64,000 nt of DNA from Omphiscola glabra (lineage: Eukaryota > Mollusca > Gastropoda > Lymnaeidae). Numbering within the stretch: position 1 is the stretch's first letter; every line of letters begins with the position of its first letter. Shown in pieces: positions 1 through 64,000 of the stretch. A program made the translations under genes and the position numbers. The notes beneath the pieces are model-generated. The model did not search any database, had not been told where the DNA came from, and worked only from the letters and a program-made list of their open reading frames with translations. The stretch spans positions 22,553,088-22,617,087 of the forward strand of contig OZ024806.1 of the NCBI GenBank assembly GCA_964017045.1. Reading direction: 5' to 3'.

Positions 1-3000
1 GGTTTATATGTCACTGTGATTAGTGGGTTGATATGTCACTGTGATTAGTGGGTTGAAATTTCACTGTGATTAGTGGGTTGAAATGTCACTGTGATTGGTG
101 GGTTGAAATGTCACTGTGATTAGTGGGTTGAAATGTCACTGTGATTAGTGGGTTGAAATGTCACTGTGATTAGTGGGTTCGTATGTAAATGTGATTAGTG
201 GGTTGATATGTCACTGTGATTAGTGGGTTGATATGTCACTGTGATTAGTGGGTTGATATGTCACTGTGATTAGTGGGTTGATATGTCAATGTGATTAGTG
301 GGTTGATATGTCACTGTGATTAGTGGGTTGATATGTCAATGTGATTAGTGGGTTGAAATGTCACTGTGATTAGTGGGTTGAAATGTCACTGTGATTAGTG
401 GGTTGATATATCACTGTGATTAGTGGGTTGATATGTCACTGTGATTAGTGGGTTGATATGTCACTGTGATTAGTGGGTTGAAATTTCACTGTGATTAGTG
501 GGTTGATATGTCACTGTGATTAGTGGGTTGAAATGTAATGTGATTAGTGGGTTGAAATGTCACTGTGATTAGTGGGTTGATAGGTCACTGTGATTAGTGG
601 GTTGATAGGTCACTGTGATTAGGGGGATGAAATGTCACTGTGATTAGTGGGTTGATAGGTCACTGTGATAAGGGGTTGAAATGACACTGTGATTAGTGGG
701 TTGAAATGTCACTGTGATTAGTGGGTTGATAGGTCACTGTGATTAGTGGGTTGAAATGTCACTGGGATTAGTGGGTTGAAATGTCACTGTGATTAGTGGG
801 TTGATAGGTCACAGAGATTAGGGGGTTGAAATGACACTGTGATTAGGGGGTTGAAATGTCACTGTGATTAGTGGGTTGATATGTCACTGTGATTAGTGGA
901 TTGAAATGTCACTGTGATTAGTGGGTTGAAATGTCACTGTGATTAGTTGGTTGATATATCACTGTGATTAGTGGGTTGATATGTCATTCCGATTAGTGGG
1001 TTTATATGTCACTGTGATTAGTGGGTTGATATGTCACTGTAATTAGTGGGTTGAAATTTCACTGTGATTAGTGGGTTGAAATGTCACTGTGATTAGTGGG
1101 TTGAAATGTCACTGTGATTAGTGGGTTGAAATGTCACTGTGATTAGTGGGTTGAAATGTCACAGTGATTAGTGGGTTGATATATCACTGTGATTAGTGGG
1201 TTGATATGTCACTCCGATTAGTGGGTTTATATGTCACTGTGATTAGTGGGTTGATATGTCACTGTGATTAGTGGGTTGAAATTTCACTGTGATTAGTGGG
1301 TTGAAATGTCACTGTGATTGGTGGGTTGAAATGTCACTGTGATTAGTGGGTTGAAATGTCACTGTGATTAGTGGGTTGAAATGTCACTGTGATTAGTGGG
1401 TTGAAATGTCACTGTGATTAGTGGGTTGATATGTCACTGTGATTAGTGGGTTGATATGTCATTCCGATTAGTGGGTTTATATGTCACTGTGATTAGTGGG
1501 TTGATATGTCACTGTAATTAGTGGGTTGAAATTTCACTGTGATTAGTGGGTTGAAATGTCACTGTGATTAGTGGGTTGAAATGTCACTGTGATTAGTGGG
1601 TTGAAATGTCACTGTGATTAGTGGGTTGAAATGTCACAGTGATTAGTGGGTTGATATATCACTGTGATTAGTGGGTTGATATGTCACTCCGATTAGTGGG
1701 TTTATATGTCACTGTGATTAGTGGGTTGATATGTCACTGTGATTAGTGGGTTGATATGTCATTCCGATTAGTGGGTTTATATGTCACTGTGATTAGTGGG
1801 TTGATATGTCACTGTAATTAGTGGGTTGAAATTTCACTGTGATTAGTGGGTTGAAATGTCACTGTGATTAGTGGGTTGAAATGTCACTGTGATTAGTGGG
1901 TTGAAATGTCACTGTGATTAGTGGGTTGAAATGTCACAGTGATTAGTGGGTTGATATATCACTGTGATTAGTGGGTTGATATGTCACTCCGATTAGTGGG
2001 TTTATATGTCACTGTGATTAGTGGGTTGATATGTCACTGTGATTAGTGGGTTGAAATTTCACTGTGATTAGTGGGTTGAAATGTCACTGTGATTGGTGGG
2101 TTGAAATGTCACTGTGATTAGTGGGTTGAAATGTCACTGTGATTAGTGGGTTGAAATGTCACTGTGATTAGTGGGTTCGTATGTAAATGTGATTAGTGGG
2201 TTGATATGTCACTGTGATTAGTGGGTTGATATGTCACTGTGATTAGTGGGTTGATATGTCACTGTGATTAGTGGGTTGATATGTCAATGTGATTAGTGGG
2301 TTGATATGTCACTGTGATTAGTGGGTTGATATGTCTATGTGATTAGTGGGTTGAAATGTCACTGTGATTAGTGGGTTGAAATGTCACTGTGATTAGTGGG
2401 TTGATATATCACTGTGATTAGTGGGTTGATATGTCACTGTGATTAGTGGGTTGATATGTCACTGTGATTAGTGGGTTGAAATTTCACTTTGATTAGTGGG
2501 TTGAAATGTCACTGTGATTAGTGGGTTGAAATGTAATGTGATTAGTGGGTTGAAATGTCACTGTGATTAGTGGGTTGATAGGTCACTGTGATTAGTGGGT
2601 TGATAGGTCACTGTGATTAGGGGGATGAAATGTCACTGTGATTAGTGGGTTGATAGGTCACTGTGATAAGGGGTTGAAATGACACTGTGATTAGTGGGTT
2701 GAAATGTCACTGTGATTAGTGGGTTGATAGGTCACTGTGATTAGTGGGTTGAAATGTCACTGGGATTAGTGGGTTGAAATGTCACTGTGATTAGTGGGTT
2801 GATAGGTCACAGAGATTAGGGGGTTGAAATGACACTGTGATTAGTGGGTTGAAATGTCACTGTGATTAGTGGGTTGATATGTCACTGTGATTAGTGGGTT
2901 GATATGTCAATGTGATTAGTGGGTTGAAATTTCACTGTGATTAGTGGGTTGAAATGTCACTGTGATTAGTGGGTTGAAATGTAATGTGATTAGTGGGTTG

Positions 3001-4199
3001 AAATGTCACTGTGATTAGTGGGTTGATAGGTCACTGTGATTAGTGGGTTGATAGGTCACTGTGATTAGGGGGATGAAATGACACTGTGATTAGTGGGTTG
3101 AAATGTCACTGTGATTAGTGGGTTGATAGGTCACTGTGATTAGGGGGTTGAAATGACACTGTGATTAGTGGGTTGAAATGACACTGTGATTAGTGGGTTG
3201 ATAGGTCACTGTGATTAGTGGGTTGAAATGTCACTGGGATTAGTGGGTTGAAATGTCACTGTGATTAGTGGGTTGATAGGTCACAGAGATTAGGGGGTTG
3301 AAATGACACTGTGATTAGTGGGTTGAAATGTCCCTGTGATTAGTGGGTTGATATGTCACTGTGATTAGTGGATTGAAATGTCACTGTGATTAGTGGGTTG
3401 AAATGTCACTGTGATTAGTGGGTTGATATATCACTGTGATTAGTGGATTGATATGTCACTCCGATTAGTGGGTTTATATGTCACTGTGATTAGTGGGTTG
3501 ATATGTCACTGTGATTAGTGGGTTGAAATTTCACTGTGATTAGTGGGTTGAAATGTCACTGTGATTAGTGGGTTGAAATGTCACTGTGATTAGTGGGTTG
3601 AAATGTCACTGTGATTAGTGGGTTGATAGGTCACTGTGATTAGGGGGTTGAAATGACACTGTCATTAGTGGGTTGAAATGTCACTGTGATTAGTGGGTTG
3701 ATAGGTCACTGTGATTAGGGGGTTGAAATGACACTGTGATTAGTGGGTTGAAATGTCACTGTGATTAGTGGGTTGATAGGTCACTGTTATTAGTTGGTTG
3801 AAATGTCATTGGGATTAGTGGGTTGAAATGTCACTGTGATTAGTGGGTTGATAGGTCACAGTGATTAGGGGGTTGAAATGACACTGTGATTAGTGGGTTG
3901 AAATGTCACTGTGATTAGTGGGTTGATAGGTCACTGTGATTAGTGGGTTGAAATGACACTGTGATTAGTGGGTTTATAGGTCACTGTGATTAGGGGGTTG
4001 ATATGTCACTGTGATTAGGGGGTTGATATGTTACTGTGATTAGTGGGTTGAAATGTTAATGTGATTAGTGGGTTGATATGTCACTGTGATTAGTGGGTTG
4101 AAATGTCACTGTGATTAGTGGGTTGGTATATCATTGTGATTAGTGGGTTGATATGTCACTGTGATTAGTGGTTTCGTATGTAAATGTGATTAGTGGGCT
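1..4199. repeat. 25-bp satellite array, about 168 copies
   Basis: Head-to-tail copies of a 25-bp unit reading about gtgggttgaaatgtcactgt followed by gatta. Common variants are aaatg/atatg/atagg in the middle and rare 22-24 bp deletion units. Rare variant monomers recur at fixed distances: the 'gttcgtatgtaaatg' variant at 177 and 2175, and the 'cattccgatt' variant near 986, 1461 and 1761. This shows higher-order repeats. The left edge is outside the window. No gene is visible. Confidence 0.97.
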
Positions 4200-4319
4200 G
4201 CTTTAAATGATGTGTCAGTAGAATTCTAGGAGATATTTGGTTAGTATCAGGGTGAACAGGTTTAGAGATGAGGAACTGACGTCGATTGGTGCGAGTGTGG
4301 GTTAGTCGCTTGGTAGTGG

Positions 4320-4520
4320 CGTACGGGTGAGGTATGTAAGGAGGACCTTGGAGCCGAAAATAGGCTTGTGGTGTGGTAGGTAAGTAGGGTGGGCCTTGGA
4401 GGAGAAAAGATGCTTGTGGTGTTGTAGGTAAGTAGGGTGGGCCTTGGAGGAGAAAATATACTTGTGGTGTGGTAGGTAAGTAGGGTGGGTCATGGAGGAG
4501 AAAAGATGCTTGTGGGGAGG
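4320..4520. repeat. 48-bp minisatellite, about 4 copies
   Basis: The unit contains gtaggtaagtagggtgggcc and recurs exactly 48 bp apart (gggcc at 4391 and 4439, degenerate at 4487). Because 48 is a multiple of three it leaves minus-strand frames open, which are not credible genes. Confidence 0.85.
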
Positions 4521-4592
4521 TACATGAATTTAAGAACATATTTTTCCTTTTACATTTGAAAAATGTACGTTAATTAGATCTTTTGGGAGGCT

Positions 4593-4670
4593 GTTCGTAG
4601 TTCAAGTGTACTTACTTGCTCGTAGTTAAAGTGTACTTTACTTGCTCGTAGTTCAAGTGTACTTACTTGC
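4593..4670. repeat. Short tandem repeat, about 28-bp unit, 3 copies
   Basis: Three copies of a unit around cgtagttcaagtgtacttac lie between the 48-bp and 21-bp arrays. Nothing else is recognisable in 4521-4790. Confidence 0.7.
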
Positions 4671-4794
4671 ATGGAGTGCGTGATGCAAAGCAATATTTAA
4701 CACTTCTTGCATAGTGGCTGTAAAGAGAAATATTTTCACAAAATCGTTGCTTCACATTTCCATTTATCTTTGTATCTTTTGTCAACCAACTCTA

Positions 4795-6745
4795 CTCAAA
4801 CGTCCAACAACTCCACATAAAAGCCCAACAACTCCCCATAAACGCCCAACAACTCCCCATAAAAGACCAGTAACTCCCTTTAAACGTCCAACAACTCCCC
4901 ATAAACGCACAGTAACTCCCCCATAAACGTCTAACAACTCTCCTCAAATGCCCAACAACTCCCCATAAACGTCCAGTAACTCCCTTTAAACGTCCAACAA
5001 CTCCCCATAAACGTCCAACAACTCTCCTCAAACGCCCAACAACTCCCCATAAACGAACAGTAACTCTCCTCAAACGCCCAAAAACTCCCCATAAACGCCC
5101 AGTAACCCTCCTCAAACGTCCAACAACTCCCCATAAACGCCCAACAACTCCCCATAAACGTCCAACAACTTCCCATAAACGCCCAACAACTCCCCATAAA
5201 CGCCCACTAACTCTCCTCAAACACCCAACAACTCCCCATAAACGCCCAACAACTCCCCTAAACGCCCAACAACTCCCCATAAATGTCCAGTAACTCCCCA
5301 TAAACGTCCAGTAACTCCCCATAAATGCCCAAAAACTCCCCCTAAACGCCCAACAACTCCCCATAAATGTCCAGTAACTCCCCATAAACGTCCAGTAACT
5401 CCCCATAAACGCCCAACAACTCCCCATAAACGCCAAACAACTCTCCTCAAACGCCCAACAACTCCCCATAAACGTCCAGTAACTCTCCTCAAACGTCCAA
5501 AAACTTTCCTCAAACGTCCAACAACTCCCCATAAACGTCCAGTAACTCTCCTCAAACGCCCAACAACTCCCCATAAACGTCAAACAACTACCCATAAACG
5601 CCCAGTAACTCTCCTCAAACGCCCAACAACTCCCCATAAACGCCCAAAAACTCCCCATAAACATCCAGTAACTCTCAATAAACGCCCAACAACTCCCCAT
5701 AATGTCCAGTAACTCTCCATAAACGCCCAACAACTCCCCATAAACGCCCAACAACTCACCATAAACGTCCAGTAACTCTCCTCAAACGTCCAAAAACTTT
5801 CCTCAAACGTCCAACAACTCCCCATAAACGTCCAGTAACTCTCCTCAAACGCCCAACAACTCCCCATAAACGTCAAACAACTACCCATAAACGCCCAGTA
5901 ACTCTCCTCAAACGCCCAACAACTCCCCATAAACGCCCAAAAACTCCCCATAAACATCCAGTAACTCCCAATAAACGCCCAACAACTCCCCATAATGTCC
6001 AGTAACTCTCCATAAACGCCCAACAACTCCCCATAAACGCCCAACAACTCACCATAAACGTCCAACTCTCCTCAAACTCCGAACAACTCCCCATAAACGT
6101 CTAACAACTCCCCATAAACGCCTAACAACTCCCCATAAACGCCCAACAACTCCCCATAAATGTCCAGTAACTCCCCATAAACGTCCAGTAACTCCCCATA
6201 AAAGCCCAACAACTCCCCATAAACGTCCAGTAATTCTCCTCAAACGCCCAACAACTCCCCATAAACGTCCAGTAACTCTCCTCAAACGCCCAACAACTCC
6301 CCATAAACGGCCAACAACTCCCCATAAACGTCCAGTAGCTCCCCATAAACATCTAGTAACTCCCTATAAACGCCCAACAACTCCCCATAAACATCCAGTA
6401 ACTCCCCATAAACGCACAACAACTACCCATAAACGCCCAACAACTCTCCTCAAACGTCCAACAACTCCCCATAAACACCCAACAACTCCCCATAAACGCC
6501 TAACAACTCCCCATAAACGCCCAACAACTCTCATCAAAAGCCCAACAACTCTCCTCAAACGTCCAACAACTCCCCATAAACGCCCAACAACTCCCCATAA
6601 ACGCCTAATAACTCCCCATAAACGCCCAACAACTCTCATCAAAAGCCCAACAACTCCCTATAAACGCCCAACAACTCCCCATAAACGCCAAACAACTACC
6701 CATAAACGCCCAACAACTCTCCTCAAACGTCTAATAACTTTCCTC
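4795..6745. repeat. 21-bp minisatellite, roughly 90 copies
   Basis: Alternating 21-bp units of two main flavours, one containing cgcccaacaactccccataa and one containing cgtccagtaactctcctcaa. The period is a multiple of three and the minus strand lacks stops, so all three minus frames stay open for long stretches, up to 320 codons. Longer blocks are duplicated: the stretch near 5480-5740 recurs near 5780-6040. Confidence 0.97.
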
Positions 6746-7036
6746 TATTAACACCGTCTTTTGTCATCATAACTGCCAGTTAAGTCAGACATAAACGGAA
6801 GGTTTAAACAAACGGTAGAGCTTATAGAGTATATATTGGCTGTAATAAGAAATGGGATAAAACTAAGCCATGTATTGATTCGAATGTACCAAAGGATCTC
6901 ACATTACTTTCATGGGGGAAGCTATAAGAAAAACTCGATACTTAATTGACATCAAGTAAAATGCAAAAATTAATTTAAAAAAAGTTTATGTTGCTTTTAG
7001 AAATCCACGTGTTGCCAGAAAATAAGATAAATTATG
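6746..7036. other. Unique AT-rich spacer
   Basis: No exon, RNA gene or repeat that I can support. It separates the 21-bp and 36-bp arrays. Confidence 0.5.
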
Positions 7037-7325
7037 TTACCCTGCGGCATGACATGCCAGCAATACATTATGTTACCCTGTGGCATGACAGGCCAGCAAT
7101 ACATTATGTTACCCTGTGGCATGACAGGCCAGCAATACATTATGTTACCCTGCGCCATGACATGCCAGCAATACATTATGTTACCCTGCGCCATGACATG
7201 CCAGCAATACATTATGTTACCCTGTGGCATGACATGCCAGCAATACATTATGTTACCCTGCGCCATGACAGGCCAGCAATACATTATGTTGCCCTGTGGC
7301 ATGACAGGCCAGCAATGCATTATGC
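7037..7325. repeat. 36-bp minisatellite, 8 copies
   Basis: The unit contains caatacattatgttaccctg followed by a gccatgacatgccag-like part. Both strands stay open because 36 is divisible by three, but the translations are simple periodic peptides with no start or splice context. Confidence 0.93.
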
Positions 7326-7576
7326 TAGTTTGTTTAATACTGCCGTCACACATGGATTAGATTCATGTGTTGCATGATGTGTTTTTTTTTTTACCCATAG
7401 ACTGAGAGAGCTACATTGCGATATATGGCTACACTTTAGTTTTTTAAATTTCAAATATAATGTTAGTTCTGGTCTGCTGAATGAAAGCAATTAGCCGAAA
7501 GGTTATTTGAATGTTCTGTCTTATTTCATGCCTAATATGCTGTCCCATTATGCATTTACTTCATACGGCTTGAACA

Positions 7577-7652
7577 CGGTTAGAGAACCATAGGTTAGAG
7601 AACCGTAGGTTAGATAACCGTAGGATAGAGAACCATAGGTTAGAGAATCTGC
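7577..7652. repeat. 16-bp tandem repeat, about 5 copies
   Basis: Units like ggttagagaaccgtag, slightly diverged. Confidence 0.75.
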
Positions 7653-7804
7653 CATTGTTAGTGTCGCCTATGATGAGTTATGGGGACATGTATTGTATTC
7701 AACGGTACAGGACGTGAGTTAAGACGGGTTTTTATGGGTCAGTATTGAATCTAGCGCCCGTGCGTGTATCTCACCTGGATTTTTTTAGTAGTAAGTTCTA
7801 AACA

Positions 7805-8088
7805 GTCGCAGTGGTCAGTTCTATACAGTCTCAGTGGTCAGTTGTGGTCAGTTCTATACAGTCTCAGTGGTCAGTTCTATACAGTCTCTGTGGTCAGTTC
7901 TATACAGTCTCAGTGGTCAGTTCTATAGTCGCAGTGGTCAGTTCTATACAGTCTCAGTGGTCAGGTCTATACGCTCTCGGTGGTCAGTTCTATACAGTCT
8001 CAGTGATCAGTTCTATACAGTCTCAGTGGTCACTTCTATACAGTTCCAGTGGTCAGTTCTATACAGTCTCAGTGGTCAGTTCTATACA
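7805..8088. repeat. 23-bp minisatellite, about 12 copies
   Basis: The unit is tcagttctatacagtctcag plus tgg, with a few shortened copies. It gives spurious plus-strand frames of about 100 codons. Confidence 0.93.
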
Positions 8089-8477
8089 CAGATTGGGATT
8101 TTACTATAGCTATTTCGGTTAAAATAAAAAATAAAAATAAAAATTTGTAATGCAGTTTTGTTTCGGAGTTATTTTGTGTTGGTTCATTTTGTGAAGATTA
8201 ACTTTATCAGATAAACATGCTATTTGTAAGGCGTTCATCAATGTGTAATAACTTTTATTTAGTTATGCATTGGAAAAAAGGTTATTTTTTTTTGTTTTAG
8301 TTTTATTACATGTTGAAGATAACTACAACGGTGATTGTTTCTTTTCATGTACACGGCAAGGATATTTTTTAAAATGTTATTATTGATTATCATATTATTG
8401 GATTTAGTTTTTGAAAAATATATAATTATTTCAAAACTGTCAACCGTTTTGTATTAATTTTATTAATTTTTTATCAA
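8089..8477. other. AT-rich unique spacer
   Basis: T-rich low-complexity sequence without recognisable coding signal. Confidence 0.45.
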
Positions 8478-8775
8478 TTATAATAGTGATTGTTTTTTGC
8501 AAATGATGATTGTGGTTAAGTTTTACAAATGATGATTGTGGTTGAGCTTTACAAATGTTGATTTTGTTGAGTTTTACAATATTGATTGTGGCTGAGTTTT
8601 ACAATTGATGATATGTGGTTGAGTGTTACAAATGATGATTGTGGTTGAGTTTTACAATATTGATTGTGGCTGAGTTTTACAAATGATGATTGTGGTTGAG
8701 TTTTACAAATGATGATTGTGGTTGAGTTTTACAAATGATGATTGTGGTTGAGTTTTACAAATGATGATTGTGGAC
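8478..8775. repeat. 26-bp minisatellite, about 11 copies
   Basis: The unit is ttttacaaatgatgattgtg plus gttgag, with some shortened copies (tacaatattgattgtgg). Confidence 0.92.
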
Positions 8776-8919
8776 TTAAAAATAATAAAACTGCGGTTTG
8801 ATAAAAGAGTCGCCACTTTAAGATATGCGCTACATTTAGATAATAAACTGGGAAGTCGACAAATATTTGACTTCTGTGAATCAACATGTGGACAATATCA
8901 TATGGAAACCGAATATTAA

Positions 8920-9360
8920 ATATTATATGAGCATTGTATGTTAAATATCATATGGGCATTGTATGTTAAATATCATATGGGCATTGTATGTTAAATATCA
9001 TATGGGCATTGTATGTCAAATATCATACGACACCTGTAAGTTAAATATCATAAGGAACCCGCATGTTAAATATCATATGGAAACCGTATGTTAAATATCA
9101 TATGGAAACCGCATGTTAAAATATCATATGGAAACTGTATGTTATATATCATATGAAACCATATGTTACATATCATATGAACACTGTATGTTAAATATCA
9201 TATGGAAACCGTATGTTATCTATCATGTGGACACTGTATGTTAAATATCATGTTAAAACTGTATGTTATATATCATGTTAAAACTGTATGTTATATATCA
9301 TGTTAAAACTGTATGTTATATATCATGTTAAAACTGTATGTTACATATCAAATGGAAACC
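8920..9360. repeat. 25-bp minisatellite, about 18 copies
   Basis: The unit is around tatgttaaatatcatatgga plus aaccg. The last copies switch to catgttaaaactg variants. The array ends about 360 bp upstream of the galactosyltransferase start codon. 9361-9720 is unique and should contain the promoter and 5' UTR, but I see no diagnostic element. Confidence 0.9.
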
Positions 9361-9720
9361 GCTGTTAAGTATAAGGCTAAGTCTTAGGCGTTGGAAAAAT
9401 TAAAACCTCATTAGAAATATATCATTGTGGCCTCCTAATGAATTATGTTAACGTTTTTAAATAACTAAAATTCTTTTTCTTCTCTATCTTTCTGACTCTC
9501 GCTTTCCCTCACTCTATCCCCTGTCTTGAAATATATATCTATATGCCCTTTTTGTAGTATTGCGATGTTGTTTGTCATAAGTGGTGACATATCGATCATT
9601 ATGAAGTATCTTGTGAAATGTATAGTCGATGAGATTTGGTAGGTCGGAAGAAACGCACTGTTTATTTTATACATTGTAAATATTCATGAAGTAGTTCCAT
9701 TTTATCACAGACTTGTAGCC

Positions 9721-12700
9721 ATGATTTTGTCAATGAGACTCCTTGCTAACACCGCCAAGTATGTTGTACCCATCTGTTTGCTGGCCTTGGCCTTCAACTA
9801 TGTGGTCTACAACCGCCTGAGCACACCCTTTGGCGTGGTCATCAAGTCAATGTCCAGTAAGTTAAATCAATTCTATGTCCAGTAAATTTGAGGATTTTGT
9901 CATTGTCCTGTAAGTTACTCTATCTGGTTTTTGTCCTGGAAGTTACCCCATCTTGTCTATGTTCTTTAAGTTACGCCAACTTTTCTATGTCCAGTAAGTT
10001 ACACCATCTAGTCTATATTCTGTAAGTTACACCATCTTGTCTATATCCTGTAAGTTACACCATCTTGTCTATGTTCAGTAAGTTACACCGTCTTGTCTAT
10101 GTTCAGTAAGTTACACCGTCTTGTCTATGTTCAGTAAGTTACACCATCTTGACTATATATCATATAAGTCACACTATCTTGTTTATATCCCATAAGCTAC
10201 ACCATCTTGTCTAAAATATATTTTTATATATTCTTTAAAAAATATCCTTAGTGCTTTCTACAACAGTTGATTCGTCCAATAACTCACACCTGGGACCAGA
10301 AGACCCAACGAAGCTTGTCGGTGACGCAGAGCAAACTGATATTTTGAAATCCATTCGAAATACTTTGTTAAACCTAACGGGAGTAGTGGAGGTGAAGCCA
10401 ATGGCGATTGAGGTGCTGAAGAAATTGGTGCCAGGCCTGCGGGACCAAGCAGATGTTGATCGTCTTGTTAGGGCCATCAACAGGATTGTCGTAAACACAG
10501 ACGAAGAAACGCTTCCGTCGACGGCCAGACCGCCTTGTCCGGTAAAGCCGGAGCATTTAAGTACGTTGATGATAGAGTTGATACGTACTAATAGGGCTCG
10601 GCTGTAAACTGGGGTTACGTGTGCGGCCCGCTATGTCTGGGGAAAATGTCACGTTACGTTCCTTGTCACGATGTACAGCTCTGCCACAGCCCTGCCGCAT
10701 CCTTGTCACGGCTCTGCCACAGCCCTGCCGCATCCTTGTCACAGCTCTGTCACAGCCCTGCCGCATCCTTGTCACAGCTCTGTCACAGCCCTGTCGCATC
10801 CTTGTCACGGCTCTGTCACAGCCCTGTCGCATCCTTGTCACGGCTCTGTCACAGCCCTGCCGCATCCTTGTCACAGCTCTGTCACAGCCCTGTCGCATCC
10901 TTGCACGGCTCTGTCACAGCCCTGTCGCATCCTTGTCACGGCTCTGTCACAGCCCTGCCGCATCCTTGTCACAGCTCTGTCACAGCCCTGTCGCATCCTT
11001 GCACGGCTCTGTCACAGCCCTGTCGCATCCTTGTCAAGGCTCTGTCACAGTCCTGTCGCATCCTTGTCACGATTGTATCACAGCCCTGCCGCATCTTTGT
11101 CACAGCTCTGCCACAGCCCTGTCGCATCCTTGTCACAGCCCTGTCACAGCCCTGTCGCATCCTTGCACGGCTCTGTCACAGCCCTGTCGCATCCTTGTCA
11201 AGGCTCTGTCACAGTCCTGTCGCATCCTTGTCACGATTGTATCACAGCCCTGCCCCATCTTTGTCACAGCTCTGCCACAGCCCTGTCGCATCCTTGTCAC
11301 AGCCCTGTCGCATCCTTGTCACGGCTCTGTCGCAGCCCTGTCGCATCCTTGTCACAGCTCTGTCACAGCCCTGCCGCATCCTTGTCACGGCTCTGTCACA
11401 GCCCTGCCACATCCTTGTCACAGCTCTGCCACAGCCCTGTCACATCCTTGTCACAGCTCTGCCACAGCCCTGTCGCATCCTCGTCACAGCACTGTCGCAT
11501 CCTTGTCACGGCTCTGTCACAGCCCTGTCGCATCCTTGTCACAGCACTGTCATAGCCCTGTCCACAAGAATGCAGATAGTTTAAAAACATTTTATAAGTG
11601 ATTTGACAAAGTAAAGATGGGCCAATTTCGTGACTTAATTTATGGATCTCCCCCCCGCCCCCCCCAACCCTGCGTTTTTATCACGATTTAATTTTGTTCA
11701 ATGTTCTGTTTACGGCATGTATCAATGTGTTTTGTTTTATGTCTGAATGAGCCAGAAATCAGGCCGCCATATTGTACATCCACACATGTCCCTCTTTACT
11801 GGTATTTAAACAACCTCTTTGAACAAAGTTTTTTTTGTATACATCTTTTATATGAATTATTTTTTTATTATTTCATTTTATATTAATATTCTAAATCCCC
11901 ATTTGCTTTTAAACCGCAGATTAATTTCATCAGCTTTTTCAGAGTATACAAAGGAAAATGTTACGCGCCAAACGCACTTGCGATATTATTTTTTTAAAGG
12001 ATATCATAGAGCCGTTATAGGGAGTCAGTGGAATCGTATTTATTTCCTCTTCCCATTGAAAAGCAGAAAAAAACCTGATTTATTTTGGATTGGGAGCTGA
12101 ATATTTGATAGAATGTGTTGTCATCGGCAAAGAGCCTATGTGCCAAATTTTAGTTCAGTGAAGTGGGTCAATTAGCCGTCAGAAGATTTTGCTGCCAAGC
12201 CAGAAAGATTAAAAAAAAACACAACTTAGTACAAGCTATAATTCTTTCAAGAAGCACGTCTATCTTGATCCCTAATTTCACTTCCTTGACATTCAAGCAG
12301 CTGCCCCGAATCCCAGTTTTAGCAATGTACGTTTTGCTTCAAAATGAAGACTGTAATACATTTTATTGATAAAGAGTTCTTTCGGGAACGTAAATTAATT
12401 TCAACAATCCCTGTTGAGGGTATTTGATTATTCTATCCAGTTGGCGCACTTGCAGCTAACCAGACCAAAATGACGCCAGGGACATTGGAGAAACTGTTTC
12501 CCGACCTTGAACCCGGAGGTCATCACGAGCCCGGCGAGTGTCGACCCTCAGAGAAACTGGCCATCGTCATCCCGTATAGGAACAGGTTCGACCACCTGCA
12601 CGTTCTGCTGCACAACTTGATACCTGTCCTTATAAGGCAACAGCTGGACTTTACGATTTTTGTTATAGAACAGGTGAAGGGAATGTGAGTTGAAAATTTT

Positions 12701-15700
12701 ATAACGTGGTTAAGAAAACAGTCCTGTTCCTGTAAATTGCTAGCGCCTGTACCGAAGCATTTAACATTTCGTATAATAAGAAATAGTAGCATTGAACGTT
12801 AACCCTCTGACCTCATTCAAAACTTCATTCACCATTAACCCATTATGGAAGGGAAGACTTTAATTGAGGTACTTCTTTGTTTTCACGAAGTATTTTTAGA
12901 GTAGACGAAACGATTTTATTTGAGAAATGTCGCTTTAGTTTGTTTCACATAATAGATATTAAAAAGGAGACTATGTTAAGAATTTGTTGATATAAAAGGT
13001 TAACTTTTTTAAAGATTTTTTTTTAATACTGAAGGAACTAGCGCATAGACGAGTATAAGAAGCTCTAAAATATAAACTCGTCTTAAATTACGTCTCAAAA
13101 TGATCTAGAGACCGTTATAAGATAGGGATGTGAAAGTTGTTTGCTTATATATCATAAAAAACCTATAGATACATGTATGACAGTAGCCGTAGCACACGCT
13201 CACGCAGATACGATCATAAACACAGTTAAGATCATAAACACAGTTACGATCATAAACACAGTTATGATCATAACCACAGATACGATCACAAACACATTTT
13301 GATCCAAAACACAGATACGATCACAAACACATATATAAACACAAACACAGACACGATCACAAACACGGACACGATCACAAACACAGATACGATCACAAAC
13401 ACGATACGATCACAAACACAGTTACGATCATAAACACTTATATGATCACAAACGCATAAAAGATCACAACCACAGATACGATAAAAACATATGATCACAA
13501 AAGCATTTACGATCACAAACACACATATAGGATCACAAACACTATCGACAAGCTCAGAACCTAGATCAGAATTTGGATACCGGTTGCCTCGGACACAAAT
13601 GTGATAATGACGGTAACAAAAACGACTGTGCTGGAAAAGACCTCCTCCACTTCCATACATTTTTTTGTGTACAGTACCACTACAAGTCCTATGTTTGTGT
13701 ACAGTGAAACTACAAGTCCTATGTTTGTGTACAGTGCAACTACAAGTCCTATGTTTGTGTACAGTGCAACTACACGTCCTTTGTGTACAGTGCAACTACA
13801 AGTCTTATGTTTGTTTACAGTGCAACTACAAGGCCTATGTTTGTGTACAGTGCAACTTCACGCCCCATGGTTGTGTAGAGTGCAAATACAAGTCATAGGT
13901 TACAAGTTTAAACTGCTCTCTCCTCTCGTCCAGGACCTGTCCACCACATTCATTTAAACTGCTCTCTCCTCTCGTCCAGGAACTGCCCACCACATTCATT
14001 TAAACTGCTCTCTCCTCTCGCCCAGGACCTGCCCACCACATTTATTTAAACTGCTCTCTCCTCTCGCCCAGGACCTGCCCACCACATTCATTTAAAATGC
14101 TCTCTCCTCTCGTCCAGGACCCGCCCACCACATTCAACAGGGGAATTTTATTCAACGTTGGATTTCTTGAGGCTCTCAAGTCAGCTAACTTTGACTGCTT
14201 CGTATTTCATGACGTGGACATGATTCCCCTCAACGACCATTGTTTGTACAGATGTGCTGGCCACCCACGTCACCTGACGGTGGGGGTCAGCAAATGGAAG
14301 TATGGGTGAGTGTTTCATGCTGTCAAATCAGCAGTTCTATAGAATTTATGGAGACACCGAGATAGGAACGTTTTTGTCTTTACAGTATATGCATTATTTT
14401 TCTGTGATAAAAATTTGAATTTTAATATATGGTAAGTCGGCATGATGCGCGATAAAGATTTTAAGTAGAATAATTAGAGACAAAAGAGTTTTTGTAAATA
14501 AATATCTCTATATGTATATTATTATGTTAAGCTTTAATTATTATTAGAAAAAATACAAATTTAAATATTTCGGGAAATGCCGTGAGTAGAATAAGAAACA
14601 TTAATATAACTAGGAATTAAATTTACATAATATATGTGTACACTACCCAAACTTAAAATTAAAGGAAGGAAAAGAATAAGAATGGGCACAAAGTCTTAAA
14701 GAAAAACGAGATCAGAAGAATATGATACGCCAATGTGTACTTTATATATATTATGTGAGTGAGAGCGAGAGAGAGAGAGAGAGAGAGATTAACAGAGAAT
14801 ACCAAAAAGCATGTGCATGCAAAGATGTATTAGCTATACACATGGTTGCGCTAGTGTGATTACTGTGACATTTGTAACGGTAAGATCAATTCTTCGTTCA
14901 CCAGCCGAAAAAAAAAAATGTCGTTGGCCGGATTCGGCCCGTGGGCCATTGTTTTGTTGACCCCGACCTTACTAGACTATGACACCAAAAACGGTCTTCA
15001 TCAATCGATCTCGATTGTCACTCATCTCAACACCGAATAAGCACGTAATTAGGACAATGTTTGAAGAGCTGTTCATCCTCCACCGCGAGGATCAACGAAA
15101 ATACATTCTCGTGACCGTCTTTGTCTGTTTCATCCTGTGCGCATCTTAATACCAGCTGACCTATAAACAAGGATGTATTATTTATTGTATAGCTGTTCAT
15201 TTGTTGACCATGCGTGATGATTCCCCGATGGTACAGTACAAGATACCCCATCCTTTTTTTTTTGTGTTATGAAACATTGGAAAACTGGCTGGTTTTTAAA
15301 TAATTAAAAAAAAAAAATTAAATACTTCATTTTCTTGAACGTATATATTTAGTGAAGAATTACTGTATAAAAATTGTTATCAACTTCCAAATTTAAGCTC
15401 ATAGCAGAAAAAATACAGCCCTATTGGGAAACTAATATAACGCTTTATTAGCTAATATGAGACTAATATAAACCGGTCGATAACTAATATGATACTTATA
15501 TAAACGATTGAATGGCTAACATCAGACAGCTCTATTAAGTCTAATATAAACAATCCGTTCGCAAACATCGGACAGCTCCATTGAGACTATATAAACAATC
15601 CGTTCGAAAACATCGGACAGCTCTATTGAGACCATATAAACAATCCGTTAGCTAACATCAGACAGCTCTATTGAGACTAATATAAACAATCCGTTCGCAA

Positions 15701-17953
15701 ACATCATACATCTCTAATTACCGCTGCATTTTGTTGCAGACTGCCCTACTCTGATTACTTTGGAGGTGTCGTGGCATTTACTAGGCATCAGTTTGAAGCC
15801 ATCAATGGAGACTCCACTGTTTACTTTGGTTGGGGCGGAGAAGACGATGACTTGCAGAGAAGGTACACATAATAGAATTCATAACAGACTCCATAACAGA
15901 CTTCATAACAGACTTCATAACAGACTTCATTAACGGACTTCATAACAGACTCCATAACAGACTCGATAACAGACTCGATAACAGACTTCATAACAGGCTT
16001 CACAACAGACTTCATACCAGACTTCATAACAGACTTCATAACAGACTTCATAACAGACTTCATAACAGACTCCATAAAGACTTCATAACAGACTTCATAA
16101 TGGGAGGATGACTTCTAGGGCTTGTCCTTAACGTGGTTTGTGTTATTTAAGGTGTTGTTGACAGGTCAAACTTTATGATACATAGAGAAATGACGTTGAG
16201 CAGTGACATGGGGCAGCGACGTGCAGCTGAGACACAGAGCAGTGACATGGAGCAGCGACGTGCAGCTGAGACATGGAACTTAAACATAGAGCTTAGACAT
16301 GGAACTTAGACATGGAGCTTAGAGATGGAGCTGAGACATGGAGATGAGACATTTCGCAGTGACCTTTAGCTGAGACATGGGGCTGAGACATGGAACCTAG
16401 ACATGGGGCTTAGAAATGGAGCTTAGACATGGAGATGAGACATTTCGCAGTGACCTTGAGCTGAGACATGGAGCTGAGACACGGAGCAGAGACTTTGGAA
16501 AGACACAGACATATAACAGATACAGACATGGAACAGAGACATGGAGCAGACAATATTTTGGACAATTTTCAAACCGAAGAAATATTTTAAAGATTTATTT
16601 CTCTTATTTTGGCTTTATATACCTAGCGTATCAGCGTATAATAGATGCACACACTTTACATGTGTACAATAGACATATATTATTTACATGTGTATAGTAG
16701 ACATATATTATTTACATGTGTATAGTAGACATATATTATTTACATGTGTATAGTAGACATAGATTATTTACATGTGTATAATAGACATACATTATTTTAA
16801 TTTGTATAGTAGGCATAGATTATTTACATGTGTATAGTAGACATAAATTATTTTAATTTGTATAGTAGACATACATTTTTAACAATTATTTTGGACATAC
16901 ATTTATTGACAGTTTCTGTATTTATCAACATATGGGTTATGGTCAAGTTGTCTTAAAGTCGCGCATTTCATTAACATCCTGTAATTTTCAAATTTAAATA
17001 GTCTACCCTTATATATGCTAAGAATATTATCATCATTTTGTTGAACTGTTTATGAACATAGCGTAATCACTACTTTGTGGTGCTAGGCAATATGGATTGG
17101 GATTTTAAAAACTAAAATCTTATGTGTTCTCAGGGTTGCCGCTCACGGCTTTAAGACACTTCGATTCCCAGCTGAGATTTGTCGCTATGAGATGATCAAA
17201 CACGGGTCGGATGTGGGCAACACTCCTAATCCTAAGAGGTACCGGTCAGTTGAAATCATAAGCTCTAGAGATGGGGGAAATATGGATTCCCATAAATATT
17301 ATTTCAATTACAACATAATCATGGCAATATACACCGCTTAAAAAAAACATTTTTTACGTATCTCAAGTGGCAATGTTCAAGGAAGGACTTGCGTTATACA
17401 TTTCATAATTGTAAACTGCAATACAGGGATTCTAAAACAAAGGCGCCAGCATCTCCCATGAGTGCCAGCATCCCCAAGGGTTGCCAGCATCCCCCAGAGG
17501 TGCAAGCATACCTCGGGGGTGACAGACTCCATAAGGTGTGTCAGAATCCATCAGGTATTCCAGCATTCATCAGGGCGGCTGGTGGCCGTGTGGCGGATCG
17601 TAAGAAAACCCAGAAAATTAGCTTTCTTTCTATAACAAACAAACACACACACACTTAGTATCATTGACGATTCGGGAAATATGTTTTTACACTGAGATGG
17701 GGTTGGGTGTGGGATGCACCGTGAAACAGTCAAGATCCCCTACTGTAAAAAAAAATTTGTGTGACCAAGTTTTACCTCTACTCTTCCTACCTGCAGGTTG
17801 AAACTGGTCAGCTCGTCCATAGGGAGAATGTTGAAGGACGGTCTCAATACAACAACCTACGAAGTGACGAAGTACGACAAGAAACACCTGTATACCTGGA
17901 TCAACGTCTTTATAAATAGAACAGAAGTTCTGCAAGGTCATGGCCTGGTGTGA
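9721..17953 (+). CDS. Beta-1,4-galactosyltransferase-like enzyme, 7 exons, 418 aa
   Basis: Exons: 9721-9856, 10252-10560, 12441-12673, 14118-14305, 15740-15862, 17134-17244, 17797-17953. All junctions are GT-AG and the phases join without a break. It is a type II Golgi protein: a short cytoplasmic tail, a membrane anchor at about residues 13-33, then a stem with N-glycosylation sequons. The catalytic domain follows the B4GALT family (CAZy GT7): IPYRNR (192-197), FNR (232-234), DVD (258-260) and WGGEDDD (320-326). Asp260, Met350 and His353 fall on the metal ligands, and the 90-residue Asp-to-Met spacing equals that of the bovine enzyme (D254, M344, H347). Tyr295 in YFGG matches bovine Tyr289, which favours UDP-Gal over UDP-GalNAc; a snail family member is reported to use UDP-GlcNAc, so donor choice is inference. 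Length is close to vertebrate B4GALT1 (about 400 aa). The start is the only ATG in frame with the anchor; an upstream ATG is followed at once by a stop. Fold assignment is near certain; substrate is not. Confidence 0.95.
9852..10213 (+). repeat. 28-bp intron-1 array built on the exon-1 splice donor
   Basis: The true donor (exon ends 9856, gtaagt follows) lies inside the first unit, gtccagtaagtta. About 12 further units of 28 bp follow, each restating the donor context, and about seven keep an intact gtaagtt hexamer. Reading through exon 1 meets an in-frame TAA in the second unit, so use of a downstream donor would truncate the protein. Confidence 0.93.
10670..11560 (+). repeat. 33-bp minisatellite in intron 2, about 27 copies
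   Basis: The unit is around tgtcgcatccttgtcacggc plus tctgtcacagccc, with a few shortened copies and a duplicated block of about 190 bp (near 11000-11110 and 11185-11290). The 33-bp period and absence of plus-strand stops open all three plus frames for about 300 codons. It starts about 110 bp after the exon-2 donor. Confidence 0.95.
11640..12200 (+). repeat. Dispersed repeat family R1, copy 1 (intron 2)
   Basis: It begins at a poly-C tract (11649-11667) and contains acgcgccaaacgcacttgcg and gcctatgtgccaaattttag. The same order of motifs recurs at 24550-24930 in the same orientation with moderate divergence, so this is an interspersed repeat. No coding capacity or terminal repeat was recognised, so the class is unknown. 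Confidence 0.7.
13195..13545. repeat. 18-bp-type minisatellite in intron 3
   Basis: Repeated acgatcacaaacacagat-like units with variable length. It produces a spurious minus-strand frame of 169 codons (13286-13795). Confidence 0.85.
13660..13890. repeat. 30-bp minisatellite in intron 3, about 8 copies
   Basis: The unit is tgtgtacagtgcaactacaa plus gtcctatgtt. It directly precedes the 46-bp splice-acceptor array. Confidence 0.88.
13907..14136 (+). repeat. 46-bp array duplicating the exon-4 splice acceptor, 5 copies
   Basis: Each unit has a pyrimidine tract ending cgtccag or cgcccag, followed by the start of exon 4 (gacctgcccaccacattca). Acceptor positions, the first base after cag, are 13934, 13980, 14026, 14072 and the true one at 14118, exactly 46 bp apart. 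In the exon-3 reading frame each of the four upstream copies runs into a TAA within eight codons, so only the last acceptor gives a full-length enzyme. Confidence 0.95.
14763..14789. repeat. (GA)n microsatellite
   Basis: Short gagagaga run in intron 4. Confidence 0.85.
14923..14965 (+). mobile_element. hAT-like end fragment
   Basis: The segment ggccggattcggcccgtggg and the following bases up to gacccc resemble the right end of the element at 20435-21375. Only one end is visible, so this is a solo fragment in intron 4. Confidence 0.5.
15430..15715. repeat. Approx. 45-bp minisatellite in intron 4, about 6 copies
   Basis: Units carry cagctctattgagactaata and ataaacaatccgttcgc. The array ends about 25 bp before the exon-5 acceptor but does not contain it. 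Confidence 0.85.
15875..16110. repeat. 12-bp minisatellite in intron 5, about 19 copies
   Basis: The unit is agacttcataac with agactccataac and agactcgataac variants. It starts about 15 bp after the exon-5 donor. Confidence 0.93.
16180..16545. repeat. Purine-rich 12-13 bp minisatellite in intron 5
   Basis: Degenerate gagacatggagct units, with a longer duplicated block (gatgagacatttcgcagtga) at 16343 and 16433. Confidence 0.85.
16655..16880. repeat. 27-bp minisatellite in intron 5, about 8 copies
   Basis: The unit is tagacatatattatttacat plus gtgtata. Confidence 0.9.
17445..17580. repeat. Degenerate approx. 20-bp repeat in intron 6
   Basis: Diverged units of the form gccagcatcccccagaggt. 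Period and copy number are approximate. Confidence 0.55.
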
Positions 17954-18239
17954 CTGTCACATAAAGATGTATTGCCTCTGCACATCTTAGCCCCACGTCC
18001 AAACAAATGTGTGAAAAATCTCCACATTATAACATAAATTCTTTACGTGTGCCCATATATTGATCACGTCCACCCATATCATCATCACTTCATCCCGTAT
18101 TTGATCTTTTCTCTCATATATTTATCCCTTATGCTTTTATGCTTATGACGTGTGGCCTACAGCTCAACATGTGTGTGCTCAAATCGTTTGCTTATTTTTA
18201 TGCTTATACTTCCCAAAATATGTCATTGAGTCTTTATAA

Positions 18240-18431
18240 CAGCGGTTATCAACGTGTGGATCCTGACCCCTTTAGGGCTCGAAAGACCCTTACACAGGGG
18301 TCGCCTAAGACCATCGGAAAACACATACTTATGAAGTAGCAACGAAATAATTTTATGGTTGGGGGTCACTACAACATATTTAAGGGAACCGTATTTAAGG
18401 GTCGGGACATTAGGAAGGTTGAGAACGGCTG
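18240..18431 (+). mobile_element. 192-bp non-autonomous hAT element, OC1/URR1-like
   Basis: It starts cagcggttatcaacgtgtgg and ends aaggttgagaacggctg, so the two ends are imperfect inverted repeats. Internal blocks 'acacaggggtcgcctaagac' and 'tatgaagtagcaacgaa' match what I remember of the OposCharlie1/URR1 hAT families of tetrapods. Flanks are ctttataa (18232-18239) and ctttagaa (18432-18439), an 8-bp target duplication with one mismatch, as expected for hAT. It lies between the galactosyltransferase stop codon and the first AATAAA, so probably in the 3' UTR. The family name is from memory and was not searched. Confidence 0.85.
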
Positions 18432-18574
18432 CTTTAGAAAGTCAAAGCTGCCTTGCATTAACGTTGGGCACTATGCATGTAATGACTCCATTTATTTAGT
18501 TATCAGAAGATTTCCCTCTCTTCTTTTATTCTTTGGCTTTTTTAAAGTTGAATCCAAACGAGAAAAGTAAACTG

Positions 18575-18580
18575 AATAAA
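18575..18580 (+). promoter_or_regulatory. Candidate polyadenylation signal AATAAA
   Basis: First AATAAA downstream of the galactosyltransferase stop codon, about 620 bp away. Using it would place the hAT MITE inside the 3' UTR. Not proven. Confidence 0.35.
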
Positions 18581-18714
18581 ATGGCTGAATGTTTTCCGCT
18601 TGATTAGCACGTTACACGCGTAATATCAAGATTATTTTGTTGGTACTGGGTCATATTTTCACAAGTCATCTTCTATATTTAAACAGTGTCACAGAGTCTT
18701 ATATTTATCGTCGA

Positions 18715-18945
18715 GCCGATTATAGCGTCAAGAGGATATCTAACGAATTATGGCGTCAAGTGGCGATCAAACACGTTATAGCGTCAAGTGGCCATACAAC
18801 CTATTCTCTTGTCAATGGCCATATAACGAATTTTAGCATCAAGCGGCTATCAAATCAATTATAATGTCAAGTGACCATTCTACCAATTATAGCGTCAAAT
18901 GGCCATCAAACCAAATGTAACGTCAAGTGGCCGGGCTGCGGCGTA
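18715..18945. repeat. Approx. 28-bp minisatellite
   Basis: Diverged units like ttatagcgtcaagtggccat plus caaaccaa. Confidence 0.8.
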
Positions 18946-19457
18946 AATTCATGCAAAAGGTTTGCCTGTCTCTTCAGTCCTGTTGATATGATCAAGTTGT
19001 ATTTTTCGTAAAGGATTCTGATGTTCTCAAAACCAAACTTTTGTTGATTAAACTATCCTTGAAATTTCTCAAGCTTCTGTCATTTAAGACATACATATAT
19101 GGATTAAAAACAGTTAATATCATGTCACTGACTCAGAAACTGCAGCAAAAACAATTATTATCATAATCCATTTTTTTTTTACTATTCTATGTGTAGATGA
19201 AAGCAGTTGTCAGAACTAGTAGTCCAGCTTGATGTCTCACTTTAGAAACCCGAAGTGTTTTTTTTCAACCTTTACATGCATCAAAAGTGTCTTCATTCAT
19301 GCATTCCAGAAATGTAACGTAAATTTATTCATCTCAGAAACACAGAGGGTTTGTATTCTTCCATTTTAGAATTTTCAAGTGTCTTTATTGATTTCATTAC
19401 AGAAATAGATAATGTAATTTTCAAATCAGGAAGGGCGTGGAATATGTGCCCCCCCCC

Positions 19458-19489
<32 letters not shown>

Positions 19490-20434
19490 AACAAAATAAT
19501 AATAATCGGTGACCGATTTCTAGTATCGAGTATTAAAAAATTGTATGGGAATTTAAAAAGTGAAATGTGTGTAAATAGTCAAACAAAGCGCCAACTCTAA
19601 TGTTGTACTCGCACGTCATTGGTGCAACTCAACTATATGTAATTCAATCTTCAAATGTGTAGTCATTTTTACAAAAAATTAATAAAGCGTTTAGAGGATT
19701 AAATCATTTTTAGACACGAATAAAATAGGAATATAATGTGTTTAGTATATAGAATTGACCATGTCCTAAATGAACCTGGTTTGCTCTACAAAATGGTTAG
19801 GTTTTTCATTTTTTTAAAAATGGTGGATACCGCGTTTTGAAAATAATCTCTTCATATCTTAAAACCTGTACTTACCAGAGCTTAGTATTAACTTATAATG
19901 AGTCAGAGGCGTAGCAGATCACTTTTACTTCCTCAAATATCTGATACCCACATTGCCACTGAGCTAAACGCGTGTCCGCAGCCTAGACTCCTGCTGCCCG
20001 TTAGTCCATTAAACTGTAGTGTATCCACGATTTCGCTGTACTACTATCCGGTTCTTCCCCCCAACTATCACAATATTGAAAGATTGAAATAATTCATAGC
20101 ATTTAACCTAAAATAATGCGTTAGGATTATAAAGTACAAGCTGGGGCAACACAAACTCTTTGTTGCGCGTGTAATATTAGGGAAGATGCGCATCATCTAT
20201 AATAATAATTCCAGGTGGCGCTCCATATATCCAGCAATGCTTGGTTGCATTGGCTCTATAGAGAGTCAGTGGTGAGGGGCACGAAAACAATTGCCATCAT
20301 ACCTGTGAATACCAGGTGACTGCTCAAAACCATTCCAATGTCGAATTTCAAGTGATTTAATATCTAATGTTACTATTGTTTTTACTCCTTAATTCCATTG
20401 GGACAGAGAAGGTCCACATTGGGCCTATTATGAA
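18946..20434. other. Intergenic sequence without recognised gene
   Basis: Contains a poly-A run (19459-19486) and an AAT run. I see no exon with splice support. Confidence 0.4.
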
Positions 20435-21375
20435 CAGGGGTCACCAAACTACGGCCCGCGGGCCGGAACCGGCCAGTAAGGACAGTTCATCCGGCCCACC
20501 GACGGTACTTCAACTTGCTTGGTAAAATGTATGGAACACGAGACATTGTGATATAATTTTAATTTCAATATTATGTTTAGAATACTAGGAGATCTTCACA
20601 CTCGCGGAGACGTCATGGCTGCTATGCGACTTAATTTACCATTTTCAATGTTAAATTATTTTATCTAGATTTTCTTTTTCATTACAGACCTGTTTACCTC
20701 CGAACTTCTAAAATCGTACAACATTGTCTCAAAAACGTACAATATGGTATCTTAATAGTACATAAATAAACATACGGTATGTAAATTGAATACAATAACT
20801 ACTCACAACACAGTGCCTAGTGGGATCGAGTTAAGTTGGCGCCAAAAAAGTTTACTACTAAAAGTAGATGACCGACGTTTATAACACAATCTGCGGTCAC
20901 TTTGTTTTGCAGACGTGTATTTGAAATTGATATTAATTTATATTGAGTGGACGCACAGTTCACATTATCGCAGTCTATCACTAGTGAAAATAAAGTTACT
21001 GGTGAACTCAGATCAGCATAAAATAAGATGTATTTAAATAAGAATTAATAAGCAAATGATGCCATATTTAAAAAACCTACCAAGTAACCTGAGGTTGTTG
21101 TTTTTAGGAAAAGCTGGTTTTAAAAAAAATCATAAAATAAGAATCAATTTTCATTAGCCATATTCCCTATAATATATAATAGTCTGATAACCACCACAAA
21201 CTGGGTAGTAATTCGGTGGAAAAAAAGAGGAGTATTGGAGACATACGGGGACATTAAATTGATCGCAACGTCTCGTGTACCATACTTTTAATAATACCAA
21301 GTACTATCGGCGGGCCGGATGTACTGGACTCGCTGGCCGGATCCGGCCCGCGGGCCGAAGTTTAGTGACCCCCTG
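20435..21375. mobile_element. 941-bp non-autonomous hAT-like element
   Basis: The left end begins caggggtcaccaaactacgg and is followed by cccgcgggccggaaccggcc. The right end is the near-exact reverse complement (ggccggatccggcccgcggg, then ccgaagtttagtgaccccct g), giving terminal inverted repeats of about 40-50 bp. There is no transposase reading frame. The flanking 8-mers attatgaa and atttaggt match only weakly, so the target duplication has decayed or the end is misplaced by a few bases. Confidence 0.75.
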
Positions 21376-21504
21376 ATTTAGGTAATTAAATTCAATTATG
21401 ATTGCTTAAAATGTGTTCTTAAAAACTGATGTTTTTATTATAATGGGATGTCTAACATAATTATATTACAATATAATGTGTGTAATATAACTGTATAATG
21501 GAAC

Positions 21505-21722
21505 CGTTTGTTTGATATTCAATAATGTGACAGTGTGTAACGATGTATTTCAATAATGTGACAGTGTGTAACGATGTATTTCAATAATGTGACAGTGTGT
21601 ATCGATGTATTTCACTAGTGTGACAGTGTGTAACGAATTATTTCAATAGTGTGATAGTGAGTAACGTTGTATTTCAATAATGTGACAGTGTGTAACGATG
21701 TATTTCAATAATGTGACATAAT
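21505..21722. repeat. 31-bp minisatellite, about 7 copies
   Basis: The unit is aataatgtgacagtgtgtaa plus cgatgtatttc. Confidence 0.92.
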
Positions 21723-21897
21723 ATTTTTTTTAAAAACCTTGATTTCACAAAAGTACATTTTTTAAGTTCAGTTACAATGGATATTTTAAAAGGATTCTTG
21801 CTTTGCTCGTCAAGTAAATTAATACATTTTTAAAAACTTTATTCAAGCATGTCAGGTGTAACTGATTTCAAACCACCCACCCTGTTAAGCGTTTATT

Positions 21898-21916
21898 TAA
21901 ATATATATATATATAC

Positions 21917-21955
<39 letters not shown>

Positions 21956-21977
21956 GGTATATATATATATATATATG
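21898..21977. repeat. (TA)n microsatellite with two cggtat interruptions
   Basis: An almost perfectly palindromic alternating TA tract that could extrude a cruciform. Confidence 0.9.
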
Positions 21978-22899
21978 GATCACATAGTGACCATTTGTCA
22001 TAACTAAAAAGAAACGTCTATATTATCACAATCTCAAAACCAAAAAATGAAAATTATAACCAAGACTTGTAAAAGAAACACACACAAAAAAAAAAAAAAT
22101 CCCCAAAAAACAACGAAAAAAAAAAAACAACCTTAAATTTGAGAACAGTTTGTTTATATCTGAGCTAAAATGAAAAATCTTAATTTCTTATTTAACGATA
22201 TGTCTCGTTGACAAACAGAACACAACAAAACACGAAACCATAAATTAAATGCAAGCTAAGGCTAATTACAATTAATATTTTTATTTAGTTAATTTAATAT
22301 TACATAAATAAAATAAAGAACACAAACCAAAGCCATTGACTTACAGTAGAATGATGGCTAGTACCGGTACAATGTTGAAGAAAGGTACAATTTTGGGAAA
22401 GGAACGTGCACACTCACGGCCAAATATTTGTATATAAATCTTTGTCTCGTATCGCAAATCTCTCTCGCTCATCTCTCCAAGCGTTTATATAGTCTGTTTC
22501 AGAGACTTTTCTAGATATGGGTTCGGCATTGTTTAAGACGCCCGAGACCCGTCTCGTATATTCTAATTTTACAGACTATAGACTCTATTTATTTGTAATT
22601 GAGGTCAAGCGAGGCTATTTTTTAATTAAACCACACCCATTTGTTGCGTTGCCAATCTTAAGGGGTCAGCTCAAGTTCATTCACGAGAAAAGATGAACGA
22701 AAGTAAACAAGACGCCTATAACAAAGTTAATTTTATAGTTACAGATTTATTTTTTGGGGGCTATTTATTATGACCATTATAAACAGTTAAAATGACCAAC
22801 TGTGGTCGGAAAAGTCATTAGTCAAAAGAGCCAAAAAATCAGCAGCATGACAATTAAAAATTTTTTGAGACCCTAATTTCTTTTCAAGAACCATGTTAT

Positions 22900-22992
22900 T
22901 CAGAGTCAAAACCGATTTGTGGCCAACTGGCCGAGCCGCACTCAGATCGCTAAAGGGCCGCCAGCGGCTCGCGGGCCGCGGTTTGCCGATCA
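22900..22992 (+). mobile_element. hAT-like right-end fragment
   Basis: GC-rich end 'agcggctcgcgggccgcggt' followed by ttgccgatca in otherwise AT-rich DNA resembles hAT termini. No matching left end was found nearby. Confidence 0.45.
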
Positions 22993-23149
22993 CTTGTATA
23001 GGATAAAAGATGATAAGAACATATTGCTTCATTGTTTAAAGTGAATATAATTTTTTTTAAAATTATTATTATTATTAAAATGTAGATTATTGTTCTCAGT
23101 ACAAAGATTAATAATCTAACCAAGAGACCATTTTAAAACTAGATCAATT

Positions 23150-23265
23150 TCATCACAAGACATAGCTGAACACAAGACATTACTAAACACAAGACATAGC
23201 TGAACACAAGTCATTACTAAACACAATGCACATAAACACAAAACATTTCTAAACACAAGACATTC
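23150..23265. repeat. Short degenerate repeat (acacaagacattactaa)
   Basis: About six imperfect 17-18 bp units. Confidence 0.65.
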
Positions 23266-23521
23266 TATTTTCTTAAGCACAATAGAGCATGCGTCATAGA
23301 ACTTCACTACCTTGATCAAAATATTGAATTTAATAGTCATTATATAGATTTTGTAACCCTCTATCAATCTACGGCAGAATAAGTCATGATTCGTGGAAAG
23401 AGACGGACCCTCTAGCTAGCTACGCCAGAATTGAGGTGATTTTATACCCAAAACATCCAACAAGAGTTGCAATAAGTAAAATTGGGTACTGATAATTTAT
23501 TTATGTTATTGATGGATAAGA

Positions 23522-23568
23522 CCCCGCCGTGCCCTCCCAATGGAAAGTTTGAGAAGCACTGACCTTAA
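23522..23568 (-). mobile_element. Short hAT terminal fragment
   Basis: The reverse complement starts cagtgcttctcaaactttcc, the usual form of Charlie-type hAT ends. Only the end remains. Confidence 0.45.
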
Positions 23569-23934
23569 ACGATGTCATGGTCATGCTAGCTGTCGTATGT
23601 CACATATGAGTTTGACATCATTGAATGGCTGAAAGAAATGTCTTCACATCAACATCTGACGTCTATCCAGGAGGACATAATTGTGTGGGGAATAGAGTGT
23701 AAGTGCCCTTGATGTGCGCGTACATTCACTGTACCGTTAGTAAAGGACCAAAAGCCGTAACTTGACCCCATTATTTCAAGTGGGCATAACTCTTGAAACC
23801 TAGATTATCTACCTTGTGTCCTCGCTTGTCTGCTCATGTTCAAGGGCCTCGCCCACCCCCCCCCCCCTAAACCCTCCTAAAAGCCCCACGTTTTAAGACA
23901 CAATTTTGAAGATTGACCACAGTGAATTTCTAAG

Positions 23935-24335
23935 TTGAATAGCCAGTCTTTGAAACAGCTTGTTGGTTATGTTATTATGTATGTTTGGAAACAATAACTT
24001 TTTCGTTGTTTATTATGTAAGTTGGAAACAGTAAAATTGTCCTTTGTTTATTCCGTAGGTTGGAAACAGAAAAGTAGTTGGTTGTTTAATTTGTAGGTTT
24101 GAAACAGAAATAATATTTTGTTTATTATGCACGTGTGAGACATAAATAGTTGGCCTGATATTGAGATATGACGCTGTTTATTCTGCAGGCCCGAAAATAA
24201 ATCATTAGCTCTTTATTTTGCAGTACTGGGATGTAAATAGTTCATTGTTAATTCTGTAGTTCCGAGATGCAAAATAGTTCATCGTTTAATTGTCCAGTCT
24301 GAGATATAAATGATGCATTGTTAATTCATCATCTA
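23935..24335. repeat. Degenerate approx. 50-60 bp repeat
   Basis: Diverged units with ttggaaacagaaaagtagtt and tgtttattctgtag-like parts. The period is uncertain. Confidence 0.5.
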
Positions 24336-24549
24336 TAACTTATAAATGGGGACTTATTTTCATGTTACGTAGAGAACTTAATCTGCAGTACTGATGTATT
24401 TATGTTGTTAGATAAAAATCAAACGACATCTAAAAACAAAGGTTTTCTAATAAATCTTTTATAAAATGCTATATCGAACAATGAGGTGTGTGCGTGGAAG
24501 GGGGGGGGGGCTGAACATTTGACAAAACGTGCATTCATGTAACGCACTT

Positions 24550-24930
24550 TATTCTTATTCTAATTAGTTAACACCCCCCCCCCCCCAACCACCATCGAAG
24601 GCTCGCACCCGCACATTTTTTTTCACGCTCTAAACCGTATTAATATTCTAATTATCCACCCGCTTTTACAGCGCAGATTTATTTCACCAAATATTTCAGA
24701 AAAACCAATTAAATACTACGCACCAAACGCAATTGCGATATTTTTCAAAAGAATCTCATTTCGTGAAATTATTGTCTCCGTATACTCCTTGAAATACAGG
24801 AACGTTATTTTTGGGGGTTGGGGGCTGAAAATTTGACAGAGTGTATTGTCATCAATAACGAGTCTATGTGCCAAGTTTCAGCTCAATTGGTTTGACGCGA
24901 ACCGTCCGAAGATATTTTTTTTCCAGCTAC
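24550..24930 (+). repeat. Dispersed repeat family R1, copy 2
   Basis: Shares with 11640-12200, in the same order and strand, a poly-C start, a tacgcaccaaacgcaattgcg block, a gggggctgaaaatttgacag block and a tctatgtgccaagtttcagc block. Confidence 0.7.
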
Positions 24931-25160
24931 TAATAATGCGAGTTGTTATAAAGGATTTAATACAAATGAAACAATTCCTTTTATGGCTACTAGCAAATTT
25001 CTTAGCTTCAGTTCAACCTTTTGTTGCTCTATTCATCGAGTCTCCCCCCAGCTCATGTGTTAAAGAATGATCACGTTTTGTAATGTTTATATATTTACTT
25101 TCCAATAGAGAGGAAGAAATTGAAAGTATCCCAAATTGGCTGTGTCAAATTTTCAAAGGC

Positions 25161-27050
25161 ATGTCACGAAGGGGAAACTACACGTTATTGTTGTTGATCT
25201 TGTCAGGTAAGAGTAGAAAGAACACATGTTAGTGTAGGTGATATTGTCAGACTGAAGTGAAAGAAATAGCGATGGTCAATTTGATTACTTCATCTTTGTT
25301 TTTATATCCAATCATCGTTGTCTTTATATCCAGCTGTCTTTGTGTTCATATCCAATCATTGCTTAGTTTATATTCAATCATCTTTGTGAATAAATCCATT
25401 GGATGTCAGAAATTGATACAAAATGTGTAATTGATTTGTTCGGCTAGTGCATATTTCACTAAGAGATGGGTAATTAATTTGCACGGCTAGTGCATATTTC
25501 ACGAAGAGATGTGTCATTAATATCTTACGTATGTTTAATAAATAGCTTTATTTTAAAACATCTCTAGCAGACGTGTTAATGACGTCATCAAGCCAGTGTT
25601 TGCTGGACGAGTGCATGCTGCCAGATGAGCGAACGATGTCTGAAATGTGTGCGTAAGTATATCCTGAATGAGCTGCACCATAACTAGTTGTCTTCTATTG
25701 TGAGATCAAGGTGTCTTCTCTCATCCTGTAACGGATTGTCTTCTCTTGTCATATCACTGGTTGTCTTCTATTGTCGTATCAGTACTTATCTTCTGTTGTC
25801 ATATCACTGGTTGTCTTCTATTGTCGTATCAGTACTTATCTTCTCTTGTCATATCACTGGTTGTCTTCTATTGTCGTATCAGTACTTATCTTCTCTTGTC
25901 ATATCACTGGTTGTCTTCTATTGTCGTATCAGTACTTATCTTCTCTTGTCATATCACTGGTTGTCTTCTCTTGTCATATCACTGGTTGTCTTCTCTTGTC
26001 ATATCACTGGTTGTCTTCTATTGTCGTATCAGTACTTATCTTCTCTTGTCATATCACTATTTGCCATTTATTGTCACATCAAAGATTGTCTTCTCCTGTG
26101 ATGTAACTAGTTGTCTTCTATTGTCATATCACTAGTTGTCTTCTATTGTCATAACACTAGTTGTCTTCTATTGTCATAACACTAGTTGTCTTCTATTGTC
26201 ATAACACTAGTTGTCTTCTATTGTCATATCACGAGTTGTCTTTTAATGTCACATCACAGATTGTCTCCTCCTGTCATATCATTAGTTTCATTTGCTTGTC
26301 ATTCCAAAAATTGCATTCTCTTCTTGTCAAACCTCTGCTTTCCCTGCTTTCTAATATAACTGACTGTCCTCTCACGGTCTTATTCACGATTTGTCTGCCC
26401 TTTTTATCAGTCCACTAGTTGTCTTCTCCTGTAGCTACGTCACATGTGTTCCTCTTTTGGCAAAATGGAACAGACTATATATCAATCGCGGGTCTAAGTC
26501 TTCAGAGAACACAACTCCACAAACACATTTGCGTGTAGTTTAACATTAAAATAAAAAAAGTACAAGTTTCGTGTAGCAGAGGACCACTTTACCAGACAGA
26601 ACACACCTCTTTTAAGAAAACGAATCCCACAATTTATTTATCAACCTGCTTACTGGGCTATCTAAGCAGCTACAAACAGATCATTACAAAATAATTATTG
26701 TTATATGACTGCATGGCTTAAAGGTATATTTTGAATGCAACAAAGACGCCTGTTGTCCAATTATGTATTTATAAGGTGAAGATTTGTTCTGACTACGATT
26801 CTTATGAAGATGTTTGTGCTTACGATTGCTATGAAGATTTATTCTGATTACGATTCCTATGAAAATGTTTGTGATTACGATTCCTAATATTGATTTCCAC
26901 AGGCAAACTGTCGTCTTTGTCGATTGCTTAAACGTGACCATTGTTCAGAACGACCAGTGTGACGACGACCTCAGGCTCGTGTGGAGGGAAACGATTGAGA
27001 CCATCACGGTGACCCTCGTCGAAAACAGATGCCAGAACAATTATAGTTAA
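25161..27050 (+). CDS. Small secreted six-cysteine protein, 3 exons, 91 aa
   Basis: Exons: 25161-25206, 25571-25652, 26903-27050. All introns are GT-AG and the phases join. I do not recognise the family. Residues 1-24 form a signal peptide: basic MSRRGN, then a leucine-rich core, then a small-residue stretch ending SSS before Gln-Cys. The mature part is about 66 aa with six cysteines, enough for three disulfides, an N-glycosylation sequon (NVT) and an acidic patch (QCDDDLR). The last exon carries half the protein and stops at TAA. Exons of 46 and 82 bp make this easy for gene finders to miss. The start is the ATG giving the signal peptide; an upstream extension is not excluded. Intron 2 holds a 25-bp minisatellite. 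It could be a venom-like, defence or signalling peptide, but nothing in the sequence decides this. Confidence 0.7.
25735..26260. repeat. 25-bp minisatellite in intron 2 of the secreted-peptide gene, about 21 copies
   Basis: Two alternating unit types: tatcactggttgtcttctat plus tgtcg, and tatcagtacttatcttctct plus tgtca. They form an approximately 50-bp higher-order unit. Several spurious plus-strand frames of 110-137 codons arise here. Confidence 0.93.
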
Positions 27051-27205
27051 GTCTTGATATCCAAGCCACACAATTACGCAATCAGCTCACCTACAGTGAA
27101 ATTTAAAATGAAAGCTACCACATACTTTACTTAAAACCTTTAACTAATTATTTGATTACAATCCTATTTAGACAAAACGTAATCTTTCAAATTTATTCAT
27201 TAAAA

Positions 27206-27211
27206 AATAAA
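27206..27211 (+). promoter_or_regulatory. Candidate polyadenylation signal AATAAA
   Basis: First AATAAA after the stop codon of the small secreted protein, 155 bp downstream. Confidence 0.5.
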
Positions 27212-27639
27212 ATTTTAAAGAAAAAGTCATATAACACTAAAGTGGCCGTTAGAGAGATTGTCACGCAACAGAGGCTATCATGTTATCCGACATGTCACAT
27301 TATTCGACTTGTCACTTTAAATTACGTATCATATTATGCAAAGCACCTTATCACATCTGGTGTCACAAAATCACAAGTTAGTAGAGAATTCAATATAAAT
27401 ACTCACCAAGAACTTGTCCCACTCCCCAGGTCAACCAAGATTTGACCACATCACGTCTGTATATCTTGGACTGACCTACATTATCCTGTGGCTGACTTTA
27501 TGAGCCTGGATCGGCGCAAATATTCTTAGAACATGGTTGACTTTCTAATTTAAATAATACATTCTAAAACTCAAAAAATGTGATGCATTGTAAAAAGAAC
27601 TGGGCACAAATCAGCTATTGGGCACATAACACAGTGGAC

Positions 27640-27790
27640 ACAGTGGTGTAGGAAGCCAAATGTGGGTGGCAGGCTATTCGCCCCAAGGGGGCACTTTTTT
27701 CCTATACAGAGGGGTGACATTTACGGTCAGCTGCAGAGTTTTTACTGTCCAGCCCCGGGTGGCACTAACCCTAGCCACGTCACCGAGTGG
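27640..27790 (+). repeat. Dispersed repeat family R2, copy 1
   Basis: Contains aagggggcacttttttccta and gagggg...ggtcagctgcagag blocks. The reverse complement of 29275-29410 shows the same blocks in the same order, so the two form an inverted pair 1.6 kb apart. Confidence 0.6.
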
Positions 27791-28015
27791 ACATTATCAT
27801 ATCTGTCTGATCTTATGTTGTGGTCACGTTGTAGCCATCGATCGATTGATTGAGTGGCTGTCATGATTAATTTAAGATTGTTTAACGATTACATGACTAT
27901 CTTGATGACACATTTTTAATCCTGTTGCGCTGAAATCATACGCCAAAGCTCTGTTGTTAGGTTTGGCACATAATTTTATTTCTGTTGTTTGATGTATGTT
28001 AATTTTATAACTTAC

Positions 28016-28017
<2 letters not shown>

Positions 28018-28070
<53 letters not shown>
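28018..28070. repeat. (AT)n microsatellite
   Basis: About 26 dinucleotide copies. Confidence 0.95.
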
Positions 28071-28072
<2 letters not shown>

Positions 28073-28524
28073 TAGGATTTTTATAGTAACACATTGAAGT
28101 ATATTTCTAAAGTCAAACTGAGTAAATAAACTAAATACTTCATTATTTGTTTAAAGTAATTAGGCTTTGCTATTAAATTTACTTAAGAATTGTGTACAAC
28201 ATAAATCAGAGCATTGAGTTGTGTCTCAGCAAGTCTCGACATGGCCTCGTTGTTAGATGGCCCTGAAGAGTTCTCACGTATCTACGGACGAATGATAAAG
28301 AAATTTGAAAATAAAGGGTTAGGGCTGTGAGTCCAAAGGTCAATATCACAGGAAGGTAAGGGAGGAAACATGATTTTGTAAAATTATTTTAGGCGTAGTC
28401 AGTAGGCCATAATTCAAATTATGAATGCACTTCTAGGCAAGTTCTCCCACGAGTCTATGGCATCTTGCTCACTACATCCAAATAAATCAATATAAACTAA
28501 ACATACCAGGCAGTCCATATAACA

Positions 28525-28720
28525 GAGGCATAGCTAGAGTGTTTGTAGAGAAGCTCGGGGACAAGATTCATTTTAAAGAGCATCTCTTTCTTTTTTTTCA
28601 AATCTCAAACCCGTTATTTTCACCAACAGAATAATATCAAAGTGCATTTTGGCGCCACTAACTAGTCTGGCGCCCAGGGACATCTTCCCCCCTGCCCCCC
28701 CCCAGCTACGCACCTGCCAT
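28525..28720 (+). repeat. Dispersed repeat family R3, copy 1
   Basis: Starts 'aggcatagctagagtgtttg' and carries ggggacaagattcatttt, shared with 29412-29480 and, reversed, with 40195-40268. It ends in a C-rich tract. Confidence 0.55.
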
Positions 28721-29274
28721 ATAGTCAATGTTTTTTTTAAAATTAATAATTATATCTATAATACAGTGTATCTTTATAAATGATTTCATCCACAAGTCAA
28801 TATATAAGTCAGGCAACTCTATATTTATGTAACGATTCATATATGTTTTAAATCAATCTATATGTCATTATAGAAAAGTTGACGATTGTCACTACGAATA
28901 AACACCGAGGGAAAAGTTTCAATCCCATAGCTCAGACATGGAAGATGTGTTACAATGAGGGTGTTCAATGGTGCAGTATGGGTTTGAATGTAAGATGGTT
29001 CCAAATGATTACTCTGGGGCACAAGCGGAGTGAATTCATTTTATGTATGGCACTTGCGTCATAATGCCTCACACAAAACCTTAAAAATGTCCTTCCCCGT
29101 TCAAAAAGCATAATAGAAACATTGAAATTAATATACTAAAAAAAAAAATAAATCATTTGATAATGAAATAATCCAAAATTTTCTGGGGGAGCAACATTCA
29201 CCCGAGGCCCTCGATGTCTGTCTACTTCCTGATGAAAATGATCACTGACTTTGATGTGAATAGATACACTACCA

Positions 29275-29410
29275 TGGGGGGGGGAGCAAATATTTTTGCC
29301 ACTCTCCCTTTCACAATACAACCTCTGCAGTTGTCTGGAAATGCCACCCCTGCACATAAAGAAAAAGTGACCGCTGGGTGGACTTCCCATCTGCCCTATT
29401 TCGACGCCAA
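29275..29410 (-). repeat. Dispersed repeat family R2, copy 2
   Basis: Inverted relative to the copy at 27640, and directly abutting an R3 copy. Confidence 0.6.
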
Positions 29411-29411
29411 T

Positions 29412-29480
29412 AGCAGGGGCGTATCTAGAGTGTTTGGTGTCAGGGGACAAGATTCATTTTTATCCCCCCCCCCCCCCCAT
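29412..29480 (+). repeat. Dispersed repeat family R3, copy 2
   Basis: aggggcgtatctagagtgtt and ggggacaagattcattttta, followed by a poly-C run. Confidence 0.6.
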
Positions 29481-29984
29481 CAACCCCGAAACCCATTATT
29501 AACAACATAAAATGCCATCAAACTCTATTTTTCCCTCTCCCCCTCTCCCCCCGTTCTAGGTTTCCTGCTCTCTTAGCAGCAAGACACGGAGCGACAGAGA
29601 GAGACATATAGAGAGAAACCGTGTGAGAGATTTTTGCTATTAATATATATATATATATATATGAGACTTTTTATAGCTGTGTTTGTAAAATAACATAAGG
29701 AAAAAACATACAGTGCAATAAAAAAAATGTTCCATGTCTCAAAACATATCCTAGAAACCTTTCATGTATATTTTGTATGCCGTTTGGAAACGCCAATCCC
29801 AAATGCTAAATCCCATCTTCATACAGCATGATGGTGTTTGTTTTATTCAATTATTCTTATATTACAGTAAGATATGCCAAAGTTTGTTTTGAATTACATG
29901 AAAGAAAATTCATCTGTCTCATTTTCCTAAACTTAAAAAATAAAGTATATCAATTTGTAAACGCCCATGAGAGACGAATCACAA

Positions 29985-30255
29985 TGTAGCTCTCTCAGGT
30001 CACAATGTAGCTCTCTCAGATTACACTGCAGCTCTCTCAGATCACAATGTAGTTCTGTGAGATCACAATTTAGTTTTGTCAGATCACAATGTAGTACTGT
30101 CAGATCACAATGTAGTACTGTCAGATCACAATGTAGAACTGTCAGATCTCAATGTAGTACTCTCAGATCACAAGGTAGCTCTCTCAGATCGCAATGTAGC
30201 TATCTCAGATCACAATGTTGCTCTCTCAGATTACAATGTAGCTCTCTCAGATTAC
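29985..30255. repeat. 21-bp minisatellite, about 13 copies
   Basis: The unit is atcacaatgtagctctctca plus g. Open frames here are periodic artefacts. Confidence 0.93.
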
Positions 30256-30742
30256 AATAATCAAAGCAAACGAAACTTTCGTGAGTAGTTTCATCCTGTC
30301 AACACATGTCATAACAAAGATTATCAAAATAATCTTGAAAAAAGAGCTCTTCATTTAAAACAATGCACGATTATACCGCTTAGCCCATAACTTATCTTCA
30401 GTCATTTTCAAAAGCTCTTTTAAGTCTAAAAGATACAAGAAATGTTGGTAAGCGACACACCTATACCTTTCAGGCGACTCATTACTAGGTCGTGGCACAC
30501 AGTTCGGAAAAGCACTACTTCGTTCTGCCTTTACTTGGAACATTCAGCTATGTCGCAGAGAACACGCCAACAAAGTAATAGTTGCCTTTGATTTTACCTG
30601 GCGCAAGTCATCGAATTCGTCCTTTAAAATAATATTCAAAACCTAACCATGCGCTATGTTAAATATTGACTGTAAGGTAAAGTATCCTCAGAAAGTAGAG
30701 GAGATACAACATGTTCATTTGTTGTGAAACTTAAAAAAAAAA

Positions 30743-32219
30743 CAGTTTTTGTCCCTATTGCCGCACAGATATTGATTACACTTAGTACATTTGAACCTAC
30801 TACGACCTTTACATCCTTCTAGTTTGCACCTTTGGCCTAACTCTTTGATGCAGATTGGAAAATGACCAAACTGATTATATCGGACATCTGATACTGCTCG
30901 CTACAGCATTTGAACTGAGCATTTCGGACATCTGATACTGGTCTCACTGCAGCTCGCTTTGGCGAAGGAATTACAACATTTAATTAAGGGTGTGCTTGCA
31001 CTGAATTACCCGGCAAAGCTGTGTTGTGACCAATCATGCTCTCATCAACGTGTCTAGAACCTCACTTCTGAAACTAAGAAGATTCAAAATATTTTTTAGG
31101 CGTACCATTTTGAATTTCAAGGCACGATACTCTAACAAAGAATTTGAAATTTCAAAGTCTCCAAAATGAACAATCATTTGAACTAGCCATTTCCTTGTTT
31201 AAGCTTTAATCCTATACTTTGAAATAAGATAGTCCATTTTGGCTTACCCGCCCAATGGAAAAAATTGCCAATACAAAGTTTTTAGTTTTAGATCTGGGAA
31301 CGCTTCTTGCTAGACAGAGAACAACTGAATCGCCAAGTCCCAGATGTTTTTTTTCTCATGTTCAGGAATTCCTGTTCTCGCTCCGAGATACAGTTCAAAA
31401 TCTATGGCTCGGCCTGATTTACCACAGATGACAAAATGTTTCACTTCACCTGGAGGTGGTTTGCCCTGAACAAATTGTTTTGCAGGCAAAAAGCCTGTGA
31501 GTGAAAACATCTGCCCGTCAACTGAATTAAATTACTTTCTGGGCAGTTGTAGGCAACGAGCTCTTATTGCCTCAACGATGGGTTGACACTTCTAGAATTT
31601 ATGTTGCTGCTCGTGTGGCTGCGGTTTTTCTCCACCAAAAACACCAAAAAGTATTTGCTGTTTCGAAGCATTGTACATTGCTTCATAGGCATGACTTATG
31701 CAACTGAAATAACTCTGGTGGCTATTTGTGCCAATGTATTCTAATCCTTGGAAATTGTAAGTTAGCCATGATAAAAGAAATCGCAAAAAAAATTTCAAAT
31801 TATATAAATAAAAAAATATAAAAATTAAGTTTTTTCCCGTTTTCATAAGATGATATATATTTGTTTGCTCTATACATTTTTCAAATACTCCAGTATTGAA
31901 ATATTTCCAACAAATATTGGCATGGGGATAAAAATACACTTACAAGATCAAGTTTATATTTCCGTGTGGTATTAGGATTAAATGATCCTCTTGGAGAGCG
32001 CCCTTTTATTGAGGAATGTTCTCCGGATAGTGAGGGGCTGACACCAGCATCGTCGTCTTCATCACTGAAAACATGATTATAATCATTTGTGATTTCGTGC
32101 GCTTCATCACCAGGGATGTACATTTCATAAATCGGGTTATCTGACTCGGAAAAATCAGATTCAGAATCATCAAGGTGATTGTCAACTCCTATGTTCATCT
32201 GGATTGAGTAATTCGTCAA
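30743..32219 (-). pseudogene. Dead piggyBac (PGBD-type) transposase
   Basis: Read on the minus strand. It starts with an acidic N-terminal segment rich in D/E/S (32219-31950), as in piggyBac. Then come FEKCIEQTNIY (about 31900-31860), a signature of the DDE_Tnp_1_7 N-terminal part; KQFVQGKP...FELYLG (about 31490-31395), matching the catalytic core; and a C-terminal cysteine-rich zinc-binding stretch with spaced CxxxxC/CxxC pairs (30852-30743). The blocks are in the right order but in different frames with stops between them, and the first catalytic Asp is not visible. A host PGBD-derived gene is unlikely because of the frame breaks. TTAA ends were not located. Confidence 0.75.
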
Positions 32220-33715
32220 GTTCCCACAACACGTTGTAATAATACTGAATAAACTTATGTCCTTTTCCTAATAACTATAACTTTAATAAATAAATATGAG
32301 TACAGGCTGGAACTTCAATAGACACATGAATATAGTATGATGTAGCGCAGCTCGCTCTCAGACCTACAAGAAACACATCTTACTTCCACAACGTTCCACT
32401 CAATGCTGCCGCACGACTAAAACTTACGTCACAATACAGACTAGACATGCGTCACAATTAGCATAAATATACGTCACTCAGTCAAGCGCGGGAAGAGCGT
32501 TCATAAACTAATAAAAACTCTCTAACACACACCGCGCGCAATAAACATGTCATTCAAACGCAACAATAACTAAGGAACTCTCATACCCGACAGTGATCCA
32601 GTACATAGTCAGCAGTAAGATGTTATCTTTGAGGTCTACCTACAAAAAAACTACAATAAAACAAAACAAACAAACAAACAAACAAATAGAGAGTATCAGT
32701 GTAAATAAAATATTGACTACATCGTATTATTCAAAGATCAAATGGTATCGATTGTAAATGAATTTTAAAAAGAACCTGGATTCAAATATCGTTCTGATCA
32801 AACAAAATTATTTTGGGCCTTTACTTAGGGCAGTTGAACAGCTCCACTAGCATAAACTAATGAGGGTTAATTGAAATTAGGACAGCTGTAAACTTTGTTT
32901 AGACCTAATACATGGTACAAGGATCTAAGTAAAGTTTCTTTAAATCGATGTAATAAGATGTAGTCATAGCCAGCCAAATTCTAAAAATAATTTCTGATCA
33001 GGTCCAATTCTAATCAAAGGATTTAGTCCAAGTGAAGCTTTAATGCCTATTTGTCTTTTTATTTTATTTTATCGATTATATATACATTTTTTTTAAAAAG
33101 TTAGTTTTTCAATCTTAAATAAGTTGACAGCAATTATAAAATAAGAGTACTACCTAATACAAATGCTATCATATCTCTTTACTTATTTGAAGCACGCTGA
33201 GAAAAATATGCGCACTCCACTATTTAAAAAATTATGTAGCACACAGAAATCTTTGTACAAATATACAAATATTTCCGCAAAGAAAAACGACTTAAGTGTC
33301 GTATCAAAATGGGATATGAAAGTAAATCAAACTATAAAATAAATATTTAAATTTTACAAAACACTTACCCGAGTGCATGTTGTTTTTCTCCCCGAGAAGC
33401 CATCATGGATGTTGAAGTATTGGAAACCATATGGTAAAAAGATTTTCGGTTTAAAAAAAGTTGAATTATTTGTAATAATTATAGAAATAAGCCAAAAAAT
33501 ACAACAACAAAAAATTATCATTATCAAATGCAAAATTATAGTTAAAGTCGTGTACACATATGTACACACCGTGCCAGAAGGTGTAAGAATATATTGTATT
33601 CTTCACACTAGCCTGGATAACGAAAACTTTATGGGGGGGGGGGGGGAGTTTACATTGTCCGGACAAAATGTTATGCGAAACAACCTAGGTCAAAGTTAGT
33701 TCGGAAAATAGATGC
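32220..33715. other. Intergenic AT-rich sequence
   Basis: Contains a short (caaa)n run near 32664-32687 and a poly-G run near 33631. Two short minus-strand stretches with splice-like edges were noted but not accepted (see rejected items). Confidence 0.35.
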
Positions 33716-33719
33716 TCTA

Positions 33720-33805
33720 CAGCATCATATGTAAGAGAAATCTAAATATCATAATTGACAATGTATATGTAAGAGAAATCTAAATATCATAATTGACAAT
33801 GTACT
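33720..33805. repeat. Duplicated approx. 42-bp segment
   Basis: tatgtaagagaaatctaaat and the bases that follow, to cataattgacaatgta, occur twice in tandem. Confidence 0.85.
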
Positions 33806-33854
33806 AATTTGAGTTTAATTGCCACTGTTCCGTTGTGTCTCCAATTTCATTGAT

Positions 33855-34050
33855 ATTGGGATCCAATCAACATCTAGCATCTGACACGAAATGTGACTGG
33901 GATCCAATCAACATCTAGCATCTGACACGAAATGAGACTGGGATCCAATCAACATCTAGCATCTGACAAGAAATGTGACTGGGATCCAATCAACATCTGA
34001 CACGAAATGTGACTGGGATCCAATCAACATCTAGCATCTCACACGAAATG
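33855..34050. repeat. Approx. 43-bp minisatellite, 5 copies
   Basis: The unit is gactgggatccaatcaacat plus ctagcatctgacacgaaatgt. One copy lacks the ctagcat part. Confidence 0.92.
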
Positions 34051-34134
34051 GGACAAACTAAATAAACGTGTCTCTTTCCTAGTGTTTCCAATTTAGAAAG
34101 ATGACACGCTGTAAGTCAGTGATGTCAGTTTTAA

Positions 34135-34215
34135 CTTGTTGGAAATATGGGGCATGGTTGGAAATATGGGACAGGTTTGGAATTATGGGACGTGATTGGA
34201 AATATGGTACATGGT
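34135..34215. repeat. Short repeat ttggaaatatgggacatgg, 4 copies
   Basis: Imperfect 18-19 bp units. Confidence 0.75.
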
Positions 34216-34559
34216 TTGTTACTCTAACCGGAAACGTACGATTCAATGTTTGCAGTTAGTTTTTAACGCGCTTTTCCGAACAATTAATTTCCTTTTTTTT
34301 GTTTCGAAGATTTCACATTCTTTTCTGTAAACAGTTAGAAAATTTCAATTTTGAAGATTAAATTGATTCAATAAACTGATTGAATAAATTGATTGATAAA
34401 CGTGATTGATTAATTGATTGGTTAAAATCATTTCCTTTTAGACTAAAGAAAAATCTCCTAAATAATAGATTGTCGCAACAACAGTTCGTCCCGTAGGTAT
34501 GAAAATCTAATGCGTTTAAAATCTCGCCTCTTACTAACTGTATTGTTGTATATGACCAG

Positions 34560-34830
34560 TACTCACAGCGCACAGTGGTTGTTAGATTGATCATTATCTC
34601 AGACTTGCGGAGTGGGTGTTTCACTGACCAGTGCCCAAGACCAGGGCTGTAAAGTGAGTGTGTCAGTGAACAGTACCCCAGACCAGGTTTATAAAGTGGA
34701 TGTTTGATTGATCATTATCTCAGAGTTGTATATGGGACGTTTCACTGACCAGAGCCCAAGACCAGGGCTGTAAAGTGGGTGTTTCAGTGACCAGTACCCC
34801 AGACCAGGGCTGTAAAGTAAGTGCTTCAAT
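34560..34830. repeat. Approx. 60-70 bp degenerate tandem repeat
   Basis: Units carry ccagacc/aagaccagggctgtaaagtg and gtgtttcagtgaccagtac. Confidence 0.75.
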
Positions 34831-36451
34831 CATCCGTCCTTCAGAGTTGTACTGTTAGTGTTAAAGATTTAAAAAATAAGCCCCAGCCACAGCAGATCCA
34901 CACCGCCCCTAGTGATAATGTCTCTTCGCGGATTTCACCGTTGGCGGAGGATCAAATCAACCGGAAAGGTAAACAACGATTATGTTCGCGTGATCCGATT
35001 GGACGATTCAGATGAAATCAACATCAAGCTTCTCAGGGCTGATTTGTAGATTCATTCACGCGTGCAGGGAGAAAACAACAAAATACCAATGCTAAATACT
35101 TTACTCTACAATAATACAGTGTTAACTTCTTCGCACTGTTATACTACTAATGCTAAATTCTCAACGCAACTATTCTACAACGCACCAATACAAATATCTA
35201 TTGTCTCAGACCCAAATGCTACAGTACTATTTTTTTTTCAAGGCTGTAACTGCAACAATTACATTTTTGAGACTGTAATGCAACAATCTTTATTATAAAA
35301 AAGTCAATGACACACGGCTACAAAACACCAATGATATAATTGTACAGTGCAACAATCGTGATGCTACATCCCCGCTTAATGGCAATAGCCAGAAACAAAA
35401 AAATTCTGCTTTACTTTCGACTGAATTCTCAACGCTAAAATTAGTTTTCCTGTCTCAGTTGTGACAACCGTCTAAGATTGCTACTACTGATATCTCTAAC
35501 AAAGAAATAGATTTTTAGTGGGGCGCTACTAAGCTAAAGTAAGACAAATATAAGCGGTGCAAGATATGTGGGAGCTTGAAATAGAAAGACAGGACAATAC
35601 AAGAGAAACGTTTCGGCTAAGAGCCTTCCCGAGCAGACAGGACAAAAGAAGAAACAACAAGAAATAGAAAGTAATCATTGTTTATTTAGTTTAGTTGTCT
35701 TTTTTGTCGAGTTGATTTTCCTTTAGACATTAAAATGTTAAAGTTGAGTAAAGTAAATATATTTTACTTGATACTTGTTTTTAAAAAAATATTTTTTTTA
35801 AGAATAATTTTAACATGACAAAATTATTGTTCCGTTTCATCTATTCTTATATCATTTAAAATGTTAAGAAAAAAACAACTTGTCTTGTTATTCCAAACAT
35901 TTTGACTAAATGTACAACTTTATCCCCAAGGTGAGTGAATCACAACAAATATATTTTGTTTCTATCCAAACGTTTATCACATCTCCTTCAAGCGACTGGA
36001 GCGTATGATTTAAAGTACATGCCCACAAACATCAAAGCAGATTAATACATTTGATTCTATGCGACCTGTTGATCGTATTACAGATGAGTGCGAATAAGGA
36101 AAGGGTGGGTGAAAGAAGTGTAGTAGAGCAAATGATACGGGTTTGGATGAAAAAATCGCTGACCAGAAGACATTTAAAACAATGAATCTCAAATATTTTC
36201 CAATTGTAACCCACAAAAATAGTTAGTTGCATTTTAATCGTATAGATGTGATTCTAACCAACTTTGTTGCGTATAACTGCTTCTAGATCATGGCAGTTAT
36301 GTATGGGCATGTATTGCGTGTTACGGCTTCAGGATCATGGGATGGGCCTGGCGGTTATGTAAGGGCAGCATGGGAGAGTCAGTTAATATCTCAGCATTTA
36401 GTCAAGATAACCCCACCCCCCCCCCCTTGACTTTATGCATTGTTTCATATT
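34831..36451. other. Intergenic sequence without recognised gene
   Basis: AT-rich. It includes a stretch at 35590-35640 (gaaacgtttcggctaagagc) that looks like part of a dispersed repeat related to 37780-37830, but the similarity is short. Confidence 0.35.
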
Positions 36452-36690
36452 GGGTGGCCGAGCTGACTAAACTGAGTAAATCTAAAGTTGATGGTCTGGA
36501 GTTCAATTCCCATCAAAGCCCAGTCCAGTGCCCTCCGGGGGGATGGGACTCGCTAACACTGGACGGCAACCTCATCTAAGAGAAGGAAACTCTGAATTGA
36601 AAACCCGGAGATGGAGTCCCGTAGGCGGATAAAATCGGTACAATGAAACATTCCGACTACTGGTTAGACGCCAGTGGCGTGGAGAGAGGC
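36452..36690 (+). mobile_element. tRNA-derived SINE
   Basis: The 5' part resembles a tRNA: A box tggccgagctg (36455-36465) and B box gttcaattcc (36501-36510), with spacing typical of a pol III promoter. A non-tRNA body follows (gatgggactcgctaacactg and ggagatggagtcccgtaggc). The acceptor stem does not pair cleanly, so this is not a functional tRNA. The 3' boundary is uncertain. Confidence 0.65.
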
Positions 36691-38587
36691 AATTGGGAGT
36701 TGGGAAACAGAAAAATTATCCCAGGCTTTGTGGATTTCGTCCTGTGAAATCTACACCATTGTCACACATTTTGGACGGATGCCAGCAGCATCTCACAACA
36801 TATTTAATAAAAAAGGTACTCCCAACTTTTGTTATTGTGTTCCCTTGACCGATATAGCGGGTATTTTTTGCTTTTTATTTTATTCATCAAAAGACGGACA
36901 GTCTCTCAAAATCTTTCCTTTTAAGAAAAGTTAACGAGACTTACTTTTATTTTTCTTGCCCGTTTCATGACCTTTAACGTACAAAGATGTCCAGAATGGC
37001 CTTTCTTGGTCCAGTACTATACATTCCGTCAATAGAAGTACGTTTATCATCAAATCAAGTCCTCGAATAAAAAAAAATAAAAAAATGTGGATCCTTTATA
37101 CAGAGCACCTAAAAGGCACAAGGCTCCTGGTCAAGTGCCCCATTTGCCTTAAGATTAATCCGGCACTGAATATCATCATTACATTTATTTTGTACTATAA
37201 TTATCACTATTACTATAGTATTTGCATCGTCAATATTCTGCTCTTTTTGTTTCTCTTTCTGCCAACATATGGAGACACATCTGAATTCCGGGGACCACTG
37301 GCTTGAAACACCCCTGGTTCCAGCTGCGACATGCTAAATAGTTTAGAGGTTATAATTAAATATCTAAATATAGCTCACGGATGTCCGTCAAGGTCACTGT
37401 CACACCAAAGAGCAAAGCTCGGGCCCATCTGTATAAAAGGTCTGGATTTGAGAGTAGAGGGTTCAAGAGACTGAAAGACACAGTCGATGTCGTTTGAAGT
37501 CTTTTACAACAAGTACATCGTAAAGAACGCATACCCACACAGGTAGCTAACATAGTAATACAATTGTTTGATGCATTAAAAAAAAAGTATTTTATTATTT
37601 CAAAGTGGTAACTATAGTGTTAAAGTTAATTTAGTTATAAAAAACTTAATTTTTTCCCCTTTTTATTTAATTATCCATCATATCTTTTATTTGCCATATT
37701 TTGTGCAGAGCCGTGGTCGTGCGCTTTGGGTGCAACTGTAAATTTTTAGAAAATATGTAAAACAAGGTATGGGGGAAAAGGACGTAACAAAACTACGAAC
37801 GTGTCGACAAGATGCCTTCTTCAGTTTAACAAATAGAAAACATAAAAACAACTTCAGAACAAGAAAAACTTTCTTTTTTTAAATGAATAAATACCAACGA
37901 GAATGTGGCGGTAGCAAATAAAAGGTAGCGGGGAAGTGAATAATTGAAAATGATAATAAATGGGGGAGAGATAAAGGTTGTGTCCCCTGCATTCATAGTG
38001 GATAATTTAATTATTTTTTTCCACTTGATATAGGGGTCATTAAGTATCCCAGGTCCTCTGCAGGCACAGGGATTTCAGGGCCCACACGACGACTCTGTTT
38101 ATTTAGGGTCGGTGCACACGATAAAATTTTCCTTCAAGCCTTTGATGCAATTCGTGTATGAAGCCTCGTCACAACTTTCAAATTACTATTTGATCAAATT
38201 CCCCAAAAAGAAGAAACCACGCACAAAATAGTGCGTTCATACAACTATTGGACGCGAAATTTGATCGTTTGAACTGAAGCTTACAATCATAAAATCGCGT
38301 ACAGCTGTTAAGATTTGCACTGCCATTAAAATATTTTTTTCTTGTTTATGAAGCATTTAAAAAAAAAAAAAACACAAAAAACCCCCACCTATTATTAGAT
38401 GCGCAGTGATTTTAGTTTTGTGGTTTGCTTCCAAATTGAACTATAGCTAGTTAGGATTGTTGTTTTTCTTCAGAAAGAAATCTGGAATTTCCACTTTAAA
38501 TAAATCCCCCTTCCCCCATGACTTCAGTTCTAAATAGAGATGTGTTTTATGCTTTTTTTTGGTTTCTTTCTTAAAATTATAACAGCA
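36691..38587. other. Intergenic/upstream region of the VWC gene
   Basis: AT-rich, with no supported exon. It should contain the promoter of the VWC-repeat gene, but no element could be fixed. Confidence 0.35.
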
Positions 38588-41500
38588 ATGATGAGTATCA
38601 CGATGAAATTGTGTTGTGTTCTGGTAATCATGGTCCCAACGGTGATGTCTTACTGCATGCAAGATGGACAGGTATGCCAGGAACATAAGAAAAGCTTAAG
38701 ACAAGGGTGCTCAAAAGGGAAGTGCACCCAAAAGGGAAATGGCCTGGGATCCTGGGGGGCGCTGCGGTTACCAAAGGCGGTGCTGGTGAAATAAATCATA
38801 AACATTTTTTATAAAAGTGATCAATTTTTTTTTATATAGATAGATAGATAAATATATGCATTTTTTTCTGACGCGATGGAAGCTATTTCATCTTTCCAAC
38901 AGTACTAGGCACTATGAAGAAAAATATATATGTACTTAGCAAGTCGCAATTGACCTACACCATTAGCACACACACTTGACATACACCATTTGCACATGCA
39001 CTTGAACTACACCATTAGCTCATGTACTTGACTTACACCATTAGCACATGCACTTGACATACACCTTTAGTACATGCACTTGACATACACCATTAGCACA
39101 TGCACTTGACGTACACCTTTCGCACATGTACTTGACTTACACCATTAGCACATGGACGTGATGCACACCATTATATTATGCACTTGACATACACCATTTG
39201 CACATGAACTTGACGCACACCATTAGCACAGTCATGCGCTTGACGTACACCATTAGCACATGTAATTGACCTACACCATCAGCACATGCACTTGACTTAC
39301 ACCATTAGCTCATGTACTTGAAATACACCATTAGCACATGCACTTGACGTTCACCTTTAGTACATGCACTTGACGTTCACCTTTAGCACATGCACTTAAC
39401 GTTCACCTTTAGTACATGCACTTGACGCATCCATTAGCTCATGTACTTGACGCACACCATTAGCACATGCACTTGCTGCACACCATTAGCTCATGCCCTT
39501 GACATACACCACTAGCACATGCACTTGACGCACACCATTAGCACAGTCATGCACTTGACGTACACCTTGACGTACAAAGTGGTGACTAAGAGAAGGAAAA
39601 AAAACAACTTGACTTTACGCAGTTAATACCAGACTTGGGGATACCAGATATTTTATGTTCTGTATCTATAGAGGGAAATTATTATTATTACAAGCGTAGT
39701 ACCCCAACCTAGGGCTGGGCTCACCACGCTGTACATACAATTTAACAAACATTATTATGAACTTAAATTTTATTTACGTACATTAATTAAATAAAACAAA
39801 ACAAATGTGTATTCGCCAAACCATTCCATAACTTTTTAAATGTCAAGCCATGGACGGCACCCAGCAGTATCGTCTATCGGTCAAAGGGGGAATCAGTCAG
39901 GATAGTAGAGTTTAAAGAGATGTGTTTTGAGTGCAGTTTTGAAGGCTGTGATGGTTGGTAAATCATTTTTTTTCTTAAAATATTATTGATTCAGACTTTA
40001 AATAAAAGTATTTTTGATACATTGATGAAACACTGAGAGCCTCTGTTGTAACTCTGTTTGAGTTAATAGTTACATAAGGACAGATGTGTAAATAGGGGGG
40101 GGGGGAGAAGGGTTACAGAAGTTCCTGGGCAAAAGACCAGTAGCCAAAATGTGCTTTGATATTACGTTAGTGATGAAAATACGGGTTTGAGAGTTGAAAA
40201 AAAGAAGGGGTGGGGGGGGGGCTCATCTTGTCCCCTGACGCCAAACATTCTAGTTACGCCTCTGCATAAGGATGAGTTAATTTTTACATTAGGATCATAT
40301 AACGGAAACTTCACCGTCAAGGAGTGGGTGATAAGGTGTTTTTTTTTATCAACTATTTTTTTTTTATTATTCTCTCTGTCATTCGTCGCCAAAATCTGGT
40401 TGCTAAAAATCATTGATCGTCTGCACAAGTTATTCAAAATTTGTATCATTGTAATAAAAAAACAACAATAGACAACTGTGTCGATTATCGACCCTTCCGG
40501 AAACTCTGAGGAGAAGAATTAAGATTTTTAGCGTTGGTTGATTCATTGTTAAATGTATTTGCTTTCACTCGGTGTCAGTGGCTATTTGATAGTTTTGTTG
40601 AGTTGTGTGGAGAGACTATGGCTTTTCTAAGTGCTTGCCATAAAACATCGGCCCCTACATTACTTATTTAACAGAAATATTCGTAAAAATTTCAGTGACT
40701 CAACAAAAACGTCACTTGTCTCATCATACACGTCTATTGTCTCAACATACACGTCACGTGTTTTAACATACACGTCAATTGTTTCTACATAAAAGTCTCT
40801 TGTTTAAATATACACGCCCCTTATCTTAACATACACGTCTCTTGTCATAACATGCACGTCCGTTGTCGTAACATACACGTATATTGTTTCAACATTCACA
40901 TGAACTGTTTCAAAATAAACGTCTCTTGTCTCAGAATACACGTTTCTTATTTGATGAACGTCTCTTGTCTTAACATACACGTATGTTTTTATCAAATTAC
41001 ACGTCTATTGTTTCAATATAAACATCTCTCATTTTATTACATTTCCTTCAGATGTATAAGAAAGGAGAAAAAGTACCGTCACGTGACTGCAACAACTGCA
41101 CGTGTACTGCTGGAGGTATTACATGTACCGAGGTGTACTGTCCCGATTCGACCTGTACTTTTAACGGCGTTGTAAGTATATAGAGATGTACTTTTAACTG
41201 TGTTCTACCTATATAGAGATGTACTTTTACCAAATTGGATCATAACTTTACAAAACTGCATCATAACGTTAATGAATTTATCATAATATTACAATATTGT
41301 ATCATAAGAAGAGTCTTGGGAAATACGACATTATTCTTTCTTGGTTAAATAAAGGTTGAACAAAAATCAAAACTTTTCAAACAGAGAAAATAACGACATT
41401 AACAACAATAAATAATAAAGTATTATTGTTATTTACACGCTCCTTATGTGCATTGGAACTGGATTTTGAATTTAGAAAACAAATGAAAAAAGTTATCAAA

Positions 41501-44500
41501 TGATTTATAGAGTTTTCAAACGATTGAAATAGTACTCAGATGTTCTAAATAATCCTCAAATGATTGAAAGAGTTCCCAAATGATTAAATTGTTAATATTA
41601 ACTAAACGTTTTTTAATAGTTTTTTTTAAATTTAATGTCCAAGTAATTCGTTGAAATCATTCTTTTCCGTCCAATGATTTATTTACTGGTAATTTGATCG
41701 AGCGATTATTGCAAAGTATATATTTTTATGATGCAAACATAAATTAGTATTTAAATTATGACTATTTTATTTTTACTAGGATTTCATTGGACGTCATATT
41801 GTAAGCTTGTGTATGTGATTTGAACATTTGTGTCCAGGTTTACTACGAGGGAGAATCCGTGCCTTCAGGGGACTGCAACAATTGTACATGTAGGAAAGGC
41901 AATGTGGAGTGCACCAAAAAACATTGTCCTTCCATCTGCACGTTCAATGGAGTTGTGAGTTTGTAATATCTACGTCAGAAGTTGTCAACAAAAACAAAAC
42001 TGGTTCTAGGGATTTTTTTTTTTATACGGAGGTTGATGAAAAGGGGGGGGGGGTGTTAAATAATCGTGCATAATTCTATTTCTTTTAAGTATACACTTTG
42101 GGATCTCTACATCTTTGAGTTTAATAAAAGATATATCATAATGTAAACTATAGTTTAAAATACTCGAAATACAACTGAGTAGTTTAGAGAAAGTATAGTT
42201 CTACAATGTATTCTATTCAAATTTCTGTTTGTCTATAATTTTTTTTATATTTCTTGATAGAGAATTATGAATATTTGTGGTGCAAGTTGAAAAATTGATG
42301 GCTTAAATCAAATGGTGGAGTTTGACGATAAGCATTTGTGTCCAGGTTTACTACGAGGGAGAATCCGTGCCTTCAGGGGACTGCAACAATTGTACATGTA
42401 GGAATGGCAATGTGGAGTGCACCAAAATATATTGTCCTACCACATGTACATTCAATGGAGTGGTGAGTTTGATTTTTTAAATTTCCTTTGCCAGAAAAAC
42501 CAATTAAAATATTCAATTATTATTATTTATGTATTTGGAGAAAATGCATGTTTCTGAAAGCCTTTCTTTCTACTCGAAAACTTGTAGCAAATCATTTCTT
42601 TGGCACACGAGACCCTGTCACTCAGTTCTTCGTCTGACTTGTTCGTTGAACGGCGAGACAAGTTGGACGGGGGAGCTCAAATGAAAAATGCAGAATTTTG
42701 TTCAGTGAACGGCGAGACAAGTTGGACGGGGGAGCTCAAATGAAAGATGCAGAATTTTGTTCAGTGAACTGTGAGACAAGTTGGACGAGGAAGCTCAAAT
42801 GAGAGATGCAGAATTTTGTTCAGTGAACGGCGGGAAAAGTTGGACGTGGGAGATCAAATGAGAGATGAAGAATTTTGTTCAGTGAAGTCGAAACAAGTTG
42901 GATAGGGGAGCTCAAATGAAAGATGCAGAATTTTGGGGAAGGTTGTTCGAAATGGTTTAAGGGCAGGACATACGGCAATTTATACTCGGAGCAACCAACG
43001 GCAGGCTATCATATTTATTAAACGCTGCAGCTGTAAAAATATTTGTCTTTATTATATGCATAAGTAAGACTAAAGTTACTTAATCCAGGATATTGTAGGC
43101 ATCGGTGTTTAAAAAAGTAAATATTTATAAATTTTTATATAATTAAAAGATTGAAATTTTCAAACTGAAAAGTGAAACATAAAAATATTCCCTTTTCTAT
43201 TAAAGGCGAGTTTAAAATTCCTGCCAATTTTAAAATAGTTCAATTTTTATAAAATGCATTACGCAGAGTAGGTCTGTGCGGACAATATTAGACCTAATGT
43301 ATCAAAAAAAAAATCTATATTGCCTCTACATTTAATCCGAAGCCTTTGATTCATCCAGTGCTAATCTAAACCTCCACACAGTCTTTCTTTCTGTAATTGT
43401 TTCAGTTCGTTTGGAAAAAAGTAAAATTGTAAACTAAGTAATATGTTGGTTAAAAAAGGACCACATGTGTTTTAATCGAAATCCAATTCTTGTTTTTATT
43501 ATAACAAACACAGAACTAATCAATAAAATTATATAAACATTTATATTTCTGTCCACTAACTTGTTTCATTCACGTAATGTGTACCTTTGGGAGATTTTTA
43601 CTTTTTACTCCAGTTGTATAATGAGGGTGACCAAGTCCCCGTGCATCGCTGTAAAAGATGCATCTGTAAGGGTGGACGGATTAGCTGTATCAAGATACCG
43701 TGTCCACCATACTCATGCTCTCAGGACGGTGTGGTATGTACAGGGGTTTTCAGATTTACTAATAAGTTATTTTTTTAGTTTAAAGTTTTGGTCTAACATT
43801 TTTCTTAAAAATCGGCAGAAGAGCATTTCGACAAGGAAACTAATGGAAATTGAAATAGGCAATATAGTATACTTTATAAAGAACAAATGAAGAATATTTA
43901 TCTCTCTTTGTTATTTTTATAATTTTTTAATGTAATAAAATTGGACATTTTTAACGGATCTTGGGAGTGTCTGTCTAATTTAAACATAGTAAAAGGTGTT
44001 TCAGCCTAAGCTCAGTGTCTCTATAACGTAGGAAATTTGGTTCACGGCTGACATATATTTTCATGCCAATGAGTTGTGCTGATCGCACAATTGTTTCAGT
44101 TTGATATTAAAATATAAACAAGTTCGTCTTTTTACTTCAGTACAGTTTTGTGTATTAAATCGTGTTTTTTGTGTGCAAAGCAGTAGATAAATAATTATTT
44201 TTAAACTTAAATTTTATTCACCAGGTGTACAATGATGGCGATTCGGTGCCATCTGGAGACTGTAACACATGTACTTGTAATAATGGAAGCATTGATTGTA
44301 CCAAAAACGTATGTCCAGTAACATGCACAGTCAAAGGAATTGTAAGTTGTATTTAACTTTTGCAAATCGCACAACTTTCGGTTATGTTTTTTATATAAAA
44401 ATTATGTCTTTTTACTTTAGTACAATGGTTTGTTTTAAATTAGTGTGTCTTAAATAGTGTGTATTAAATTGTGATTTTTTATTGAATGTCAATGGGTACC

Positions 44501-47500
44501 TAACAAATTTTTGTAAACGTTAATTTTGTTCATCAGGTGTTGTTGTAATTGTTCGTCCATCAACATCGACTAGGATCATCTAGCCATCCGATTTGGGGGG
44601 GGGGGGGGGCAAACGTTACGGTGAATTTGTAGGTGGCTTGCTAGTTCGATTGAAATTACGACATTAACAACAATAAACAATTGTTACTCTTATTTACTCG
44701 CTCCTTATTTGTATTAGAACTGGATTTTGAATTTAGCGAATAAGTGAGCTTCAAACAAATAAAAATAGTTATCAAATGATTTAAAGAGTTTTCAAACGAT
44801 TGAAATAGTACTCAGATGTTTTAAATAATCCTCAAATGATTGAAAGTATCCTCAAATAATTAAAAGAATCCTCAAATGATTAAAAGAATCCTCAAATGAT
44901 TAAAAGTATCTTCAAATGAATGAAAGAATCCTCAAATGATTGAGATAGTTCTCAAATGATTGAATTCTTAATATTTAAAACTTTACTGTAGAATGTTTAA
45001 AAATCTATGAAACTATCTGAACAACATTTTTGGAGCTTAAATTCGATATCATCAAAACTTTTTAAAATTGTTTTTTAAATGTCCAAGTAATTCGTTGAAA
45101 TCATTCTTTTCCGTTCAATGATTTATTTATTGGTAATTTGATTGAGCGATAATTGCAAAGTATATATATTAATGATGCAAACATGAATTAGTACTTAAGT
45201 TATGATTATATTTTATTTTCATTGGGATTTCACTGGACGTCATATTGTAAGCTTGTATATGTGATTTGAACATTTGTTACCAGGTTTACTACGAGGGAGA
45301 ATCCGTGCCTTCAGAGGACTGTAACAATTGTACATGTAGGAATGGCAATGTGGAGTGCACCAAAATATATTGTCCTACCACATGTACATTTAATGGAGTG
45401 GTGAGTTTGAATTTTAAAATTTTCTTTGCCAGAAAACCAATTGAAATATTCAATTATTCTTATTTATTTATTTGAAAAAAAATCATGTTCTTAAAGCCTT
45501 TCTTTCTACTCGAAAACTAGTAGCAAAACATTTCTTTGGCACAAGTGACCCTCTCACTCAATTCATCGTCTGACTTGTTCAATGAACAGCGAGACAAGTT
45601 GGACTGGGGAGCTCAAATGAGAGAAGCAGAATTTTGGGGAGGGTTGTTCGAAAGGGTTTAAGGGCAGGACATACGGCAATTATATTCGGAACAACCAACG
45701 GCAGGCTATCATATTTATTAAAAGCTGCAGCCTAAAAATATTGTTTTATTATATGCATATGTAAGACTAAAGTTACTTAATCCAGGATTTTGTAGGCATC
45801 GGGAGTTTAAAAAGTAAATATTTATACATTTTTATATAATTTAAAGATTACAATTTTCATACTAAAAGTAAAACGTAAAAATAGTCCCTTTTCTGTTAAA
45901 GGCGAGTTTAAAAGTCACGCCAATTTTAAAATAGTTCAATTTTTTTTAAATGCATTACGCAGAGTAGGTCTGTGCGGAAAATATTAGACGAAATGTATCA
46001 AAACAAAAAAATATCTACATTGCCTCTACATTTAATCCGAAGCCTTTGGATTCATCCAGTGCTAATCTAAACCTCCACACAGTCTTTCTTTCTGTATTTG
46101 TTTTAGTTTGTTTGGGATAAAGTAAAATTGTAAACTAAGTGATATGTTGGTTAAAAAAGGACCACATGTGTTTTAATCGAAATACAATGCTTTTTTGTTG
46201 TCTTATAACGCAACAAACACAGAACTAATCAATCAAATTATATACACATTTATATTTCTGTCCACTAACTTGTGTCATTCACGTAATGTGTACCTTTGGG
46301 AGATTTTTACTTTTTACTCCAGGTGTATAATGAGGGTGACCAAGTCCCCGTGCATCGCTGTAAAAGATGCATCTGTAAGGGTGGACGGATTAGCTGTATC
46401 AAGATACCGTGTCCACCATACTCATGCTCTCAGGACGGTGTGGTATGTACAGGGGTTTTCAGATTTACTAATAAGTTATTTTTTTAGTTTAAAGTTTTGG
46501 TCTAACATTTTTCTTAAAAATCGGCAGAAGAGCATTTCGACAAAGAAACTAATGGAAATTGAAATAGGCAATATAGTATACTTTATAAAGAACAAATGAA
46601 GAATATTTATCTCTCTTTGTTATTTTTATAATTTTTTAATGTAATAAAATTGGACATTTTTAACGGATCTTGGGAGTGTCTGTCTAATTTAAACATAGTA
46701 AAAGGTGTTTCAGCCTAAGCTCCGTGTCTCTATAACGTACGAAATTTGGTTCACGGCTGACATATATTTTCATGCCAATGAGTTGTGCTGATCGCACAAT
46801 TGTTTCAGTTTGATATTAATATATTAACAAGTTCGTCTTTTTACTTCAGTACAGTTTTGTGTATTAAATCGTGTTTTTTGTGTGCAAAGCAGTAGATAAA
46901 TAATTATTTTTAAACTTGAATTTTATTCACCAGGTGTACAATGATGGCGATTCGGTGCCATCTGGAGACTGTAACACATGTACTTGTAATAATGGAAGCA
47001 TTGATTGTACCAAAAACGTATGTCCAGTAACATGTACAGTCAAAGGAATTGTAAGTTGTATTTAACTTTTGCAAATCGCACAACTTTCGGTTATGTTTTT
47101 TATATAAAAATTATGTCTTTTTACTTTAGTACAATGGTTTGTTTTAAATTAATGTGTCTTAAATAGTGTGTATTAAATGGTGATTTTTTATTGAATGTCA
47201 ATAGGTACCTAACAAAATTTGTAAACGTTAATTTTGTTCATCAGGTGTTGTTGTAATTGTTCGTCCATCAACATCGACTAGGATCATCTAGCCATCCGAT
47301 TTGGGGGGGGGGGGGCAAACGTTACGGTGAATTTGTAGGTGGCTTGCTAGTTCGATTGAAATTACGACATTAACAACAATAAACAATTGTTACTCTTATT
47401 TACTCGCTCCTTATTTGTATTAGAACTGGATTTTGAATTTAGCGAATAAGTGAGCTTCAAACAAATAAAAATAGTTATCAAATGATTTAAAGAGTTTTCA

Positions 47501-50500
47501 AACGATTGAAATAGTACTCAGATGTTTTAAGTAATCCTCAAATGATTGAAAGAATCCTCAAATAATTAAAAGAATCCTCAAATGATTAAAAGAATCCTCA
47601 AATGATTAAAAGTATCTTCAAATGAATGAAAGAATCCTCAAATGATTGAAATAGTTCTCAAATGATTGAATTCTTAAAATTTAAAACTTTACTGTAGAAT
47701 TTTTAAAAATCTATGAAACTATCTGAACAACATTTTTGGAGCTTAAATTCGATATCATCAAAACTTTTTAAAATTGTTTTTTAAATGTCCAAGTAATTCG
47801 TTGAAATCATTCTTTTCCGTTCAATGATTTATTTATTGGTAATTTGATTGAGCGATAATTGCAAAGTATATATATTTATGATGCAAACATGAATTAGTAT
47901 TTAAGTTATGATTATATTTTATTTTCATTGGGATTTCACTGGACGTCATATTGTAAGCTTGTATATGTGATTTGAACATTTGTTACCAGGTTTACTACGA
48001 GGGAGAATCCGTGCCTTCAGAGGACTGTAACAATTGTACATGTAGGAATGGCAATGTGGAGTGCACCAAAATATATTGTCCTACCACATGTACATTTAAT
48101 GGAGTGGTGAGTTTGAATTTTAAAATTTTCTTTGCCAGAAAACCAATTGAAATATTCAATTATTCTTATTTATTTATTTGAAAAAAATTCATGTTCTTAA
48201 AGCCTTTCTTTTTACTCGAAAACTAGTAGCAAAACATTTCTTTGGCACAAGTGACCCTCTCACTCAATTCATCGTCTGACTTGTTCAGTGAACAGCGAGA
48301 CAAGTTGGACTGGGGAGCTCAAATGAGAGAAGCAGAATTTTGGGGAGGGTTGTTCGAAAGGGTTTAAGGGCAGGACATACGGCAATTATATTCGGAACAA
48401 CCAACGGCAGGCTATCATATTTATTAAAAGCTGCAGCCTAAAAATATTGTTTTATTATATGCATATGTAAGACTAAAGTTACTTAATCCAGGATTTTGTA
48501 GGCATCGGGAGTTTAAAAAAGTAAATATTTATACATTTTTATATAATTTAAAGATTACAATTTTCATACTAAAAGTAAAACGTAAAAATAGTCCCTTTTC
48601 CATTAAAGGCGAGTTTAAAAGTCATGCCAATTTTAAAATAGTTCAATTTTTTTAAAATGCATTACGCAGAGTAGGTCTGTGCGGAAAATATTAGACGAAA
48701 TGTATCAAAACAAAAAAATATCTACATTGCCTCTACATTTAATCCGAAGCCTTTGGATTCATCCAGTGCTAATCTAAACCTCCACACAGTCTTTCTTTCT
48801 GTATTTGTTTTAGTTTGTTTGGAAAAAAGTAAAATTGTAAACTAAGTGATATGTTGGTTAAAAAAGGACCACATGTGTTTTAATCGAAATACAATGCTTT
48901 TTTGTTGTCTTATAACGCAACAAACACAGAACTAATCAATCAAATTATATACACATTTATATTTCTGTCCACTAACTTGTGCCATTCACGTAATGTGTAC
49001 CTTTGGGAGATTTTTACTTTTTACTCCAGGTGTATAATGAGGGTGACCAAGTCCCCGTGCATCGCTGTAAAAGATGCATCTGTAAGGGTGGACGGATTAG
49101 CTGTATCAAGATACCGTGTCCACCATACTCATGCTCTCAGGACGGTGTGGTATGTACAGGGGTTTTCAGATTTACTAATAAGTTATTTTTTTAGTTTAAA
49201 GTTTTGGTCTAACATTTTTCTTAAAAATCGGCAGAAGAGCATTTCGACAAGGAAACTAATGGAAATTGAAATAGGCAATATAGTATACTTTATAAAGAAC
49301 AAATGAAGAATATTTATCTCTCTTTGTTATTTTTATAATTTTTTAATGTAATAAAATTGGACATTTTTAACGGATCTTGGGAGTGTCTGTCTAATTTAAA
49401 CATAGTAAAAGGTGTTTCAGCCTAAGCTCCGTGTCTCTATAACGTAGGAAATTTGGTTCACGGCTGACATATATTTTCATGCCAATGAGTTGTGCTGATC
49501 GCACAATTGTTTCAGTTTGATATTAATATATTAACAAGTTCGTCTTTTTACTTCAGTACAGTTTTGTGTATTAAATCGTGTTTTTTGTGTGCAAAGCAGT
49601 AGATAAATAATTATTTTTAAACTTAAATTTTATTCACCAGGTGTACAATGATGGCGATTCGGTGCCATCTGGAGACTGTAACACATGTACTTGTAATAAT
49701 GGAAGCATTGATTGTACCAAAAACGTATGTCCAGTAACATGTACAGTCAAAGGAATTGTAAGTTGTATTTAACTTTTGCAAATCGCACAACTTTCGGTTA
49801 TGTTTTTTATATAAAAATTATGTCTTTTTACTTTAGTACAATGGTTTGTTTTAAATTAATGTGTCTTAAATAGTGTGTATTAAATGGTGATTTTTTATTG
49901 AATGTCAATAGGTACCTAACAAAATTTGTAAACGTTAATTTTGTTCATCAGGTGTTGTTGTAATTGTTCGTCCATCAACATCGACTAGGATCATCTAGCC
50001 ATCCGATTTGGGGGGGGGGGGGGCAAACGTTACGGTGAATTTGTAGGTGGCTTGCTAGTTCGATTGAAATTACGACATTAACAACAATAAACAATTGTTA
50101 CTCTTATTTACTCGCTCCTTATTTGTATTAGAACTGGATTTTGAATTTAGCGAATAAGTGAGCTTCAAACAAATAAAAATAGTTATCAAATGATTTAAAG
50201 AGTTTTCAAACGATTGAAATAGTACTCAGATGTTTTAAGTAATCCTCAAATGATTGAAAGAATCCTCAAATAATTAAAAGAATCCTCAAATGATTAAAAG
50301 AATCCTCAAATGATTAAAAGTATCTTCAAATGAATGAAAGAATCCTCAAATGATTGAAATAGTTCTCAAATGATTGAATTCTTAAAATTTAAAACTTTAC
50401 TGTAGAATTTTTAAAAATCTATGAAACTATCTGAACAACATTTTTGGAGCTTAAATTCGATATCATCAAAACTTTTTAAAATTGTTTTTTAAATGTCCAA

Positions 50501-53500
50501 GTAATTCGTTGAAATCATTCTTTTCCGTTCAATGATTTATTTATTGGTAATTTGATTGAGCGATAATTGCAAAGTATATATATTTATGATGCAAACATGA
50601 ATTAGTATTTAAGTTATGATTATATTTTATTTTCATTGGGATTTCACTGGACGTCATATTGTAAGCTTGTATATGTGATTTGAACATTTGTTACCAGGTT
50701 TACTACGAGGGAGAATCCGTGCCTTCAGAGGACTGTAACAATTGTACATGTAGGAATGGCAATGTGGAGTGCACCAAAATATATTGTCCTACCACATGTA
50801 CATTTAATGGAGTGGTGAGTTTGAATTTTAAAATTTTCTTTGCCAGAAAACCAATTGAAATATTCAATTATTCTTATTTATTTATTTGAAAAAAATTCAT
50901 GTTCTTAAAGCCTTTCTTTTTACTCGAAAACTAGTAGCAAAACATTTCTTTGGCACAAGTGACCCTCTCACTCAATTCATCGTCTGACTTGTTCAGTGAA
51001 CAGCGAGACAAGTTGGACTGGGGAGCTCAAATGAGAGAAGCAGAATTTTGGGGAGGGTTGTTCGAAAGGGTTTAAGGGCAGGACATACGGCAATTATATT
51101 CGGAACAACCAACGGCAGGCTATCATATTTATTAAAAGCTGCAGCCTAAAAATATTGTTTTATTATATGCATATGTAAGACTAAAGTTACTTAATCCAGG
51201 ATTTTGTAGGCATCGGGAGTTTAAAAAAGTAAATATTTATACATTTTTATATAATTTAAAGATTACAATTTTCATACTAAAAGTAAAACGTAAAAATAGT
51301 CCCTTTTCTGTTAAAGGCGAGTTTAAAAGTCATGCCAATTTTAAAATAGTTCAATTTTTTTAAAATGCATTACGCAGAGTAGGTCTGTGCGGAAAATATT
51401 AGACGAAATGTATCAAAACAAAAAAATATCTACATTGCCTCTACATTTAATCCGAAGCCTTTGGATTCATCCAGTGCTAATCTAAACCTCCACACAGTCT
51501 TTCTTTCTGTATTTGTTTTAGTTTGTTTGGAAAAAAGTAAAATTGTAAACTAAGTGATATGTTGGTTAAAAAAGGACCACATGTGTTTTAATCGAAATAC
51601 AATGCTTTTTTGTTGTCTTATAACGCAACAAACACAGAACTAATCAATCAAATTATATACACATTTATATTTCTGTCCACTAACTTGTGCCATTCACGTA
51701 ATGTGTACCTTTGGGAGATTTTTACTTTTTACTCCAGGTGTATAATGAGGGTGACCAAGTCCCCGTGCATCGCTGTAAAAGATGCATCTGTAAGGGTGGA
51801 CGGATTAGCTGTATCAAGATACCGTGTCCACCATACTCATGCTCTCAGGACGGTGTGGTATGTACAGGGGTTTTCAGATTTACTAATAAGTTATTTTTTT
51901 AGTTTAAAGTTTTGGTCTAACATTTTTCTTAAAAATCGGCAGAAGAGCATTTCGACAAGGAAACTAATGGAAATTGAAATAGGCAATATAGTATACTTTA
52001 TAAAGAACAAATGAAGAATATTTATCTCTCTTTGTTATTTTTATAATTTTTTAATGTAATAAAATTGGACATTTTTAACGGATCTTGGGAGTGTCTGTCT
52101 AATTTAAACATAGTAAAAGGTGTTTCAGCCTAAGCTCCGTGTCTCTATAACGTAGGAAATTTGGTTCACGGCTGACATATATTTTCATGCCAATGAGTTG
52201 TGCTGATCGCACAATTGTTTCAGTTTGATATTAATATATTAACAAGTTCGTCTTTTTACTTCAGTACAGTTTTGTGTATTAAATCGTGTTTTTTGTGTGC
52301 AAAGCAGTAGATAAATAATTATTTTTAAACTTAAATTTTATTCACCAGGTGTACAATGATGGCGATTCGGTGCCATCTGGAGACTGTAACACATGTACTT
52401 GTAATAATGGAAGCATTGATTGTACCAAAAACGTATGTCCAGTAACATGTACAGTCAAAGGAATTGTAAGTTGTATTTAACTTTTGCAAATCGCACAACT
52501 TTCGGTTATGTTTTTTATATAAAAATTATGTCTTTTTACTTTAGTACAATGGTTTGTTTTAAATTAATGTGTCTTAAATAGTGTGTATTAAATGGTGATT
52601 TTTTATTGAATGTCAATAGGTACCTAACAAAATTTGTAAACGTTAATTTTGTTCATCAGGTGTTGTTGTAATTGTTCGTCCATCAACATCGACTAGGATC
52701 ATCTAGCCATCCGATTTGGGGGGGGGGGGGGGGGGCAAACGTTACGGTGAATTTGTAGGTGGCTTGCTAGTTCGATTGAAATTACGACATTAACAACAAT
52801 AAACAATTGTTACTCTTATTTACTCGCTCCTTATTTGTATTAGAACTGGATTTTGAATTTAGCGAATAAGTGAGCTTCAAACAAATAAAAATAGTTATCA
52901 AATGATTTAAAGAGTTTTCAAACGATTGAAATAGTACTCAGATGTTTTAAGTAATCCTCAAATGATTGAAAGAATCCTCAAATAATTAAAAGAATCCTTA
53001 AATGATTAAAAGAATCCTCAAATGATTAAAAGTATCTTCAAATGAATGAAAGAATCCTCAAATGATTGAAATAGTTCTCAAATGATTGAATTCTTAAAAT
53101 TTAAAACTTTACTGTAGAATTTTTAAAAATCTATGAAACTATCTGAACAACATTTTTGGAGCTTAAATTCGATATCATCAAAACTTTTTAAAATTGTTTT
53201 TTAAATGTCCAAGTAATTCGTTGAAATCATTCTTTTCCGTTCAATGATTTATTTATTGGTAATTTGATTGAGCGATAATTGCAAAGTATATATATTTATG
53301 ATGCAAACATGAATTAGTATTTAAGTTATGATTATATTTTATTTTCATTGGGATTTCACTGGACGTCATATTGTAAGCTTGTATATGTGATTTGAACATT
53401 TGTTACCAGGTTTACTACGAGGGAGAATCCGTGCCTTCAGAGGACTGTAACAATTGTACATGTAGGAATGGCAATGTGGAGTGCACCAAAATATATTGTC

Positions 53501-56500
53501 CTACCACATGTACATTTAATGGAGTGGTGAGTTTGAATTTTAAAATTTTCTTTGCCAGAAAACCAATTGAAATATTCAATTATTCTTATTTATTTATTTG
53601 AAAAAAATTCATGTTCTTAAAGCCTTTCTTTCTACTCGAAAACTAGTAGCAAAACATTTCTTTGGCACAAGTGACCCTCTCACTCAATTCATCGTCTGAC
53701 TTGTTCAGTGAACAGCGAGACAAGTTGGACTGGGGAGCTCAAATGAGAGAAGCAGAATTTTGGGGAGGGTTATTCGAAAGGGTTTAAGGGCAGGACATAC
53801 GGCAATTATATTCGGAACAACCAACGGCAGGCTATCATATTTATTAAAAGCTGCAGCCTAAAAATATTGTTTTATTATATGCATATGTAAGACTAAAGTT
53901 ACTTAATCCAGGATTTTGTAGGCATCGGGAGTTTAAAAAAGTAAATATTTATACATTTTTATATAATTTAAAGATTACAATTTTCATACTAAAAGTAAAA
54001 CGTAAAAATAGTCCCTTTTCTATTAAAGGCGAGTTTAAAAGTCATGCCAATTTTAAAATAGTTCAATTTTTTTAAAATGCATTACGCAGAGTAGGTCTGT
54101 GCGGAAAATATTAGACGAAATGTATCAAAACAAAAAAATATCTACATTGCCTCTACATTTAATCCGAAGCCTTTGGATTCATCCAGTGCTAATCTAAACC
54201 TCCACACAGTCTTTCTTTCTGTATTTGTTTTAGTTTGTTTGGAAAAAAGTAAAATTGTAAACTAAGTGATATGTTGGTTAAAAAAGGACCACATGTGTTT
54301 TAATCGAAATACAATGCTTTTTTGTTGTCTTATAACGCAACAAACACAGAACTAATCAATCAAATTATATACACATTTATATTTCTGTCCACTAACTTGT
54401 GTCATTCACGTAATGTGTACCTTTGGGAGATTTTTACTTTTTACTCCAGGTGTATAATGAGGGTGACCAAGTCCCCGTGCATCGCTGTAAAAGATGCATC
54501 TGTAAGGGTGGACGGATTAGCTGTATCAAGATACCGTGTCCACCATACTCATGCTCTCAGGACGGTGTGGTATGTACAGGGGTTTTCAGATTTACTAATA
54601 AGTTATTTTTTTAGTTTAAAGTTTTGGTCTAACATTTTTCTTAAAAATCGGCAGAAGAGCATTTCGACAAGGAAACTAATGGAAATTGAAATAGGCAATA
54701 TAGTATACTTTATAAAGAACAAATGAAGAATATTTATCTCTCTTTGTTATTTTTATAATTTTTTAATGTAATAAAATTGGACATTTTTAACGGATCTTGG
54801 GAGTGTCTGTCTAATTTAAACATAGTAAAAGGTGTTTCAGCCTAAGCTCAGTGTCTCTATAACGTAGGAAATTTGGTTCACGGCTAACATATATTTTCAT
54901 GCCAATGAGTTGTGCTGATCGCACAATTGTTTCAGTTTGATATTAATATATTAACAAGTTCGTCGTTTTACTTCAGTACAGTTTTGTGTATTAAATCGTG
55001 TTTTTTGTGTGCAAAGCAGTAGATAAATAATTATTTTTAAACTTAAATTTTATTCACCAGGTGTACAATGATGGCGATTCGGTGCCATCTGGAGACTGTA
55101 ACACATGTACTTGTAATAATGGAAGCATTGATTGTACCAAAAACGTATGTCCAGTAACATGTACAGTCAAAGGAATTGTAAGTTGTATTTAACTTTTGCA
55201 AATCGCACAACTTTCGGTTATGTTTTTTATATAAAAATTATGTCTTTTTACTTTAGTACAATGGTTTGTTTTAAATTAGTGTGTCTTAAATAGTGTGTAT
55301 TAAATTGTGATTTTTTATTGAATGTCAATGGGTACCTAACAAATTTTTGTAAACGTTAATTTTGTTCATCAGGTGTTGTTGTAATTGTTCGTCCATCATC
55401 ATCGACTAGGATCATCTAGCCATCCGATTTGGGGGGGGGGGGGGGGGGGGCAAACGTTACGGTGAATTTGTAGGTGGCTTGCTAGTTCGATTGAAATTAC
55501 GACATTAACAACAATAAACAATTGTTACTCTTATTTACTCGCTCCTTATTTGTATTAGAACTGGATTTTGAATTTAGCGAATAAGTGAGCTTCAAACAAA
55601 TAAAAATAGTTATCAAATGATTTAAAGAGTTTTCAAACGATTGAAATAGTACTCAGATGTTTTAAATAATCCTCAAATGATTGAAAGAATCCTCAAATAA
55701 TTAAAAGAATCCTCAAATGATTAAAAGAATCCTCAAATGATTAAAAGTATCTTCAAATGAATGAAAGAATCCTCAAATGATTGAAATAGTTCTCAAATGA
55801 TTGAATTCTTAATATTTAAAACTTTACTGTAGAATGTTTAAAAATCTATGAAACTATCTGAACAACATTTTTGGAGCTTAAATTCGATATCATCAAAACT
55901 TTTTAAAATTGTTTTTTAAATGTCCAAGTAATTCGTTGAAATCATTCTTTTCCGTTCAATGATTTTTTTATTGGTAATTTGATTGAGCGATAATTGCAAA
56001 GTATTTATATTTATGATGCAAACATGAATTAGTATTTAAGTTATGATTATATTTTATTTTCATTGGGATTTCACTGGACGTCATATTGTAAGCTTGTATA
56101 TGTGATTTGAACATTTGTTACCAGGTTTACTACGAGGGAGAATCCGTGCCTTCAGAGGACTGTAACAATTGTACATGTAGGAATGGCAATGTGGAGTGCA
56201 CCAAAATATATTGTCCTACCACATGTACATTTAATGGAGTGGTGAGTTTGAATTTTAAAATTTTCTTTGCCAGAAAACCAATTAAAATATTCAATTATTC
56301 TTATTTATTTATTTGAAAAAAATTCATGTTCTTAAAGCCTTTCTTTCTACTCGAAAACTAGTAGCAAAACATTTCTTTGGCACAAGTGACCCTCTCACTC
56401 AATTCATCGTCTGACTTGTTCAGTGAACAGCGAGACAAGTTGGACTGGGGAGCTCAAATGAGAGAAGCAGAATTTTGGGGAGGGTTGTTCGAAAGGGTTT

Positions 56501-59500
56501 AAGGGCAGGACATACGGCAATTATATTCGGAACAACCAACGGCAGGCTATCATATTTATTAAAAGCTGCAGCCTAAAAATATTGTTTTATTATATGCATA
56601 TGTAAGACTAAAGTTACTTAATCCAGGATTTTGTAGGCATCGGGAGTTTAAAAAAGTAAATATTTATACATTTTTATATAATTTAAAGATTACAATTTTC
56701 ATACTAAAAGTAAAACGTAAAAATAGTCCCTTTTCCATTAAAGGCGAGTTTAAAAGTCATGCCAATTTTAAAATAGTTCAATTTTTTTAAAATGCATTAC
56801 GCAGAGTAGGTCTGTGCGGAAAATATTAGACGAAATGTATCAAAACAAAAAAATATCTACATTGCCTCTACATTTAATCCGAAGCCTTTGGATTCATCCA
56901 GTGCTAATCTAAACCTCCACACAGTCTTTCTTTCTGTATTTGTTTTAGTTTGTTTGGAAAAAAGTAAAATTGTAAACTAAGTGATATGTTGGTTAAAAAA
57001 GGACCACATGTGTTTTAATCGAAATACAATGCTTTTTTGTTGTCTTATAACGCAACAAACACAGAACTAATCAATCAAATTATATACACATTTATATTTC
57101 TGTCCACTAACTTGTGTCATTCACGTAATGTGTACCTTTGGGAGATTTTTACTTTTTACTCCAGGTGTATAATGAGGGTGACCAAGTCCCCGTGCATCGC
57201 TGTAAAAGATGCATCTGTAAGGGTGGACGGATTAGCTGTATCAAGATACCGTGTCCACCATACTCATGCTCTCAGGACGGTGTGGTATGTACAGGGGTTT
57301 TCAGATTTACTAATAAGTTATTTTTTTAGTTTAAAGTTTTGGTCTAACATTTTTCTTAAAAATCGGCAGAAGAGCATTTCGACAAGGAAACTAATGGAAA
57401 TTGAAATAGGCAATATAGTATACTTTATAAAGAACAAATGAAGAATATTTATCTCTCTTTGTTATTTTTATAATTTTTAATGTAATAAAATTGGACATTT
57501 TTAACGGATCTTGGGAGTGTCTGTCTAATTTAAACATAGTAAAAGGTGTTTCAGCCTAAGCTCCGTGTCTCTACTATAACGTAGGAAATTTGGTTCACGG
57601 CTAACATATATTTTCATGCCAATGAGTTGTGCTGATCGCACAATTGTTTCAGTTTGATATTAATATATTAACAAGTTCGTCTTTTTACTTCAGTACAGTT
57701 TTGTGCATTAAATCGTGTTTTTTGTGTGCAAAGCAGTAGATAAATAATTATTTTTAAACTTAAATTTTATTCACCAGGTGTACAATGATGGCGATTCGGT
57801 GCCATCTGGAGACTGTAACACATGTACTTGTAATAATGGAAGCATTGATTGTACCAAAAACGTATGTCCAGTAACATGTACAGTCAAAGGAATTGTAAGT
57901 TGTATTTAACTTTTGCAAATCGCACAACTTTCGGTTATGTTTTTTATATAAAAATTATGTCTTTTTACTTTAGTACAATGGTTTGTTTTAAATTAGTGTG
58001 TCTTAAATAGTGTGTATTAAATGGTGATTTTTTATTGAATGTCAATGGGTACCTAACAAATTTTTGTAAACGTTAATTTTGTTCATCAGGTGTTGTTGTC
58101 ATTGTTCGTCCATCAACATCGACTAGGATCATCTAGCCATCCGATTTGGGGGGGGGGGGGGCAAACGTTACGGTGAATTTGTAGGTGGCTTGCTAGTTCG
58201 ATTGAAATTACGACATTAACATCAATAAACAATTGTTACTCTTATTTACTCGCTCCTTATTTGTATTAGAACTGGATTTTGAATTTAGCGAATAAGTGAG
58301 CTTCAAACAAATAAAAATAGTTATCAAATGATTTAAAGAGTTTTCAAACGATTGAAATAGTACTCAGATGTTTTAAATAATCCTCAAATGATTGAAAGAA
58401 TCCTCAAATAATTAAAAGAATCCTCAAATGATTAAAAGAATCCTCAAATGATTAAAAGTATCTTCAAATGAATGAAAGAATCCTCAAATGATTGAAATAG
58501 TTCTCAAATGATTGAATTCTTAATATTTAAAACTTTACTGTAGAATGTTTAAAAATCTATGAAACTATCTGAACAACATTTTTGGAGCTTAAATTCGATA
58601 TCATCAAAACTTTTTAAAATTGTTTTTTAAATGTCCAAGTAATTCGTTGAAATCATTCTTTTCCGTTCAATGATTTATTTATTGGTAATTTGATTGAGCG
58701 ATAATTGCAAAGGATATATTTTTATGGTGCAAACATAAATTAGTATTTAAGTTATGATTATATTTTATTTTTATTAATATTTAACTGGACGTCATATTGT
58801 AAGCTTATATATGTGATTTGAACATTTGTGTCCAGGTTTACTACGATGGAGAATCCGTTCCTTCGGAGGACTGCAACAATTGTACATGTAGGAATGGCAA
58901 TGTGGAGTGCACCAAAATATATTGTCCTACCACCTGTACATTCAATGGAGTGGTGAGTTTGATTTTAAAATTTTCTTTGCCAGGAAACCAATTGAAATAT
59001 ATTTAATTATTGTTATTTATTTATTTGAAAAAATGCAAAAAATGCATGTTATTAAAGCCTTACTTTCTACTCGAAAACTTGTAGCAAAACATTTCTTTGG
59101 CACAAGTGACACTCTCACTCAGTTCATCGTCTGACTTGTTCAGTTTACAGCGAGACAAGTTGGACGGGGGAGCTCAAATGAGAGATGCAGAATTTCGGAG
59201 AGGGTTGTTCGAAAGGGTTAAGGGCAGGACATACGGCAATTAGACTTGGAGCAACCAACGGCAGGATATCATATTTATTAAATGCTGCAGCCGTAAAAAT
59301 ATTTTTTATTATATGCATAAGTAAGACTAAAGTTACTTAATCCAGGATTTTGTAGGCATCGGGAGCTTAAAAAAGTAAATATTTATACATTTTTCTATAA
59401 TTGAAAGATTAAAATTTTCATACTAAAATGTAAAACATAAAAATAGACGCTTTTCTTTTTAAGGCGAGTTTAAAAGCCCTGACAATTATACAAATACTTT

Positions 59501-60003
59501 TAAATTTTTTGTAAAATGCATTACGCAGAGTAGGCCTATGCCGAAAATATTAGACGAAATATATCGAAACAAAAAATATCTTAATGGCTTCTACATTTAA
59601 TTCAAAGCTTTTGGATTAATCCAGTACTAATCTGAACCTCAACACGGTCTTTTTTCTTTATTTGTTTCTGTTTGTTTGAAAAAAAAGGAAATTGATAAAC
59701 TAAGCGATATGTTTATTAGAAAGGGCCACATGCGTTTTAATCAAAATCCAATGATTGTTTTTATTATAACTCAACAAACACAGAACTAATCAATCAAATT
59801 ATATACACATTTATATTTCTGTCCACTAAGTTTTGTCAATCCTGTAATGTGTACCTTTGGAAGATTTTTACTTTTTACTCCAGGTGTATAATGAGGGTGA
59901 CCAAGTCCCCGTGTATCGCTGTAAAAGATGCATCTGTAAGGGTGGACGGATTAGCTGTATCAAGATACCGTGTCCACCATACTCATGCTCTCAGGACGGT
60001 GTG
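38588..60003 (+). CDS. Secreted multi-VWC-repeat protein, 23 exons visible, 3' end outside window
   Basis: Exon 1 (38588-38671) encodes a signal peptide and the first Cys. Exon 2 is 41052-41171, exon 3 41838-41954, exon 4 42346-42462. After that come triplets: B 43614-43733, C 44225-44341, A 45284-45400; B 46323-46442, C 46934-47050, A 47990-48106; B 49030-49149, C 49641-49757, A 50698-50814; B 51738-51857, C 52349-52465, A 53410-53526; B 54450-54569, C 55061-55177, A 56125-56241; B 57165-57284, C 57778-57894, A 58836-58952; B 59884-60003. All exons are phase 0-0, joining to 894 aa without a stop. Each gives one 39-40 aa repeat of the form VYxxGxxVPxxxCxxCxCxxGxxxCxKxxCPxxC, six Cys, matching von Willebrand factor C-type chains; A and C repeats also fit the second half of a pacifastin inhibitor domain. 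It is probably extracellular, with binding or protease-inhibitor roles as inference only. The gene continues past an intronic LINE. Confidence 0.88.
38940..39565. repeat. 26-bp minisatellite in VWC-gene intron 1, about 24 copies
   Basis: The unit is cacttgacatacaccattag plus cacatg, considerably diverged. Confidence 0.92.
39660..39965. repeat. Probable dispersed repeat
   Basis: A stretch with ttattattattacaagcgta, cccagcagtatcgtctatcg and agatgtgttttgagtgcagt resembles interspersed repeats common in marine and freshwater invertebrates. Weak recognition only. Confidence 0.3.
40195..40268 (-). repeat. Dispersed repeat family R3, copy 3
   Basis: The reverse complement reads aggcgtaactagaatgtttg, then gcgtcaggggacaagatgag, followed by a C run, matching 29412-29480. 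Confidence 0.6.
40690..41035. repeat. Approx. 21-bp minisatellite before exon 2 of the VWC gene
   Basis: The unit is acgtctcttgtctcaacata plus c, diverged. It stops 15 bp before the exon-2 acceptor. Confidence 0.88.
41154..41231 (+). repeat. 33-bp repeat spanning the exon-2 splice donor, 2.3 copies
   Basis: tgtacttttaacggcgtt|gtaagtatatagaga is followed 33 bp later by tgtacttttaactgtgttct plus acctatatagaga, then tgtactttta at 41220. Copy 1 contains the functional exon-2/intron junction (exon ends 41171). In copy 2 gtaag is replaced by ctacc, so the donor is lost. Confidence 0.85.
42346..45283 (+). repeat. Module 1 (2938 bp, exons A' B C)
   Basis: Contains exons 4-6. It is longer than the others because a 59-bp intronic segment is present five times and because the exon 4-5 intron has diverged. 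The B exon starts with TTG (Leu) instead of GTG (Val). Confidence 0.9.
42641..42934. repeat. 59-bp minisatellite, 5 copies, only in module 1
   Basis: Units start at 42641, 42700, 42759, 42818 and 42877 and contain gacaagttggacgggggagc. Each later module keeps a single copy (for example near 45580). Confidence 0.93.
45284..47989 (+). repeat. Module 2 (2706 bp)
   Basis: Exons A, B, C in order; poly-G run of 13 near 47303. Confidence 0.95.
47990..50697 (+). repeat. Module 3 (2708 bp)
   Basis: Exons A, B, C; protein identical to module 2; poly-G run of 14 near 50010. Confidence 0.95.
50698..53409 (+). repeat. Module 4 (2712 bp)
   Basis: Exons A, B, C; protein identical to module 2; poly-G run of 18 near 52718. 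Confidence 0.95.
53410..56124 (+). repeat. Module 5 (2715 bp)
   Basis: Exons A, B, C; protein identical to module 2; poly-G run of 20 near 55431. Confidence 0.95.
56125..58835 (+). repeat. Module 6 (2711 bp)
   Basis: Exons A, B, C; protein identical to module 2; poly-G run of 14 near 58148. Divergence from the other modules rises from about 58700 onward. Confidence 0.95.
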
Positions 60004-60372
60004 GTATGTAGAGAGGTTTTCAAATTTAATAATAAGTTATTCTTTAGTTCCAGTTTTTGGTCTAACATTTTTGTTAAATATCGATGCAAGGGCATTTCGA
60101 CCAGGAAACTAATGGAAATTTAAATAGGCAATATAGTATACTTTATAAAGAACAAAGGAAGAATGTTTATCTCTCTTTGTTATTTTGATAGTATTTTAAT
60201 GTAATAAAATTGGACATTTTAACAGATCGTTGGAGTGTCTGTCCATTTAGACATAGTAAACTGTGTTTCATCCTAAACTCTTCTCTCCACGTCGTAAGAA
60301 ATTTGGTTCACGGCTGATATATATTTTCATGCCAATGAGTTGTGCTGATCGCACGATTATTTCAGTTTGACA
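58836..60372 (+). repeat. Module 7, diverged and interrupted
   Basis: The A exon has Glu to Asp (VYYDGES) and the B exon His to Tyr before the first Cys. Introns are clearly more diverged than between modules 2-6. The module breaks in the B-C intron, 369 bp after exon B, where LINE sequence begins. Confidence 0.9.
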
Positions 60373-63160
60373 TTTTTATTTTAACGCGTTTTTCACCATC
60401 TTGGGAGCACTTGCCCAGCTTGCGTTCTCCGAAGAATAGCTCTTTAGGGAAACGGTTGTCTTCCATAAGGGCTACGTGTCCAGCCCAAAGGAGTTGAGAT
60501 TGCATAATTGTAGTGAAGATCCTACGTATGTTCTCTCTAAGCATGAGTTCCGTGTCAGGCACTTTGTCTTGTCACCTGATGCCGAGGTGTTTCCTGGGTC
60601 ATTTTATGTGATAGTGGTTTAGTTTCTTGTCGTGACGCTGGCAGATTGTCTACGTTTTACATCCGTAGAGCAATGTCGAGAAGACTGCTGTGCTATTGGC
60701 ATTGATCTTTGTTTCTCGTCTGATACCTCTCCTGCCCCAAACAGTGCTGTGGAGTCTGCCAAACATTGCACTAGTTTTTGCGAGTTTGGCAATTATTTAG
60801 TCATTCGTGATGACAGATATGGAGAGGGTGCTTCCCAGGTAGGGAAAGTTATCCACTGCGTTTAGACGCTGTCCACTAACTGTGATGGCGGGTTCAATGT
60901 AGGGCTTACTGGGAGCTGACTGATACATCAGTTCAGTCTTCTTTGTGTTGATTGTGAGGCCAAAAGTTGTTGCAGGCCTCAGAGGTGATATCACCGCTGT
61001 ATTGCATGGCTACTTCTGTTGCAGCGTTGAAGGCACAATCATCCTCAAACAGAAGCTCCTTGAAAGTATTTTGTTTAACCTTGGTTTGAGCTTGAAGTCT
61101 CCTAAGGTTGAAGACTGATTGAATCAGTCCAAAAACGGATTGGCAAGCCCGTGGATGAGACCTTTAACGTATCAGACTGTATTTCAGAATACATAACACT
61201 AAAGAATGTTGGAGCCAGGACACAGCCCTGCTTCACACCATTTGTGACAGGGAATGCTTGAGATGACCGACCGTTGTCCTGAATTTGGGCCATCATGCCA
61301 TCACGCAGCTGACGGATGATGTTCGTGAATTTGTCTGGGCATCCGAACGTCTTCATTATTTTCCACAGTCCACCCTTATTGACTCTGTCAAAAGCTTTAT
61401 TCAGGTCGATAAATGTCCGTATTTTGCTCCTGACATTTCTCATTGATATTCCTGGCAATAAACACCATATCAATAGTTACACATTATTTGCTGAAACTGC
61501 ATTGGCCTTCGGGTAGGAGACTTAGCTCCATATGTGCATCCAGGTGGTTCCGAAGAGTTTGGGCCAATTTGTTGCCTGTAATGGACAGCAGTGATATTCC
61601 GCGATGATTGTCGCAGGCCTGGCGGTTTCCTTTGTATTTGTACAGGGGAATAATTGAGGCATCTTTGAAGTCATGTGGTATATTTTCCGTCTTCCAGATG
61701 ATCTGGAATAGACGCAACAGCTTATCCTTCATCGCTTGTCTACCCCCCTCTGTAGATTTTGTCAGAAATCATGTAGGAGTCAAGTGCTTTGCCATAGGAC
61801 ATTTAGCTGATGTCTGTCTGTATCTCGACAAAAGTTGGAACAGCGTCCAGTTACTTGTTACTTGGAACCTGGGGCAGTCTTTCAATGGCCTCATCATTAA
61901 TGATAAAAGGCGTATTCGGCACACTATCAAAGTGTTCCGCTTATCTTTCCAAGATTTTCTCCCTGTTTGTGATGCGTGTAGAACCGTCTGCACTAAGGAG
62001 AGTGGAATAGCCAGAGGTGGTAACTCCATATATTTCTCTCAGGCCACTGTAGAAGTTTTTCATGTCTTTCTTGTTTGTAAAGCCCTGAATCTCATCAGCC
62101 TACCCACTCAGCCAGGAGTCTTGTATCTGGATCATGCTGCGGACGCTCCTCAGTGCAGCATTCTTTGCTGTTGACATCGGGTCATCATGTAGGGCCTTGC
62201 ACTCCCGACGATTTGCTCAAGTAGAATTTAGATCGCAGAATTTTTTTCATCAAACCAATCCCTTTGTTTCCCGTTAGAGGGTCAGGGCGTTCAGTGGCTG
62301 TGCTATACATCTTCTCATGAAGTGTGGTCCTCGCTGTTTCCGTGTCCTGGTTGTCCATTGTGTCGAGGCGTTCATCCAAGGTGTCAACAAGGGTTTGTCT
62401 CACATCAGGGATCTTCAGCTTACTGATGTTGAAGCGTTTCAGAGCATTGTTGGTTGTGGTCATCTCTATGATGTGGATTCTCATCTTTTAGACGATGAAA
62501 CGGTGGTCCGTCCAGCATTCTTCGCCGCACATGGTCTTAGTCACCATCGTCCTGCCAGTTACTGTTTCTAAATATGACATAAGCTATTGGGTGCAAGTGT
62601 TTTGATTTGGGTTGCATCCAGGAGCTCCTGTTACGCGTAGAAATGCGGACGTTTTTTGTTATTAGTAGACCAAGTTCAGCACAGGTCTGAAGTAGCAGTG
62701 GGGCGTTGCACGCTCCTACACCATATTTCCCAATCACTCTCCCAGGAGGTGTAGTCACTGACGACACGTGCACTGAAACCTCCAAGAATTATGGGTGTGT
62801 CAGCAGTCGGTGTGGAGCAGATGACAGAGTTCATGTCTTCATAAAACGTATCTATGGTCTCTTCTGTTTTTTTCATGGTGGGTGCATAGTCACTGACTAA
62901 AGTAGCAGACTTCGTTTCATGGCAGAGTGGTATTTTCATCGCCATGAGACGGTTATTGATGCCTTTATGAGAGCTTGTTCGTAAGACAGTTTTGACAGCA
63001 AATCTGACTCCAGCTTCTCGCCTAGTGTCGGGGTCAAATCCACTCCAGAAGAAAGAATAGCGATTAAGCCTTTCAGTGAGTTCACCTTAGCCAGAGATCC
63101 TGGTTTCATTGAGGGCGGCAATGTCCATGTTGTATCTGGCAAGTTCATGGGAAATGAGCG
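60373..63160 (-). pseudogene. Dead non-LTR retrotransposon (LINE) ORF2: endonuclease plus reverse transcriptase
   Basis: Minus strand. The endonuclease part lies at about 63150-62540: LARYNMDIAAL with NETRIS (63150-63095), later DYAPTMKKTEE and LLQTCAELGLLITKN. The reverse transcriptase lies at about 61730-61000: SIIPLYKYKGNR, NHRGISLL, FIDLNKAFDRVN and GVKQGCVLAPTFF. The catalytic [FY]xDD box reads FEDD near 61045 instead of FADD. C-terminal blocks follow (ELMYQSAPSKPYIEP, YLGSTLS near 60840; LLWAGHVALMEDNRFPKEL near 60470). Frame shifts and stops separate the blocks, so it is inactive. The 3' end is at about 60373, inside an intron of the VWC gene and antisense to it. The clade is not resolved. 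Confidence 0.9.
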
Positions 63161-64000
63161 TCGTGCATCGTTGAGGTTTTTTGTGGTGACCTGTCAAGCA
63201 GTAAGCGGGTGTTCATATGTGGTAATGTTAAGTGAAATATAGTTTATCTTTGTTTTTCGACAGCGAAATTGGGTCCCCCGCCAACCGCGGTTAGCCAGCC
63301 AGGATCTGAAGGATCAGGCAATGTTTAGGACACCTTTTCTAGCCACTCCCTCGTGCATGGAGGCGAGCAGTGCTGTCCTGAATAGGGCTGCTTAGACACT
63401 AAAGTTTTTGCAGAACTCCACGTATGCTTCAATCTGTGCACTAAGTGAAATTCGTCGCATACCCGTGGCCACAAGACTTGGGATGATGGTTGCTGGATGA
63501 TTGATGACTTGGGCGGATGACCTTGTTTAAAGTAAGAAAGAATTGCGCAGCGTTGAACTCACTCTCTCCTTTGGATCCACTGTGTTCAGTGTAAAGTCTA
63601 AATCAAGACGCCCGGTGATGGGTATGGATGCAGAGGATGACCAAGATGTTCTACGTGCCTCATATTGCTCTAGAAACTCCACGGTGCATTGCTGTAATAG
63701 CCATCACCTTCACGTTGAATCTAAATGGTCTCCTCCGCAGGATCCGTCGACGTCCAGGTAGGCAGGCCTAATTCACCAAGGTTTGATGTCCATCAGCTCC
63801 ATCATCTGGTTTAGCCTGCTAGTGGAATCCGTTGCCCAGGGTATGGACGCTCCTGCATGCTAACAGCTAAGGGGAGGCCATAACGGAGAGTTGAGTGACA
63901 GGAGATGATCAACGCAGACGAACTGCTCCTTGGAGCACAACCAATTCTCCAATCCTGTACACCCCATTATAGAAAGGAAAAAATAAATTTCTGAAGACAT
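63161..64000 (-). mobile_element. Probable 5' part of the same LINE
   Basis: Non-intronic, GC-richer sequence continuing upstream of the endonuclease on the minus strand, with no resemblance to VWC-module DNA. It is assigned to the LINE by continuity. No ORF1 domain was recognised, and the 5' boundary lies at or beyond the window edge. Confidence 0.45.

What the first reader, a model, noticed from the sequence alone, without database searches (positions are those of the whole stretch)
13907..14136. Five exact 46-bp copies of the exon-4 splice acceptor
Acceptors at 13934, 13980, 14026, 14072 and 14118 each have a polypyrimidine tract, CAG and about 20 bp of exon-like sequence. Only the last continues into exon 4; the others hit TAA within eight codons. 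This is a second splice-site-seeded array in the same gene, at the opposite type of splice site. Scanning from the branch point would meet four decoys first, so how the correct AG is chosen is a real question.
Basis: seen in the sequence. Interest (0 to 1): 0.8.

Follow-up and report, generated by a model that had tools for sequence, protein, structure and literature searches.

The report
Splice-site minisatellite in gastropod galactosyltransferase gene
A short stretch of DNA that includes the start of an exon has been copied five times in a row in a gene of what is most likely a snail or sea slug, a kind of repeat known from lancelets as a 'mirage'; similar repeats turned up at several per cent of the exon edges examined in this genome, which gives a natural test of how cells choose between near-identical splice sites.

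Summary
The array is real: five 46-bp units at 13907-14136, 91-98% identical (not exact), each with a pyrimidine tract, CAG and 19 bp of exon. The gene is a beta-1,4-galactosyltransferase paralogue, probably of a heterobranch gastropod. Only copy 5 continues into exon 4 (14118-14305); copies 1-4 read TAA at codon 8. The decoys are as strong as the true acceptor. Copies 2-5 each have a branch-point-like TTYAT 28 nt upstream with no AG between, so scanning need not pass decoys: the choice is between complete acceptors. The case is not unique. Arrays straddle 10 of 108 boundaries in 28 paralogue loci, 3 of 47 in myosins and 2 of 56 in kinesins; one paralogue has an unrelated 35-bp array at the same acceptor. 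The structure is that of amphioxus 'mirage' minisatellites, reported not to disturb splicing. Best reading: a neutral tandem duplication spanning the boundary, tolerated because the exon-adjacent copy stays intact. In B4GALT and myosin loci straddling exceeds random seeding about 2-4 fold (suggestive only). New, as far as my searches reach: a mollusc host and an abundance estimate. No RNA evidence was available.

The parts
13907..13952 (+). Repeat copy 1; acceptor AG at 13932-13933, decoy exon start 13934; no yTnAy motif in the 46 nt upstream, where the flank is not repeat
13953..13998 (+). Repeat copy 2; decoy exon start 13980; TTCAT motif at -28
13999..14044 (+). Repeat copy 3; decoy exon start 14026; TTCAT motif at -28
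14045..14090 (+). Repeat copy 4; decoy exon start 14072; TTTAT motif at -28
14091..14136 (+). Repeat copy 5, which holds the authentic acceptor (exon 4 starts at 14118); candidate branch-point A at 14090, the last base of copy 4
14118..14305 (+). Exon 4 of the B4GALT-like gene (DPPTTFNRGILFNVGF...), followed by GTGAGT
12470..12673 (+). Exon 3, counted from an in-frame ATG (its true 5' end was not determined) to GAACAG|GTGAAG, phase 0
15740..15862 (+). Exon 5
17134..17238 (+). Exon 6
4330..4522 (+). 48-bp x4 array holding three TAG|GTAAGT donor-like sites; that it marks an exon of this gene is not shown

Best explanation
This is a 'mirage'-type minisatellite. A 46-bp segment that happened to span the intron-3/exon-4 boundary was tandemly duplicated and then expanded to five units by unequal exchange or slippage (inferred). 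The duplication was tolerated because the exon-side copy still joins an intact acceptor to the whole exon, so the gene stayed whole (coding consequence shown by translation; tolerance inferred). The duplication also set exon-derived ATTCA or ATTTA against intronic TTTAAA and so made a branch-point-like TTYAT upstream of every copy but the first (sequence shown, use inferred). The five acceptors are therefore best seen as parallel 3' splice sites, not one branch point followed by five AGs. I infer that the exon-adjacent copy is the one mainly used, by exon definition across a 188-nt exon and nearness to its exonic enhancers. Products of the upstream copies would stop at the eighth codon of exon 4 and would be expected to be removed by nonsense-mediated decay. 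The array needs no function; it is one case of a process that recurs in this genome.
For: Five units of 42-45/46 pairwise identity; the only AGs in the array before exon 4 are the five unit AGs. The four decoys score 9.30-10.92 bits against 10.76 for the true acceptor; the five lie above 35-41 of 43 other acceptors of the family. TTYAT at -28 before copies 2-5 with no AG between, absent before copy 1. Copy 5 gives a gap-free junction VIEQ|DPPTTFNRG against PDB B4GALT1 and against six mollusc proteins. All 27 exon-4 acceptors called, the index included, lie at the same codon position, so the intron is old. Same structure elsewhere: 10 of 108 B4GALT, 3 of 47 myosin and 2 of 56 kinesin boundaries are straddled, including an unrelated 35-bp x3 array at the same exon-4 acceptor in L033. 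The boundary 30-mer recurs at >=21/30 in the next 400 bp of intron at 15 of 149 boundaries, against 0 of 149 exon-interior controls and 1 of 149 shuffles; in kinesins at 1 of 56 against 0 of 56 (flank about 300 bp). 86 of 95 aligned decoys of 13 arrays keep their AG/GT; 10 dinucleotide changes against 17.4 expected from the rest of the units, so there is no sign of purging. In amphioxus, mirages are reported not to disturb normal splicing (passages).
Against: No RNA data: use of copy 5, the branch point and decay of other products are inferred. Straddling is more frequent than a random-seed model predicts (B4GALT and myosin together 13 against 3.43, never reached in 2000 trials), so chance placement may not be the whole story; the excess shrinks to about 2-3 fold on local edge density (my arithmetic) and three C16 loci share one array. 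Nine of 95 decoys have lost GT or AG (L061 3, L016 2, L021 2, L051 2), and so has the second copy at L029 exon 4, which could mean selection in those cases. In human segmental duplications, repeats at exon-intron boundaries are reported to change splicing (passages).
Confidence: 0.8

Rival explanations
1. Regulated unproductive splicing: the acceptor array is kept to tune enzyme level, because a share of transcripts uses upstream copies, stops at codon 8 of exon 4 and is degraded.
For: All four decoys are strong and intact and all give the same early stop, upstream of at least two further exon junctions. Decoy dinucleotides across 13 arrays change less than other unit positions, 10 against 17.4.
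Against: Most paralogues lack it: of 26 exon-4 acceptors called in intron-containing loci other than the index, an array straddles one, L033, and two more, L015 and L029, show a diverged second copy. Array sequences differ between genes and sit at donors and acceptors alike. Homogenisation within arrays also explains intact decoys.
Confidence: 0.1
2. Splice sites are hot spots at which minisatellites are born or kept: cotranscriptional structures, pyrimidine tracts or anchoring by the selected exon-side copy raise the rate above chance.
For: 13 straddled boundaries against 3.43 expected by random seeding in B4GALT and myosin loci; 11 or more, counting the shared C16 donor array once, in 0.05% of 2000 trials. 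15 of 149 boundary 30-mers are duplicated nearby against 0 of 149 exon-interior ones.
Against: The exon-interior control is itself under purifying selection. Kinesins show 2 of 56 with 29 array rows in 30 kb, near chance by my rough arithmetic (not simulated), and 1 of 56 in the 30-mer test. Paralogues are not independent. Edge density just outside the boundary lowers the B4GALT excess to about 2-3 fold.
Confidence: 0.3
3. Assembly artefact: copy number inflated or collapsed.
For: Reads are not available to me; tandem arrays are a common site of assembly error (general knowledge).
Against: 230 bp is far shorter than a long read; copies 1, 2, 3 and 5 carry private differences; similar arrays occur at other loci.
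Confidence: 0.04
4. Birth of a new intron or exon from tandem duplication of a splice site.
For: Tandem duplication of splice-site DNA is the proposed starting point of such models (passages on amphioxus globins).
Against: The intron is at the same codon position in the 26 other paralogue acceptors called. No GT in the array looks like a donor (listed: CTC|GTCCAG three times, CCT|GTCCAC once; judged by eye) and the decoy exon parts are closed by TAA.
Confidence: 0.03

Closest known systems
'Mirage' minisatellites of amphioxus (Adh3, BflGb6 and BflGb9 globins, troponin C; PGBD5 likened to them); PMC3087553 passages; PMC3902484 one passage; the original Canestro et al. 2002 is not held
   Same: [quoted passage not shown] BflGb6 is an acceptor array like this one.
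   Different: Probable gastropod host, a different gene, a shorter unit than the globin arrays (46 bp against 150-160 bp; Adh3 units are 10-72 bp). Abundance over three gene families was estimated here. RT-PCR and haplotype variation, known in amphioxus, are unknown here.
Human IFI6 (6-16) minisatellite giving multiple splice donor sites (Turri, Cuin & Porter 1995; title seen in reference lists only; gene name recalled)
   Same: A minisatellite repeats a splice site.
   Different: Donor, not acceptor. By the title, the copies provide splice donor sites; details not read.
Internal tandem repeats at exon-intron boundaries of human segmentally duplicated genes (PMC2812944 passages)
   Same: Tandem repeats at an exon-intron boundary in duplicated paralogues.
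   Different: There they may form novel introns; here the intron is old and the repeat sits on its acceptor.
NAGNAG tandem acceptors and AG exclusion zones (PMC3250501, PMC1431707: starts of abstracts in a listing only)
   Same: Competition between acceptor AGs.
   Different: There the AGs follow one branch point (recalled); here copies 2-5 each have a branch-point-like motif of their own.

Membership tests
Mirage minisatellite | Tandem repeat unit spans an exon-intron boundary | tested here: met
   Unit holds 27 bp ending in CAG and 19 bp of exon 4
Mirage minisatellite | AG/GT signals kept in many copies | tested here: met
   4 of 4 decoys keep AG in this array; 86 of 95 aligned decoys over 13 arrays
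Mirage minisatellite | Authentic boundary copy next to an intact exon | tested here: met
   Only copy 5 is open; alignment without gap to homologues at the junction
Mirage minisatellite | Inner copies homogenised, edge copies left out | tested here: inconclusive
   Copies 3 and 4 are 45/46 alike; copy 5 has two private bases, copies 1, 2 and 3 one each; five copies are too few
Mirage minisatellite | Normal mRNA splicing undisturbed | not testable with these tools
   No RNA data
Mirage minisatellite | Copy-number instability between haplotypes | not testable with these tools
   One haplotype held
B4GALT-like glycosyltransferase | Pfam Glyco_transf_7N and 7C above cut-off | tested here: met
   153.9 and 88.9 bits against cut-offs 27 and 23; PDB B4GALT1 E 3e-62
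Intron gain by tandem duplication | Intron new at this position | tested here: not met
   Same codon position in the 26 other paralogue exon-4 acceptors called; L013 was not called

The most novel reading that the evidence does not exclude
In this gastropod lineage splice sites are preferred birth or survival sites of minisatellites, so that about one exon edge in ten to thirty, by gene family, carries from two to some twenty-five strong duplicate splice sites; the spliceosome resolves these by an exon-proximal rule (exon definition), with the other copies feeding nonsense-mediated decay and occasionally shifting exon ends in evolution.
Probability: 0.25. Interest if true: 0.75.

Novelty: new member of a known kind. 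Interest (0 to 1): 0.5.

Why it matters
Identical competing splice sites are usually built by hand in minigenes (recalled). Here a genome supplies natural series, acceptors and donors, of 2 to about 25 copies, and the same intron in paralogues with and without arrays. RNA-seq would show directly whether exon-proximal copies win and at what error cost. It also takes the mirage phenomenon, which under that name I found described only in amphioxus, to a probable mollusc and puts a first number on it.

Tried and rejected
Unique, gene-specific device: rejected, because similar arrays occur at other genes. Dispersed element carrying the acceptor: rejected; the C3 match is a 21-bp pyrimidine array with no convincing B4GALT exon in the 10-kb stretch examined (best tblastn E 0.59), most likely chance similarity of low-complexity sequence. 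Purging of decoys: not seen. Donor array at 4330-4522 as exon 1 of this gene: could not be shown. Random seeding as the full explanation: near enough for kinesins by rough arithmetic, too low for the B4GALT loci. Naming the species: not attempted beyond 'probably heterobranch gastropod' from the best named protein matches, Elysia, Aplysia and Candidula (the single best match has no name; no identity above 71% among the 120 of 167 listed). Literature searches in which I saw no gastropod mirage. Their listings are capped (one search showed 12 of 226 papers); one search gave 2 papers, one read in a passage and about lancelets, the other (Conus gene structure) not opened; one search gave none.

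Rows dropped before counting. B4GALT: L010 as a duplicate of the window; 3 ends without a site (L006 exon 5, L013 exon 4, L033 exon 5); the 4 apparent boundaries of intronless L006 and the L033 'exon 6' acceptor (113 to 108). Myosin: 13 of 60 match ends without a plausible splice site; of the 47 kept, some come from near-identical locus pairs (L039/L040, L048/L049, L055/L056); 6 of 155 boundaries with short flanks. Kinesin: L081 (cut region) and 22 of 78 match ends. Splice sites in myosins and kinesins were placed by a weight matrix near the end of the domain match, so some are approximate: L051's true AG is probably 16 nt downstream of the one picked, within the same array; the L103 donor score is low and the L098 array is only 69% matched. 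In one search the number of decoys per array was set by hand. The random-seed model did not exclude exons from the target.

Full report
Observation. The window shows five head-to-tail 46-bp units at 13907-14136. Pairwise identity is 42-45 of 46, so 'exact' is too strong. The unit is 24 bp of intron end plus CAG plus 19 bp of exon 4. The acceptor core occurs five times in the window and in none of 100 shuffles. In the genome that holds the window (745 Mb, 37 contigs) the search listed the array only here, apart from weak matches of its pyrimidine part to a 21-bp array on another contig.

Gene. Exons at 12470-12673 (5' end not fixed), 14118-14305, 15740-15862 and 17134-17238 encode a beta-1,4-galactosyltransferase (Pfam PF13733 and PF02709; PDB B4GALT1); a likely last coding exon lies near 17.8 kb. 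The best named protein matches are gastropods, 56-71% identical (first seven rows; the top row has no name). With copy 5 as acceptor the product aligns without a gap to homologues at the junction VIEQ|DPPTTFNRG. Each of the other four acceptors gives seven codons and a TAA, in an exon followed by at least two more exon junctions, so a decay target by the usual rule (recalled).

Anatomy of the array. With a weight matrix from 43 other acceptors of the family, the true acceptor scores 10.76 bits and the four decoys 10.76, 9.30, 10.92 and 10.92; of the 77 AGs scored in the intron, no other exceeds 7.54. Copies 2-5 have TTCAT or TTTAT with its A 28 nt before the exon start, and no AG between it and the acceptor AG. 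This motif is formed where exon-derived ATTCA or ATTTA meets intronic TTTAAA, so it is a product of the duplication and is missing before copy 1. Linear scanning from the nearest such motif therefore meets the right AG first for each of copies 2-5. What remains open is which of the modules is committed. That exon definition and proximity decide is inference from general knowledge of splicing (recalled).

Not a singular case. A search with exons 4-5 found 57 matches in the genome and gave 30 loci. One (L010) repeats the window and one (L006) is intronless; in the other 28, L007 being the index, I called 108 exon boundaries, and 10 are straddled by a tandem array with at least 4 bp on each side. 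These are the index acceptor, an unrelated 35-bp x3 array at the same exon-4 acceptor of L033, a 43-bp x7 array at the exon-5 acceptor of L029, and seven donor arrays in L012, L015, L016, L018, L019, L021 and L027, two of which hold about 24-25 units of 26 bp. In 30 myosin loci 3 of 47 placeable boundaries are straddled, and in 39 kinesin loci 2 of 56 (one of the two rests on a weak donor). A test that does not use the repeat finder, on the B4GALT and myosin boundaries, gave the same picture: the 30-mer across the boundary recurs at 21/30 or better in the next 400 bp of intron at 15 of 149 boundaries, against 0 of 149 for exon-interior 30-mers and 1 of 149 for shuffled ones. Three of the 15 (L015 exons 4 and 5, L029 exon 4) were not straddled by repeat-finder arrays, and one of them (L029) has lost its decoy AG. 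In kinesins the same test gave 1 of 56 against 0 of 56, with about 300 bp of flank.

Chance or hot spot. Placing the founding unit of each observed array at random gives 2.70 straddles for the B4GALT loci (10 seen) and 0.73 for the myosin loci (3 seen); 13 or more together was never reached in 2000 trials, and 11 or more (counting the shared C16 donor array once) in 0.05%. The density of array edges just outside the boundaries suggests a smaller excess of about 2-3 fold (my arithmetic). Kinesins look near chance. Paralogues are not independent, and an exon-side copy held by selection keeps an array recognisable for longer. I regard the excess as suggestive.

Are decoys harmful? Over 13 arrays, 86 of 95 aligned decoys keep their AG or GT, with 10 dinucleotide changes against 17.4 expected from the other unit positions. 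This gives no sign that decoys are purged; homogenisation within arrays makes the test weak. Against this, L061 has lost GT in three of four decoys and L021 in two of three; L016 lost it in two of 24, and L051 has lost AG at the tested position in two of eight, though an AG lies one base upstream there.

Comparison. [quoted passage not shown] one passage of PMC3902484). The original 2002 paper is not held. A human donor-site minisatellite is known by title from reference lists. Repeats at human exon-intron boundaries are reported to alter splicing in some cases (passages of PMC2812944). My searches showed no description in molluscs (and the wider ones listed under Tried and rejected), which is weak evidence of absence because listings are capped and most subscription papers are not searchable.

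Verdict. A real, striking but explicable structure: a mirage minisatellite in a probable gastropod galactosyltransferase gene, most likely a neutral by-product of abundant tandem duplication, with the exon-adjacent acceptor in use. Shown: sequence anatomy, coding consequences, site strengths, recurrence in three gene families. Inferred: splicing outcome, branch points, decay of decoy products, mechanism of expansion.

Noticed in passing
L006 (G000:C10:29465833-29466138): A B4GALT paralogue with exons 3-5 fused in one open frame (467 aa): looks like an intronless retrocopy.
   Followed up: partly
G000 C14, C16, C17 clusters; L006-L035: B4GALT family strongly expanded: 57 exon matches in the genome, 28 intron-containing loci fetched (the window's included), several in local clusters; C16 members L016, L019 and L027 share a 26-bp exon-3-donor array.
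   Followed up: partly
L015: One paralogue with three duplicated boundaries: a 31-bp x6 donor array at exon 3 and diverged second copies of the exon-4 and exon-5 acceptors.
   Followed up: partly
window 44400-60100: About six copies of a 2.7-kb tandem unit, five with the same 140-aa open frame and a sixth diverged; nature unknown.
   Followed up: no
window 61102-61476 and 62676-63086: Two open frames on the minus strand that read like pieces of a non-LTR retroelement (reverse transcriptase and endonuclease; motifs recalled, not searched).
   Followed up: no
window 1-4197: Array of about 168 copies of a 25-bp unit.
   Followed up: no
G000:C2:7913775-7917853: Five myosin-head matches in a row covering nearly the same profile positions (about 117-160), three of them reported with an open frame of 2024 aa: possibly mutually exclusive exons among stop-free tandem repeats.
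   Followed up: no
L005 4624-5518 (C3): About 42 copies of a 21-bp pyrimidine-rich unit resembling the intronic half of the index repeat, ending in TCTTCTCCAG.
   Followed up: partly
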